NCBI GenBank assembly: GCA_016741895.1
Contig: JACVCT010000002.1
Span: 1 to 50,549, forward strand
Source of the DNA: Gemmatimonadaceae bacterium
GTDB taxonomy: Bacteria > Gemmatimonadota > Gemmatimonadetes > Gemmatimonadales > Gemmatimonadaceae
Reading direction: 5' to 3'
DNA: 50,549 nt
Shown: positions 1 to 50,549 of the stretch, piece after piece
How positions within the stretch are numbered: position 1 is the stretch's first letter
Layout: the number at the start of each line of letters is the position of its first letter
Position numbers and translations under genes: made by a program
The notes under the pieces: model-generated
Database searches by the model: none
What the model saw: only the letters and a program-made list of their open reading frames with translations
Told to the model about the DNA's origin: nothing

Positions 1-714
1 TTGCGCAGCGCGCGGGTGTATCCGGCCGTGCTGGGCCTGGCCTCGCTCGTCGCCACCTCGGTCATTCTGGCGGTGGTGGTGCCGCAGTTTGCGGCGCTGG
101 TGGCCGATGCCGGTGGGCAACTGCCGTTCAGCACCCGCCTGCTGCTCGCTGCCAGCACGGCCTTCGTGCGTGGCGGCTGGCTGGTACTGCTGGCCGCCGC
201 GGGGCTCGGGTTGTGGTGGTTTGCGCGTCCACGCAACGCGGAGCAGATCGAGCGTGATGCCGCCCGTTGGCTGCGTCTGCCCGTGCTGGGCGGTTATCTG
301 CGTACGCGGGACGCGGCACGCTATCTCGACACCTTTGCCGTGGGACTGCGCGCCGGCGTTCCGCTGCTGCAGGCCATGCGGCTGGCCCGGGGCACCGTGC
401 GCAACGCCGCCCTGCGCGCCGAGTTGGGAGCCGCCGAGCCCATGGTGCGCGACGGTGGGCGGGTGGCCGAGGCGCTGCGCCGCAGCCTGCCCCCTCTGGC
501 ACTCCGTTTGCTGGAAGCCGGGGAAGCCAGCGGCGCACTCGCCGAACTGAGTGAGCGCGCCGCCCTGGCGGCGCAGCAGGACAGCGAGCAGCAGGTCACC
601 CGACTGGTGGCCCTGGTGGAGCCGGTCCTCATTCTCGGCTTCGGCGGTCTCGTGGGTCTGGTGGCCCTGGCGCTGCTGCAGGCCATCTACAGCGTTAACG
701 CCGGGCTGACTTGA
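1..714 (+). CDS. gspF: Type II secretion/type IV pilus inner-membrane protein GspF/PilC, C-terminal part (5'-truncated by window)
   Basis: This is the C-terminal half of a GspF/PilC-family inner-membrane platform protein, which couples the cytoplasmic assembly ATPase to pseudopilus or pilus assembly. The reading frame is open from the first base, and the visible 237 residues begin at the first membrane segment (about 8-30). A second hydrophobic segment follows at 58-75, then the second cytoplasmic T2SSF helical domain (about 95-200, with the typical RDAARYLDTFAVGLRAGVPL stretch), and a C-terminal membrane segment at 205-230. Family members are about 400 residues, so roughly 160 residues lie outside the window. 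The TTG at base 1 is probably an internal codon, not the start. The ORF ends before a 180-bp gap. Confidence 0.85.
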   Translation: MRSARVYPAVLGLASLVATSVILAVVVPQFAALVADAGGQLPFSTRLLLAASTAFVRGGWLVLLAAAGLGLWWFARPRNAEQIERDAARWLRLPVLGGYLRTRDAARYLDTFAVGLRAGVPLLQAMRLARGTVRNAALRAELGAAEPMVRDGGRVAEALRRSLPPLALRLLEAGEASGALAELSERAALAAQQDSEQQVTRLVALVEPVLILGFGGLVGLVALALLQAIYSVNAGLT

Positions 715-817
715 TCGTCCATTGAGGTCAGTGGGCAAGGTCACCGATCGGCCAAGCTCAGGTGCCCTGCATCACGCTCAAACCGGGCACAGAACGTCAC
801 GAAGCGCCTGCGGTGAA

Positions 818-846
818 TTGACAGGCGCGCCTGCCAGTTGAACGAT
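818..846 (+). promoter_or_regulatory. Possible sigma-70-like promoter upstream of the DUF1800 gene
   Basis: A perfect TTGACA (818-823) is followed after 17 bases by AACGAT (841-846), which matches the -10 consensus at only three positions. It lies about 50 bases before the ATG at 896, in the only sizeable gap near that gene. The -35 is good and the -10 poor, so this is a weak call. Confidence 0.3.
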
Positions 847-895
847 AGATCACGTTCAGCCCGAGCCATTTTGTCCTCAGCGCCAGCCGCCCAGC

Positions 896-2446
896 ATGTC
901 CACGCGTGACCGGGACTCCCACGTGACGCCGCGCCCCGCCAGCCGTCGCGATTTCTTCAAGCTGGGGGCCGGGGCATTGGCCACCGCCGCGGTGGCCTCG
1001 CCCAGCGCGACACTCATCGCGCAGCCGCCTCGCGGCGGCTCGCGTCCCTCACCCATTCCGCCCACCAGCAGCGGGGTGCAGGATGCGTCCCGGCAGTGGA
1101 CCGATCCGCTGCTCCGCCTGGTGCGCCGGGTGACCATGGGGCTCGAGCCCAATGAAGTCGCCCTCGCCCGTCGCCTCGGTTACAACGGGTATCTCGATTA
1201 CCAGCTGCGCGCGGCCTCCATCGACGATTCGGCGCTCGAGGCCACCATCGCGGCCCGGCTGCCCATGACACAGATGCCGGCGGCCACCCTGCGCACGCAG
1301 GACCAGAATCAGGTCATGAACGAGGTGGCGGACGCGTCCTGGTATCGGGCGGCCTTCGCCAAGGCGCAGCTGCGCGAGCGCATGGTGGAGTTCTGGACCG
1401 ACCACTTCAACATCTCCATCGACACCGTCGGCTTCCTCAAGCTGGTGGATGACCGGGAAGTGATCCGGCCGCATGCGCTGGGGAACTTCGGCACGCTGCT
1501 CCGCGCCACGGCACACAGCGGCGCCATGCTGCGCTATCTCGACCAGAACACGAGCCGCACGCCCACGCCCAATCAGAACTACGCCCGCGAGATCATGGAG
1601 CTGCACACCATGGGCGCGGACGGCGGGTATTCCCAGAACGACGTGGCCGAGTTGTCGCGCATTCTCACGGGCTGGAGCATGGATGCCAACGGCACGTTCC
1701 GCTTCATTCGCTCGTATCACGACCGCAACGCCAAGACCTTCCTCGGACGCGCCTTCCCCGCCATGGCCACCACGGCCTCTGACGCGCAGATGAAGGCCGA
1801 GGGCGATACGGCCATCGACATGCTGCTCGCGCATCCGAGCACCGCGCGCTACGTGAGCTATCGCATGGCGCGCTGGCTGCTGGCTCACGAGCCGTCACCG
1901 GCGGTGGTCGAGGCCACGGCCGCGGCGTTCACGCGCACCAACGGGGACATTCCCACCATGGTGCGCACGATTCTGTCGAGCAAGAACCTCATGGCGGCGC
2001 CGGCCAAGTACAAGCGGCCGTTCCACCTGGCCATTTCCTCCATTCGCGCGCTGGGCAGCGATCTGAGCACGGTGCCCAACATCCGCGCCGTGCGGCAGCA
2101 GGCCGATCGCATGGGCATGCCGCTGTTCCGCTGGGCGCAGCCCGACGGGTATCCCGACACGGTGGCGTGGTGGAGCGGTCTCGTCATCACCCGCTGGTCG
2201 TATGCGCAGTATCTGTCGTCACTCAACTCGACGACGGTCATGCGCGTCAATCCGGCGCTCTTTCGTGTGCCCGACACACCCGAGGGTGTGATCGGCCAGA
2301 TCGACGCGCGCTTCTTCAGCGGCGAGATGCCGGTGAGTCTGCGCACGGCGCTGCTGGGCTATCTGCGCGGCGGTACGTACAACGACACGCGCATTCGCGA
2401 AACGCTCTCGCTGGCCATGTCGGCGCAGGAGTATCAGTGGTACTGA
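896..2446 (+). CDS. DUF1800 family protein, Tat-exported
   Basis: A 516-residue DUF1800 protein. The N-terminus carries a twin-arginine signal (SRRDFFKLG at about 16-24 followed by an alanine-rich hydrophobic stretch), so export as a folded protein is expected. Family hallmarks are visible: an RRVTMGLEP-type N-terminal motif, a WTDHFNI segment, and the strongly conserved NYAREIMELHTMG followed by a DVAELSRILTGW block. The biochemical function of DUF1800 is not established; members are nearly always adjacent to a DUF1501 gene, as here, where the partner begins about 65 bases downstream. The ATG at 896 directly precedes the Tat signal. No strong Shine-Dalgarno is visible. Confidence 0.9.
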   Translation: MSTRDRDSHVTPRPASRRDFFKLGAGALATAAVASPSATLIAQPPRGGSRPSPIPPTSSGVQDASRQWTDPLLRLVRRVTMGLEPNEVALARRLGYNGYLDYQLRAASIDDSALEATIAARLPMTQMPAATLRTQDQNQVMNEVADASWYRAAFAKAQLRERMVEFWTDHFNISIDTVGFLKLVDDREVIRPHALGNFGTLLRATAHSGAMLRYLDQNTSRTPTPNQNYAREIMELHTMGADGGYSQNDVAELSRILTGWSMDANGTFRFIRSYHDRNAKTFLGRAFPAMATTASDAQMKAEGDTAIDMLLAHPSTARYVSYRMARWLLAHEPSPAVVEATAAAFTRTNGDIPTMVRTILSSKNLMAAPAKYKRPFHLAISSIRALGSDLSTVPNIRAVRQQADRMGMPLFRWAQPDGYPDTVAWWSGLVITRWSYAQYLSSLNSTTVMRVNPALFRVPDTPEGVIGQIDARFFSGEMPVSLRTALLGYLRGGTYNDTRIRETLSLAMSAQEYQWY

Positions 2447-2510
2447 CCATTTCCCGCCGGATGAGCAGGCCCCGCTTCATCAGCATGATCACCCTTTGCG
2501 CGAGCCGGCC

Positions 2511-3842
2511 ATGAGCCGAGACCTGAATCAGGACATGCGCGACGAACACGTCGCAGGCTGCGACGAGTATCACGCGCTCGCGCGTCGTGACTTCCTGCAG
2601 ATCGCCACCGGCGTGGGCGTGGCCGCGCTGCTGCCGGCCTGGCTGCCGCAGGTGGTGCTGGCGCAGTCGTCCAACGGCTCGCGCGACATCATCGTGTCGA
2701 TCTTCCTGAGCGGCGGCACCGACGGCATGTCGCTGGTGGCGCCCTTCGGCGATCCGGCCTACTACACTGGCCGACCCACCATTGCCATTCCGCGTCCCGA
2801 CGCCGCAGGAACTGGCCCCAAGGGCGTGGCACTCGACGACTTCTTTGCCTTCTCGCCCGGCATGGCACCGCTCATGCCGGCGTACTCCACGGGTGATCTG
2901 CTGGTGGCACACGCCACGGGCTCGGTGGACACCTCGCGTTCGCACTTCGATGCGCAGCGTTACATGGAGGTGGGCAAGCCGCGCGATCCCAACATCGCGG
3001 GCGGCTGGCTGGGTCGGCACCTGGCCACCAGCACACCACTGCGCAGTGATGCGCCGCTGCGCGCGCTGGGCCTCACCTCGGGTCTGCCCCGCACGCTCGA
3101 AGGCGCACCGCGCACGCTGCCCATACCCAACCCGGCCAACTTCACCATTGGCGGCAGCGGCACCACAGCCAACGCGCGCACGCAGTGGCTGTCGCAAAAT
3201 CATCAGACGGCGCCCGATCCGGTGGCAGCCAACGCGCTCGATTCCACCAACACCATCGCGCTGCTGCAGCAGATCAACTTCTCCGGCTATCGGCCGGCCA
3301 ATGGCGCGGTGTATCCCACCTCGTCGTTCGGCAATGCCCTGCGCTCCACGGCCGCGCTCATCAAGGCCGATGTGGGGGTGGAAGCCATTCACGCCTTCAA
3401 CGGTGGCTGGGACACGCACGCCACCCAGGGTCCGCTGCCCGGCCTCGACGGCGGCTTCATGCACAACAAGATGCTGGACCTGTCGCAGTCCCTGGCCGCC
3501 TTCCACGCCGATGTCATTCAGGGCACGACGTCCTACGGCGTCACCGTGGTCATCATCTCCGAGTTCGGGCGCAACGCGCGCGAGAACGGGGATCGCGGCA
3601 CCGATCACGGCCGCGGCAACGTAGCCTTTGCGATGGGGCGCAAGATCAACGGCGGCCGGGTGCTCATCAACGGCTGGCCCGGTCTCGCGCGTGAGAACCT
3701 CGAAGCGGGACAGGACCTGCGCGTCACGCTCGATCACCGCGATCTACTGGCCGGAATCGGGCAGAACCGCCTGGCCAACCCCAATCCAAACCTGGACTTC
3801 CCCGACTACACCCCCCGCTTCCGGAACATCACCAAGCCCTGA
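2511..3842 (+). CDS. DUF1501 family protein, Tat-exported
   Basis: A DUF1501 protein (alkaline-phosphatase-superfamily-like fold) of 443 residues from the ATG at 2511. An in-frame TTG at 2496 would add five residues and is less likely. A Tat-type signal sits at about 25-50 (ARRDFLQIATGVGVAAL, then an ALA-type end). Conserved features are the FLSGGTDGMSL block after the signal, SRSHFDAQ, GGWDTH, and a C-terminal EFGRNARENG followed by GTDHGRG. The gene forms a two-gene unit with the upstream DUF1800 gene; together they are a recurrent exported pair of unknown substrate. Confidence 0.9.
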   Translation: MSRDLNQDMRDEHVAGCDEYHALARRDFLQIATGVGVAALLPAWLPQVVLAQSSNGSRDIIVSIFLSGGTDGMSLVAPFGDPAYYTGRPTIAIPRPDAAGTGPKGVALDDFFAFSPGMAPLMPAYSTGDLLVAHATGSVDTSRSHFDAQRYMEVGKPRDPNIAGGWLGRHLATSTPLRSDAPLRALGLTSGLPRTLEGAPRTLPIPNPANFTIGGSGTTANARTQWLSQNHQTAPDPVAANALDSTNTIALLQQINFSGYRPANGAVYPTSSFGNALRSTAALIKADVGVEAIHAFNGGWDTHATQGPLPGLDGGFMHNKMLDLSQSLAAFHADVIQGTTSYGVTVVIISEFGRNARENGDRGTDHGRGNVAFAMGRKINGGRVLINGWPGLARENLEAGQDLRVTLDHRDLLAGIGQNRLANPNPNLDFPDYTPRFRNITKP

Positions 3843-3915
3843 GACCGGTGTGAGGCCGTTATAAGGCCGGGATGAGGCCGTTGCGCCAGCCCGGCCGCGT
3901 TGGCTAGGCTGCGGC

Positions 3916-5985
3916 ATGAGGGGAATTTCTCAGAGTCTGTTGCCGAGTATTCGGAGGAGCCGCGGCCTCTGGGCCGCCAGTCTGCTTCTCGTCGTGGCGC
4001 TGGGCTGCCGTGACAAGCCCAGCGAGCCGGGCACGCCGCCACCCGCGGTGCGCATCGCCTCACTGACGGTGTCGCCGGCCGCCCTGGCCCTCGAGGCCGG
4101 CGGCCGCGCCACACTCAGCGTCGACGCGCGCGACAGCAGCGGCACGCGCATCACCTCACCCGCCATCACCTGGCGCAGCGACGCCCCGGCGGTGGCCTCG
4201 GTGAGCGCCAGTGGCGAGGTCCTCGCCGTGGCCCCCGGATCGGCGCGCATCACCGCAAATGCCGATGGCATCGGCGGCCCGCTGTCGGTGCTGGTGCCGG
4301 TCACCGTGTCGAGCACGTCACCGGGCATCACGCAGTGGCGCGCCACGCGCAGCACGGTGAGTGACGTGACCTTCCTCGGCATCTGGGACGACGGCGCCGG
4401 CAGCACCTACGCCGTGGGACAGAACGGTGGCCTGCTGCGCTCGCGGCAGGACGGCCCGTGGGAACGGGTGAACCTCGAGACCGAGGAGACACTCGTGGGC
4501 GTGTGGGGCGCCTCGCCCACAGACATCTGGCTCGTGGGCACCAATGGCTTGGTGCTGCGCGGCGACGGGCAGCGTTTCACCCGTGTGAACGCCGGCGTCA
4601 CCAGCACTCTGCTCGAGGTGTGGGGACTGAGCGCCGACGAAGTGTACGTGAGCGGCGACCGCGGCACGGTGCTGCGCTGGGACGGCAGTCGCTTCACGCA
4701 GCTGCCCACGGGCGTGACCGACGAACTGTGGGGACTCTGGGGCGCGAACAGCACCACCATCTTTGCCGTGGGCAACAACGGCGCCCTGCTGCGCTGGAAT
4801 GGCGCCCTGTGGCAGCGTCTCGCCTCGCCGGACAACACGCCCTACTTCGACGTATGGGGCACCAGCGCCGGCAATGTCATGGCGGTGGGCATCGATGGCA
4901 CGATCGTGCGCTTCGACGGCGTGCAGTGGACGCGCATGAACACGCCGTCGCGCGCCAACCTGTTTGCCATTCGCGGCCGCGCCTTCGACGATGTGTACGC
5001 GGCCGGCAACAACGGCACCACCTGGCACTTCGACGGCAGCAGCTGGCGCGAGTTGTCGCTGGGCAACGGACAGAACCTGCGCACGATGACCATTCGTGGC
5101 GACGGCACGGTGCGTGTGGCCGGCTGGTACGGCACCATCGTGTCGCTGCGTGGCCGCGGCGCCGCAGCGCAGGTCACCGTCGATAACATGGATCCGCCGC
5201 TGCTGGGCGTGTGGAGTGCGCCGTCAGGACCGAGCTTTGCGGTGGGGCTGGGCGGCACGGTCTTCCGTCGCAATGCCACAGGCACGGGCTGGGCACTGGA
5301 GGCCGTGCCCTCGGGCAACGATCTCTATGCCATCAGCGGCAACTCGGCGGCGGACATCGTGGCCGTGGGCGACACCGGCACCATCCTGCGATACAACGGC
5401 AGTGCGTGGCGGCGCGATGAGCGGCCCACACAGGTGGTGCTGCGGGCGGCCTGGAGCGGCGGCGGGCAGCACGTGCTGGTCGGTGAACGCGGCACCATTC
5501 TGCGTTCGAGCGGACCGGCCTGGACGCCGCAGGCCAGCGGTACGCTGCGTTTCCTGCGCGCCGTCTGGGGCAGCGATCCGGCCAATGTGTTTGCCGTGGG
5601 TGACTCCGGCACCGTCCTGCGTTTCGACGGCGGACGATGGACGCCCATGGCCGTGCCCACGGGCAGCCGCCTGCGGGCCGTCTGGGGCAGCAGTGCCAAC
5701 AGCGTGCTGGCGGTGGGCGACACCGGCACCGCCATGCTCTTCGACGGCAGCACCTGGCGCGCACTCTCGCCGCCAACCCGCCGCGACCTGCGCGCGGTCT
5801 GGGGCCGCAGCACCACGGAAGTGTATGTGGCCGGCGACTCGGGCACGGTGCTGCGCTACGATGGTGCCGGGTGGCGTCAGATCACCACGCCCTGGCGTCA
5901 CATCGTGTATGCGCTCTTCGGACTGCCCAACGCGGGAGTGGCCGCCGTGGGCGATGGGGGCCGCGTGTATGAGGGCTCGCCCTGA
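3916..5985 (+). CDS. Lipoprotein with Ig-like (BIG2) domain and 14 propeller-type repeats
   Basis: A 689-residue secreted lipoprotein. A hydrophobic signal ends in the lipobox VALGC (Cys31). Residues about 45-135 form a bacterial Ig-like BIG2 domain (SLTVSPAALAL start and an ITWRSDAPAVASV core). From about 145 to the C-terminus I count 14 units of roughly 40 residues of the form (V/I)WG...(V/I)xAVGxxGTVLRFDG..W, each with a WG, an AVG and a G(T/A)xLR(F/Y/W) element. This resembles outer-membrane or extracellular beta-propellers, and 14 units would make two seven-bladed propellers. The binding partner is unknown. The stop (TGA 5983-5985) abuts the stop of the convergent DinB gene with no spacer. 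Confidence 0.8.
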   Translation: MRGISQSLLPSIRRSRGLWAASLLLVVALGCRDKPSEPGTPPPAVRIASLTVSPAALALEAGGRATLSVDARDSSGTRITSPAITWRSDAPAVASVSASGEVLAVAPGSARITANADGIGGPLSVLVPVTVSSTSPGITQWRATRSTVSDVTFLGIWDDGAGSTYAVGQNGGLLRSRQDGPWERVNLETEETLVGVWGASPTDIWLVGTNGLVLRGDGQRFTRVNAGVTSTLLEVWGLSADEVYVSGDRGTVLRWDGSRFTQLPTGVTDELWGLWGANSTTIFAVGNNGALLRWNGALWQRLASPDNTPYFDVWGTSAGNVMAVGIDGTIVRFDGVQWTRMNTPSRANLFAIRGRAFDDVYAAGNNGTTWHFDGSSWRELSLGNGQNLRTMTIRGDGTVRVAGWYGTIVSLRGRGAAAQVTVDNMDPPLLGVWSAPSGPSFAVGLGGTVFRRNATGTGWALEAVPSGNDLYAISGNSAADIVAVGDTGTILRYNGSAWRRDERPTQVVLRAAWSGGGQHVLVGERGTILRSSGPAWTPQASGTLRFLRAVWGSDPANVFAVGDSGTVLRFDGGRWTPMAVPTGSRLRAVWGSSANSVLAVGDTGTAMLFDGSTWRALSPPTRRDLRAVWGRSTTEVYVAGDSGTVLRYDGAGWRQITTPWRHIVYALFGLPNAGVAAVGDGGRVYEGSP

Positions 5986-6537
5986 TCAGGCGGCGCCCTG
6001 AACACGTGAGGTCTTGAACGCCTCGAGCTGCGCGATGTGGTGATCGCCGTGCCAGGCGTACAGCGCGAGCAGCTGATCGACACTCATCTCGCCGTTTTCG
6101 GGATGCACGAAGCGCCGGGCAAAGGCGGCATCATCAAGCGATTGAAGCACGGCCACGAGCCGCGTCTGCACGGCCATGAAGAGCATCAGCGAGATGTGCG
6201 GCGACAACGCGCAGTCGGCCAGCGTCACCCAGGCGTCCTGATTGTAGGGCTTGATGGTGGGCCGGTCTTCCGTGATGGCCACCTTGAGCCGGATGAGGGC
6301 GTTGCTGTGACTGTCGGCCACGTGGTGCACGAGCTGCTGCGCGGTCCATCCGCCGGGCCGGTACGGCTGCTGCCAGTCCTCGTCCTCCAGACCATCCACG
6401 GCGGCCGCCAGCGCGGCGGCCTGATTGGCTAGACGCTGGATGTAGCCCGCGCGTTCGGACGAGGTATTGGGGACATCGATGGGCCGCCGCTCGTGGCGAC
6501 CGATGGGGAAGCGCTGCAGCTCGGTGGCGTCGGTCAT
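5986..6537 (-). CDS. DinB superfamily protein, YfiT-like putative metal-dependent hydrolase (bacillithiol transferase-like)
   Basis: A 183-residue four-helix-bundle protein of the DinB/YfiT family. The predicted metal ligands are in place: HHVADSH at 71-77 and WHGDHHIAQ at 162-170, giving the three-histidine site of B. subtilis YfiT-like proteins. The stretches IRLKVAITEDRP and KPYNQDAW also match YfiT. Some relatives conjugate bacillithiol to electrophiles. Here the only supporting context is the bacilliredoxin-like gene at 37.6 kb, so the thiol co-substrate is an inference. It is convergent with the propeller lipoprotein (stop codons back to back) and probably monocistronic. Confidence 0.85.
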   Translation of the reverse strand: MTDATELQRFPIGRHERRPIDVPNTSSERAGYIQRLANQAAALAAAVDGLEDEDWQQPYRPGGWTAQQLVHHVADSHSNALIRLKVAITEDRPTIKPYNQDAWVTLADCALSPHISLMLFMAVQTRLVAVLQSLDDAAFARRFVHPENGEMSVDQLLALYAWHGDHHIAQLEAFKTSRVQGAA

Positions 6538-6588
6538 CCTCGAAATCTATCGAAAACCGCACGCCACCGAGATACCGGCCCCGTGTTG

Positions 6589-6843
6589 TCAGCTGGTGGC
6601 CTTGCCGCGCAGCATGCGATAGGCCAGCAGCAGGATGACAGCGCCCACCACTGCGGAGATCAGCCCTGCGCTCTCGCCAGCGCTGTACCAGCCCAGACTG
6701 CGACCCAGAAAGGTGCCCACCATCGCACCGGCAATGCCCAGCAGCATGGTGATGATGATGCCGCCCGGATCCTTGCCCGGCATGATGGCCTTGGCCAGGG
6801 CACCGGCAAGCAGTCCGATGAGCGCTGTCCATAACAGAGACAT
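6589..6843 (-). CDS. GlsB/YeaQ/YmgE family (transglycosylase-associated) stress membrane protein
   Basis: An 84-residue three-helix membrane protein. It has the family pattern: an N-terminal helix with GLLAGALAK, the IMPGKDPGGIIITMLLGIAGA block, then GTFLGRSLGWY and a final hydrophobic helix. Length matches the family (80-90 residues). E. coli members are general-stress inner-membrane proteins of unclear function. The ATG at 6841-6843 is chosen because upstream in-frame codons encode no sensible sequence. It is flanked by the minus-strand DinB gene and the divergent DUF1080 gene. Confidence 0.85.
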   Translation of the reverse strand: MSLLWTALIGLLAGALAKAIMPGKDPGGIIITMLLGIAGAMVGTFLGRSLGWYSAGESAGLISAVVGAVILLLAYRMLRGKATS

Positions 6844-6976
6844 GGTGCGATCCTCCAGTTGGGGTCCCGTGGGGGGTGAGTGCCGCACCCTGAACCTGCA
6901 GCCGTGTCTTCCGTCGTGCCAGCACCGGACATAGCATTGCCTTGCCTCTCCTTCCCCTCCCCGTAGCGAGAACGAC

Positions 6977-7777
6977 ATGTCCCGCTTCCCGGCCGTCGCG
7001 CGGCCCTGCCGCCCCGGCTTGTCCATCCGTGCCGTCGCTGTAACGGCAATGCTGCTCGCTCCCCTCGCGGGCTGCAGCTCCAAACCACGCCCGCCTGCCG
7101 ATGGCCGCTCGGCCGACGCCATTCGAGGCGCCGTAGCCGGCATGCGAGGCCAGGGCGCCGCCGCCAGCGCGCCCTCGGCCCCCTGGGTCGACCTGCTGGC
7201 CGACAGCACGCTCTCCGGCTGGCACAACTACAGCACGCAGGGCGCACCGGTGGTGGGCTGGACCCTCAGCAACGGCGAACTCGTGCGCAGCGGTCGTGGG
7301 GGTGATCTCACCACCAACCGCACTTACACCAATTTCGAGCTCGAACTCGAGTGGCAGGTGGGACCGGGCGGCAACAGTGGTGTCATCTACCGCATCGATC
7401 ACAGCGGGGAACGCAGCTACATCACCGGCCCCGAAATGCAGATTCTCGACGATGCCGTACATGCCGACGGCAAGAATCCGCTCACCTCGGCGGGCGCCAA
7501 CTACGCCCTGCACGCCGCGCCACGCGGCGTGGTGAAGCCCGCCGGTCAGTGGAACAGCGCGCGACTGCTCGTGCGCGGCAACCACGTGGAGCACTGGCTC
7601 AACGGCGTGAAGGTCGTGGAATACGAGCTGGGCTCCGCCGACTGGGAAGAGCGCCGGCGCAACAGCAAGTTCGCCAACGCGGCCCAGTACGGACGCGCGA
7701 GCAGCGGACACATCGCGCTGCAGGACCACGGGGATCGTGTGCTGTTCCGCAACGTGCGCATCCGGGAGCTGCCGTAA
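6977..7777 (+). CDS. DUF1080 (3-keto-disaccharide hydrolase-like) lipoprotein
   Basis: A 266-residue lipoprotein with lipobox PLAGC near residue 33 and one DUF1080 concanavalin-like beta-sandwich domain (about 65-265). Visible family signatures are WVDLLADSTLSGWHNY at the domain start, a WxxxxGELVRSG segment, GNSGVIYRI, GPEMQILDD and the terminal GHIALQDHGDRVLFRNVRIREL. DUF1080 proteins act on carbohydrates; some are 3-keto-glycoside hydrolases working with Gfo/Idh oxidoreductases. The stop codon abuts the start of the MFS permease (TAAATG), so the two are co-transcribed, probably for uptake and processing of a sugar or nucleoside-like substrate. Confidence 0.9.
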   Translation: MSRFPAVARPCRPGLSIRAVAVTAMLLAPLAGCSSKPRPPADGRSADAIRGAVAGMRGQGAAASAPSAPWVDLLADSTLSGWHNYSTQGAPVVGWTLSNGELVRSGRGGDLTTNRTYTNFELELEWQVGPGGNSGVIYRIDHSGERSYITGPEMQILDDAVHADGKNPLTSAGANYALHAAPRGVVKPAGQWNSARLLVRGNHVEHWLNGVKVVEYELGSADWEERRRNSKFANAAQYGRASSGHIALQDHGDRVLFRNVRIRELP

Positions 7778-8992
7778 ATGAGCACGCGTGTCCGTCTGTC
7801 GGTGATGATGTTCCTGCAGTACTTCGTATGGGGCGCGTGGTTCGTGACCATGGGCACCTACCTCGGCCAGACCCGCGGCTTCTCCGACACCAACATTGGC
7901 GCAGCCTACGGCGCCACGGCGCTGGCAGCCATCGTCTCGCCGTTCTTCATCGGCATCGTGGCCGATCGCTTCTTTGCATCGGAAAAGTTGCTGGCGGCGC
8001 TGCACCTGCTCGGCGGCGTGTTCATGTTCGCCATGGCCCAGCAGACGGAGTGGGGTGGGTTCTACCTCTTCCTGCTGGCCTACGCGTTCTGCTACATGCC
8101 CACGCTGTCGCTGACCAACTCCATCTCGTTTCATCACATCACCGATTCCGCCCGCGATTTCCCGCTCATCCGCGTACTGGGCACCATCGGCTGGATCGTG
8201 GCGGGCGTGGTGGTGGGCAAGGTGCTGCAGGCCGACAAGAGCAATGTGCCCATGCTGCTGGCCGCCGGCGGTTCCGTGGCGCTGGGGCTCTTCTCGCTGA
8301 TGCTGCCCGCCACACCGCCCAAGGCGGCCGGCGCGCCATTCAGTGTGCGTGATGCGCTGGGACTCGATGCACTGCAGCTGCTCAAGCACAACGACTTCAA
8401 GATCTTCGTGCTGGGGTCGTTCCTGCTCTGCATTCCGCTGCAGTTCTACTACGCCTTCGCCAACCCCTATCTCAACGAGATCGGCGCACCCGATCCCGCC
8501 TTCATCCAGACCTTCGGGCAGATGAGCGAGATCGGCTTCATGCTGCTGCTGCCCTTCGCGCTGCGTCGCCTTGGCATCAAGTGGATCATGCTGGTGGGCA
8601 TGCTGGCCTGGGCCCTGCGTTACTTCGCCTTCGGGTATGGTACGGGCAACGGCGCGCCGGTCATGTCGCTCGTGTACCTCGGCATCATCCTGCACGGCGT
8701 GTGCTACGACTTCTTCTTCGTGGCCGGGCAGATCTACACCGACGAACGTGCCGGCCCCAAGGTACGCGCGGCCGCCCAGGGCTTCCTCAACCTCGTCACC
8801 AACGGCTTCGGCTACTTCGTGGGCGCCTCGGTGTCGGGCGCCACGGTCAACAAGTACGCAGGCAAGCTGGCTGACGGCACGGTCACGCACGACTGGCTGC
8901 AGGTGTGGCAGACGGCGGCGATCTTCGCCCTCGCGGTGTTTGCGGTGTTCTTCTTCCTCTTCCGCCCCGCCCCCACACGTGCCACGTCGTGA
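7778..8992 (+). CDS. MFS permease, nucleoside:H+ symporter (NupG/XapB-like) family
   Basis: A 404-residue permease with about 12 hydrophobic segments. The N-terminus ([20 protein letters not shown]) and the [16 protein letters not shown] block in the first half are characteristic of the NupG-type nucleoside symporter family common next to Gfo/Idh and DUF1080 genes. It starts immediately after the DUF1080 stop, and its own stop (TGA 8990-8992) overlaps the presumed GTG start of cutC. The true substrate in this lineage may be a sugar derivative rather than a nucleoside. Confidence 0.85.
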
Positions 8993-9036
8993 ATGGTGAC
9001 GTGAATGGTGGCGCGAACGGTGACGTGAACGGCGTC
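8989..9036 (+). repeat. 12-bp tandem repeat, four imperfect copies, at the MFS/cutC junction
   Basis: Four 12-base units (8989-9000, 9001-9012, 9013-9024, 9025-9036) with consensus GTGAAYGGTGAC run from the GTGA overlap into cutC. They encode a low-complexity VNGD-type tetrapeptide repeat ahead of the conserved CutC domain. Because the unit is 12 bases it preserves frame and supplies additional in-frame GTG codons (9001, 9025, 9037). Confidence 0.85.
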
Positions 9037-9711
9037 GTGCATCCCGATGTGACCGACGTGCTGGTCGAGGCCTGCTGCGACTCGCTGGAGACGGCGCGTG
9101 AAGCGCAGGCGGCGGGCGCGCACCGCATTGAACTCTGTGGCCCGGGCGACGGCGGCAGCACGCCGTCGCACGGGCTCATGGCCCGCTGCCGCGTGGCAGT
9201 CTCCCTGCCCATTCATGTCATGATCCGGCCGCACACCAGCGGCTTCGTCTACACCAGCGACGACCTCGATGTGATGTGCGAGGACATCGAGCAGGCGCGG
9301 ACGCTGGGCATGAACGGCGTCGTGGTGGGTCCGCTGCAGGAGGATGGTCGTGTGCATCGGGAGGCGCTGGAGCGGCTTGTGCGCGCCGCGTATCCCCTGC
9401 GTGTGGCCTTCCATCGCGCCTTCGACCGCACACCCGACGCCGCCGCGGCGCTGCGCACGCTGCAGCAGGCCGGGGTGGATCTCATCCTCACCTCGGGCCA
9501 TGCCAGGACGGCGCTCGAGGGCGCCGCGGCACTGCGGCAGTTGCGGGCGCAGGCCGGGGCGTCACCTGTCATCCTTGCCGGCGGCAGCGTTCGCGGGGAC
9601 AGCGTGGTGCCGCTGGTGGAGGCCAGTGGCGTGACCGAGGTGCATGTGCGGGGCACCAACCCGGTGTTTGTGCGTGACGTCGTGGCGGCGCTGGCCGCGC
9701 GCGCTCTCTGA
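8989..9711 (+). CDS. cutC: Copper homeostasis protein CutC family
   Basis: A CutC-family TIM-barrel protein of about 240 residues. Visible signatures: [20 protein letters not shown] at the domain start, GAHRIELC, the [15 protein letters not shown] segment, [20 protein letters not shown] and [12 protein letters not shown]. Biochemical evidence for a copper role varies between members. The start is uncertain: GTG 8989 overlaps the MFS stop (GTGA), whereas the conserved domain begins near the GTG at 9037. Between them lies a 12-bp tandem repeat. It is the third gene of the run that begins with the DUF1080 gene. Confidence 0.88.
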
Positions 9712-9714
9712 CCT

Positions 9715-11400
9715 GTGAATCCCGACATGATGTGCTCGCGCATGCTCACGAGACGGTTGACCGGGGTGCTGGCCCCGATGCTTATGGTCATCCTTGCGCT
9801 GCTGCACTTTGCGGCGCCGGCCGGCGCCCAGGCACCCGACCCTTCGGCCTACGCCATCATCCCGCGGCCCACCACGCTCGAGCCGCGAGCCGGCCGCTTT
9901 GTGCTGCGGGCGGGCACGGTGCTGCATGTCTCGCCGGCGTTCAGGCAGGTGGCATCACGCTTCGTGCGCGACATTGCCGACCCCACGGGCCATCTGCTCA
10001 CCATCGCGCCGCGCCGCGCGGCCGCATCGGGCGGCATTCATCTGCAGCAGCTGCCCGGCCTGCCACGCGAGGGATATCGCCTCGATGTCACGCCCACGCG
10101 CGTGCTCATTCAGGCCAGCGACTCCGCCGGCGCCTTCTACGCGCTCGAGACAGTCAAGCAGCTGCTGCCGGCGGCCATTTATCGCGACGCCCCTTTGCCC
10201 GGCACGACCTGGTCGCTGCCGGCGGTGCGAATCGAGGACGCGCCGCGATTTGCCTGGCGCGGCGCACCCCTCGACGTGGCGCGTCATTTCAGCTCGCGCG
10301 AGTTCGTCAGGAAGTACATCGACCTGATGGCCCGCCACAAGCTCAATCGCTTTCACTGGCATCTCACCGACGACCAGGGCTGGCGCATCGAGATTGCACA
10401 GTATCCGCGCCTCACGGCCATGGGGGCCTGCCGTGAGCAGACCATGGTACCGCCGTATCAGTCGGACCCGGCCAAACGTGTGTTCGACGGCAGGCCGCAC
10501 TGCGGGTTCTACACGCAGGAGGACATCCGCGAGGTGGTGGCCTACGCCGCCGAGCGCATGATCACCGTGGTGCCCGAGATCGAGATGCCGGGGCATGTGC
10601 AGGCCGCCGTGCACGCCTACCCCGAATTGTCCAGCCGCCCGGACTCGGCGCCCGGCGTGATGCAGATCTGGGGCGTCAGTCCGTTCATTCTCAACCCCAC
10701 AGACGCCAGCGTGCAGTTCATGCAGAACGTGCTGCGTGAAGTGCTCACGCTGTTTCCCTCCCCCTGGATTCACATCGGCGGCGACGAGGCCACAAAGGAA
10801 CAGTGGAAGGCCAATCCCGACATCCAGGCCCGCATCCGATCGCTGGGACTCAAGGACGAGCACGAGATGCAGAGCTGGTTCATCAGGCAGATGGACAGCT
10901 TCCTCACGGCGCAGGGCCGTCGCATGATCGGCTGGGATGAGATTCTCGAAGGGGGACTCGCGCCCAACGCCACGGTCATGAGCTGGCGGGGCATGGCGGG
11001 CGGCATCACGGCGGCCAAAGCCGGTCACGATGTGGTGATGGCCCCGGGCAGTCACACCTACTTCGATCACTACCAGTCGCGTGACCGGGCGCGCGAACCG
11101 CATGCCATCGGCGGCTTCACACCCATTGACTCGGTGTATGCCTTCGAGCCGGTGCCGGCCGCACTCACGGACGCCGAGGCGCGCCATGTACTGGGCGCCC
11201 AGGCCCAGCTCTGGACGGAGTACATCCCGAGCACGCGCCACGCCGAATACATGGCCTATCCGCGCCTCGTGGCACTGGCCGAGGTGCTGTGGACCCCACG
11301 GCCGCTCCGCGACTATGCACACTTTCGTGCCCGTCTCGTGCCGCATCTCGCGCGGCTCGATGCCCTCGACGTGAACTATCGCCGGCTCGACCCGCAGTAA
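9715..11400 (+). CDS. Beta-N-acetylhexosaminidase, glycoside hydrolase family 20
   Basis: A 561-residue secreted GH20 enzyme that removes terminal N-acetylhexosamine from chitin- or peptidoglycan-derived sugars. The signal peptide spans about 10-38. A GH20b-like N-terminal domain (about 43-170) precedes the catalytic barrel, which shows FAWRGAPLDVARHF, NRFHWHLTDDQGWRIEI, EIEMPGH and the catalytic Asp-Glu pair in HIGGDEATKEQW (Asp357-Glu358). These act in substrate-assisted catalysis in the family. GTG 9715 is the longest start; the adjacent ATGs at 9727 and 9730 are equally plausible. It lies three bases after the cutC stop. Confidence 0.92.
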   Translation: MNPDMMCSRMLTRRLTGVLAPMLMVILALLHFAAPAGAQAPDPSAYAIIPRPTTLEPRAGRFVLRAGTVLHVSPAFRQVASRFVRDIADPTGHLLTIAPRRAAASGGIHLQQLPGLPREGYRLDVTPTRVLIQASDSAGAFYALETVKQLLPAAIYRDAPLPGTTWSLPAVRIEDAPRFAWRGAPLDVARHFSSREFVRKYIDLMARHKLNRFHWHLTDDQGWRIEIAQYPRLTAMGACREQTMVPPYQSDPAKRVFDGRPHCGFYTQEDIREVVAYAAERMITVVPEIEMPGHVQAAVHAYPELSSRPDSAPGVMQIWGVSPFILNPTDASVQFMQNVLREVLTLFPSPWIHIGGDEATKEQWKANPDIQARIRSLGLKDEHEMQSWFIRQMDSFLTAQGRRMIGWDEILEGGLAPNATVMSWRGMAGGITAAKAGHDVVMAPGSHTYFDHYQSRDRAREPHAIGGFTPIDSVYAFEPVPAALTDAEARHVLGAQAQLWTEYIPSTRHAEYMAYPRLVALAEVLWTPRPLRDYAHFRARLVPHLARLDALDVNYRRLDPQ

Positions 11401-11414
11401 CTCTCTCGGCTGCC

Positions 11415-12617
11415 ATGCACGCCGCTCCCACTGATCACCACGCTCCCCTGCTCCCCCCGCCGCCTGTCAACGCGCCCGTGCGCACGGGCCGCGGTGCCAC
11501 CGGTCGCACCTTTGTCGTTGGCGCACTCGCTGGAGCGCTGCTCGGCGTTGCCGGCGTCGTCGTGGGCAAGGCCCTTGCGGGCGACTGGATAGCCGCCCGT
11601 CTGGCTCTGGCGCCGGCCGGCATGGCCATACGCTGGGCGATTGCGCTGGTCGCCATGTTTGGCGCCGTCCTCGTGCACGAACTCGGGCACATCGTGGGCG
11701 GCCTCTCGCAGGGCTTCCGCTTCATGCTGCTGGTGGTGGGGCCGTTCAAGCTCGCGCGCAAGGACGAACACGCCCCCGTTCGCCTGAGCCTCAACACCTC
11801 GCTCGAACTGGCCGGCGGCATTGCGGCCTGCATTCCGCAGGGTGAGCATGCTCTGGTGCAGCGCACCAAGTGGATGGTGCTGGGCGGCCCGCTGGCGAGT
11901 GTGCTGCTGGCCCTCGTGTGCGGCATGCTGCTCACATTCACGGCGCCCGCCTCGTGGAGCGCGCTCGTGCTCATGACCGGCGCCGTCAGCGCTGCACTCG
12001 CCGTGGTGACGCTGATTCCCATGCGCAACGGCAACTTCGTCACGGACGGCAAGCGCTTCCTGCAACTGCATCGTGAAGGCCCCGAGGCGCGCCGCGATGC
12101 CGCGCAGCTGGCCATCACCGTGCGCCTGCAGTCGGGCACGCGGGTGGATGACGTGCCTCGCGAACAGATTGCGGCCCTGCTCGAGCCCAGCGACGGCTCC
12201 ATCATGGAGTTCCTCGGGCGCACCACGGCCTACACCTGGTTGCTTGGCCAGGGCCGTGTCAGCGAAGCGCGCGCGCAGCTCGATCGGGCCGTGGCACTCG
12301 GCGGCGGACTTCCGCTCAACCTTTCCACCTTCATTGCGGCAGAAGAAGCCTTCGTGCTGGCGTGGTTTGATCGCAACGCCGACGCCGCGCGCGCACGCAT
12401 TGCCCCGCACGAGAAAGTCCTGCGTGCCGTGCTGCCACCGCACGATCAGGCCCGTCTGGACGCGGCACTGGCGGCAGCGGCAGGTGACCGGCAGGCGGCG
12501 CAGGCCAAGGTGGACGCGGCCCTGGACGCGCTGCGCGCGCAGTCCGCTCCCAGTGGCAGCACTCAATGGACAAAGGACCGCCTGCAGGAAATGCAGGCGG
12601 TCCTCTCGGCGGCGTAG
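11415..12617 (+). CDS. M50-family (site-2-protease-like) membrane metalloprotease
   Basis: A 400-residue integral membrane protein. HELGH (88-92) within a hydrophobic helix is the zinc site of M50 peptidases. A later LIPMRNGNFVTDGKRF segment (about 200-215) supplies the second motif with the third ligand Asp. Membrane segments lie around 32-55, 70-95, 150-175 and 180-205. The C-terminal 170 residues are soluble, alanine-rich and helical, possibly TPR-like. The ATG at 11415, 14 bases after the hexosaminidase stop, is favoured over frames starting inside that gene. The 3' end of the coding region contains a strong stem-loop. Confidence 0.8.
   Translation: MHAAPTDHHAPLLPPPPVNAPVRTGRGATGRTFVVGALAGALLGVAGVVVGKALAGDWIAARLALAPAGMAIRWAIALVAMFGAVLVHELGHIVGGLSQGFRFMLLVVGPFKLARKDEHAPVRLSLNTSLELAGGIAACIPQGEHALVQRTKWMVLGGPLASVLLALVCGMLLTFTAPASWSALVLMTGAVSAALAVVTLIPMRNGNFVTDGKRFLQLHREGPEARRDAAQLAITVRLQSGTRVDDVPREQIAALLEPSDGSIMEFLGRTTAYTWLLGQGRVSEARAQLDRAVALGGGLPLNLSTFIAAEEAFVLAWFDRNADAARARIAPHEKVLRAVLPPHDQARLDAALAAAAGDRQAAQAKVDAALDALRAQSAPSGSTQWTKDRLQEMQAVLSAA
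12574..12604. terminator. Perfect 13-bp stem-loop inside the 3' end of the M50 protease gene
   Basis: Bases 12574-12586 and 12592-12604 are perfect reverse complements separated by the 5-base loop GGAAA. The hairpin lies within the last 15 codons, 13 bases before the stop, and faces the convergent Gfo/Idh gene (stop at 12645). There is no T-tract on either side, so it may end transcripts bidirectionally without a classical U-run or protect 3' ends. Structure is certain; role is inferred. Confidence 0.5.
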
Positions 12618-12644
12618 CTCAGCGCGGGCCGGTCAGGGTTTGCC

Positions 12645-13880
12645 TCAGGGCTTCCAGGTCCCCTGCCCGACCTGCGGCACGAACTTGTCCACGCCGTTCT
12701 CCTTGTACTCGAGCGTCTTGCCCAACTCGGCGCTCTTGTACGCATGCATGAGAATGCGCACCACATCCAGTCCATCGTGCCAGGTGAGCAGTGGCTTCTC
12801 CTTGCCGAGGAAGGCCCGCACGAAGTGATTGTCCTCGGCTTCGTAGCCGTAGGCAATGGCCTCGTTCACCACGACCGGCATCTGGCCCTGCTCGGCCATC
12901 TGCTTCTCAACGATGTCCTCGCCGCTCTTGCCACGTACGGCGCGCGAGAAGAAGAGATCGAGGCCCGACTCGAGCGTGTTCCACTTCATCGAGTACTCAG
13001 GACCCAGCAGCTCGGCGCTCAGGCGCAGGCCCGGGCCCACAAAACTCCACGACGTGGTGGCTTCACCAATGGCGAGCTGCCCCTCGGGCGTCTCGAACTC
13101 GATGTGCACGCTGGCAAAGTCTTCCGACGGCGCCTTGAGGTAGTCCACGCCCATGTCCTTCTTGAGCTGCGCCGCATAGGCCTTGCGCGTCCACTTGAGT
13201 GAAGCGATGTGGCCCGTGATACGCTTGACCTTGAGCGTGGACAGCGCCTCGCCCGGCGGCGTGAGCAGCTGGCGCACGACAAGGGCCGAGTGACACATCA
13301 TGTCATTGAGCACGCCGCCGCCCTGCTGCACGCCGTTCCAGAACCACGGCCCGTGCGGACCGCTGTGCTCCTCGGCCGCACGCGCGAGATATGGACGGCC
13401 CGTCGTGGCCGCACCGCGCTTCCAGATGAGGTTGTGTCCCACCGCCACCTGCGGCGAGAAATATTGATTCTCGAGATAGCCGTGCATGATGCCGGCCTTC
13501 TCCACCAGCTTGAGAATGTGCTTGGCCTCGGCCACCGTGCGTCCCAGCGGCTTCTCGCAGGCAATGCCCTTGAGCGTGCCGCGGCCGGTCAGCACCGCAT
13601 CGACGATTTCTTCGACGTTCTCGATGCGTGCGTGATTGGGGCCGTTGAGCCAGATGGCGTCGATGGCCGGATCGGCCACCATGTCGCCAATGGTCTTGTA
13701 GGCCTTGCAGGCGCCCACGTCGAGTTCACGCGCGTAGCGTGCGGCCGCGGCGGCGTTCCTGGCATTGGGGCTCCAGACACCCAGCACATCGGCGTCGCGA
13801 ACGTAGCGGAAGCCCTGCATGTGAAAGCGGGCGTTGAAGCCGGACCCGATGAATCCGACGCCGAGGCGGGAAGCGGTCAT
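12645..13880 (-). CDS. Gfo/Idh/MocA family NAD(P)-dependent oxidoreductase
   Basis: A 411-residue Gfo/Idh/MocA oxidoreductase. The N-terminal Rossmann fold begins with GVGFIGSGFNARFHMQGF. The ACEKPLGRT motif contains the conserved catalytic lysine, and a C-terminal dimerisation/substrate domain follows (GGGVLNDMMCHS carries the conserved Asp and His). Such enzymes oxidise or reduce hydroxyls of cyclic polyols and sugars. No Tat signal is present, so it is cytoplasmic. It is convergent with the M50 gene. A link to the DUF1080/MFS pair upstream is plausible from family co-occurrence but not proven here. Confidence 0.9.
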   Translation of the reverse strand: MTASRLGVGFIGSGFNARFHMQGFRYVRDADVLGVWSPNARNAAAAARYARELDVGACKAYKTIGDMVADPAIDAIWLNGPNHARIENVEEIVDAVLTGRGTLKGIACEKPLGRTVAEAKHILKLVEKAGIMHGYLENQYFSPQVAVGHNLIWKRGAATTGRPYLARAAEEHSGPHGPWFWNGVQQGGGVLNDMMCHSALVVRQLLTPPGEALSTLKVKRITGHIASLKWTRKAYAAQLKKDMGVDYLKAPSEDFASVHIEFETPEGQLAIGEATTSWSFVGPGLRLSAELLGPEYSMKWNTLESGLDLFFSRAVRGKSGEDIVEKQMAEQGQMPVVVNEAIAYGYEAEDNHFVRAFLGKEKPLLTWHDGLDVVRILMHAYKSAELGKTLEYKENGVDKFVPQVGQGTWKP

Positions 13881-13991
13881 GACGGAAGGCGTTGTTCGTG
13901 GAGGCAGATCGCGTGAAACACCGGTGTAACACGACGAACTTACTGCGTGGTGCGACGCCGTGCATCTTCTCGGTCGGCGTCGGCAGCATTC

Positions 13992-14963
13992 TCAATACAC
14001 GTCGAGATCGCGGGCAATGCGCAGCGGCCCGCGGTAGCCACCGCGTCGCACACCAGCCACCAGTTCGTCGTCGGTGCCACCCATGCGCACGATGTGGCTG
14101 AGCACCACCAGCTTCACGCCGGCTGCGGCGGCCAGCGCACCCACTTCGCGGTCGCTGGTGACCACGCTGCGCATGTAGCGTGGCCACTCCTCACCGCCCG
14201 GGCGGTTCTCGGGCACCAGACGCACCTCGGGGTAGGTCTCATGCACCAGCACATCCGCGTTCCTGGCCGCGGCTTCAAGGGCTGCGCTGGGCGCAGCGTC
14301 GCCGGACAGCAGCACGCGGCGTGTGGGGGTCTCGATGAGATAGCCAAAGGCCGACTTCCACTCGCCGTGCGGCACGGGAATGGCCGTCACACGCAGGCCC
14401 AGCGAGTCGTAGACCAGGCCACCGGCGGAATCGATGGGCTGCACCTTCACGCGCTCGCCGCCCCGCTGTCCGCGCTCGAGCCCATCGGTGCGCACCGCAA
14501 TGTCCTCCTGCCACGCCGACAGAATGCCCTGCGCCAGACGTTCGGTGCCCTGCGGCCCATGCACGTTCATGGGCGTGCGACGGCCCATCACCCAAGTGGT
14601 GAGCAGCACATCGGGCAGGCCCAGCGTGTGGTCGCTGTGCAGATGCGTGAGAAACACGCCGGCAAAGCCATCGATGGGCAGACCGGCAGCCGCCACGCGG
14701 CGCATGACACCGGCGCCGGCATCAAAGAGCAACACCTGTCCGCGATACTCGAAGGCATAGGCCGGTCCCGCGCGCTCGGGGTCGGGCACCGGCATGCCGG
14801 AGCCCAGCACGATCAGGCAGCCGGCCTCGCGCTGTGCAGCCGTGCAGACATGCGTGCCGGTAAAGCGACGCTGCGCCTCGAGCGGCGCGGCGGCAGCGAG
14901 GCCCGCAGTCAGCAGCAGAGCCAGCGCAGCCCGAGTGGTGAACCCCACCGTCACACCAGGCAT
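13992..14963 (-). CDS. Secreted metallo-beta-lactamase-fold hydrolase
   Basis: A 323-residue protein with an N-terminal signal peptide (about 1-31, ending LEAQ). The MBL-fold ligands are visible: HLHSDH at 107-112, then PHGEW (His), SGDAAPS (Asp) and LSHIV (His) near the C-terminus. The pattern is closest to the RNase Z/arylsulfatase-like subgroup of MBL proteins, but the signal peptide argues for an extracytoplasmic small-molecule hydrolase rather than tRNA processing. It follows the amidohydrolase at 15 bases spacing, so they are probably co-transcribed. Confidence 0.85.
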   Translation of the reverse strand: MPGVTVGFTTRAALALLLTAGLAAAAPLEAQRRFTGTHVCTAAQREAGCLIVLGSGMPVPDPERAGPAYAFEYRGQVLLFDAGAGVMRRVAAAGLPIDGFAGVFLTHLHSDHTLGLPDVLLTTWVMGRRTPMNVHGPQGTERLAQGILSAWQEDIAVRTDGLERGQRGGERVKVQPIDSAGGLVYDSLGLRVTAIPVPHGEWKSAFGYLIETPTRRVLLSGDAAPSAALEAAARNADVLVHETYPEVRLVPENRPGGEEWPRYMRSVVTSDREVGALAAAAGVKLVVLSHIVRMGGTDDELVAGVRRGGYRGPLRIARDLDVY

Positions 14964-14978
14964 GACCAGATCACCGCT

Positions 14979-16436
14979 CTACCACAGCCCGGCCTTGCCA
15001 CGCACCGACTCGATGAGCGCCTGCGGATCGTAGCCCACGCCCTGGCGGAAGACCCACTGCACGTTGCGCACGGCCGCAATGTCGGCCGCCGGATTGCCAT
15101 CGAGGACCACGAGGTCGGCCAGCTTGCCCACCTCGAGAGAACCGGTGAGCGCGCCGCGACCCAGATAGGTGGCGCCATTCAGCGTGCCGATGCGCAGCGC
15201 CTCAAGCGGGGTGAAGCCCGCTTCCACGAGCAGTTCCAGCGCACGCTGATTGGAGAAGCCCGGTACGAGACCTCCGCCGCCGGTGGGGTCGGTGCCGACG
15301 ATGAGCGTGCCACCCGCCTGCACAAAGGCGCGCTCGAAGGCCATGCCCTTGGGGAAGGCCCGCGCATAGGGCGACTGGGTATTGCGCTGTGTGGCCGCGT
15401 AGCGTCGTTCGTAGTCTTCGCGCAGCGTGGGCAGCAGCACATCGAGTCCGCGCGGCATGGGCCGGCCCGGCGTGAAGGTCTCGAAGATGGCCAGGGTGCT
15501 GGTCACCGCCACACGCTTCTCAACGAGATGCCGGAACAGCGCCTGCACGTCACTGCTTGAGGGGTCGAGCGAAGCCATGGACTGTGTGGCCGCGCCGCCG
15601 CGGGCCATGCAGCGGTCGGGCGTCTTGCCGGGCACGAAGTCGTTCATGGCAAAAAAACCATGCTCGAGATCATCGATGCCCGCGTCGGCCGCCTCGCGGT
15701 AGGTCACGCTGCACAAGTGCCCCGTGATCTTGAGCCCGCGGGCGTGCGCCTCACGCGCCGACACGCGCAGCGCGTCTCGCGAGATGTTCATGTAGGCCTT
15801 GAACGACGTGGCGCCCTGATCGGCCCAGTACGCCACCAGCTGTTTGGCGTGTGTGGTATCACGCAGCGGCACGACCTGATTGAAGCCCATGCCGGGGCCT
15901 TCGAGGTAGGGCGCGGTGGCATCGATGAACGGTCCCGGTTTCTCGCCGCGCGCGATGGCCTGCGCCACGAGAATTTCCGCCAACCCGTTCATGTTGCCGC
16001 CGGTGCGCATGCTGGTCACACCGCCCGCCAGATACAGTCGCGAGAAGCTCTCGGTGAGATTGGCGTAGGTACCCGCTCCCACCGGGTAGTAGAGGTGCTC
16101 GTGCACCATGACGAGGCCGGGGATGACCGACTTGCCGCTGAGGTCGAGCACCTGCGCACCGGCCGGCACGCTCACACCGGCAGAGGGCCCCAGCGCCGCA
16201 ATGCGGCCATCACGCACGATGATGGTATGCGCCTCGCGTGGCGCCGCGCCCGTGCCGTCAATGACGCGCACGTTGGTGAGCGCGAGCACGGCCGTATCGA
16301 AGCGCACATAGCTGCGCGTCGACGGACCCACCGGCGCGCGCTGCGCCTCCACATGCCGAGCACTCAGCCCTGAGCACGCCAGGGCCAGAACGGCGCTCAG
16401 CGCCCACGCCGACCGCGCGCTCACAGGCGCGCTCAC
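14979..16436 (-). CDS. Secreted amidohydrolase family protein
   Basis: A 485-residue amidohydrolase-superfamily (imidazolonepropionase/prolidase-like) enzyme with a signal peptide ending in HVEAQ near 32. Visible signatures: NVRVIDGTG, the metal motif HEHLYYP, the SFKAYMN lysine region, the TGHLC and DLEHGF histidines, GTDPTGGGG with the catalytic Asp, and GALTGSLEVGKLADLVVLDGNP at the C-terminus. HEH in place of HxH is still compatible with metal binding. The GTG at 16436 overlaps the upstream TGA (GTGA), and that overlap sits in a 12-bp tandem duplication. Confidence 0.87.
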   Translation of the reverse strand: MSAPVSARSAWALSAVLALACSGLSARHVEAQRAPVGPSTRSYVRFDTAVLALTNVRVIDGTGAAPREAHTIIVRDGRIAALGPSAGVSVPAGAQVLDLSGKSVIPGLVMVHEHLYYPVGAGTYANLTESFSRLYLAGGVTSMRTGGNMNGLAEILVAQAIARGEKPGPFIDATAPYLEGPGMGFNQVVPLRDTTHAKQLVAYWADQGATSFKAYMNISRDALRVSAREAHARGLKITGHLCSVTYREAADAGIDDLEHGFFAMNDFVPGKTPDRCMARGGAATQSMASLDPSSSDVQALFRHLVEKRVAVTSTLAIFETFTPGRPMPRGLDVLLPTLREDYERRYAATQRNTQSPYARAFPKGMAFERAFVQAGGTLIVGTDPTGGGGLVPGFSNQRALELLVEAGFTPLEALRIGTLNGATYLGRGALTGSLEVGKLADLVVLDGNPAADIAAVRNVQWVFRQGVGYDPQALIESVRGKAGLW

Positions 16437-16438
16437 AG
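16415..16438 (-). repeat. 12-bp tandem duplication spanning a GTGA stop/start overlap
   Basis: Two identical 12-base units (16415-16426 and 16427-16438; GTGAGCGCGC core on the minus strand) lie exactly at the junction between the isomerase-like gene and the amidohydrolase. Each copy contains a GTGA, so there are two possible in-frame GTG starts 12 bases apart; only the upstream one overlaps the preceding stop. Confidence 0.85.
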
Positions 16439-17368
16439 AGCCTTGAGCGCCGCCGCGCTGGCCGTGATGGACGCGATGGGATCGGTCGGGTTGTCGTGTT
16501 CGATGAACCAGTGCCTGAGCCCCTGACGTCGCCCTGTGGCAATGAGCGACTTGAAGTCGATGGTGCCCTTCCCCACGTCAAGCATCACGCGTTCCGGCGG
16601 CGGGCCGGCGTCCTTCACGTGCACGGCCACCACACGTCCGGCGAACCGATTCATGAGCGCCATGGGGTCCTGGCCGGCTTTCACCGCCCAGTAGAGATCG
16701 AGCTCCAGCTTGACCAGCGACGCATCGGTTTCGCTGGTGAGCACGTCGTAGCCCGTCGTGCCATCCACGGCGGCAAACTCGTAGTCGTGGTTGTGATAGC
16801 CAAACTCGAGCCCTGCCGCCCTGGCCTTTTCACCCGCCGTGTTGAGCCGCGCCGCCAGCCGCTGCCAGTTGGCGCGGGACCCGCGATACTCCATGCTCGA
16901 CGAGGGCACAATGACCAGCTTGTGCCCGATGGCCTGTGCCCGTTCGAACACCGGGCCCCAGGCGTCGTCCGTGCGCGGCAGGCCTTCATGCGCCGCCGGC
17001 GCCGTCAGACCATGGCGCGTGAGGACCTCACGCCACCAGGCGCCATCCTTGCCGAAGGGGTTGAAGAACTCCACTTCGCTGATGCCTGCCTTGGCCACCG
17101 CTGCGATCGTGCCCTCGATATCCTTGGTGAGCGCGGCACGCACCGTGTAGAGCTGCAAGCCGATGCGATCGAGACGCGCGCCCGGATACGCATTCGCATG
17201 CGCCGTCGAATGCGCCGACCGCTTGGCGGCACGGGCCAGCGACGGCAGCAGTGCGCCACCACCGATGCCCGCGGCCAGCAGACCCAGCACCTGGCGTCGT
17301 GTCCAGCCCTCGGGGCTCATGTCATCACGGCGCGAGGGGTCGGACGTGAACGGCGGCTTGTGCGACAT
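16433..17368 (-). CDS. Sugar phosphate isomerase/epimerase-like TIM-barrel protein (IolE-type) with Tat signal
   Basis: A 311-residue AP-endonuclease-2/xylose-isomerase-like TIM-barrel protein. A twin-arginine signal (WTRRQVLGLLAAG, about 22-34) and an ALARA-like end mean export. The barrel begins IGLQLYTVR and shows EVEFFNPFG, YHNHDYEF, LELDLYWAVKAGQDP, VAVHVKDAG and the GKGTIDF segment, consistent with a metal-binding IolE/KDG-like site. Substrate is unknown. ATG 17368 is preferred over longer in-frame starts, and is two bases from the GNAT stop. It belongs to the run ending at the MBL protein. Confidence 0.85.
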   Translation of the reverse strand: MSHKPPFTSDPSRRDDMSPEGWTRRQVLGLLAAGIGGGALLPSLARAAKRSAHSTAHANAYPGARLDRIGLQLYTVRAALTKDIEGTIAAVAKAGISEVEFFNPFGKDGAWWREVLTRHGLTAPAAHEGLPRTDDAWGPVFERAQAIGHKLVIVPSSSMEYRGSRANWQRLAARLNTAGEKARAAGLEFGYHNHDYEFAAVDGTTGYDVLTSETDASLVKLELDLYWAVKAGQDPMALMNRFAGRVVAVHVKDAGPPPERVMLDVGKGTIDFKSLIATGRRQGLRHWFIEHDNPTDPIASITASAAALKAL

Positions 17369-17370
17369 GG

Positions 17371-17874
17371 TCAGGCTTCTCCTCCGGCCAGTCGGGCGAG
17401 TGCCTCGCCCGTGACCCGGTAGACGGTCCACTCATCCTGCGGCCGCGCGCCGAGCGCGGTGTAGAATCCGATGGCATCCACGTTCCAGTCCAGCACCGAC
17501 CACTCGAGACGCCCGCAGCCGCGCGCCACCGCCAGCTGCGCGAGATGCTGCAGCAGGGCCTTGCCGATGCCGTGCCCACGCAGTGCCGGTCGCACGAACA
17601 GGTCTTCGAGGTAGATGCCGGGACGCGCGAGAAAGGTGCTGTAGTTGTGAAAGAACAGCGCAAACCCGGCCACCTCACCGTCCCACTCGGCCAGCACCAC
17701 CTCGGCGTATGGCCGTTCGCCAAACAGTGTGGCCTGCAGCGCCGCATCGCTGGCCTGGCACTCATGCCGCAGCTTCTCGTACTCGGCGAGCCCTTCGATG
17801 AGCTCGCGAATGACCGGCACATCGGCCGCCGTCGCGCCGCGCAGTCTGAGCCGCCCGTTCGCAGAGGCCGTCAC
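17371..17874 (-). CDS. GNAT N-acetyltransferase, SSAT/diamine acetyltransferase-like
   Basis: A 167-residue GNAT enzyme resembling spermidine/thialysine acetyltransferases: LRLRGATAADVPVIRELI at the start, EYEKLRHE, FFHNYSTFLARPGIYLEDLFV, and the acetyl-CoA loop RPALRGHGIGKALL, then LDWNVDAIGFYTALGA. I place the start at GTG 17874, which overlaps the upstream stop (GTGA) and has a GGAG Shine-Dalgarno seven bases before it inside a 12-bp repeat. A frame starting at ATG 17943 would add only repeat-encoded SHAG-type residues. Confidence 0.85.
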   Translation of the reverse strand: MTASANGRLRLRGATAADVPVIRELIEGLAEYEKLRHECQASDAALQATLFGERPYAEVVLAEWDGEVAGFALFFHNYSTFLARPGIYLEDLFVRPALRGHGIGKALLQHLAQLAVARGCGRLEWSVLDWNVDAIGFYTALGARPQDEWTVYRVTGEALARLAGGEA

Positions 17875-18743
17875 GGTGTGGCTCCCGGCGTGGCTCCCGG
17901 CGTGGCTCCTGGCGTGGCTCCTGGCAGTGCGCGATGCGTCCATTGTCCGCCGCGCCGCAGCGTGGACTCAAACTGCTTCGTGCGCACGCGCACCTCACTG
18001 GCCACGTTCACACCGCGGCGCGCTGCAATGAGTTCGCTGATGAGCGGCACACGCTCCTCGCTGCTGTCAATCGTCCACGGCGCGCCGGCCACCGGCGCCG
18101 TGAGGGAGCGCACGGGCGGCGTGCGACTGGCATGTCCCAACTCGGCGCTGCCGTCGGCCTTCATCTGGATGAGCGAATCCCCACCCACCACCGGACGACT
18201 CGAGGCGCCCAGCACCGGCAGGAACCACACCTCACTGTAGCCCTCATACAGCAGCGCCACCGGCATGAGACTGGCCACTCCACGTCCCGGACGCGGCGCC
18301 GAGAGCCCACGCGCCATCGCGCGCGCCACTGCGGCCACGGCCTGGGTGTCGATGCGCTCGCGCACCGCCACGCCGGCGCCGCGCAGGGCCCACTGCCGCT
18401 GCACCTTCACGTTCGCGCTGCCCGACGGCTGTTGCGTGAACTCCACCAGCGCGCCGCGCCACTCGTTGCCCTGCGGCACGCAGGCCACGCTCCAGGAGGG
18501 CGACATCTCACCCAATGCCCCACTGCGCGCGGCCTGCACAGTCTCCTGGTGGCACTGCATGTACTGCAGCGCACCGCGCGCACGCAGATCCCGCTCACCA
18601 AACAGCCCTTCAAAGGTGGTCGGGACAGGCAAGGCCTTGGGCATGGGCGGTTGCGCACCTTGCGCCCGCGCTTGCGAAAAGGCAGCAGTCAGCAGAAGCA
18701 GCGGAGCGAACACCACGGACAACGGCAGGCGGGACTTGGGCAC
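17871..18743 (-). CDS. Secreted protein of unknown function with C-terminal GATP repeats
   Basis: I do not recognise a family. From GTG 18743 the protein has 290 residues: a clear signal peptide (VPKSRLPLSVVF, then a leucine-rich core ending ARAQ), a mature domain with two cysteines (CHQETV and SVACVPQG regions) and a basic C-terminus ending in four GATP repeats. Longer starts exist (ATG 18848) but place about 35 unconvincing residues before the signal peptide. The gene overlaps the acetyltransferase by four bases and is probably first in the minus-strand run to 13992. Confidence 0.6.
   Translation of the reverse strand: MPKSRLPLSVVFAPLLLLTAAFSQARAQGAQPPMPKALPVPTTFEGLFGERDLRARGALQYMQCHQETVQAARSGALGEMSPSWSVACVPQGNEWRGALVEFTQQPSGSANVKVQRQWALRGAGVAVRERIDTQAVAAVARAMARGLSAPRPGRGVASLMPVALLYEGYSEVWFLPVLGASSRPVVGGDSLIQMKADGSAELGHASRTPPVRSLTAPVAGAPWTIDSSEERVPLISELIAARRGVNVASEVRVRTKQFESTLRRGGQWTHRALPGATPGATPGATPGATP
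17874..17921 (-). repeat. 12-bp tandem repeat x4 encoding GATP and carrying a GGAG ribosome-binding core
   Basis: Four consecutive units (17874-17885, 17886-17897, 17898-17909, 17910-17921). On the minus strand each reads GGAGCCACRCCR. They encode the last four GATP tetrapeptides of the upstream secreted protein and stop exactly at its TGA. Each unit contains GGAG; the last is seven bases from the GTG start of the acetyltransferase. Confidence 0.9.
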
Positions 18744-18762
18744 AGGCTGAGCACAGGCTGGA
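18741..18762. repeat. 11-bp direct repeat at the probable start of the secreted unknown
   Basis: CACAGGCTG occurs at 18741-18749 and again at 18752-18760, an 11-base period. The copy at 18741 includes the proposed GTG start (minus strand). The unit length would shift the frame, so only one copy can be in register with the gene. Confidence 0.45.
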
Positions 18763-19005
18763 GGAAACGAACACCTGCTGCAATCTACTGCGATACACCC
18801 AGCCCATGGGTGACGTAGCGGCCCGAGAGCGGGCACGAATCCGCTCATGCTGCGGTCTTGCCTTCGGCTTCGATTCAGCTGGAACCAATCGAGCACATGG
18901 AAGACTTCTTTTCGGTTGTGGCTGCCGATCGGGACACCAACGCCTGCGCTGCCAAGTTCGACTTCGCGTACACCGTCCACCATGGCTCGTGAAAAGGAGG
19001 GGAAG

Positions 19006-19701
19006 GTGCGGAAGGAGTTGGTGACGCTCTTGATGTGTGGGCTCAGCCTTTCGTGCCCGAGCGCCGGCGCGCAGAGCGTTCCGTTGGCCGAACTGGAGGC
19101 GCGCGACCTTATTCGCCTCGCAGATCAGCCACCCGGGACTGGGCTCCCACCAGACTGGCGGCAGCGGGCGGTTCGTGGCCAGAAGCTCCCATCCTCAGCG
19201 ATCGAAGATGGTCAAGACGACCGGGTGTGGGTAGTGTCTGGTACAGGCACGGCTGGATGGTTTGCGTTTGACCGTCGGGATGCCCCGATCTCAAGCAACG
19301 CCATCTTGATTCTCTCGAGCAGACTTGCTCAAGTCCCTACTGAAAGCGACCTCACCGTGCCTGAGCTGAGCGACTCTGCGCTACGGTTGTTCGTCATCTT
19401 CGAATCACAACGCGCGTGGTTGAGTCGGCCTCGCATGATCATGTATTCGTTCGGACGCTTGGGTCGTGATGACCCGGTCGCCAAACCACAAAAGGCACTG
19501 TGTGACATCCGTATTCCCCGTGGCGCATCCAGGGCGTGGAGTCTTGACGCCTTGCGGCCTGGCCAAGACGCCATCCGGCTCTTCGATTGGACGCCGCAAA
19601 AAATCCAAGCAGTTGGCATTCTACTTGACAGCGACCAGACGCGAAGTTTTGCACGGGCTGATTTTCGGACCCTGATGGCCGTCCAACGCCGCGCTCAATA
19701 A
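19006..19701 (+). CDS. Secreted protein of unknown function
   Basis: No family recognised. The best start is GTG 19006: AAGGAGG at 18994-19000 is five bases upstream, and the resulting N-terminus (VRKELVTLLMCGLSLS, then a PSAGAQ end) is a clean signal peptide. The ATG at 18982 is an in-frame alternative. The mature protein of about 205 residues contains DDRVWVVSGTGTAGWFAFDRR, a LSSRLAQVPTESDL segment and RSFARADFRTL at the end. Base composition is less GC-rich than the genes upstream. It lies alone, convergent with the MarR gene. Confidence 0.6.
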   Translation: MRKELVTLLMCGLSLSCPSAGAQSVPLAELEARDLIRLADQPPGTGLPPDWRQRAVRGQKLPSSAIEDGQDDRVWVVSGTGTAGWFAFDRRDAPISSNAILILSSRLAQVPTESDLTVPELSDSALRLFVIFESQRAWLSRPRMIMYSFGRLGRDDPVAKPQKALCDIRIPRGASRAWSLDALRPGQDAIRLFDWTPQKIQAVGILLDSDQTRSFARADFRTLMAVQRRAQ

Positions 19702-19733
19702 CTGCATCGCCGTGAGCCCGAGGGCTGTTGAGA

Positions 19734-20162
19734 CTACGGCGCTCCCCAGCCTCGCTCCGTCGCATCTCGCAAGGCGCGCAGGGCCGCAGCCCCAATACGC
19801 CCCTCAAGTTGCGCCTCCATGTCACGCAGTATCGAGCGCCCCGCGGTAGCCAGCGTCTCCCCGCGCTCTGTCATGCGGATAATTTTCTGATTTCGCGCGT
19901 TGGGGTCATCATCCAGAGTCAAAAATCCCGAGGACTGTAACTCCTTCAATGTTCTATACACGGCCTGCCGCGAGATGCCCATGCGCGACGCGAGACCCGA
20001 CGCATGTGTGCTGCCGCATTCGAGGTGAGCAAAAAGGAGCACCTGTGGGGCAGAAATCGTGCCGAAACCGATTGCCGCAAGCCTTTCCAAGGCGCCACGG
20101 ACGAACCACTCGGTGCCGGTTTGCAGCAAGGCAATCATGGGCGCTTGAGGATCCGTGCGCAT
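19734..20162 (-). CDS. MarR-family transcriptional regulator
   Basis: A winged-helix regulator of 142 residues. Helices and wing are visible: SAPQVLLFAHLECGSTHASGL, then MGISRQAVYRTLKELQSSGFL as the recognition helix-turn-helix and DDDPNARNQKIIRMTERG as the wing, with a C-terminal helix for dimerisation. ATG 20162 has AAAGGG just upstream; a TTG at 20189 would extend it into the operator. It is divergent from a two-gene membrane operon, and two palindromic sites lie between the starts, so auto-repression and control of the neighbours are likely. Confidence 0.85.
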   Translation of the reverse strand: MRTDPQAPMIALLQTGTEWFVRGALERLAAIGFGTISAPQVLLFAHLECGSTHASGLASRMGISRQAVYRTLKELQSSGFLTLDDDPNARNQKIIRMTERGETLATAGRSILRDMEAQLEGRIGAAALRALRDATERGWGAP

Positions 20163-20172
20163 CGGCCCTTTC

Positions 20173-20187
20173 GTAAACTTAGTTGAC
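20173..20187. promoter_or_regulatory. Probable MarR operator, site 1
   Basis: GTAAACTTAGTTGAC is an imperfect 15-bp palindrome (six of seven arm positions pair). It lies just upstream of the MarR gene start at 20162 and is repeated in inverted form as site 2, centre-to-centre 41 bases, about four helical turns. Paired sites in a divergent MarR promoter are typical for auto-repression. Confidence 0.6.
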
Positions 20188-20213
20188 AAGATACGTTCCC
20201 TGTGGGTTCGGTT

Positions 20214-20228
20214 GTCAACACAGTTTAC
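20214..20228. promoter_or_regulatory. Probable MarR operator, site 2
   Basis: GTCAACACAGTTTAC is the reverse complement of site 1 with two central mismatches (15 of 17 positions match when one flanking base pair on each side is included). It sits 15 bases before the ATG at 20243, where binding would block transcription or initiation of the membrane protein operon. Confidence 0.6.
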
Positions 20229-20242
20229 AAGAGAGACGTTCC

Positions 20243-20683
20243 ATGATCACCCTGAGAGCCCTGCTGCGTCTCAACGCGGCCTCCTGCCTGGTTTTCGGCA
20301 GTTTGTTTGTCGGAGGCAGCCACCAGGTTGCGGCGTTCCTAGGGTCCATGTCGCCGCTCGTCGTGTTCGGCATAGGTCTCGGACTAGTGGGGAACGGCCT
20401 GCACCTCGCGCTGGCATCGACTCGGCCAGTACTGCGAGCAGCAGAGATCCTGTGGTTCTCCATCGGCGACCTCGCCTGGTGGTCAGCTACGGCCGCGATT
20501 CTTGGTGCTGGCCTCTGGGTAGACACAACCACAGGCATGCTGGCGGCGGCCTCGGTTTCCGTCATTGTATCCGGTCTCGGCCTTGCGCAGTTGTTCGAGT
20601 TGGGGCGCGAACGGCGTCGGTCACCGATGCGGATTACTGGCGATCCATCAGGCGCTCATGGATGGCGCTTCCGACGTGGGTGA
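20243..20683 (+). CDS. Small integral membrane protein of unknown function, under MarR control
   Basis: A 146-residue protein with four hydrophobic segments (about 8-30, 35-58, 65-88, 95-118) and a basic C-terminus. No family motif was recognised. ATG 20243 follows an AGAGAG Shine-Dalgarno-like stretch and the second operator. The 3' end overlaps the next gene by 22 bases. Its position divergent from marR suggests a membrane response to the regulator's ligand. Confidence 0.7.
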   Translation: MITLRALLRLNAASCLVFGSLFVGGSHQVAAFLGSMSPLVVFGIGLGLVGNGLHLALASTRPVLRAAEILWFSIGDLAWWSATAAILGAGLWVDTTTGMLAAASVSVIVSGLGLAQLFELGRERRRSPMRITGDPSGAHGWRFRRG

Positions 20684-21015
20684 AACTATGGCTTACCGCG
20701 TTGAATCTCGCATTCCTCGCAACCCTTGCAGCGCCCGCTCCACTTGCTCGGGTCACCGTGGTGTCCTATCTGGCCAGTGGTCCCTTGCTGCTTGCGTTTG
20801 TGTTCCAGGCAGGCGGCCTGACGCGTGTCACCGGCATCGGGCACTTGGTCGCATACCCGCCAATGCTGTATTGGCTGGCGGTGTCGCGAGATACCTGGCG
20901 AGACTCGCTGTCGATTACCGGCCTGTTTGTCGTTGTGGTAATCTGCCTTGCGTTCGATGCATACGACCTTGTCCGATGGCTTCGGGGCGATCGCAAAGTC
21001 ATCGGCCGTACCTAG
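20662..21015 (+). CDS. Small integral membrane protein of unknown function
   Basis: A 117-residue membrane protein with four predicted helices (WLTALNLAFLATL, a VTVVSYLASGPLLLAFVF segment, HLVAYPPMLYWLA and SITGLFVVVVICLAF) and a charged tail. No family recognised. ATG 20662 overlaps the preceding gene; no in-frame start exists further upstream with better support. Shares a transcript with the gene at 20243 and is convergent with the disulfide reductase. Confidence 0.65.
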   Translation: MALPTWVKLWLTALNLAFLATLAAPAPLARVTVVSYLASGPLLLAFVFQAGGLTRVTGIGHLVAYPPMLYWLAVSRDTWRDSLSITGLFVVVVICLAFDAYDLVRWLRGDRKVIGRT

Positions 21016-21042
21016 TGGCAGGAGGCGCCGACCAAACGGGCG

Positions 21043-22596
21043 TTATCGGAAAAGCCAGAACCACGCTGCAAAGAGCGTCCGGGCGCGTGAGGTGAACGCT
21101 CGCTTGCGCCACGCGTCGGCAGCGCGCCGGAATATTTCGGACTGCGTAGGGTAGGGATGGATCGTCTTGCCGAGGGCACCCAGACCTACCCCTTGGGTGA
21201 TGGCGACCGACATCTCGCCGATCATCTCGCCCGCATGTGACGCAACCAGCGTTGCCCCGAGGATCCGGTCGCTACCGGTGGCGAGGTGTACCTTGAGGAA
21301 GCCGTGAGCGTCGCCGTCCAGGCGCGCTCGATCGTTGTCGTCAAGATCCACTCGGATGGTGTCGATCGTCTGACCGGCGGCGGCGGCCTCCTCTACAGTC
21401 AATCCCACGTGCGCCACCTCGGGGTCGGTATACGTGACCCGCGGCACCACCAACGCGCTCACGCGACCGCCGCCGATTCCGAAGAACAACGCGTTCGCCA
21501 CGACGAGCCGTGCCTGCGCATCGGCCATGTGCGTGAACTGGAGTCGCGACGACACATCACCGATGGCATACACGCGGGGATTCGTGGTACGAAGCCGATC
21601 GTCGACCGTCACGCCCTGCCGAGTGTACAGCACCTCTGCGGCTTCGAGGTTCAGACCCTCCACATTCGGTGTCCGTCCGGTCGCGACGAGTAGGCTGTCG
21701 GCATCGAGCCGCAACTCGGCCCCTTTGCCCATCACATCCACCGTGAATTGCGATCCATCGTGCGAAACCCGCTCGATGCGCGCCTCGTTGATCAGGTGTA
21801 CGCCTTCGGCCTCGAGGGAGGTGGCAACGATCGCGGCGGCGTCAGCATCCTCGCGCGGAAGCACCTGGACATCGGCGTGCACGACCGTCACCCGACTGCC
21901 GAACCGGGCAAACGACTGTGCCAGCTCGGCTCCGATGGGTCCTCCGCCAATCACCACCAGGCGGTTGGGCCGTTCGGTCGCGGAAAAAATGGACTCATTG
22001 GTGTCGTACGGAGTATCCGCGAGGCCCGGAATGGGCGGTCTCGCGGCTCGAGCGCCGGTCGCGATGATGGCCCGCCGGAAGCGCAGTGTCGCGTCTCCGA
22101 CACGCACGGTATCCTGTCCGTTGAAGGCCGCTTCGCCAAGAAACACGTCGATCCCGAGCGCCCGAAATCGCTCGACACCGTCGACATGACTGATGTCGGC
22201 ACGCAATCGCCGCAGTCTCGCCATGACCGCTCCAAAATCACCCTCACCTGTGACCGGGGGCCCGCCGAATTGTGACGTGGCTCGCCGGGCTTCAGTCCAG
22301 GCACGTGCCGCGCGAATGATCGCCTTGGAGGGCACGCACCCGAAGTTCAGGCAATCGCCGCCGAACAGGTGACGCTCGATCAACGCCACCCGCGCCCCCA
22401 GCCCCGCCGCAATCGCGGCACTCACCAGTCCTGCCGTGCCCGCGCCGATCACCACCAGATCATAGCGATCCTTGGGAACGGGAGGCGGCCACCCCTTCGG
22501 CGCGACCGTGCGCACGAGCTGAGCATTGGCGTCATCGTAAGGGAACAAGGCAACGTCAGAGGGCCAGTCGGCGGGAACTGTGTCGTGCGGCGGCAT
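21043..22596 (-). CDS. MerA-like pyridine nucleotide-disulfide oxidoreductase (FAD-dependent)
   Basis: A 517-residue class-I flavoprotein disulfide reductase. An N-terminal extension of about 45 residues precedes the FAD-binding GAGTAGLVSAAIAAGLGA. The redox pair is Cys82/Cys87 (GGDCLNFGCVPSK), the NADPH fold is GGGPIGAELAQSFARFG, and the dimer-interface HPYPTQSE (His480) supplies the base. It lacks both the N-terminal metal-binding domain and the C-terminal vicinal cysteines of true mercuric reductase, so mercury reduction is unlikely. Such MerA-like enzymes often accompany TVP38 proteins, one of which lies at 29.2 kb. A consensus ECF promoter lies 44 bases upstream. Confidence 0.88.
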   Translation of the reverse strand: MPPHDTVPADWPSDVALFPYDDANAQLVRTVAPKGWPPPVPKDRYDLVVIGAGTAGLVSAAIAAGLGARVALIERHLFGGDCLNFGCVPSKAIIRAARAWTEARRATSQFGGPPVTGEGDFGAVMARLRRLRADISHVDGVERFRALGIDVFLGEAAFNGQDTVRVGDATLRFRRAIIATGARAARPPIPGLADTPYDTNESIFSATERPNRLVVIGGGPIGAELAQSFARFGSRVTVVHADVQVLPREDADAAAIVATSLEAEGVHLINEARIERVSHDGSQFTVDVMGKGAELRLDADSLLVATGRTPNVEGLNLEAAEVLYTRQGVTVDDRLRTTNPRVYAIGDVSSRLQFTHMADAQARLVVANALFFGIGGGRVSALVVPRVTYTDPEVAHVGLTVEEAAAAGQTIDTIRVDLDDNDRARLDGDAHGFLKVHLATGSDRILGATLVASHAGEMIGEMSVAITQGVGLGALGKTIHPYPTQSEIFRRAADAWRKRAFTSRARTLFAAWFWLFR

Positions 22597-22639
22597 AAGA
22601 ACGGCTGAAGTGGAGAGTAAGTGGGCGGTGACGCACCAG

Positions 22640-22666
22640 TGAGACGCGAGTCGCGTCGATGGTTCC
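22640..22666 (-). promoter_or_regulatory. ECF-type promoter of the disulfide reductase gene
   Basis: On the minus strand GGAAC (22666-22662) is separated by 15 bases from CGTCTCA (22646-22640). The spacing is identical to ten other sites in this window. The -10 block ends 44 bases before the ATG at 22596. Confidence 0.75.
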
Positions 22667-22683
22667 CGTCCGCTCCGTGCCGG

Positions 22684-23448
22684 TCACTCCCCCGCGCGTG
22701 AGTCATCTACACCGAACACCAACTTCTTCAGATCTGGCGAGAGCCGGAGTGTGCGCGCGGCGCGATCCCACCACGTCAGCACCGAGCTGAAGTTGGCATT
22801 CTGCTCGGCGAACACGACAGAGTGATGCACCTTGTGCAGGTGAGGGGTGACGATAAACCCGCGGAGCACCCGATCGATGGACTCCGGCACCTCGATATTT
22901 GCGTGGTGAAATTGGACCACCGCAAAGAGCACGGTCTCATAGGCCGCGAGCTGCAGCACGCTGGCGCCGGTCAGGCCGAGCAACGGGATGCGCACCATCG
23001 ATGACAGCACGATCTCGCCCAGATGAAAACGATTGGCAGTCGTCACATCCATCTGCGTATCGGAGTGATGCAGACGATGAAAATGCCAAAGCGACGGTAT
23101 GGTGTGGTTGAGCCGATGCCAGGCGTACGTCCATGCGTCGAGCAGGAGAAGGATCAGCACCCACTGCAGCCACGAGGGACCGCCCATCCACGCTCGCACC
23201 CCGAACGCGTGCGCCTCGCTCCACGCAGCGACGGCCGTCCACGCCCCAAGAAAGCCAAAGCGCACGACCAGACCGTTCAGCACCCCCAACGTGATGTTGC
23301 GGGCGCCGTGGCGTACGCGTTCACGAGTGGCCCGCGCGCCGTTGAACAGGGGCAGAAAGGGGTGCACCGTCTCCCACATCGCCAGCAAGACGAGCACCAC
23401 CAGTGCAAGAGGAAGCCGGACGACGAGCACCGCATCCGCGAAAGACAC
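22684..23448 (-). CDS. Sterol desaturase / fatty acid hydroxylase family membrane protein
   Basis: A 254-residue membrane di-iron enzyme. The eight-histidine pattern is present: HRLNH, HRLHH, a HHAN segment and HLHKVHH, embedded in four hydrophobic stretches. Family members hydroxylate or desaturate sterols, carotenoids, alkylglycerols or fatty acids; bacterial substrates are mostly unknown. It is the last gene of the TonB receptor-sigma-anti-sigma operon, eight bases after the anti-sigma stop, so its lipid modification is probably part of the sigma response. Confidence 0.87.
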   Translation of the reverse strand: MSFADAVLVVRLPLALVVLVLLAMWETVHPFLPLFNGARATRERVRHGARNITLGVLNGLVVRFGFLGAWTAVAAWSEAHAFGVRAWMGGPSWLQWVLILLLLDAWTYAWHRLNHTIPSLWHFHRLHHSDTQMDVTTANRFHLGEIVLSSMVRIPLLGLTGASVLQLAAYETVLFAVVQFHHANIEVPESIDRVLRGFIVTPHLHKVHHSVVFAEQNANFSSVLTWWDRAARTLRLSPDLKKLVFGVDDSRAGE

Positions 23449-23456
23449 CCTGCCGC

Positions 23457-23750
23457 CTACCCTTGGATGGCGTCGGCATCCCGCAGCGCCAGACGAATAC
23501 GCTCACGCAGCGCATCCGTGTCTCCGGCCTCCACGCGCGCACCAGCCACGGCGCGCTCGAACGCGCGTCGGAACTCGGCCTGCGGCCGGCACCGCTGGCA
23601 GTGATCCAGATGCATGTGGATAGCCTGCATGGTATCCGGCGTCAGCTGCTGGTCCAGGTAATCCCACAGCCGGCGCATGACGCTTTCGCAGTCGAGCATG
23701 CCATCCATCATGCTGTCGGCGCCTTCACTGTTGCTCACTGAAGAATTCAT
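23457..23750 (-). CDS. Anti-sigma factor with zinc-binding ZAS motif
   Basis: A 97-residue zf-HC2-type anti-sigma factor. Cys21 plus the ZAS motif His47-x3-Cys51-x2-Cys54 (HLDHCQRC) provide the zinc site seen in RsrA/ChrR-like proteins. There is no membrane segment, so it is a soluble cytoplasmic anti-sigma, as in redox-sensing pairs. The ATG at 23750 overlaps the sigma stop (ATGA), the usual arrangement for stoichiometric translation. Redox release of the sigma is inferred from the motif and target genes. Confidence 0.85.
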   Translation of the reverse strand: MNSSVSNSEGADSMMDGMLDCESVMRRLWDYLDQQLTPDTMQAIHMHLDHCQRCRPQAEFRRAFERAVAGARVEAGDTDALRERIRLALRDADAIQG

Positions 23751-24331
23751 ACTTGCGGCGCTCCGAGTGGTGTCGAACGACGAGCGATACCGAGGTCTTC
23801 CGCGTACGCGGTCAGTTCCTCCTGAAGCATGCGGCGAGCGCGAAAGAGCCGGGAGCGCACTGTCCCGATCGGCACGCCAAGAATCTGAGCAACCGACTCG
23901 TAAGTCTGATCGTGCCAATCCACCAGAACGGCCACCTCTCGATACACGGCGGGCAAGGCGTACATACTGCGCCGTACCGCCTCTCGCATGTCTCGACGCT
24001 CGAACTCGTCAGTCAAGGTCATCCCGTGCTGCATGGTGTAAGCGGCCGCCGCGAGCGACTCGAGCTCAGGGCTGTCCGTTGCCACCTGTCGGTCCGCACG
24101 CTGATCGAGCCGGTAGAAGCGATGTCGGGCGATCGTGAACAGCCAGGCCTTTGCATCGGTACCGGCCTGAAACTGCTGCCACGACCGCTGCGCGGTCAGA
24201 TAGGTATCCTGCACGAGATCCTCGGCCTCGCTCCGATCACGTGTAAGTGAGAGGGCAAAACGCATCACATCCGGAAGCCAGCGCATGGCCTCCTCGTCAA
24301 ATTTCGGGTGGGTACCGGTTTCGTCGGTCAT
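23747..24331 (-). CDS. ECF RNA polymerase sigma factor
   Basis: A 194-residue sigma-70-family ECF factor. Region 2 spans about 15-85 (VMRFALSLTRDRSEAEDLVQDTYLTA and AKAWLFTIARHRFYR) and region 4 spans about 118-170 (ALPAVYREVAVLVDWHDQTYESVAQIL, then GVPIGTVRSRLFRARRML as the -35-reading helix-turn-helix). There is no C-terminal regulatory domain. ATG 24331 overlaps the CDP-alcohol transferase stop (ATGA), and its stop overlaps the anti-sigma start. It is third in an operon headed by a promoter of the class found at ten other places nearby. Confidence 0.93.
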   Translation of the reverse strand: MTDETGTHPKFDEEAMRWLPDVMRFALSLTRDRSEAEDLVQDTYLTAQRSWQQFQAGTDAKAWLFTIARHRFYRLDQRADRQVATDSPELESLAAAAYTMQHGMTLTDEFERRDMREAVRRSMYALPAVYREVAVLVDWHDQTYESVAQILGVPIGTVRSRLFRARRMLQEELTAYAEDLGIARRSTPLGAPQV

Positions 24332-24930
24332 GGTCGCAAAATACGGTGCGCGAGCAGTGTTCGCTGCCACATCGTGGCAATGAGGAGGACCACCCACACG
24401 AGCAGAATGCCGCGACTGTATGACGGCATCACGGCCACCGCCGCGTACACGATGGTGGTTTCGCCGGCCTCGGCGAGACCGGGAGTGAACTGAATCGAAC
24501 GGTTGCCCCCCAGCTGCCGGTCGGCCCGCTCGGCAAGCGACGAAAGCGCCAAGGTCGTCGTGATGGCCACAACGTAGCCCGCAAGTACCAGCAGCCAGAG
24601 CATGCGGTCGCCGGGCATGGCATAGGCAAACGCACACGCCATAGCCGCATACGCGAGCATGTCGAAGGTGAGATCGAGATAGCCGCCGAACAGGGAGGAC
24701 CTTTTGGCATAGCGCGCCAACATGCCATCGTATCCGTCGGCGAGACGGCTCAAGAGCCACACGAGCACCCCCGGCACGAGCGCACCGCCGGCCACCAATG
24801 CCGTGGCCGTGAACGCCAGCAGCAGTCCACTCCACGAGAGCGCGTTCGGCGTCACGCCGAGGCGATGCAGAAGAGGCACCGGCGCGGCGGCGTATCGCGC
24901 CAGCCATCGCCGAAAGGGCTCGTCGATCAT
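24328..24930 (-). CDS. CDP-alcohol phosphatidyltransferase family protein
   Basis: A 200-residue integral membrane enzyme that transfers a phosphatidyl-type group from CDP-alcohol to a second alcohol. The full catalytic signature is exact: Asp65-x2-Asp68-Gly69-x2-Ala72-Arg73-x8-Gly82-x3-Asp86-x3-Asp90. About six hydrophobic helices follow the family pattern. The acceptor cannot be read from sequence. It overlaps the sigma gene by four bases and starts nine bases after the TonB receptor stop, tying phospholipid head-group change to the sigma response. Confidence 0.9.
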   Translation of the reverse strand: MIDEPFRRWLARYAAAPVPLLHRLGVTPNALSWSGLLLAFTATALVAGGALVPGVLVWLLSRLADGYDGMLARYAKRSSLFGGYLDLTFDMLAYAAMACAFAYAMPGDRMLWLLVLAGYVVAITTTLALSSLAERADRQLGGNRSIQFTPGLAEAGETTIVYAAVAVMPSYSRGILLVWVVLLIATMWQRTLLAHRILRP

Positions 24931-24939
24931 GCACGGAGG

Positions 24940-27693
24940 TCAAGGAGTGGGCCTGGCGGTACTGCTGCCGAAGACATAGCGCAGCGACAGCTGAAATTGG
25001 CGCGGCGGCGCGGCCGCGAACAGTTCGATCGCGTCGCCGGGGCGTCCGAACTGTGTACGGCTACCGCCACCGCCCGTCCCGTTTGCGTAGCCGCCCCACA
25101 CGAGCGAGTTGAGGGCGTTGAATATGTCGAGCCGCACTTCGAGTCCGGGCGCGCGCGCGCGCAGCGGCCGCGCGATGGCGCTCAGCCCGAGCGTCACGCT
25201 GCCCGGTAACCGCTCGGCGTTGCGGGCGACACCGGGAAAGCGATCGCCGTTTCCAATGAAGCCATTACCGCGAATGGGGCCACTGCCCAGCAGGTCATAG
25301 CGTGCAATGCTCCCGTCAATTCCGACCGCCCCCGCGAGGCGGTTCACCGGCACGCCTGTCTGTGCGTCGGCAATCACGCCGAAAGTAATGCTGCGCAGGG
25401 GCGTCAGCGAAGTCCGTATCGTGACGCGATGGCGCCGGTCGTTGTTTGCATCAGCCCACTCGTCGCTCGTACATGCGGTGCCGGTGACCGCATCCACACG
25501 ATCCGTCGAAAAGCAGTTGGCCTGCGTCGCCGAGAAGTTGATGTCCTCGGTGTTGTTTTGCGCGCGCGACCACACCCAGTTGCCGTCGATCGTCCAGCGC
25601 TCGGACAACGCACGCCGGACCGCCACGTAGAGTGCCTGATAGCGGGCGGAACCGCCGGACTGCGCTGTGCTCACCCGACGAAAGCCGGTGGACGCTGGTG
25701 CGGTGAGGCGATCGGTGTCCCCAGGGCAGTCGAAGGCGCTGGCGCAAGTGAGCGGCACGGTGTCGCCCGGCGTGAGTCGCGCTCCGATCGGGTTGAGATC
25801 GGCGAGCCATGGCAGGTTGCGGGTTTCACTCCACACCACGTCAGCGCTCGCCGACCAGCGGGTGCCGAACACGCGCTGATAGCCCAGCGTCGACTGCCAG
25901 CTCATGGGCTGCTCGAGCCCCAACGCAAAAGTGCGAAAGACCTCCCGCGGTACCGACTGAATCTCCGACGCCCCGATCTGCGACGGCAGCTTGCCACCGC
26001 GGAACGCCGGTGCCGATGTCCCCTCGTATGTGAGCAAGGCGTTGCCGGCGGCGCCCAGTTGAATCGCGTCGGAATAGATCGCATAGGGGAATCGCCCCGC
26101 ATAGCGGCCAACACTGGCCCGTACGACATCACGCGCACTGCGCTGCCACCTCGCGGCCAGTCGCGGCTGAATGTTGTCAAGGTCGGGTGTACTTTCGCCG
26201 CGCGACGTGAGATCGTCGTAGTCCCAGCGCAGCCCGGCCGTTACGCTGAGGGCGCTCGATGGCGTCCACACATCCTCGACGAAGGCACCGTACATTGTCT
26301 GCGTCAGGTTCACCTGCTGGGGGCGCGCATCGATCGTGTACGACAGCACGTGGGCATTCGCCGGCACATCGCGAATGGAAAGCGGGCGCCCGGCCGGTGC
26401 GCTGATGCTTCCGTCGTTCACCACCGTGTAGGCCCCGTTGGGATTGGTACTCGCCGCGGCCAAGGCGAATCGTGCGTGAATCACGTCGGCGCCGGCGCGG
26501 ACTCTGTGCGACGACGAGAGTTCACGCTCGAAGACGTCGCGTACCTGGAACTGCTTCTCGCGTTCGTCGAATACGAAGTTGCTCGAGCCTACCACCGCCT
26601 GGACCGCGCGATCCGGTGACACGATGGTGACCTGCGGCTGCGAAAAGTCACTGCGCACCGGCGGGAAGTACCAGTGATAGGTGCCGTACTGCAACGAAAC
26701 GGTATTCGACCCGCGCCCATCGGTGCGCGCGCTACGATGCGTCACGGCGCTCAAGGTACCGATACGCCGCGTGCGGATATCGGCCTCCGGGGTCACGACG
26801 CCGCTGCCATTGCCGGCGCGATCGACGCCGCTGCCTGCGAGGCGCAGCGTGGTGGTTTGGGACGGCGACCATCCGTGATCGAGCCGCAGATAGCCCTTCA
26901 CCGTCTGCCGCCGCTCGGTGCCGAGGAACTGCGCCTGCGCCGTCGATCCGATCCGGTCTTCCTGCTCGTCGGTGTATTCGAGTGCAGACGCCGCGAGCGT
27001 ACGCACGTTGCGCGACGCCGACCGGTAGGAGCCGCCGGCCTGCATGCGCTCGAACCCTTCCTGTCGGCGATCGAGCGCCTGCGGCACCGTCCCGAAAGTC
27101 ACGGGCAGCCGCGCGTCGAGCGGGCGGCCGGGACGCTGGTACAGGAATACGTCGCCGCCGCGCGCGTCGCTGCCGGGCAGCGAAGTCACGTTGACCACAC
27201 CATCTGGAGTGCGGCCGAATTCGGCCGTGTAGCCGTTCACGAGCGCGTCCATGCGCGCGATGGCCCCCAGCGGGATATCCACGCGAGGCCCGCCAAGAAA
27301 CCCTTCGTTGTTGTCGAGTCCATCGAGCAGATACTGCGAATACAGCGCATTGCCGCCGTTGAACGACAGGCGCGGGGCGTCTCCGAAGAACCCGGTAGCC
27401 GGCGTGATACCCGGAATGTTGTACAGGAGGCTGATGGGATCACGCGCGTCCGTGGGCAGCGTCGTGAGCTCCCGCGCCTCGATCGCACCGCCAAGCCCCG
27501 ACGCCCGCCGGTCGAGCAGCGCGCGCGGCCGATCCGCGGTGACCCGCACCGAGTCCAACAGCGCCCGGGCGCGGGCCAGCGAATCACGCGCCGCCGAGTC
27601 GGGGTGAACCTGTGCGCGGGCTGTCCCGGTGCTGGTGACCAGCGCCGCTCCAAGGAGAAACGGCCGAAGATTGCGGGAGAGGAAACCAATCAT
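24940..27693 (-). CDS. TonB-dependent outer-membrane receptor
   Basis: A 917-residue receptor beginning at ATG 27693 with a signal peptide (about 1-30, ending ARAQ). A plug domain follows (about 70-190, with DPISLLYNIPGI, LDGLDNNEGFLGGPRVDIPLGAIARMD and TAEFGRTPDGVVNV). The rest is a 22-strand-type barrel ending in LSLRYVFGSS. There is no CarboxypepD_reg domain and no N-terminal signalling domain of the FecA type, so it probably does not signal directly to the linked sigma. It heads the five-gene operon. Ligand unknown. Confidence 0.88.
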   Translation of the reverse strand: MIGFLSRNLRPFLLGAALVTSTGTARAQVHPDSAARDSLARARALLDSVRVTADRPRALLDRRASGLGGAIEARELTTLPTDARDPISLLYNIPGITPATGFFGDAPRLSFNGGNALYSQYLLDGLDNNEGFLGGPRVDIPLGAIARMDALVNGYTAEFGRTPDGVVNVTSLPGSDARGGDVFLYQRPGRPLDARLPVTFGTVPQALDRRQEGFERMQAGGSYRSASRNVRTLAASALEYTDEQEDRIGSTAQAQFLGTERRQTVKGYLRLDHGWSPSQTTTLRLAGSGVDRAGNGSGVVTPEADIRTRRIGTLSAVTHRSARTDGRGSNTVSLQYGTYHWYFPPVRSDFSQPQVTIVSPDRAVQAVVGSSNFVFDEREKQFQVRDVFERELSSSHRVRAGADVIHARFALAAASTNPNGAYTVVNDGSISAPAGRPLSIRDVPANAHVLSYTIDARPQQVNLTQTMYGAFVEDVWTPSSALSVTAGLRWDYDDLTSRGESTPDLDNIQPRLAARWQRSARDVVRASVGRYAGRFPYAIYSDAIQLGAAGNALLTYEGTSAPAFRGGKLPSQIGASEIQSVPREVFRTFALGLEQPMSWQSTLGYQRVFGTRWSASADVVWSETRNLPWLADLNPIGARLTPGDTVPLTCASAFDCPGDTDRLTAPASTGFRRVSTAQSGGSARYQALYVAVRRALSERWTIDGNWVWSRAQNNTEDINFSATQANCFSTDRVDAVTGTACTSDEWADANNDRRHRVTIRTSLTPLRSITFGVIADAQTGVPVNRLAGAVGIDGSIARYDLLGSGPIRGNGFIGNGDRFPGVARNAERLPGSVTLGLSAIARPLRARAPGLEVRLDIFNALNSLVWGGYANGTGGGGSRTQFGRPGDAIELFAAAPPRQFQLSLRYVFGSSTARPTP

Positions 27694-27739
27694 GGACCCG
27701 GCGTCTTGCTGGAGTGCGAGGAACCTTCGATCGCGGCAG

Positions 27740-27766
27740 TAAGACGGGCCGCTGTCCACAAGTTCC
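27740..27766 (-). promoter_or_regulatory. ECF-type promoter of the TonB receptor-sigma-anti-sigma operon
   Basis: Minus strand: GGAAC (27766-27762, extended GGAACTT) then 15 bases then CGTCTTA (27746-27740). It is 47 bases upstream of the receptor ATG at 27693. Same spacing and blocks as the promoters of thioredoxin and other genes nearby, so the sigma is probably auto-regulated. Confidence 0.78.
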
Positions 27767-27794
27767 CAACCAACTTCAACCTTTGCCCTCTGGA

Positions 27795-29189
27795 ATGCCT
27801 GCTGCCCTGGATGTGATCGCCTTTCTCGGTCTGGTCGGTACGCTTGCCCTCGTCGGCTGGCGGCGCACCACCTCGTCCTCCTCGTTTACGGTAGCCTCAC
27901 GCGACCTTGGCCTACTACCGCTTGTGGCCACCCTGGTGATGACGGAGTTCAACACCAGTACGCTCATGGCCTTCGCCGCCGCCGGCTACTCCGCCGGGCC
28001 GGTGGCGCTTATGCTCCCCGCCGTGCTCCTCGTGGGCCTTACGTTCTACACGCTCACGGTGGCCCGCGCGTGGAAGAAGTTCGATCGCCTCTCGGTGGCC
28101 GAACTCTTTGCCGTGCGGTACTCGCCCGCCGTTGGACGCACGGCCTCGGCGCTACTCTTGCTCGCCATGACCGGGTTTACGGCCACGTATGTGAAGTCAC
28201 TCGCGCTGCTGTTTTCCCCACTCGTACCCGCGGCCGTCCCCATGCCGCTGTTCGCACTGGTGCTCACCCTGGTTGTACTCGGCGCCGTGCTGCCGGGCGG
28301 CCTGCTGTCGGTGGTGCGCGCCGACGTGGTCGGCTTCACCGCAACCATGGTGTTGCTGCCGTTGCTGCTGTGGTTCGGCGTGAATGCCGCCGCCGTCAAG
28401 GGCGGCCTTGCGAGCGTGTTCACCGAAGCGCAGCGCACCTTCGATCCCGTCGTGCAGTGGAACGACCCCGCACTATCGTTGCGTTTCGTGCTCACCCTCA
28501 TGGTCCTCACCTGCTTCACCTACATCGCCGCGCCCTGGTACGGGCAGAAGATCTTTGCCGCGCGCAGCCCGCGCGTGGCAGTGCGTGCGGTGGCCATCAG
28601 TGCGGCACTTGTGTTCGTGCTGTACGGCGCGGTGGTGCTCGCGGCCGCGTATCTGCGCGTGGACGACCCCTCGCTCGCTGACGCTCAGCTTGCCGTGCCC
28701 ACCATGATCATTGGCTGGCTGCCGACTGGTCTCCGCGGACTGGGGCTGGCCGTACTCTTCGGGGCAGCACTAACCACGCTCGCCGGTGTGTGGAGCGCAA
28801 TGGCCACCATGCTCGCCACCGACTTCGGCACGAAATCTTGGGGCACCGTGCGCGCGCAGCGCCGGTTGCTGGCGCTGCTTGCGGCATCCAGTTGGCTCGG
28901 CGCCATCCTTCTCGTCGAACGCATTCTCGACCGGCTCATCCTCGCCAATATTCCCATCGCCGCGCTGTCATTCGCGCTGCTCGCGGGGTTCCACTGGCCT
29001 CGTGCGAACACTGCCGCTGCATGGGCCAGCATGGCGGTCGGCGTGGTGTGGGGTATCGCCTGTTACGTCGTGGTGGGTGAAGCCGGTGGATACACCTGGC
29101 CGTGGGCCATGTACGGCATTCCTCTCATTCTTCTCACCGGCGCATGCGTCACGCTGCTGACCTCGCGCCCTCTCGCACCACGCACATGA
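27795..29189 (+). CDS. Sodium:solute symporter (SSS) family transporter
   Basis: A 464-residue protein with about 13 hydrophobic segments. The LeuT-fold SSS pattern is visible: an N-terminal SFTVASRDLGLLPLVATLVMTEFNTSTLM with the sodium-site region, WKKFDRLSVAELFAVRYSP, and YIAAPWYGQKIFAAR. Substrate unknown. Its ATG at 27795 is divergent from the TonB receptor gene. Only a half-match to the ECF promoter (GGAAC at 27720 without CGTC) lies upstream. Its TGA overlaps the next ATG (ATGA), so it is coupled to the TVP38-DUF547 gene. Confidence 0.87.
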   Translation: MPAALDVIAFLGLVGTLALVGWRRTTSSSSFTVASRDLGLLPLVATLVMTEFNTSTLMAFAAAGYSAGPVALMLPAVLLVGLTFYTLTVARAWKKFDRLSVAELFAVRYSPAVGRTASALLLLAMTGFTATYVKSLALLFSPLVPAAVPMPLFALVLTLVVLGAVLPGGLLSVVRADVVGFTATMVLLPLLLWFGVNAAAVKGGLASVFTEAQRTFDPVVQWNDPALSLRFVLTLMVLTCFTYIAAPWYGQKIFAARSPRVAVRAVAISAALVFVLYGAVVLAAAYLRVDDPSLADAQLAVPTMIIGWLPTGLRGLGLAVLFGAALTTLAGVWSAMATMLATDFGTKSWGTVRAQRRLLALLAASSWLGAILLVERILDRLILANIPIAALSFALLAGFHWPRANTAAAWASMAVGVVWGIACYVVVGEAGGYTWPWAMYGIPLILLTGACVTLLTSRPLAPRT

Positions 29190-30640
29190 CCGAATCCGTA
29201 CTCCGCAGCCCCTGGTTGCGCCTCCTGCTCCTCCTCCTCTTGCTGGTGGGCGCCTGGCTGGTCGCGCGGGCTACGGGCGTGCTCGATCAGCTGCAGCTCG
29301 ACCGCCTACCCGTGCTCATTAGGGAGTTCCGACAGTTCGCGTGGGCGGCGCCAGCATTCGTCGCTGCCTACGCCATCATTGCCACCGTTGGCCTGCCGGC
29401 CACTCCGTTGACGCTGATGGGCGGCGCTCTTTTCGGACCGTGGCTCGGCACGCTGTTCAACTGGCTGGGCGCGAGCCTCGGCGCCACGGGGGCGTTTCTG
29501 TTGGCCCGCGCCCTCGGTCGCGATGCTGTGCGAAAGCTGCTCGGCTCGCGCGCCGGCTCACTCGATGCGCTTGCGGGCGACCACGCGTTCGGTTCGTTGC
29601 TGCGCCTGCGACTGTTGCCACTCATTCCGTTCAATGGCCTCAACTTCGGGGCCGGTCTCGCCGGCGTACGTCCCGGCACCTACGTGCTAGCGACCGCGCT
29701 CGGCATCATTCCCGGTACGGCGATCTACACGTATTTCGCCGACGCGTTGCTCGCCGGAGTCGATGGTGCACGCGAGGCGGCGCTGCAGCGCGTCGTCATC
29801 GGCGGCGTGCTGCTCGTGCTGCTGTCGTTCCTGCCCGCCATCGCGAAGCGCGCCGGGTGGCTGTCCGCCGCGGCACTTTTGCTCATCGCCTCGCCGTCGA
29901 TCATTCCGACGCACGCACAGCCGGTACCGCCACGTGTCGAGGTCGTCGATCACGCGCCCTTCGACCGCATGCTGCAGCAGTGGGTCACCGACGGCATGGT
30001 CGAGTACGATGCGTTCGCACGCTCGCGCGAGTTCGCGCAATATCTCGCGTCGCTCGCCGCCGCTCAGCCTCAGCGCATGTCACGTGCCGATCAGCTCGCG
30101 TACTGGATCAACGTGTACAACGCGTACACCATTCAGCTGATCAACAGCCGCAAGGAGCGGCGATCCATTCGCGATATCAACAAGCGGTTTGGGATCACGT
30201 TCAAGAGCCCATGGGCCGAACCCATCGTGAAGGCGGGTGGCCGCACCCTCACGCTCGACGACGTGGAGCACAAGATCATCCGCCCCACGTACACCGACCC
30301 GCGCATTCATGTTGCGCTCGTATGCGCAGCCAAGGGATGTCCGCCGCTGCGCGGTGAGGCGTATGTGGGCAGTCGGCTCGATGCGCAGCTCGACGAGCAG
30401 GCTCGCCGATTCCTCGCGCAGACTCCGAAAAATCGCGTCGACATCGCCACGCGCACTGTGTACGGCTCCCCCATCTTCACGTGGTATCGCGAAGATTTCG
30501 GCGGTACGCTGGCCGGTGTGGGGGCCTTCTGGGCGCGCCACCTCCCTGATGGCCCCGCACGCGAGCTGGTGCGCGGTGGTGCGTTCACGTGGGTGGATAC
30601 CGACTACGACTGGACGCTCAATCTCCGTTTGGCCAGGTAG
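29186..30640 (+). CDS. TVP38/TMEM64 (SNARE-associated) - DUF547 fusion protein
   Basis: A 484-residue two-domain protein. Residues 1-about 235 are a TVP38/TMEM64 membrane domain with GALFGPWLGTLFNWLGASLGA and the RLRLLPLIPFNGLNFGAGL motif. A hydrophobic segment ending in THAQ near 260 looks like an old signal peptide. The remainder is DUF547 (AYWINVYNAYTIQLI, DVEHKIIRP, RIHVALVCAAKGCPPLR), placed in the periplasm. These two families usually occur as separate adjacent genes, so this is a fusion. It is translationally coupled to the SSS transporter. Confidence 0.87.
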   Translation: MTESVLRSPWLRLLLLLLLLVGAWLVARATGVLDQLQLDRLPVLIREFRQFAWAAPAFVAAYAIIATVGLPATPLTLMGGALFGPWLGTLFNWLGASLGATGAFLLARALGRDAVRKLLGSRAGSLDALAGDHAFGSLLRLRLLPLIPFNGLNFGAGLAGVRPGTYVLATALGIIPGTAIYTYFADALLAGVDGAREAALQRVVIGGVLLVLLSFLPAIAKRAGWLSAAALLLIASPSIIPTHAQPVPPRVEVVDHAPFDRMLQQWVTDGMVEYDAFARSREFAQYLASLAAAQPQRMSRADQLAYWINVYNAYTIQLINSRKERRSIRDINKRFGITFKSPWAEPIVKAGGRTLTLDDVEHKIIRPTYTDPRIHVALVCAAKGCPPLRGEAYVGSRLDAQLDEQARRFLAQTPKNRVDIATRTVYGSPIFTWYREDFGGTLAGVGAFWARHLPDGPARELVRGGAFTWVDTDYDWTLNLRLAR

Positions 30641-31130
30641 TACCATTCCCGGCGGCCAGACATGGCGCATCTCGCAACGCGTCGACGAGCGCGGCCCGAT
30701 CGATGCGGCAGATAGCGGTGTCCCGCAGCGAATCGCACGGACACGCATTCACCGGCCATTTGCCACTGGGGAGAAACGTGCACCAACGGGGGAGTCGTCT
30801 TCGTCGAACCGCGCACCCGTCGGCGCGCGGAAGTCGTTGCCGTCAGCAAGCGAACACATGGGTGCGCGGCACGACTTTCGGATTCCGCCAGGCTGCCGAA
30901 GCGCAGTGTCGACGTCGGACAGCGACGCCCGGGTCTACGCGGCACCGGCCATAAGGCGCTGCAGGCCGGCGTCCCGCCCGCACCAAATCACGACGGCGAG
31001 CCGGCTGCGTTGCCGCCTCACCGGCTTTCTGCTGATCACCAGTATGAACGGGTACGGCTTTAACGATGCCAACGCCCGAAGGTCTCCCGGACGCCCTGGC
31101 ATCACGAGCGAGGAGACGGCGTACAACATT
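30641..31130. other. Intergenic region without a recognisable gene
   Basis: About 490 bases between the TVP38-DUF547 stop and the YceI terminator. Open frames on both strands are Arg/Ala-rich and resemble no family. No ECF-type promoter, repeat or RNA gene was seen. A minus-strand frame ending near 30600-30800 has a plausible amino acid mix but no start codon, and could be a gene remnant. Confidence 0.4.
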
Positions 31131-31164
31131 CGGCGGCTGCCCGGCTCCTACCGGGCAGCCGCCG
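31131..31164 (-). terminator. Intrinsic-type hairpin after the YceI gene
   Basis: Perfect 14-bp GC-rich stem (31131-31144 with 31151-31164) and a six-base loop, starting seven bases after the YceI stop codon. The following minus-strand bases are only mildly T-rich, so it is a likely though not textbook terminator. Confidence 0.65.
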
Positions 31165-31170
31165 TGCACG

Positions 31171-31782
31171 TCACTTTTCCATACTTTCCAATTTGATGGA
31201 GATCGTGACGTCGCTACCGACAATGGCCGTCTCGGCCCAGCTGCCGGTCCCCACGGAAAAATCGCGACGATCGATCACGAGCTGCCCGTCGAACGACGCG
31301 ACGCGCTTGGCGCCCATCATCATTTCCTGCATCATCGGTGGAATGTCTGTCACACCGAGTAGAGTGATAGGCAAGTCCACTCGCTTGGTCACGCCCCGGA
31401 TGGTCAGATCGCCGCTGGCGACGAAATGCGTCGCATCGACAGCGCGGATCGATCGACTGAGAAAGGTAATCTCGGGAAAATTGGCGGCGTCGAAGAAGTC
31501 GGGCGTGCGCAGGTGCGCGTCACGCTTGGCATTGGCCGTATGTACGCTGGCAACGCCGATCTTCGCCTCGATCTTGCTCTTGCTCACGTCATTCCGATCC
31601 CAGTCCAGCTTTACATCGAAGCGCTCGAAGTGACCGTCAACCGGGGTGAAGAAATGTCGTACGGCGAAACCAACGCGGGTGTGACTGGCGTCGACCATCC
31701 ACGCTGACGCGTTGGCCACTGGAGTGGAAAGGATGGTGGTCGCCGCGAGGCCGGCGACGAACAGTTTGGCAACGGCAAACAT
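31171..31782 (-). CDS. YceI family periplasmic protein
   Basis: A 203-residue YceI-like lipocalin-fold protein with a signal peptide (about 1-26, ending NASA). Signatures: WMVDASHTRVGFAVRHF, the VKLDWDRNDVSKSKIEAKI strand, TPDFFDAANFPEITF, GDLTIRGVTKRVDLPI and a late SFDGQLVIDRRDFSVG. Members bind isoprenoid-type or amphiphilic lipids and are often stress-induced. A consensus ECF promoter overlaps the end of the upstream TlpA-like gene, so YceI can be induced on its own. Confidence 0.92.
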   Translation of the reverse strand: MFAVAKLFVAGLAATTILSTPVANASAWMVDASHTRVGFAVRHFFTPVDGHFERFDVKLDWDRNDVSKSKIEAKIGVASVHTANAKRDAHLRTPDFFDAANFPEITFLSRSIRAVDATHFVASGDLTIRGVTKRVDLPITLLGVTDIPPMMQEMMMGAKRVASFDGQLVIDRRDFSVGTGSWAETAIVGSDVTISIKLESMEK

Positions 31783-31851
31783 CGAAGGGCTCCTGCGTGA
31801 TCAGTGGATATGGTTCGTCGCCGAGCGCAACGATCCATGACTTCACTTTGG

Positions 31852-31878
31852 CAAGACGTCACACGGTCGATTGGTTCC
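31852..31878 (-). promoter_or_regulatory. ECF-type promoter of the YceI gene
   Basis: Minus strand: GGAAC (31878-31874), 15-base spacer, CGTCTTG (31858-31852). Lies partly within the 3' end of the TlpA-like gene and 70 bases before the YceI ATG at 31782. Confidence 0.72.
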
Positions 31879-32383
31879 GGTTCCGATGCGCAATCCTATG
31901 GGGGCCTACGCGGGCGCGACGAATCGCCTCTCGAATGTCAGCGATCTGCGGCGCCCCGCCATACCCGAGCCAACGCCTGAGCTCGCGGCCGTCTCGCCCC
32001 AACAGAATCGTCGCCGGCAGTCCACGAATGCCATACCGCTCATGCCGGTAGACACCGCCCAAAGCCGTCGGGAAGACCAGCGATTCGCGGTGCATGAACT
32101 CACGCACAGCTTCCTGCTTTCTGTCCTCGTTGACGAACAGCACCGCGACTTCGGTGCCCTCGTATTCGCGGCGAATCGAGTCCAGCGCCGGCAGGTCGGC
32201 CCGGCACGGCGCACACCACGACGCCCAGAGATTGAGTAGTACGACGCGACCGGCAAGCGTGTCGGTGCGAACCCGTCCGCCATCCAACTGGGGGAGGTCG
32301 AGCGGGACTCCACGCCAACGCCGGACCGTCGCCGGGGGCTGTGGCGTGGTCATCAAGGCCATCGCTATCGCAACCACAAGCAT
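31859..32383 (-). CDS. TlpA-like thioredoxin-fold protein (periplasmic)
   Basis: A 174-residue TlpA/ResA-type protein with an N-terminal hydrophobic segment (about 1-13) and a thioredoxin domain. The redox motif is WCAPC (Cys57/Cys60). FVNEDRKQEAVREFMH and the cis-proline region RGLPATILLGRDG complete the fold. Such proteins deliver electrons to periplasmic disulfides, often from a DsbD-type donor; a dsbD gene with the same promoter class lies at 40.8 kb. ATG 32383 is preferred to the TTG two codons upstream. Divergent from the DUF3179 gene. Confidence 0.88.
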   Translation of the reverse strand: MLVVAIAMALMTTPQPPATVRRWRGVPLDLPQLDGGRVRTDTLAGRVVLLNLWASWCAPCRADLPALDSIRREYEGTEVAVLFVNEDRKQEAVREFMHRESLVFPTALGGVYRHERYGIRGLPATILLGRDGRELRRWLGYGGAPQIADIREAIRRARVGPHRIAHRNRNQSTV

Positions 32384-32436
32384 GTGCAAGTTGCCTCCGC
32401 TGCATGATCCGGCCGTCTTGCCGGGCGAGTGGGAGA

Positions 32437-32463
32437 CAAGACGGCGGTTCGAGCGTTCGTTCC
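32437..32463 (-). promoter_or_regulatory. ECF-type promoter of the TlpA-like gene
   Basis: Minus strand: GGAAC (32463-32459), 15-base spacer, CGTCTTG (32443-32437). Its -35 is fused to that of the divergent DUF3179 promoter, forming a 12-bp palindrome at 32459-32470. Confidence 0.75.
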
Positions 32464-32465
32464 CG

Positions 32466-32492
32466 GGAACCTTCGTGGCGCGCCGCGTCTTG
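32466..32492 (+). promoter_or_regulatory. ECF-type promoter of the DUF3179 operon
   Basis: GGAAC (32466-32470), 15-base spacer, CGTCTTG (32486-32492), 47 bases before the ATG at 32540. Back to back with the TlpA promoter. Confidence 0.75.
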
Positions 32493-32539
32493 TCGACGCG
32501 CGGTGCCGCGCGAGCACCTCCCCTTTCGCCAGGAGAGAT

Positions 32540-33640
32540 ATGACGCCCGACCGTTTCCTTCGTGCTGGCTCCCCGATCAGTTCACTTGTAGGTGTGCTCT
32601 CCGTCGTGGCGTTGTCCAGTTGCTCCGGACTCAACACGGAAGCCAGTCTCGACCCGTCAGAGTGCACCGTTCCGCGCCAATTCATTGCCGACGGTGGCCC
32701 GGGAAAGGATGGTATCCCCGCGCTGACGAATCCGGCGATGGTGTCTCCTACAAATCCGGCCGCGCAGTATCTTCGGCACGACGACCGCATCATCGGGCTG
32801 CAGATCGGCGATGAGTTCATTGCCGTCCCGCTCAATATCGGCTGGTGGCACGAAGTGGTGAACCTGAATCGCGGCAGCCTGCGATTGTCGATCACTCACT
32901 GTCCACTCACCGGATCAAGTCTGGTGTTCAATCGGTCGGCGGTGGACGGCGCGGAGTTCGGAGTCTCCGGCCTGTTGTTCATGAATTATCTCATGTTGTA
33001 TGACCGGGCTGAACCGTCGTCGCTGTGGCCGCAAATGTCGCGCGGGGCACGCTGCGGAAGTCGCGCGGGTACCACGCTCCCGATGTTCCCATCGGTGGAG
33101 ATGTCGTGGCTAGGCTGGAGAACACTCCATCCCCAGACGGTGGTGGTGTCCGAGAACACCGGACATGTGCGGAACTATCGGTCGTACCCGTACGGCGACT
33201 ACGCGCGGGAAGACAACGCCGGATTGCTGGCACCAGCGCCAGCGATCGACGCGCGTCGGCCACCGAAGGAGCGCGTTCTTGGCATCGTTCTCGAGGAACG
33301 GGGTAGCCTGGCGCTGCCCTTCGGCGCCATGCGCACGCGCGGTGCTCGTGCAAGCATTCCCGTGGTCGTAGGTGGCGAATCACTCGTGGTCCTGTGGGAT
33401 GGAGCCCGTGAGACCGCCGCAGCGTTCGCGCCGCGAGTCGACTCACAGCAGCTGTCGTTGCGCGTCGTGGGCGAGTCGTGGCGTGATGACGAAACAGGAT
33501 CAGCGTGGACAGTCGATGGTATCGCGACCGATGGTCCGCTGGCTGGGCAGCGCTTGACGCAACCGGCTGGCAGCTTCGTTGCCTATTGGTTTGCCTGGGC
33601 CGCCTTCTATCCCGATGCCGCGCTCTGGATCGCCGAATGA
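32540..33640 (+). CDS. DUF3179 domain-containing lipoprotein
   Basis: A 366-residue lipoprotein: the lipobox LSSC (Cys28) follows a short signal peptide. The DUF3179 domain covers most of the protein, with DGGPGKDGIPALTNP, LRHDDRIIGLQIGDEFIAVPLNIGWWHEVVN and the hallmark THCPLTGSSLVFNR. The function of DUF3179 is unknown; the Cys in the THCPLT motif suggests metal or redox chemistry. ATG 32540 follows AGGAG at four bases. Its stop overlaps the ATG of the barrel gene (ATGA). It heads a three-gene operon under an ECF promoter. Confidence 0.9.
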   Translation: MTPDRFLRAGSPISSLVGVLSVVALSSCSGLNTEASLDPSECTVPRQFIADGGPGKDGIPALTNPAMVSPTNPAAQYLRHDDRIIGLQIGDEFIAVPLNIGWWHEVVNLNRGSLRLSITHCPLTGSSLVFNRSAVDGAEFGVSGLLFMNYLMLYDRAEPSSLWPQMSRGARCGSRAGTTLPMFPSVEMSWLGWRTLHPQTVVVSENTGHVRNYRSYPYGDYAREDNAGLLAPAPAIDARRPPKERVLGIVLEERGSLALPFGAMRTRGARASIPVVVGGESLVVLWDGARETAAAFAPRVDSQQLSLRVVGESWRDDETGSAWTVDGIATDGPLAGQRLTQPAGSFVAYWFAWAAFYPDAALWIAE

Positions 33641-34568
33641 TGCATCGACTCGGCAACTGCGTGCATGCTGCGATGCTGATGCTCACGAGCATCGCGCTGG
33701 CCACGGCGCTCCCCGCGCAGGCCATCTGTAGCGCACCGCATTCCTCTCCGACACTTGCCGGTGGCGGGAGCATCGGGGCTCTACCCACCGGTGCTGGCTG
33801 GATCATGGTCTCCGGACTCCGCCAGCGGTCGGGCAGCATCTTCAATTCCCAGGGGGATCGGCAGCCATCGCTGGCCGATGGTTCGTTCCAGAGCACCTCG
33901 CTCTATTTGTCTACGGGTGTTGGGCTCGCCGATGGCGTGGATGCCTGGATGCAGCTCCCGGTGCATCGTATGCACTATGAAGACGACGGTGGCACCCGCG
34001 ATCGGGCCGGCATAGGCGATGCGCGCGTCGCATTGCGCCTGTCCCCCGCGTTGCTCGGCGCGACGCTGCCGGTTGCCCTCCGCGTCGGCATGAAGGTACC
34101 CGGGAGTACGTTCCCGCTCGATGCCAAAGTCATTCCGCTCACCGAGGGGCAAACCGATTTCGAGACCAGCCTAGAAAGTGGCCGGCTCTTTCGCGATGCG
34201 GTGTACGTACTGGGATGGGTCGGTTACCGCTGGCGAACCGAGAATCGAGACGCGGCGCGCAAGCCGGGAAATAAAGCATTCATGCATGTTGCCACCGGCA
34301 CGGCAATCGGTGGGTACGCCTCGAGTTTGGAGCCGATCTGTTGTTCGGAGCGCCACCGCGCCAGCTCGGATTCGCGGTACCGGCGTCACGCCGGCGGTTG
34401 CTCCAGTTCAGCCCCACCGTCACGCGCAAGACCGGTCCAGGCGACCTCGAATTCACCACGGTGTTGCCGGTAGTCGGGCGCAATCTGCCGACCGGCGCTG
34501 GCATCAGCGTGGGGTACCGCCTCGGCTGGGGGGTGCCACACGGAACTTCGGATTCGCCCTCCCGATGA
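33637..34568 (+). pseudogene. Frameshifted outer-membrane beta-barrel (transporter-like) protein
   Basis: The first 220 codons from ATG 33637 encode a signal peptide and alternating beta-strand sequence (GSIGALPTGAGWIMVSGLR, YLSTGVGLADGVDAWMQLPV, GIGDARVALRLSPALL) of the phenol-pathway transporter/barrel type. Near 34295-34311 the frame degrades into Arg/Ser-rich nonsense running to 34473, while the frame offset by one missing (or two extra) bases continues sensibly (LEFGADLLFGAPP, VGYRLGWG) to TGA 34566-34568. That stop overlaps the next ATG (ATGA), as at the other junctions of this operon. Real mutation, programmed event or sequencing error cannot be separated here. Confidence 0.72.
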
Positions 34569-35431
34569 GTCGCGCTGCGCGCACGGCATTCGTGTTCGCA
34601 GGTGGAGGGGTGCTCGGTGCGGTGGAGGTCGGCATGTTGCGTGCGCTCCTGGAAACGGCTCACGTTCCCGATCTGGTGGTTGGCGCGTCTGCAGGAGCGA
34701 TCAACGCCGCATACTTTGCGCTCGATCCAACGCTCGAAGGAATTCAGCAGCTCGGCATGCTCTGGACTCAGTGTTCGACGCGTACGGTATTTCCGTTCTC
34801 GACCTACCGGATTGCACGGGCGTTGCTTGGCATCGAATCATCGCTGGTCAGCCCTATCGCGCTACGTCGGTTGCTGGAGCGACACTTCGGAGATCGGAAT
34901 GTTGCTGACGCAGTCGTGCCCTGCCACATCGTTGCCGCCGATGCGTTGACCGGCATGCCGGTAACACCTTCTCACGGACGCATCGTCGACGCCGTCTTGG
35001 CCAGTGCGGCAATCCCCATGGTGTTTCCGGCCGTACCCACACTCGATGGCCTGTTGATTGACGGCGGCGTTGCGAGCAATACGCCCATCGAGGTCGCGAG
35101 AATCCTCGGCGCTGAACGCATCGTGGTGCTGCCCACCGGATTCACTTGTACGTTGCGCGATCCTCCGCGGCATCCGATCTCGAGCCTCTTGCATACCTGG
35201 TCATTGATGATTGCCCGGCAACTAGCGGACGAGACCCGGCGGCTGACGCGCGATACTGTCGTTCGCATCGTGCCGCCTCTTTGCCCCCTTCCCGTCAGAG
35301 CGTACGATTTCTCGCAGTCGGCAACGCTGATCGCACAGGCGTACGAGCAGACATTACAGTGGCTGCATAATGGAGGCCTGGACACCGCGCCGGATGTCCG
35401 ACGGCTGCTGCCGCACTCCCATGCGGGGTGA
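34565..35431 (+). CDS. Patatin-like phospholipase family protein
   Basis: A 288-residue patatin/RssA-like serine lipase. The oxyanion loop GGGVLG (13-18), nucleophile motif GASAG (Ser42) and the catalytic dyad Asp166 in LLIDGGVASNTP are all present, so activity is expected. There is no signal peptide, so it likely acts on the inner face of the membrane. Its ATG overlaps the stop of the barrel gene in its restored frame. In this operon it adds a lipid-hydrolysing function to the sigma response. It is convergent with the Rieske fusion gene. Confidence 0.9.
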   Translation: MSRAARTAFVFAGGGVLGAVEVGMLRALLETAHVPDLVVGASAGAINAAYFALDPTLEGIQQLGMLWTQCSTRTVFPFSTYRIARALLGIESSLVSPIALRRLLERHFGDRNVADAVVPCHIVAADALTGMPVTPSHGRIVDAVLASAAIPMVFPAVPTLDGLLIDGGVASNTPIEVARILGAERIVVLPTGFTCTLRDPPRHPISSLLHTWSLMIARQLADETRRLTRDTVVRIVPPLCPLPVRAYDFSQSATLIAQAYEQTLQWLHNGGLDTAPDVRRLLPHSHAG

Positions 35432-35441
35432 TCTGACAGCG

Positions 35442-36548
35442 TCACCCTTCCATGTCCCGCTTGGCGAGCCGATGCGCCTTACGGCCTCCTCGCGCCGTCG
35501 CATGCGGCGCGTGATCGTGATCGAGCAGCAGATGCGCATGATCCAGTGCCCGCACCGCCAGTGCGCGCGCCCCCTCCCGCAATTCCTCGCTCTCCTGTAC
35601 CATGACCATATTCCGCTCCATATCCTCCGCCGACCATCCGCGGGAGTGCGCAATGTAGGGGAACGGGGGAAAGTGAAAGCCAAGCTCAGCGAAGAACCCC
35701 AAAAGCTGTCCCGCAACTCCCTGCACATTGTCCTGGCCGCCGACAATGATGAAGCCGGCAACTTTATTGCGAATGAGTACGCGGTTGGCAATCGTGACTT
35801 GGTTCTGCACACAGTTCAACCGCTCCGCCATGCGAAAGTACAGCGAGCTGGCACTTCCCCACCGAATCGGTGTCGAGAGCAATACGACGTCTCCCCAGTG
35901 CACGAGGTGTTCGTACACGCGCTCCATTTGGTCCTCGCTGTCCATCTGGGTGATGGAACATGGCCACGTACAGGCGTGCGCAGACTTCGAGTAGTAGCCC
36001 TCGCACGCGCGGAATGACAGCTTGGCCAACTTGATCACTCGCGTTTCCGCTCCGAGCACCGCCGCCTGCGTCAGTGCTTCTTCAAGGAGTAGGTCGCTGG
36101 CGGAGAAGCGCGGATAGGCAACATCCATATTGGTGGTGGAAATCCCCACGACACGAATCGGCCCCGGCTCCCGGATCACGGGGCGCGCGAGGGGATGCGG
36201 TTCGTGGTGAGCATTCGTACGCCTCGTCACGGGCGCCGACGAAGCGTAGAGGCGTCCGTCCGACACCATCACGTCGTACCGTGGCACCGCGTCTGATTCG
36301 TATCCCGGCTCACCGGCGCCCGTCCGGCAATGATACTTCCAGTTGTGCCACGGGCATACGATGTATTCTCCGTCGAGTCGCCCGTCGGCGAGCGGACCGC
36401 CAGCATGATTGCAGCGCGCTGCGAGTACACCGAATTGCCCGTCGGTCCACGAGACGACCACGCGGACGACGCCGACCATCGCCGCGGAAAGCGGACGACC
36501 GGTGAACTGCTCGACCGGCCCGAGTTCTATCCTGGAGGTCTGCGACAT
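35442..36548 (-). CDS. Rieske [2Fe-2S] - NADPH-dependent FMN reductase (flavodoxin-like) fusion
   Basis: A 368-residue fusion. Residues about 5-115 are a Rieske ferredoxin domain: CNHAGGPL (Cys46, His48) and CPWHNW (Cys65, His68) are the cluster ligands. Residues about 130-325 are a flavodoxin-like FMN reductase/iron-sulfur flavoprotein domain: RVVGISTTN, LLLEEALTQAAVLGAET, a Cys-rich ACEGYYSKSAHACTWPC loop, DVVLLSTPIRWGSASSLY and FIIVGGQDNVQG. The C-terminus is His/Ala-rich. This would make an NAD(P)H-FMN-[2Fe-2S] electron transfer chain in one polypeptide. ATG 36548 begins the Rieske domain. No ECF promoter was found for it. Confidence 0.88.
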   Translation of the reverse strand: MSQTSRIELGPVEQFTGRPLSAAMVGVVRVVVSWTDGQFGVLAARCNHAGGPLADGRLDGEYIVCPWHNWKYHCRTGAGEPGYESDAVPRYDVMVSDGRLYASSAPVTRRTNAHHEPHPLARPVIREPGPIRVVGISTTNMDVAYPRFSASDLLLEEALTQAAVLGAETRVIKLAKLSFRACEGYYSKSAHACTWPCSITQMDSEDQMERVYEHLVHWGDVVLLSTPIRWGSASSLYFRMAERLNCVQNQVTIANRVLIRNKVAGFIIVGGQDNVQGVAGQLLGFFAELGFHFPPFPYIAHSRGWSAEDMERNMVMVQESEELREGARALAVRALDHAHLLLDHDHAPHATARGGRKAHRLAKRDMEG

Positions 36549-36589
36549 ATGCAATCGGAGTTTAGGCGTGAAGACTCTTCCTGGTCTCG

Positions 36590-36616
36590 GGAACGTTGCC
36601 TCCAGACACCGTCTTG
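36590..36616 (+). promoter_or_regulatory. ECF-type promoter immediately upstream of the YbdD-like gene
   Basis: GGAAC (36590-36594), 15-base spacer, CGTCTTG (36610-36616). The ATG at 36625 begins only eight bases after the -10 block, so the transcript would be leaderless or nearly so. Confidence 0.65.
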
Positions 36617-36624
36617 TCACGGGC

Positions 36625-36846
36625 ATGACTGACAATCAGAAAAAGCGGTACTGGTCGATACTACGGGCACTCCTGCGGCGAGCGTGGGGAGTGCTACACG
36701 ACCTTTCCGGCGGTTCCAACTATGATCGGTACCTCCGGCATGTGGAAACACTGGCACCGGATTGCATGCCCTTGACGCGCCGCGAGTTCGAGGCCGAACG
36801 CGTGGCGGCTCGATACTCCCGAGCCGATCGATCAGGCTGCTGCTGA
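36625..36846 (+). CDS. YbdD/YjiX family small protein (DUF466)
   Basis: A 73-residue protein matching the YbdD/YjiX family: a basic N-terminal helix, WGVLHDLSGGSNYDRYLRH, then PDCMPLTRREFEAERVAARY, with a Cys-Cys end. In other bacteria these proteins are encoded directly after the CstA/YjiY pyruvate or peptide transporters. Here there is no such transporter, so it is an orphan. It lies divergent from the Rieske fusion and just after an ECF promoter. Confidence 0.8.
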   Translation: MTDNQKKRYWSILRALLRRAWGVLHDLSGGSNYDRYLRHVETLAPDCMPLTRREFEAERVAARYSRADRSGCC

Positions 36847-36906
36847 GTTCAGGGAGGGGCGGCGGCCGACCCATCGCCCGATGTTTCGTCGCGCCATCCG
36901 GGCTCC

Positions 36907-36933
36907 GGAACTTTCCGGGATCGCAACGTCTCA
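36907..36933 (+). promoter_or_regulatory. ECF-type promoter of the hypothetical gene at 36997
   Basis: GGAAC (36907-36911, extended GGAACTT), 15-base spacer, CGTCTCA (36927-36933). The ATG is 63 bases downstream of the -10 block. Confidence 0.75.
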
Positions 36934-36996
36934 CTACGGGGCGAGCATGTCGGCGCGTCCGACACCCTTCAGCGCAGCAAAGCTGCACGAGTGATC

Positions 36997-37437
36997 ATGA
37001 ATTCAACGGCAAGCGCTCCCGTCGTGTTGATGGCCCGTCCGCACCCCTTCGTCGCAGCGGCCATGCGCGACCTGCTCGCGACGCTGGGATGCACGCCGAT
37101 TGCCCCAGACAGCGAACGCGTGGGGATTGATCCGGTCGGGGTGGTCATCTCGCTCGCGCTCCAGTCTTCGGTGCGAGAGTCAGCGGTCGAGGTGTACGAA
37201 CGCACTCGCGCGACTTACCGCCGATTACCAGTGGTCTTCGTGTCGCTGGCAGACACGGCGACGATTCTCTCCGGTCTTGAACGTTCCCTGAAGAACCTTC
37301 CGTCGCCACCACATGTCGTCACGCTCGACGACACGACAGTTGGTACACCCGGTACCGCGCTCTTCCTGACGAAGGCGGATATCGAGAGCAGGTCGGCACA
37401 GGTGCAGGCGAAATTTCGACTGCACTTCCGACTGTGA
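36997..37437 (+). CDS. Hypothetical protein, possibly receiver-like fold
   Basis: A 146-residue cytoplasmic protein. The alternating pattern (VVLMARPHPFVAAAMRDLLATLGC, then GVVISLALQ, RLPVVFVSLAD) resembles a response-regulator receiver, but the phosphorylated Asp and the switch residues are not evident, so I cannot assign function. ATG 36997 is preferred over GTG 36991. It has its own ECF promoter and precedes the bacilliredoxin-like gene. Confidence 0.65.
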   Translation: MNSTASAPVVLMARPHPFVAAAMRDLLATLGCTPIAPDSERVGIDPVGVVISLALQSSVRESAVEVYERTRATYRRLPVVFVSLADTATILSGLERSLKNLPSPPHVVTLDDTTVGTPGTALFLTKADIESRSAQVQAKFRLHFRL

Positions 37438-37517
37438 CGCGGCTCCGGGCACGAGCCAATCGCGGCCGTGGGCAGGTCCACGACCGAGTTGATTTATATA
37501 CACGTCGCGCGCTTCAC

Positions 37518-37539
37518 AGGGGGAAGAGGAAGTCCCCCT
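37518..37539. terminator. 7-bp hairpin between the hypothetical gene and the bacilliredoxin gene
   Basis: AGGGGGA (37518-37524) pairs with TCCCCCT (37533-37539) around an eight-base purine loop, 80 bases after the upstream stop. No T-tract follows. It could be a terminator or a 5'-UTR element of the next gene. An AT-rich TATATA block at 37495-37500 lies just before it. Confidence 0.35.
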
Positions 37540-37590
37540 AACACCCCGTATCTGCTTCCCACCGTCACGACACTGCGGAGACCGCTTCAC

Positions 37591-37956
37591 ATGACGACGT
37601 TCCAATCTGCCACAGCCGAATCCAACGACGTCACCGAGCAAGTCATCGATCTGCTCTCGCGCCACGTCGTGCACCTGGTGTACAAACACAGTCCCACGTG
37701 TAGCCTGTCGCAGGCAGCCATCCTGGAGGTGTATTCGTACCGCGAGGAGGCCGGCGCATTGCCTGTCACAATGATCGAGGTGTTTCGCGATCGCGCAGTG
37801 TCGGACGGGATTGAGTACGTCACTGGTGTTCGGCACGAGTCACCGCAGGTACTACTGGTACGTGGAGGAGTTGTGCAGTGGCACGCCTCGCATCGGCGTG
37901 TAACGGCTGCGGCAATTTCGGACGCCGTACGAAGGCTCGCTGTGGACGTCAGTTGA
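37591..37956 (+). CDS. ytxJ: Bacilliredoxin-like monothiol protein (YtxJ/BrxC family)
   Basis: A 121-residue thioredoxin-fold protein. The motif YKHSPTCSLSQAA with a single Cys37 (TCxxS) and the later SPQVLLVRGGVVQWHASH match YtxJ/BrxC, a monothiol bacilliredoxin that resolves bacillithiol-mixed disulfides in Firmicutes. No bsh biosynthesis gene is in the window, so the thiol partner is inferred. ATG 37591. Upstream there is only a degenerate match to the ECF promoter (GGAAG-N14-CGTA). The HD-GYP gene follows about 100 bases downstream. Confidence 0.83.
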   Translation: MTTFQSATAESNDVTEQVIDLLSRHVVHLVYKHSPTCSLSQAAILEVYSYREEAGALPVTMIEVFRDRAVSDGIEYVTGVRHESPQVLLVRGGVVQWHASHRRVTAAAISDAVRRLAVDVS

Positions 37957-38053
37957 CCCACTGTCCGCTGGCCGACGCGTATCAGCGGCGCGATGCGGCG
38001 AGCTGGCGCAATCGGTGCGTACCTACCCGACCCACACGCCAAATCTCCTCGTC

Positions 38054-39463
38054 ATGCAACGCTTTCGTCCGCAGCCGATGGACCGGCCACCCATTCCCAC
38101 TCCCCTGACCAGCATTGCCGTAACGCAGGCAAGCCAGGCGGAGCTACGGACAGCACTTTCGCATGCTCTGGATCTCACGGAAGGCTCGCCGCCGTCGCAC
38201 ACGCTGCGCAGCTGCGTTATCAGCATGCGGCTCGCGGAGGAAATCGGCATGTCGAGTGAGGCGGCATCCGCACTGTATTTTGCCGTGCTCCTCAAGGATT
38301 CGGGATGCTCCTCCAACGCGGCGCGCGTGTCGGCCTTGTTCGGCCACGATGACCATGCGGTCAAGCGGCAAATGAAATCGCTTGTGACCGAAGGGCTGTG
38401 GTCGCAGATACGGGCCATGATGCGCGTCACGGCGCCGGATGCCCCATGGTGGAGGCGACTCGCGCTGTTGATGCGGATGCCCGCCCCTACGCGCGTCGAG
38501 CAGGAGCTGCTGGCGATCCGCTGCGACCGGGGATCGCAGATCGCCCGCAAGCTCGGCTTTCCCGTGGCGACCAGCGACGTTCTCGCCGCGCTCGACGAGC
38601 GGTGGGATGGATCGGGATATCCGCAGGGGCTCAGTGGTGAGAGCATTCCCCATGGTGCCCGGGTCGTCGCGCTGGCGCAGACCGTCGATGTCTTTCTGCA
38701 GCAGTCGGCTGGGTTGTCGGGCGCCATGCACATGGTGCGCGCGCGACGTGGACGATGGTTCGAGCCGCAGTTGGCCGATACCGTATTGGGATGGGAAGGA
38801 GACCGGTCGTTCTGGGCGCTGCTCGACGGCCATGAGCTCGGCGACGTGGTACATGCATTGGCGCCAATGGGGCAGATTCAGCCTGTGGCCGAAAGCGGCA
38901 TCGACGCCATTGCCGAGGCTTTCGCCGATATCGTTGATGCCAAGTCACCCTTCACGTTTCGGCACTCGACGAATGTGGCAACATTGGCTCACGCGGCCGC
39001 GACGCACTTCACAGACGACGCACATGAGCTGCGGCGCGTCCGTCGGGCAGGCTTGCTGCATGACCTCGGCAAGCTTGGAGTATCAAGTGCCATCCTGGAC
39101 AAGCGTGGTCCGTTGGACGCCCATGAGCGCGCGTCGATGCAAGCGCACCCCCAGCACACGTGGGACATTCTCTCGGGTATCGGTGCGTTTCGTGATTTCG
39201 CCATGCTCGCCGCGGTGCACCACGAGAAGCTCGATGGCAGCGGTTATTGCTGGGGATTCCGGGCCGACGAGCTCGGCCCGCTCGAACGGGTGCTGGTCGT
39301 CGCAGACACCTACGAGGCGCTCACGGCTGACCGCCCGTATCGGGCAGCACTATCGCGAGAGCAGGCGCTGACCATGCTGCGCCGTGAACAGACCGTCAAA
39401 CTGTGTCGCCAGGCCATCGACGCCCTCGCGGAGGTCACAGCCAGCAGCAGCGCTCGCGCATGA
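38054..39463 (+). CDS. Tandem HD-GYP domain protein (degenerate first copy)
   Basis: A 469-residue cytoplasmic protein with two HD-GYP-like halves. The C-terminal copy (about 285-460) is intact: HSTNVATLAH, HDLGK (His336-Asp337), HHEKLDGSGY (389 onward) and DTYEALTADRPYR, so cyclic-di-GMP hydrolysis or a related phosphodiesterase activity is expected. The N-terminal copy keeps ERWDGSGYPQGL and ARVVALAQTVDVF, but its HD is replaced (LLKDSG), so it is probably regulatory. ATG 38054 is chosen over GTG 38015. No receiver, PAS or membrane domain. Confidence 0.88.
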   Translation: MQRFRPQPMDRPPIPTPLTSIAVTQASQAELRTALSHALDLTEGSPPSHTLRSCVISMRLAEEIGMSSEAASALYFAVLLKDSGCSSNAARVSALFGHDDHAVKRQMKSLVTEGLWSQIRAMMRVTAPDAPWWRRLALLMRMPAPTRVEQELLAIRCDRGSQIARKLGFPVATSDVLAALDERWDGSGYPQGLSGESIPHGARVVALAQTVDVFLQQSAGLSGAMHMVRARRGRWFEPQLADTVLGWEGDRSFWALLDGHELGDVVHALAPMGQIQPVAESGIDAIAEAFADIVDAKSPFTFRHSTNVATLAHAAATHFTDDAHELRRVRRAGLLHDLGKLGVSSAILDKRGPLDAHERASMQAHPQHTWDILSGIGAFRDFAMLAAVHHEKLDGSGYCWGFRADELGPLERVLVVADTYEALTADRPYRAALSREQALTMLRREQTVKLCRQAIDALAEVTASSSARA

Positions 39464-39481
39464 GTGGATCGAATCGTGGGC

Positions 39482-39508
39482 GGAACCATCCTGAAGTAAT
39501 GCGTCTTA
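39482..39508 (+). promoter_or_regulatory. ECF-type promoter of the thioredoxin gene
   Basis: GGAAC (39482-39486), 15-base spacer, CGTCTTA (39502-39508). The -10 block is identical to that of the sigma operon. The ATG at 39560 is 51 bases downstream, after a GGAG Shine-Dalgarno. Confidence 0.78.
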
Positions 39509-39559
39509 CCACGACAGAGCGACGTTTCCCACTACCTCAATTCCCGCGGAGATCAACAT

Positions 39560-39904
39560 ATGTCACACCCCCTTACCGTCAGCGACGCTGATCTCGACCA
39601 GGCCATCACGGAAGCAACCGGTCCCCTGCTCGTGGACTTCTGGGCGCCGTGGTGTGGGCCCTGCCGGTTCATGAATCCCGTGTTGGAGCAGCTCGCCGCA
39701 CAGCAGGGTGACGCGCTCACCATCGCCAAACTCAACATTGATGACAACGAAGCAACGGCACAGCGCTTTGGCGTACGCTCCATTCCCACGCTCGTGCTGT
39801 TCCACGAGGGACAGGAGGTCGGACGTCACGTCGGCGTGATGCCGGCCGCGCAGCTGCAGGAGTGGGTGGCGGCGCACACGCCGCACTCGGCGTCGGAACG
39901 CTGA
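39560..39904 (+). CDS. trxA: Thioredoxin
   Basis: A 114-residue cytoplasmic thioredoxin. WCGPC (Cys32/Cys35), the VDFWAPWC strand, KLNIDDNEATAQRFGVRSIPTL with the cis-proline and a final GQEVGRHVG are all standard. It reduces protein disulfides and peroxiredoxins. Monocistronic, with an ECF promoter and a convergent terminator, directly opposite the peroxiredoxin gene. Confidence 0.95.
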   Translation: MSHPLTVSDADLDQAITEATGPLLVDFWAPWCGPCRFMNPVLEQLAAQQGDALTIAKLNIDDNEATAQRFGVRSIPTLVLFHEGQEVGRHVGVMPAAQLQEWVAAHTPHSASER

Positions 39905-39920
39905 GCGCGGGCGTGTGACG

Positions 39921-39949
39921 TGCCGGCGCGTGCCGTCAGCGCGCCGGCA
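39921..39949. terminator. Shared bidirectional hairpin between thioredoxin and peroxiredoxin
   Basis: Perfect 10-bp GC-rich stem (39921-39930 with 39940-39949) and a nine-base loop. It starts 17 bases after the thioredoxin stop and overlaps the last codons and stop of the convergent peroxiredoxin. There is no T-tract. Confidence 0.55.
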
Positions 39950-40556
39950 ACGCCTTCAGCGCACCGAGAATCGCGCTGTTGGCTGGGCGGATCTTGTAGT
40001 CGACCTGCACATCCTTCCACCGCACGATGCCGGCGCGGTCGATCACCAGTGTGGTCGGGTGCGGCAGCCCGCGACTGGCCCCACTGGGATTGAGCACGCC
40101 GTACCGATCGATCACCGCGTGCGCGGGATCGGAGAGGAAGGTGAAGTCCGGCTGCACGCCATCCGCCGAGATCCGATCGATCGCCTTCTGAATGCCCTCG
40201 TCTCCGTCGGGAGAGATGACGAGCAATTCCGCCTGCTGCTTGAGCGGACCGTCGAGCAAGGTGCGAAGCTCACCGAGTTGCTTCATGCAGTACGGGCACC
40301 ACGACCCGCGATAGAACACCAGCACCACGGCCTTCTTGCCACGAAATGACGACAGCGTGAGCGGTGCGCCGCCTTTCGTCGCCAGGGTGAAATCCGGCGC
40401 GGCAGCCCCGATCTTCACCCGACCGGTATCCGTGGGCGGCAGCGCCAGCGCGTCCGCAGGTCCGAGTTTGACCTGCGCGGCCAGTGTGCTCGGCGGCATG
40501 GTCTGGGACGCGAGCACGAGCGCCATTGGGACGAAAAGTCGACGGACACGGCTCAT
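39936..40556 (-). CDS. Exported peroxiredoxin (AhpC/TSA, PrxQ/redoxin-like)
   Basis: A 206-residue AhpC/TSA-family protein with a signal peptide (about 1-28, ending LAAQ). The redox centre is FYRGSWCPYC (Cys87/Cys90), arranged like PrxQ/redoxin-type enzymes rather than the TxxC of classic AhpC. The fold is completed by APDFTLATKGGAPLTLSSFRG and LPHPTTLVIDRAGIV. Periplasmic peroxide reduction is the expected role, perhaps with electrons from the divergent DsbD. A near-consensus ECF promoter lies upstream. Confidence 0.88.
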   Translation of the reverse strand: MSRVRRLFVPMALVLASQTMPPSTLAAQVKLGPADALALPPTDTGRVKIGAAAPDFTLATKGGAPLTLSSFRGKKAVVLVFYRGSWCPYCMKQLGELRTLLDGPLKQQAELLVISPDGDEGIQKAIDRISADGVQPDFTFLSDPAHAVIDRYGVLNPSGASRGLPHPTTLVIDRAGIVRWKDVQVDYKIRPANSAILGALKALPAR

Positions 40557-40622
40557 AGGGAAGCTCCGGACGGTAGAGTGTTAGGATGGCCCCAGCAGGC
40601 TGGGAGAGCGATCATCCGTGAG

Positions 40623-40649
40623 GGAGACACGCCGCCCTCGAAAGGTTCC
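40623..40649 (-). promoter_or_regulatory. ECF-type promoter of the peroxiredoxin gene (variant -10)
   Basis: Minus strand: GGAAC (40649-40645), 15-base spacer, TGTCTCC (40629-40623). One change from CGTC. The -35 is nine bases from the oppositely oriented -35 of the dsbD promoter. Confidence 0.65.
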
Positions 40650-40658
40650 CGCCTCTTC

Positions 40659-40685
40659 GGAACTTTCCCGACGGGTTGGGTCTCT
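40659..40685 (+). promoter_or_regulatory. ECF-type promoter of the dsbD-nrtS operon (variant -10)
   Basis: GGAAC (40659-40663, extended GGAACTT), 15-base spacer, GGTCTCT (40679-40685), 81 bases before the ATG at 40767. Divergent from the peroxiredoxin promoter. Confidence 0.65.
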
Positions 40686-40766
40686 TCTAAAAGATTCATC
40701 GCCCGATCCGCTGACAAGGCGCGTTTTGCTCTCGTCGTCCCCGCGTGAACACCAACCCGACTGACG

Positions 40767-42956
40767 ATGCGGCTCCATCGACCACTGCACCTCCCCGCGT
40801 GTCTGTACGCGCTCGTGTCAGGCGCGGCTTTCGCGCAGGGCACGCCCGATCGGTCGGGGGCAGTGGCGTCCGACGACCCGAGTCCACACAGCGACGTCAC
40901 CTGGCTCGGCGCGGGTACGACGGCAGTTCCCGGACAGCCATTCACCGGCGCCATTCGCATCCGCCTCGAGGCGGGTTGGCACACCTACTGGCATAATGGC
41001 GGAGACGCAGGACTCCCGCTGGTAGTCGACTGGAAGCTTCCGACGGGAACGCGCGTCGACGGACCGGCATATCCCACGCCAACGCGGCTTCCGCAGCCAC
41101 CGCTCATGAGCTACGGCTATGAGCGCGACGTGCTGTTTCCGGTCACGCTCACCATACCCGCCTCAGCGAAGGTGGGTGAACGCTACCGCGGAACCGCCTC
41201 GGTGGAATGGCTCGCCTGTGCCGACGTCTGTCTGCCGGCCAGTGGCGACATAGCGGTCGACATCCCGATCACCGCGCTCGCAGCGGGGAGCACCGCGGCG
41301 GCGCCCGACATCGCCGAGTGGGTCGCGCGTGTCCCGGTCGCGTGGCGAGGTGAGACACCGCGTGTGGTCGCAAACGCCACCGCATACCGACTCGGCATTC
41401 CGCTCGGCGCCGCCGAGCGCAGTGCGTGGAGCAATCCGTATTTCTTTGCGGACTCCACCAATCGTGTGCAGCACGCGGCACCACAAACGTGGACCTTCGA
41501 GCGCGACACGCTCTGGCTCACCCTGCCGCGCCAGCCACGAAGGTCGACCGCCGCGGGCACCTTGTCTGGAACATTGGTGGCCGATGTCGCGAATCCGGAA
41601 CAACGTGGATTCCTCATCGATGTGCGCGTGGAAGGTGCTCCCTCGGCGCTCGAGACCAACCTGCCAGGTGCCGCAAGCCCGCTCAGCGCCACCGCGCCAT
41701 TGCCGGCCCCCGGCGATGATATGGGGCTGGCCCTCGCCCTGCTCCTGGCCTTCGCCGGCGGCCTCATCCTCAACATCATGCCCTGTGTGTTCCCGGTCCT
41801 GTCGATCAAGGTGCTCGGACTCTTGGAACATGGGGTGACGACCACGCCGCTACGCGTAAAGCACGGAGCCATGTTCACCGGCGGGGGCGTTGCCACGGCG
41901 TGGCTGCTCGCCGCACTGCTGCTCATTGCGCGCGCGGGCGGCGAATCGCTGGGCTGGGGATTTCAGATGCAGTCGCCCGGAGTCGTGGCCGCCTTGGCGC
42001 TGCTGGTGTTGCTGCTCGGCCTCAACCTGAGCGGCGTCTTCGAGATCGGTCTCACACTCACGCGCGTGAGTGGCCCGCGCGTACAGGGGGCGTGGGATTC
42101 GTTCTTCAGCGGCGTGTTGGCGGTGGTGGTGGCGACCCCATGTACTGCCCCCTTCATGGGGGCAGCGTTGGGCTATGCGCTCGTGCAACCGCCGCTCACG
42201 GGGATGCTGGTGTTTACGGCATTGGCCCTCGGCCTCGCGGCTCCGTTCGTCTTGTTACTCGCCAGACCCGCCTGGCTCGCACGCCTGCCCAAGCCCGGTC
42301 CGTGGCTCGAAACGGCAAAGCAGTTGCTGGCGTTTCCGCTGTACCTCACCATGGTGTGGCTGCTCTGGGTCTTTGCGCAGCAAAGTTCAGTCAATGCCTC
42401 TGGGCTGCTCGGATCGCTCGCGGTGCTGCTCGCGTTCGGCGCCTGGCTTTTCGGCCGAGCCCAACGCCATCAATCGCGCGCTGGCATGGACGCCGGTGCG
42501 GCAATCATGCTGGCAGCAGGCGTTGTTGCCGTCGTGTCGAACGCGCGGCCGCTGCCGCCTGAACGCCCAGGCAACGCAACCGTGTCGACTGATGCGTGGC
42601 ACCCCTTCACGCGCGCACGTTTCGACTCGCTGCAGCAAGCTGGGCGCGTGGTCTTCGTCGACTACTCGGCAGCCTGGTGTCTGTCCTGCCAGGTGAACGA
42701 ACGCCTGGTGCTCGATACCGATGCCATGCAGCAAGCGTTCGCGGACGCCGGGATCGTCACCTTGCGAGCGGACTGGACCCGTCGCGATCCCTCCATCACG
42801 CAGATGCTCGGTCGACACGGGCGCAGTGGCGTGCCGCTCTATGTGCTGTACCCGGCGGTTCCAAGTCGGCCGCCTATCTTACTGCCGACGGTGCTGACGA
42901 GCGGCCACGTGCTGGACGGGATCCGCAACGCGACGACGCCGGCGCCGGGATCATGA
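40767..42956 (+). CDS. dsbD: Protein-disulfide reductase DsbD family (three-domain)
   Basis: A 729-residue DsbD-type reductant conduit. After a signal peptide (about 1-23), the periplasmic alpha domain (30-300) has the Cys pair CADVC (Cys151/Cys155). The membrane domain (about 325-590) carries the conserved cysteines in MPCVFPV (Cys340) and ATPCTAPF (Cys459). The C-terminal thioredoxin-like domain has AAWCLSC (Cys638/Cys641). It moves electrons from cytoplasmic thioredoxin to periplasmic partners, and thioredoxin and a TlpA-like acceptor share its promoter class. The TGA overlaps the nrtS ATG. Confidence 0.93.
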   Translation: MRLHRPLHLPACLYALVSGAAFAQGTPDRSGAVASDDPSPHSDVTWLGAGTTAVPGQPFTGAIRIRLEAGWHTYWHNGGDAGLPLVVDWKLPTGTRVDGPAYPTPTRLPQPPLMSYGYERDVLFPVTLTIPASAKVGERYRGTASVEWLACADVCLPASGDIAVDIPITALAAGSTAAAPDIAEWVARVPVAWRGETPRVVANATAYRLGIPLGAAERSAWSNPYFFADSTNRVQHAAPQTWTFERDTLWLTLPRQPRRSTAAGTLSGTLVADVANPEQRGFLIDVRVEGAPSALETNLPGAASPLSATAPLPAPGDDMGLALALLLAFAGGLILNIMPCVFPVLSIKVLGLLEHGVTTTPLRVKHGAMFTGGGVATAWLLAALLLIARAGGESLGWGFQMQSPGVVAALALLVLLLGLNLSGVFEIGLTLTRVSGPRVQGAWDSFFSGVLAVVVATPCTAPFMGAALGYALVQPPLTGMLVFTALALGLAAPFVLLLARPAWLARLPKPGPWLETAKQLLAFPLYLTMVWLLWVFAQQSSVNASGLLGSLAVLLAFGAWLFGRAQRHQSRAGMDAGAAIMLAAGVVAVVSNARPLPPERPGNATVSTDAWHPFTRARFDSLQQAGRVVFVDYSAAWCLSCQVNERLVLDTDAMQQAFADAGIVTLRADWTRRDPSITQMLGRHGRSGVPLYVLYPAVPSRPPILLPTVLTSGHVLDGIRNATTPAPGS

Positions 42957-43207
42957 TCCGCATGGCCTCACCCATGGTGCATCACACGAACGCATGGCTG
43001 AAACCGTCGATCAAGACCGCACTGGTCGTCGGCTCGCTCTTGACCGTGATCAACCAGTCCGATCGCATTCGCTCGGGGCCCTGGAACTTCGAGTTGGCCG
43101 TGCGTATCGCCGGCAATCTCCTGGTGCCATTCTGCGTTTCCGCCTATTCGCGGTACAGCGCGCAGCGAACCGCCACGCCATCGGATTCAGGGAACTTTGA
43201 GGCGTAG
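42953..43207 (+). CDS. nrtS: NrtS-like nitrate/nitrite transport protein
   Basis: An 84-residue membrane protein with two hydrophobic segments. WLKPSIKTALVVGSLLTVINQSD, a central IRSGPWNFELAVRIAGNLLVPFCVSAYS and the short length match the NrtS family annotated as nitrate/nitrite transporters. The ATG overlaps the dsbD stop (ATGA), so it is translated with DsbD. Its presence in a redox operon is unexplained. Family assignment is from motif recall. Confidence 0.72.
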   Translation: MIRMASPMVHHTNAWLKPSIKTALVVGSLLTVINQSDRIRSGPWNFELAVRIAGNLLVPFCVSAYSRYSAQRTATPSDSGNFEA

Positions 43208-43217
43208 CGCCGTCTCT
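43191..43217 (+). promoter_or_regulatory. ECF-type promoter of the YHS / AhpD-like pair
   Basis: GGAAC (43191-43195, extended GGAACTT) lies in the last codons of nrtS. It is followed by a 15-base spacer and CGTCTCT (43211-43217), 72 bases before the ATG at 43290. Confidence 0.72.
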
Positions 43218-43289
43218 CCTCCGTGATCGTCAGAGCCGCGTCGTGCACTCGGCACGACACGCCCTACGAACTACTCAGGAGAAGAGACC

Positions 43290-43778
43290 ATGTCCGTATT
43301 CACGAAGGCGGCGGTATCCCTGTTACGTGCCACCGCAGTGCTGGTGGTGTCAGCGTCGACCGCCCTGGCTCAGAATGGCGCGCGCCCGGTCAACGTCGAC
43401 GCGCAAGGCGTGATCCTGCATGGCTATGATGCGGTGTCGTACCATGTCGATGCAAAGGCGGAGAAGGGATCGGCGCAGTTCAGCGCAGTGCATGAGGGCG
43501 CAACCTATTACTTCGTCAGCGCTGCGCATCGCGATGCCTTCGTTGCCAGCCCGGCGCGCTTCGCTCCGGCATTTGGTGGCTACTGCGCCATGGGCGTGGC
43601 CGTCGGCAAGAAGCTCGATGTCGATCCCACCGCGTTTCAGGTGCGCAATGGCACGCTCTTCGTCAACGTGAACGCGAAGGTACGCGAGATGTGGACCAAG
43701 GACGTCGGATCGAACGAGCAGAAGGCGAAGAAGAACTGGCCGGTCGTGCAGTCGAGGAAGACCTTCGACGCGATGTAA
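43290..43778 (+). CDS. YHS domain-containing secreted protein
   Basis: A 162-residue protein with a signal peptide (about 1-28, ending ALAQ) and one YHS-type domain: GYDAVSYH, a FSAVHEGATYYFVSAAHRDAF strand-helix and FAPAFGGYCAMGVAVGKKLDVDPTAF. YHS domains bind metals in some proteins; here the cysteine in GGYCAMG is conserved. ATG 43290 follows AGGAG. It has its own ECF promoter and precedes an AhpD-like gene by 59 bases, probably on one transcript. Confidence 0.88.
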   Translation: MSVFTKAAVSLLRATAVLVVSASTALAQNGARPVNVDAQGVILHGYDAVSYHVDAKAEKGSAQFSAVHEGATYYFVSAAHRDAFVASPARFAPAFGGYCAMGVAVGKKLDVDPTAFQVRNGTLFVNVNAKVREMWTKDVGSNEQKAKKNWPVVQSRKTFDAM

Positions 43779-43837
43779 GGCGGCAGCGTTCTGCGGTTAC
43801 TCTCTCTTTCATCGAACACTCACAAGCCATCATCGAT

Positions 43838-44428
43838 ATGACGACACCGTTTCAGCTCTCGCTTCCCCTCGTATCAGTGGACTCCGCCACGCCGCGCGCA
43901 AGCGAAATTCTGGCGTCCACCAAGGCAAGCATGGGCATGGTGCCCAACATGTACGCGGCCATGGGGAACGTCGCTCCACTGCTCGAGACTTATACCGAGG
44001 GATACGCGCGCTTTCGGCGCGAGTCCGGATTCACGCCCGCTGAGCAAGAGGTGGTCTTTCTCACCATCAGCAGGGTGAACGGGTGCGAATACTGCGTATC
44101 GGCGCACAGCATGTTGAGCGAAAAGGTCTCGAACGTCCCTGCCGACGTCGTCCGCGCCATCAGACAGGGTGAGCACGTCGAGGACGCGCGCCTTGGCCCA
44201 CTCGCCCGTTTCACGGCGCATTTCGTGGAGACGCGCGGTCGGCCGACGCAGCAGGTCACCGCTCAGTTCCTGAATGCCGGCTTTACCGAAGCGCATATCC
44301 TTCATGTGTTGCTCGCAACGGCCGTCAAGACGATCAGCAACTACACCAATCACCTGTTCGATACGCCGCTCGATGCCGCCTTTGCGACACATCGCTGGTC
44401 GGCGCCGGCTTCCGCGATCGCCATCTGA
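43838..44428 (+). CDS. Carboxymuconolactone decarboxylase / AhpD-like family protein
   Basis: A 196-residue helical CMD/AhpD-like protein. The redox site is CEYCVSAH (Cys83, Cys86, His90), preceded by EQEVVFLTISRVNG, so alkylhydroperoxidase or related disulfide chemistry is likely. ATG 43838 starts MTTPFQLSL; the upstream frame is noise. No separate ECF promoter was seen, so it probably follows YHS. It converges, four bases apart, on a second CMD-family gene. Confidence 0.9.
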   Translation: MTTPFQLSLPLVSVDSATPRASEILASTKASMGMVPNMYAAMGNVAPLLETYTEGYARFRRESGFTPAEQEVVFLTISRVNGCEYCVSAHSMLSEKVSNVPADVVRAIRQGEHVEDARLGPLARFTAHFVETRGRPTQQVTAQFLNAGFTEAHILHVLLATAVKTISNYTNHLFDTPLDAAFATHRWSAPASAIAI

Positions 44429-44432
44429 TCGC

Positions 44433-45023
44433 TTACGCCAGCCCCCAACGTTGGAGCAGGGCGGAGTAGCTGCGCGGAGCCTGGTACGGATCGTCTCCGG
44501 GCTCCGCCATGCGTGCGCGCCGCGCGGCTACGTCTTCCGGTGACATGGCAAGCGGATTCACCTGAACGCCGAGACCTTCAACCAGCCGATTCATGAAGTT
44601 GAAGAGTGCACACACACTGATGGCATCGAACAGCGCCTGCTCCTCCCACCCCTCGGCGTACACCGCGGCGGCGTCCGCCTCGGTCATCCGGCTCGGCGTC
44701 AGGGTCAGCTTTCGCACGAAGTGCAGGATCGGTGTCAGGCGCGAGCGCACGGCCGGAGCATCGAGGTTCTCCAGCAGCTGCGACACCAGCGCCGGCTCGA
44801 TCCCGAAGGCCTCCGCGGCGATCACATGCGAGCCGTGGCAGTACGTGCAGGCATTCAGCCCCGAAACGTAGGCGGCAATCAACTCCCGCTCGGCTACGGT
44901 GAGCGGCGACGGGTCGCGCAGCACTCGATCGTGGAATTCGAGCAGCGGCGGGGCCGTATACGGAAAGCGCCGAAAGACGCTGTCGAGCTGGGGTGGTTGC
45001 GGAAGTGAAGGAAACATCGCCAT
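44433..45023 (-). CDS. Peroxidase-related carboxymuconolactone decarboxylase family protein
   Basis: A 196-residue CMD/AhpD-like protein of the uncharacterised peroxidase-related subgroup. LTVAERELIAAYVSGLNACTYCHGSH gives Cys59, Cys62 and His66 as the predicted redox site. The C-terminus has NPLAMSPEDVAARRARM. ATG 45023 has GGAG five bases upstream; another ATG lies two codons in. It is a distant paralogue of the convergent gene at 43838 and is divergent from a small thioredoxin-like gene. Confidence 0.88.
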   Translation of the reverse strand: MAMFPSLPQPPQLDSVFRRFPYTAPPLLEFHDRVLRDPSPLTVAERELIAAYVSGLNACTYCHGSHVIAAEAFGIEPALVSQLLENLDAPAVRSRLTPILHFVRKLTLTPSRMTEADAAAVYAEGWEEQALFDAISVCALFNFMNRLVEGLGVQVNPLAMSPEDVAARRARMAEPGDDPYQAPRSYSALLQRWGLA

Positions 45024-45078
45024 GGTCGCTCCGGGTAGGTTCTGCCTGCGATCAGTAATTCAACTGACGAGGACGCGC

Positions 45079-45363
45079 ATGCAGCTCGATCTCCTGTATC
45101 TCGACGGATGCCCACACGTGACGGCCGCGAGAGCGCGTCTGCGGGAGGCATTGGATAGTTTGGGGCTCACCGACTCCTGGCGGGAGTGGGATGCGACGAA
45201 CGCTGAGATGCCGGACCACCTGCGTGGCTTTGCATCACCTACGATCCTGATTAATGGCGTGGATGTGGTAGGCAAGCAACCTCAGGAAGGAGCGACCTGT
45301 GCAGCGGGAGGCGCTCCGTCAGTGGAGTGGCTCATTCGTGCGCTGCGCGAGGCAGGCCGGTAG
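45079..45363 (+). CDS. Small thioredoxin-fold protein, DF-family (seleno)protein-like
   Basis: A 94-residue protein starting MQLDLLYLDGCPH; the pattern LLYLDGCPxxxxARxxLREAL and SPTILINGVDVVG match small thioredoxin-like proteins annotated as DF-family (seleno)proteins or mercury-associated. Only Cys11 is in the active-site position; CxxC is not complete (CPHV). A second Cys lies in the ATCAAGG segment. It lies divergent from the peroxidase-related gene. Function unknown. Confidence 0.7.
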   Translation: MQLDLLYLDGCPHVTAARARLREALDSLGLTDSWREWDATNAEMPDHLRGFASPTILINGVDVVGKQPQEGATCAAGGAPSVEWLIRALREAGR

Positions 45364-45433
45364 GTGTTGGATTCTGCGAGTCAGCTGGTGGGCTCCGCGC
45401 AACGGTGCGATCGAGGAGGAAGTTGTGCCCACG

Positions 45434-46570
45434 CTATCCCAAGAGACGACGAACCCCCGAGATATCCCCCTCAATGGCCGCGGCCACCAGCGCCCGCGCC
45501 ACCATGGCGCCCATCACATTGCCGGTGCCGCTGTAAGCACCCGCAGCCCACACGTTGGGCCGCACCTGCTCCACCACCGGCAGGCCCGTTTCCGTGTACC
45601 CGGCACTCGCGGCCCAGCGATGCGTGATGGGCGCGTCAATACCGAGCCGCTGCCGCAGATGCTGCTCCAGCAACGCCTGCACAGCATGTGACGGCGTCGC
45701 ATCATGCGTCCACTCGCCGTCGCCGCCGTGATCGCGAAAGCCGCCCAAGGCCACGCGCCCATCGGGCAACTGCTGCCAGTACTCGTAGCCCTCGCGGAAA
45801 TACACCGGACAGGGAATGCGTCCCGGTTCGACGGCCTCGGTGGCCAGCATCTGCAACCGCGCCGTACGTACGCGGCCCGACAGCTCCGGAAGTATCAAAT
45901 CCAAACCACCATCCACGGCAATGAACACGCGCTCGGCATGCACCACGCCATGCGGCGTGATGACGCGCGTCCCATCGAGCTGCAGCAGTGGAGTGTGACC
46001 AAACAACCGTGCCCCCTCGGCACGCACCTGCGTGGCCAGCGTGCGGCACCGCATCAGCGGGTCGAAGGCGGCGTCGGTTGGCAGAAACAGTCCCTCGCCA
46101 TCGTCGCCCCGATACCACTGCACCGGCAACGCATCAGCACGCAGCGCCTCATACTGGCGGCGACAGTCTTCCACTTCCTCCGGCGTGGCCGCGAGACGCT
46201 TGGAGCCCACACGCCGCACCGCGGCCGGTGCTTGCTGGCGTATGCGCTCGATCTCGGTCATGCTCGCGAGGTAGATGTCGCGCGCGCGCTCACGTCCGTG
46301 GCGTTGAACGGCGTCGTGATAGAAGTCGTAGCACCCCGCGAGCAGAAATCCGCCGTTGCGTCCGGCGGCGCCCGCTCCGACATCGCGCGCATCGATGCCG
46401 ATGACATTCTCCGAACGCGCCAGCAATTCCGCGATGAGCGTGAGGCCGGTGCCGCCGAGTCCCACGACGCAACTGTGGGCGCTGCAATCGCCGCGCATGC
46501 GCGGCAGCGCCGTCCAGTCGCCACGATCCCACACGGGAGGCGCCGCCTCAGCGGCGCGACGTTCAGTCAC
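45434..46570 (-). CDS. FAD-dependent oxidoreductase, DAO family (PuuB-like)
   Basis: A 378-residue DAO-type flavoprotein. The dinucleotide fold is VVGLGGTGLTLIAELLAR, followed by DVGAGAAGRNGGFLLAG typical of amine/glutamylputrescine oxidases; GRVALGGFRDHGG and the C-terminal VWAAGAYSGTGNVMGAM complete the FAD site. It would oxidise a secondary or primary amine. Start GTG 46570 overlaps the upstream stop by eight bases. Base composition is again like the first 18 kb. Confidence 0.87.
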   Translation of the reverse strand: MTERRAAEAAPPVWDRGDWTALPRMRGDCSAHSCVVGLGGTGLTLIAELLARSENVIGIDARDVGAGAAGRNGGFLLAGCYDFYHDAVQRHGRERARDIYLASMTEIERIRQQAPAAVRRVGSKRLAATPEEVEDCRRQYEALRADALPVQWYRGDDGEGLFLPTDAAFDPLMRCRTLATQVRAEGARLFGHTPLLQLDGTRVITPHGVVHAERVFIAVDGGLDLILPELSGRVRTARLQMLATEAVEPGRIPCPVYFREGYEYWQQLPDGRVALGGFRDHGGDGEWTHDATPSHAVQALLEQHLRQRLGIDAPITHRWAASAGYTETGLPVVEQVRPNVWAAGAYSGTGNVMGAMVARALVAAAIEGDISGVRRLLG

Positions 46571-47711
46571 GTCGGAGCGAATCGCGGATCATGCCGGTTG
46601 GCAGGTCACGCGGTGGCTCACCGATGACCGGGCCGATGCGATACACCCCCGTGCGCTCACCCAGCAAACCCACCGCCGCGTCGATGAGCGGATCGCGACT
46701 CGCATCATATTCCCGCGGATTCCACGGCATCACGAGATGCGGCGCCACACCGCGCCACTCGATGGGCTGACGGTCGGGCGCAAATTCGAGCCAGCGCGGC
46801 ACCGTGAATTGCCAGCCACGTCCCCCGCCCAGCGCAAAGGTGGCCGGATTGCCGCTCGCGCCGCCGGTCGTGTCACCAATCACGGTCACATGCGGCAGGG
46901 TGCGCATGGCCGCGACAAAACTCTCCGTGGCGCTGAAGCCGCCGCGACCGGCAATGACCACCACCGGCTTGGTGTACTGCCAGGCGCCACGCGGTCCGAT
47001 GCTGCGCGCGAGCGGCATCTCGAGGCCCTGCACGCGCGGATCGATGTTGATCTGCACATACGACGCCGTGAGCGAGCGCGTGGTGAAGCGGCTGGCAAAA
47101 CCGAGTGCGGCGGCGTCACTGCCACCGGCATTGGTTCGCACATCGATGATGAGCCCCGGCGTCTCGCGTGCGCGCTGCAGCATCACGTCCAGCAGATCCT
47201 CGTCCACCGGTGCCTTCCAGGTGCCCAGCCAGAGATAGCCATAGCCGCCCACCACGGCGTCGCCGGCCTGCGGTGCGCGCGTGACATAACCGGCGTCACG
47301 CAGCGCGGCCTGCCAGCGCTTGCGCTCGAAGTTCACGAGCGTGGGCGGTCGATAGGTGGGCACGATGTGGCCACGCGGATCGACGAGCCACACATGCAGA
47401 TCGCGCAGTGGCGCGAGCATGGCCAGCAGCACCGACACCAGTTCGTCCTGACTGCGCGCCTGTGCGGCCACCGGACGATAGCGCAGACGCTGCGCCTTCC
47501 AGTCCACCTGCTTGTAGGCGAACGAGGGATAGGTCTCCTGAAAGCGCGTCCACAGCGTATCGAATTGATCGAGATACACCGTGGACGGATACGCCGTCAG
47601 CGCAACCGGAGGTGCGGGCGCTGGCGCACGCCCGCACGACATCGCCGCAGCCAGTCCGAGTCCAAGACCCAGCACCCGCCCGGCGGCAAGGAGCCCCCCT
47701 GCACGTCGCAT
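46563..47711 (-). CDS. S41 family peptidase, lipoprotein
   Basis: A 382-residue tail-specific-protease-like (S41) protein with a lipobox (AAAMSC near 26), so it is anchored in the periplasm. The catalytic core is visible: TPGLIIDVRTNAGGSDAAAL, PVVVIAGRGGFSATESFVAAM with the nucleophilic serine, and the later GDTTGGASGNPATFALGGG. No PDZ domain is obvious. ATG 47711 is chosen because residues encoded upstream do not extend the signal peptide sensibly. It is co-transcribed with the FAD oxidoreductase. Confidence 0.85.
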   Translation of the reverse strand: MRRAGGLLAAGRVLGLGLGLAAAMSCGRAPAPAPPVALTAYPSTVYLDQFDTLWTRFQETYPSFAYKQVDWKAQRLRYRPVAAQARSQDELVSVLLAMLAPLRDLHVWLVDPRGHIVPTYRPPTLVNFERKRWQAALRDAGYVTRAPQAGDAVVGGYGYLWLGTWKAPVDEDLLDVMLQRARETPGLIIDVRTNAGGSDAAALGFASRFTTRSLTASYVQINIDPRVQGLEMPLARSIGPRGAWQYTKPVVVIAGRGGFSATESFVAAMRTLPHVTVIGDTTGGASGNPATFALGGGRGWQFTVPRWLEFAPDRQPIEWRGVAPHLVMPWNPREYDASRDPLIDAAVGLLGERTGVYRIGPVIGEPPRDLPTGMIRDSLRRD

Positions 47712-47812
47712 TCTCTGACAATGGGGGCGGGACCGGCCACGGTCCAGATCGGCGGGCACTTCTGGGGACGAACCGTTTCTAGAGCGCCACCAGACGTGAT
47801 CCGGCTATAGGA

Positions 47813-48316
47813 CTATCGGGAAAGCGCGCCCGCCACCTGCCGCGTCAGCACGGCCAGATCGGGCGAATGCTGCAGCGCCTGGAAGTACAGACGCTGGAAG
47901 GCGTCACCCTCGGCGTCGGCGCGCAGCAGCGTACGCCCGCGATCGTACAGCGAGCGCGCCTCGGCGCTGCCCATCGGCGACTTCTTGTCCGTGCTGCGTT
48001 CGTCGATGAGCAACACGAGCTGCGCCATGGGCCGCAGCCAGTCGAAGAACGGATCGTTGATCACCAGCTGCAGGAAGGCGCTGTTGTTGTCGATCCGGCC
48101 ACGCACCTTCTCGTAGCGTGTACGCTCGGCCTGCAGCAGTCCGCGATGCACCACGAGCAGGAACTTGCGCAGTTGCTCGAGCGACTCCCGTTCCTCGGCG
48201 CTGGCCAGCGGCATTTCCAGCGGCATGGTGGGTTGCTCGCGCACTTCGTCCGTGAGGTCGCCCGTGGCTGGCGCGGGGGCGGCGGGTGGCGTGGGCGTGT
48301 TGGCAGCGTCGGACAT
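47813..48316 (-). CDS. Conserved hypothetical protein
   Basis: A 167-residue soluble protein. After a Pro/Ala-rich start comes a helical domain with ESLEQLRKFLLVVHRGLLQAER, NNSAFLQLVINDPFFDWLRPMAQLVLLIDE and AEARSLYDRGRTLLRAD. I recognise this only as a widespread conserved unknown. ATG 48316 is the start of the sensible sequence; the frame stays open much further upstream but is the antisense of the next gene. Divergent from the DUF2490 gene. Confidence 0.72.
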   Translation of the reverse strand: MSDAANTPTPPAAPAPATGDLTDEVREQPTMPLEMPLASAEERESLEQLRKFLLVVHRGLLQAERTRYEKVRGRIDNNSAFLQLVINDPFFDWLRPMAQLVLLIDERSTDKKSPMGSAEARSLYDRGRTLLRADAEGDAFQRLYFQALQHSPDLAVLTRQVAGALSR

Positions 48317-48418
48317 GCGGCAGCTCGGCAAATGATGAATCACAGGTGTGCGGCGCCGCGTGGCTTGACTGTCCGACGCGACTTGTGGAGCAGCATTGAA
48401 AGCTAGCAGCTTGACCGG

Positions 48419-49207
48419 ATGACGCGATTCTCCTCTCTCCGCCGGTTGGGTGTGTTGGCCCTGACCACGGCGCTCGGCCTGGCCGCTCCGGGCTTCGCCG
48501 CACCGGCCGCCGCGCAATCCGACTGGCGCACCGTGCGTCAGGACCAGACCTGGCTGGCCTTCGCCTACGATCAGCCGCTGTCCACGCGCTGGTCCACGCT
48601 GGGCGACGTGCAGTGGCGACGGGTGAACGGTCTTGCCGACCCGCAGCAGCTGCTGCTGCGCACCACGGCCCTCTACCGGGTGGCGCCGGGCTTTCGGGTG
48701 GGCGCGGGCGTGAACTATGTGGCCACGGCGCCCTACGGGGAATTGCCGGCCGCCCGGCCGCTGCGTGACCGACAGCTGTTCCTCTTTGCCCAGCTCAATC
48801 ACAAGCAGGGTGCCACCGATTTCATGCACCGCTTCCGCTTCGAGAATCGCTGGCTGGCCGATGTGGCGCGCGACGCCGACGGTGACGAAGAGCTCATCAA
48901 TGAGCGCTTTGGCCGTCGCGCGCGTTATCTGGTGCGCCTCATGCGCCCCGTGCCCGGTCTCGAGTTCCGCGGCCTGCCCGTGCTGGGGCTCGTGCAGAAC
49001 GACCTCTTCATCGGCCTGGGCGGCGCCGAGCGTGGGGTGACGGTGGATCAGAACCGCATCGCGTTCGGACCGGCCATCCAATTCAATCGCAGCAAGCGCC
49101 TCGACCTGCTGTGGATGCAGCAGTGGGTGGCGGTACCACGGGCGCGCGCCAACGAAAACAATCGTACGTTATGGGTGGTGCTGAACCACACCGGTCTGCC
49201 GCGCTGA
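48419..49207 (+). CDS. DUF2490 outer-membrane protein
   Basis: A 262-residue protein with a signal peptide (about 1-33, ending PAAAQ). The repeated amphipathic strands (LGDVQWRRVNGLADPQQLLLRTTALYRVAPG, FLFAQLNHKQGATDFMHRFRFENRW) form an outer-membrane barrel of the DUF2490 type. Role unknown. The ATG at 48419 fits the signal peptide. The S9 peptidase follows on the same strand after a 55-base gap. Confidence 0.82.
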   Translation: MTRFSSLRRLGVLALTTALGLAAPGFAAPAAAQSDWRTVRQDQTWLAFAYDQPLSTRWSTLGDVQWRRVNGLADPQQLLLRTTALYRVAPGFRVGAGVNYVATAPYGELPAARPLRDRQLFLFAQLNHKQGATDFMHRFRFENRWLADVARDADGDEELINERFGRRARYLVRLMRPVPGLEFRGLPVLGLVQNDLFIGLGGAERGVTVDQNRIAFGPAIQFNRSKRLDLLWMQQWVAVPRARANENNRTLWVVLNHTGLPR

Positions 49208-49262
49208 CCGCGGTGTGACGGCTCACCTGCCTGCCTCCCCCCTCGGGATCTCCTACCTGACC

Positions 49263-50549
49263 ATGTCTCGCTCCAACTCCCTGCCCGCCCTGCGGCCTGC
49301 GCTGCTCGCCGCCTCGCTGGCCGCGATGTTTGCGCCGGCCGCCAGCCCGCTTGTGGCCCAGAACGCCGCCGGTCCGGCCGTGTCCTCGTCCTCGGCGGCT
49401 TCGTCGTCCGCCAAGTCCGATCCGCTGGCCGACGAAGGCTACATCACGCCGCCGGAGGCCATCGCGAAGCTGGTGGCCGCGCCGCGCGAACTGAACGCCA
49501 CCTACAGCACGCCGAGTCCGGGCGCGCGACGCTACTTCATGCGACTGGTGAGCGACGGTCTGCCGTCACTGGCGCTCGTGGGCAAGGCGCACCACAACCT
49601 GGGCGGGTGGCAGGTTGACCAGCGCGCCAACCGCGAGCGCAACCTCACCATGCGCAGCAGCGCGGGCCTCGAGATCACCGAGTGGGAAACGGGCCGCAAG
49701 GTGAATGTGGCCATTCCCGCCGGCGCGCGGGTGGGCAGTGCGGCGTGGTCACCCGACGGCAATCAGGTGGCCTTCTTCGCGCTGTTCGACGACGCGACGC
49801 AGATCTGGGTGGCCGACGCCTCCACGGGCAAGGCACGCGCCGTCTCACCGCGCACGGTCATGGCCACCACGGTCACCCAGCCGCAGTGGACGGCCAACGG
49901 TCAGGCGCTGCTCACGGTGCTGCTGCCCGATGGCCGCGGCCCCGAGCCGCGTGAGCCCGTGCTGGCCAGTGGCCCCATGGTGCGCCTCAACGAGAACAAC
50001 AAGCTCAAGACGCGCACCTACGCCGATCTGCTCATGACGCCCTACGAGAAGGACCTCGTGGCGTATCACATGAAGGGACAGCTGGCGCTCATCGATGCGA
50101 AGAGCCGCGCCGTACGCAAGATCGGCGCGCCGGGTCTCGTGCGCAGCGTCGATGCCTCGCCCGACGGGCAGTATCTGCGCGTGACCTATGTCGAGGAGCC
50201 GTTCAGCTATGTGCTGCCGGTCTCCTCGTTCGGCACGCGTGAAGTCATCCTCGACGGCACGGGCAAGGTGCTGACGGAAATCAGCAAGCGTCCGCTGCGT
50301 GAGGGCGAGGAGCCCACCGACCCCACCGATCCGCAGCCGCGTGCGGCCGCCAGCCCGGCGGCGCGTGCCGCGGCGCCCGACACCGGCAAGCGCAATCTCG
50401 CCTGGCATCCCACGGCGGGTGGCCTCGTGTATCTGCAGATCGCGCCGGCGACCAACGGTGGTGGCAGCGGCGCGGGCAACGCGGCGCGTGCCGACAGCGC
50501 GGCGCAGTCGCGTCCGGGCGATGGCGTGATGCACTGGAAGACGCCGGTT
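49263..50549 (+). CDS. S9 family (prolyl-oligopeptidase-like) peptidase, N-terminal part; runs off the window
   Basis: The frame is open from ATG 49263 to the last base (429 codons) with no stop. A signal peptide (about 1-33, ending LVAQ) is followed by a Ser/Ala linker, then ITPPEAIAKLVAAP and propeller-like blades (SPDGNQVAFFALFDDATQIWVAD, SPDGQYLRVTYVEEP) as in secreted S9 peptidases. The catalytic alpha/beta-hydrolase domain would lie beyond the window, so activity cannot be judged. A Pro/Ala-rich insertion is at about 340-365. Confidence 0.75.
   Translation, partial: MSRSNSLPALRPALLAASLAAMFAPAASPLVAQNAAGPAVSSSSAASSSAKSDPLADEGYITPPEAIAKLVAAPRELNATYSTPSPGARRYFMRLVSDGLPSLALVGKAHHNLGGWQVDQRANRERNLTMRSSAGLEITEWETGRKVNVAIPAGARVGSAAWSPDGNQVAFFALFDDATQIWVADASTGKARAVSPRTVMATTVTQPQWTANGQALLTVLLPDGRGPEPREPVLASGPMVRLNENNKLKTRTYADLLMTPYEKDLVAYHMKGQLALIDAKSRAVRKIGAPGLVRSVDASPDGQYLRVTYVEEPFSYVLPVSSFGTREVILDGTGKVLTEISKRPLREGEEPTDPTDPQPRAAASPAARAAAPDTGKRNLAWHPTAGGLVYLQIAPATNGGGSGAGNAARADSAAQSRPGDGVMHWKTPV

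Follow-up and report, generated by a model that had tools for sequence, protein, structure and literature searches.

Our analysis suggests that an ECF sigma factor of a Gemmatimonadaceae bacterium, encoded together with a zinc anti-sigma factor in the operon of a TonB-type receptor and a CDP-alcohol phosphatidyltransferase (PT), is probably a SigR/RsrA-like thiol- or soft-metal-stress sigma factor which captured an older module of receptor, PT, symporter and VTT protein. The analysis covered a stretch of 50,549 nucleotides (the window) and related genomes. The gene layout, the promoter footprint, the CHCC motif, the families of the promoter-matched genes and the conserved linkage can be read directly from the DNA, and a stress sigma factor with a captured module is the best reading, as it would account jointly for the promoter motif, the CHCC anti-sigma factor, the predicted targets and the loci of the sister sigma factors.

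Organization of the operon

The operon consists of five genes, all on the minus strand, in the 5' to 3' order receptor, PT, ECF sigma factor, zinc anti-sigma factor and FA_hydroxylase. Together with their neighbours they are:

24940-27693, minus strand: TonB-dependent-receptor-like outer membrane protein (Pfam OMP_b-brl_4, 1.4e-37)
24328-24930, minus strand: PT, CDP-alcohol phosphatidyltransferase (Pfam PF01066, above cut-off)
23747-24331, minus strand: ECF sigma factor (Pfam regions 2 and 4)
23457-23750, minus strand: soluble CHCC zinc anti-sigma factor (Pfam zf-HC2)
22684-23448, minus strand: FA_hydroxylase of the sterol desaturase superfamily, histidine motifs present (Pfam PF04116, 9.1e-23)
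21043-22596, minus strand: FAD-containing disulfide oxidoreductase (NF004991, above cut-off)
27795-29189, plus strand: sodium:solute symporter, divergent module partner (Pfam SSF; synteny in relatives)
29186-30640, plus strand: VTT (DedA-type) and DUF547 protein, module partner (Pfam; synteny in relatives)

The coordinates confirm the gene order and the junctions (9 bp, ATGA, ATGA and 8 bp) described in the first-pass annotation, and its view of the five genes as one operon is upheld, the linkage being kept in relatives. The ATGA overlaps between PT and sigma factor and between sigma and anti-sigma factor are also found in the relatives L040, L041 and L227. A sixth gene, missing from that account, encodes the FAD oxidoreductase and lies 87 bp 3' of the FA_hydroxylase gene, with its own promoter copy at 22666-22641.

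Sigma factor and anti-sigma factor

The anti-sigma factor contains three cysteines, all of them within the CHCC set C21, H47, C51 and C54, which is invariant in 10 orthologs. The best solved match of its profile is RsrA, and that of the sigma factor profile is SigH of M. tuberculosis. Redox sensing by RsrA requires its N-terminal cysteine, the equivalent of the one present here (PMC4960319). As in SigR/RsrA of Streptomyces and SigH/RshA of other Actinobacteria, the anti-sigma factor is soluble, carries a CHCC motif and is encoded beside its sigma factor; in addition, a thioredoxin gene is among the predicted targets and self-control is predicted. There are however differences: the window anti-sigma factor has only three cysteines, its genome carries a bacillithiol gene, and an outer-membrane receptor and PT are encoded in the same operon. 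Both window proteins also stay below the curated family cut-offs (44.6 of 62.5 bits with TIGR03988 for RsrA, 104.6 of 251.55 bits with TIGR02947 for SigH_actino), and therefore the pair is said to work like SigR/RsrA and not to be a SigR/RsrA pair.

A TonB-type receptor accompanied by an ECF sigma factor and an anti-sigma factor in one operon resembles FecA/FecR/FecI, so that cell-surface signalling via the receptor might be considered. The receptor has a TonB-box-like sequence close to its N terminus, DSVRVTADRP (read by eye), and a Plug domain match slightly below the Pfam cut-off. Unlike in the Fec system, a Pfam search of the receptor gave no match to the STN signalling domain, and the anti-sigma factor contains no membrane segment, its highest 19-residue Kyte-Doolittle mean being 0.07. 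Both features had already been reported as lacking in the first reading of the sequence, and the view drawn from them, that this is not the usual cell-surface signalling sigma factor, holds; we regard a FecA/FecR-type mechanism as extremely improbable.

Predicted promoters and target genes

A recurring pattern, GGAAC-N15-CGTCTT before the receptor, was found at the following positions, each a predicted promoter of the sigma factor identified by pattern search, the first also by shuffle counts and its retention in relatives:

27741-27766, minus strand: before the receptor operon
22641-22666, minus strand: before the FAD oxidoreductase (site also in L227)
31853-31878, minus strand: before YceI (31782-31171)
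32438-32463, minus strand: before TlpA-like thioredoxin (32383-31859)
32466-32491, plus strand: before DUF3179 (32594-33640), patatin farther on (34562-35431)
36590-36615, plus strand: before a small ORF (36625-36846)
36907-36932, plus strand: before an ORF (37000-37437), bacilliredoxin BrxC next (37588-37956)
39482-39507, plus strand: before thioredoxin TrxA (39560-39904, WCGPC)
40624-40649, minus strand: GTCTC form, before AhpC/TSA peroxiredoxin (40556-39936)
40659-40684, plus strand: GTCTC form, before DsbD (40767-42956)
43191-43216, plus strand: before YHS protein (43290-43778), CMD protein next (43838-44428)

The window contains nine copies of GGAAC-N15-CGTC. In 300 dinucleotide shuffles the pattern turned up 0.73 times on average and never more than 4 times, and at any of the other spacers between 5 and 29 the same pair was counted 0-2 times in the window. 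Genome-wide, pattern searches of the 4.24-Mb assembly gave 11 matches to GGAAC-N15-CGTCTY, nine of them on the contig of the window, and 2 matches to the reversed-pattern control. With the looser pattern GGAAC-N16-GTCTY, 12 sites were counted in the window, all but one of which precede a gene on the same strand (the thioredoxin at 39560 counted); the odd site, at 37603 on the minus strand, lies inside BrxC, which is encoded on the opposite strand.

Most of the promoter-matched genes encode redox proteins (TrxA, the TlpA-like thioredoxin, DsbD, peroxiredoxin, YHS and the FAD oxidoreductase), while BrxC and patatin are tied to the predicted regulon only by the fact that each follows another promoter-matched gene. 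Most of those thiol genes that have a site lie in this genome, at 31-45 kb of the window, and tblastn searches of the further flanks in G039 and G079 did not find them. This genome has a BshC-family bacillithiol gene, as do the 20 relatives that were searched along with it.

Conservation in relatives

A conservation search anchored on the sigma factor, as the first-pass annotation had proposed, revealed a close ortholog in five of 30 genomes of the genus, a set including some incomplete assemblies, and in all five it lies directly downstream of PT; the linkage was also found in one more distant member of the family. In eight further genomes of the 30, PT occurs without a close sigma ortholog and adjoins the receptor in seven of them, the eighth contig (L221) being too short to tell.

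The site before the receptor is present in all six sigma-bearing operons found, namely in the window and, with slight variation in the -10 half, in L040, L041, L042, L127 and L227. Related sites precede the sigma factor, YHS and VTT-DUF547 in L127, and in L042 one site faces the symporter. No site was reported for the sigma-less operons L228, L229, L230, L088, L089 and L090, the few pattern matches in L087, L091 and L092 all lie away from the receptor start, and a stricter pattern had zero matches in the sigma-less G074 and G172. The first-pass annotation had asserted that the operon is auto-regulated. From the site at 27766-27741 we infer the same, and control of the operon by its own sigma factor is well supported because operons with the sigma factor retain the site in front of the receptor, those without it yielded none there, and the linkage of sigma factor and PT is conserved.

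More distant relatives (L087-L091) again have receptor, PT, symporter and VTT, often along with the FAD oxidoreductase, but no sigma factor among them. The surroundings of receptor and PT in L093 and L131 include an ABC transporter with a PRK11622-type binding protein, in place of the sodium symporter found in the window; L094 has an ABC transporter resembling that of L093 and L131. PRK11622 is presumably YnjB of E. coli, whose operon also encodes the PT-like YnjF. A literature search on ynjB/ynjF and the gene families of the module together yielded no paper on such a module.

It could be argued that the linkage is incidental, i.e. that the sigma pair was inserted 3' of PT and borrows the promoter region of the receptor, with receptor and PT standing outside its response. 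Receptor-PT pairs without the sigma factor are indeed common, and the locus of a sister sigma pair (L043) contains recombinase- and integrase-like genes, suggesting that the pair may move. However, the receptor site is kept in six diverged operons and the FAD oxidoreductase site in two, sites also occur before VTT-DUF547 (L127) and facing the symporter (L042), and in L131 a related sigma pair is located between VTT and receptor, all of which makes a merely incidental linkage unlikely.

Sister sigma factors

Sister sigma pairs adjoin MerA, MerR, BrxC, CMD and thioredoxin genes, and sites of the same spacing in L043, L045, L046 and L047 precede such genes or, in L047, the sigma factor itself. 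The pair of L043 lies beside MerA with the C-terminal CC, MerR and MerT- and MerP-like genes, that of L046 beside MerA and MerR. The sigma tree did not show a single origin of the sigma factors linked to receptor and PT, as the supported clade of the window sigma factor includes the mer-linked L043 and L044.

These mer neighbourhoods would fit a signal consisting specifically of mercury or another soft metal, with the zinc-cysteine anti-sigma factor as metal sensor and the thiol genes serving metal resistance. The window genes examined, however, include no mer operon, the predicted targets are general thiol-disulfide proteins, and the FAD oxidoreductase has no C-terminal CC like that of MerA, so that such a restricted signal appears improbable. 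The same protein carries GGDCLNFGC and was also considered as a mercuric reductase, an assignment rejected for the lack of the CC and a TIGR02053 score below cut-off (394 of 454.45 bits).

Enzymes of the module and the question of lipids

The catalytic motif of PT, D-x2-DG-x2-AR-x8-G-x3-D-x3-D, is complete and is intact in all 12 relatives checked. Assignments as archaetidylinositol- or phosphatidylinositol-phosphate synthase were rejected, as the NCBIfam equivalog cut-offs were missed (70.4 of 180 and 47.6 of 170 bits, respectively), and the same applies to the FA_hydroxylase as ornithine lipid hydroxylase OlsE (NF052566, 61.3 of 475 bits). The FA_hydroxylase is accessory: of the six operons with the sigma factor, L042 and L127 do not have it. 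COG0398 DedA proteins have been found fused to pyridine nucleotide-disulfide oxidoreductases (PMC10127716). Similarly, the VTT protein and the FAD disulfide oxidoreductase recur as neighbours in the group of the window; unlike the fusions, they are encoded by separate genes here and are joined with receptor, PT and symporter.

The first-pass annotation had proposed that the main task of the sigma factor is remodelling of membrane lipids, with head groups altered by PT, acyl or sterol-like lipids by the FA_hydroxylase, and patatin and YceI belonging to the same regulon. The complete PT motif, the FA_hydroxylase in the operon and the patatin homologues near the sister sigma factors of L045 and L046 are in line with this. 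Regarding the regulon, YceI does have its own site, but patatin is only located downstream of a site belonging to another gene. Against lipids as the main function stand the RsrA-type CHCC motif, the majority of redox proteins among the promoter-matched genes, the sigma-bearing operons without FA_hydroxylase, and the sister sigma factors which, without PT or receptor, adjoin mer and thiol genes such as bacilliredoxin. A sigma factor devoted to lipid remodelling thus explains fewer of the observations on motif, anti-sigma factor, targets and sister loci, and we consider it quite unlikely. What may persist of the proposal is a possible lipid arm, formed by PT, VTT and the patatin that lies downstream of a sigma site, and lipid or envelope effects of the sigma factor are possible.

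Proposed function

For the signal, the release mechanism, transcription from the predicted sites and the import or product of the module, we infer the following scheme of a thiol- or soft-metal-stress sigma factor. In resting cells, the sigma factor would be kept in the cytoplasm by its CHCC zinc anti-sigma factor, until the zinc-cysteine site is disrupted by disulfide stress or by a metal that binds thiols. The freed sigma factor would then read GGAAC-N15-CGTCTY promoters and activate the operon in which it is encoded, the FAD oxidoreductase gene behind it and the nearby thioredoxin-type genes. An older module for transport and membrane lipids, present in relatives also without the sigma factor, may consist of receptor, PT, symporter, VTT-DUF547 and FAD oxidoreductase; the sigma factor presumably captured it in part of the Gemmatimonadaceae. 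The main text of a transcriptome paper on Gemmatimonas phototrophica (PMC11406998) mentions neither sigma factors nor ECF.

More tentatively, and with a fair amount of doubt, the locus could represent a bacillithiol-linked SigR/RsrA-like system in Gemmatimonadaceae, in which uptake across the outer membrane and CDP-alcohol lipid synthesis are placed directly under thiol-stress control and the receptor-PT module is part of the response. If the scheme of a thiol-stress sigma factor given above holds, thiol sensing of the SigR/RsrA type would extend to the Gemmatimonadota, which would also gain a predicted thiol-stress promoter sequence. The receptor-PT-symporter-VTT module would be tied to a directly testable stress, and genes for uptake and membrane lipids would be linked to the response of the cell to thiol damage.

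Predicted sigma sites

Outside the window, the source genome assembly holds only two matches to the strict form of the predicted sigma promoter (GGAAC-N15-CGTCTY), which lie on different contigs:

C103:4130-4155, strict promoter match
C239:9589-9614, strict promoter match

Both may be chance matches, since much the same ones are found in the genome of a relative (G181) that has no close ortholog of the sigma factor. Two further features lie within the window:

36625-36846, small ORF immediately 3' of a predicted sigma site
37603, minus strand, site of the looser GTCTY form (GGAAC-N16-GTCTY), antisense within BrxC

The small ORF shows a likeness to the YbdD/YjiX family, by eye only, and the site inside BrxC probably reflects chance.

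Variation among relatives

The window receptor lacks an additional stretch that is present upstream of the aligned receptor start in sigma-less relatives (loci L087-L092) and which, by eye, resembles a carboxypeptidase-regulatory-type domain. At three loci (L093, L094 and L131) an ABC transporter, of PRK11622 type where tested, replaces the symporter beside receptor and phosphatidyltransferase; L127, L089 and L228 carry a second, more distant FAD oxidoreductase (44–48% identity) between symporter and VTT-DUF547 gene.

In another relative (locus L043 of genome G065, 1-18001), the sigma/anti-sigma pair and mer genes share the locus with recombinase- and integrase-like genes, suggesting that the pair is able to move.
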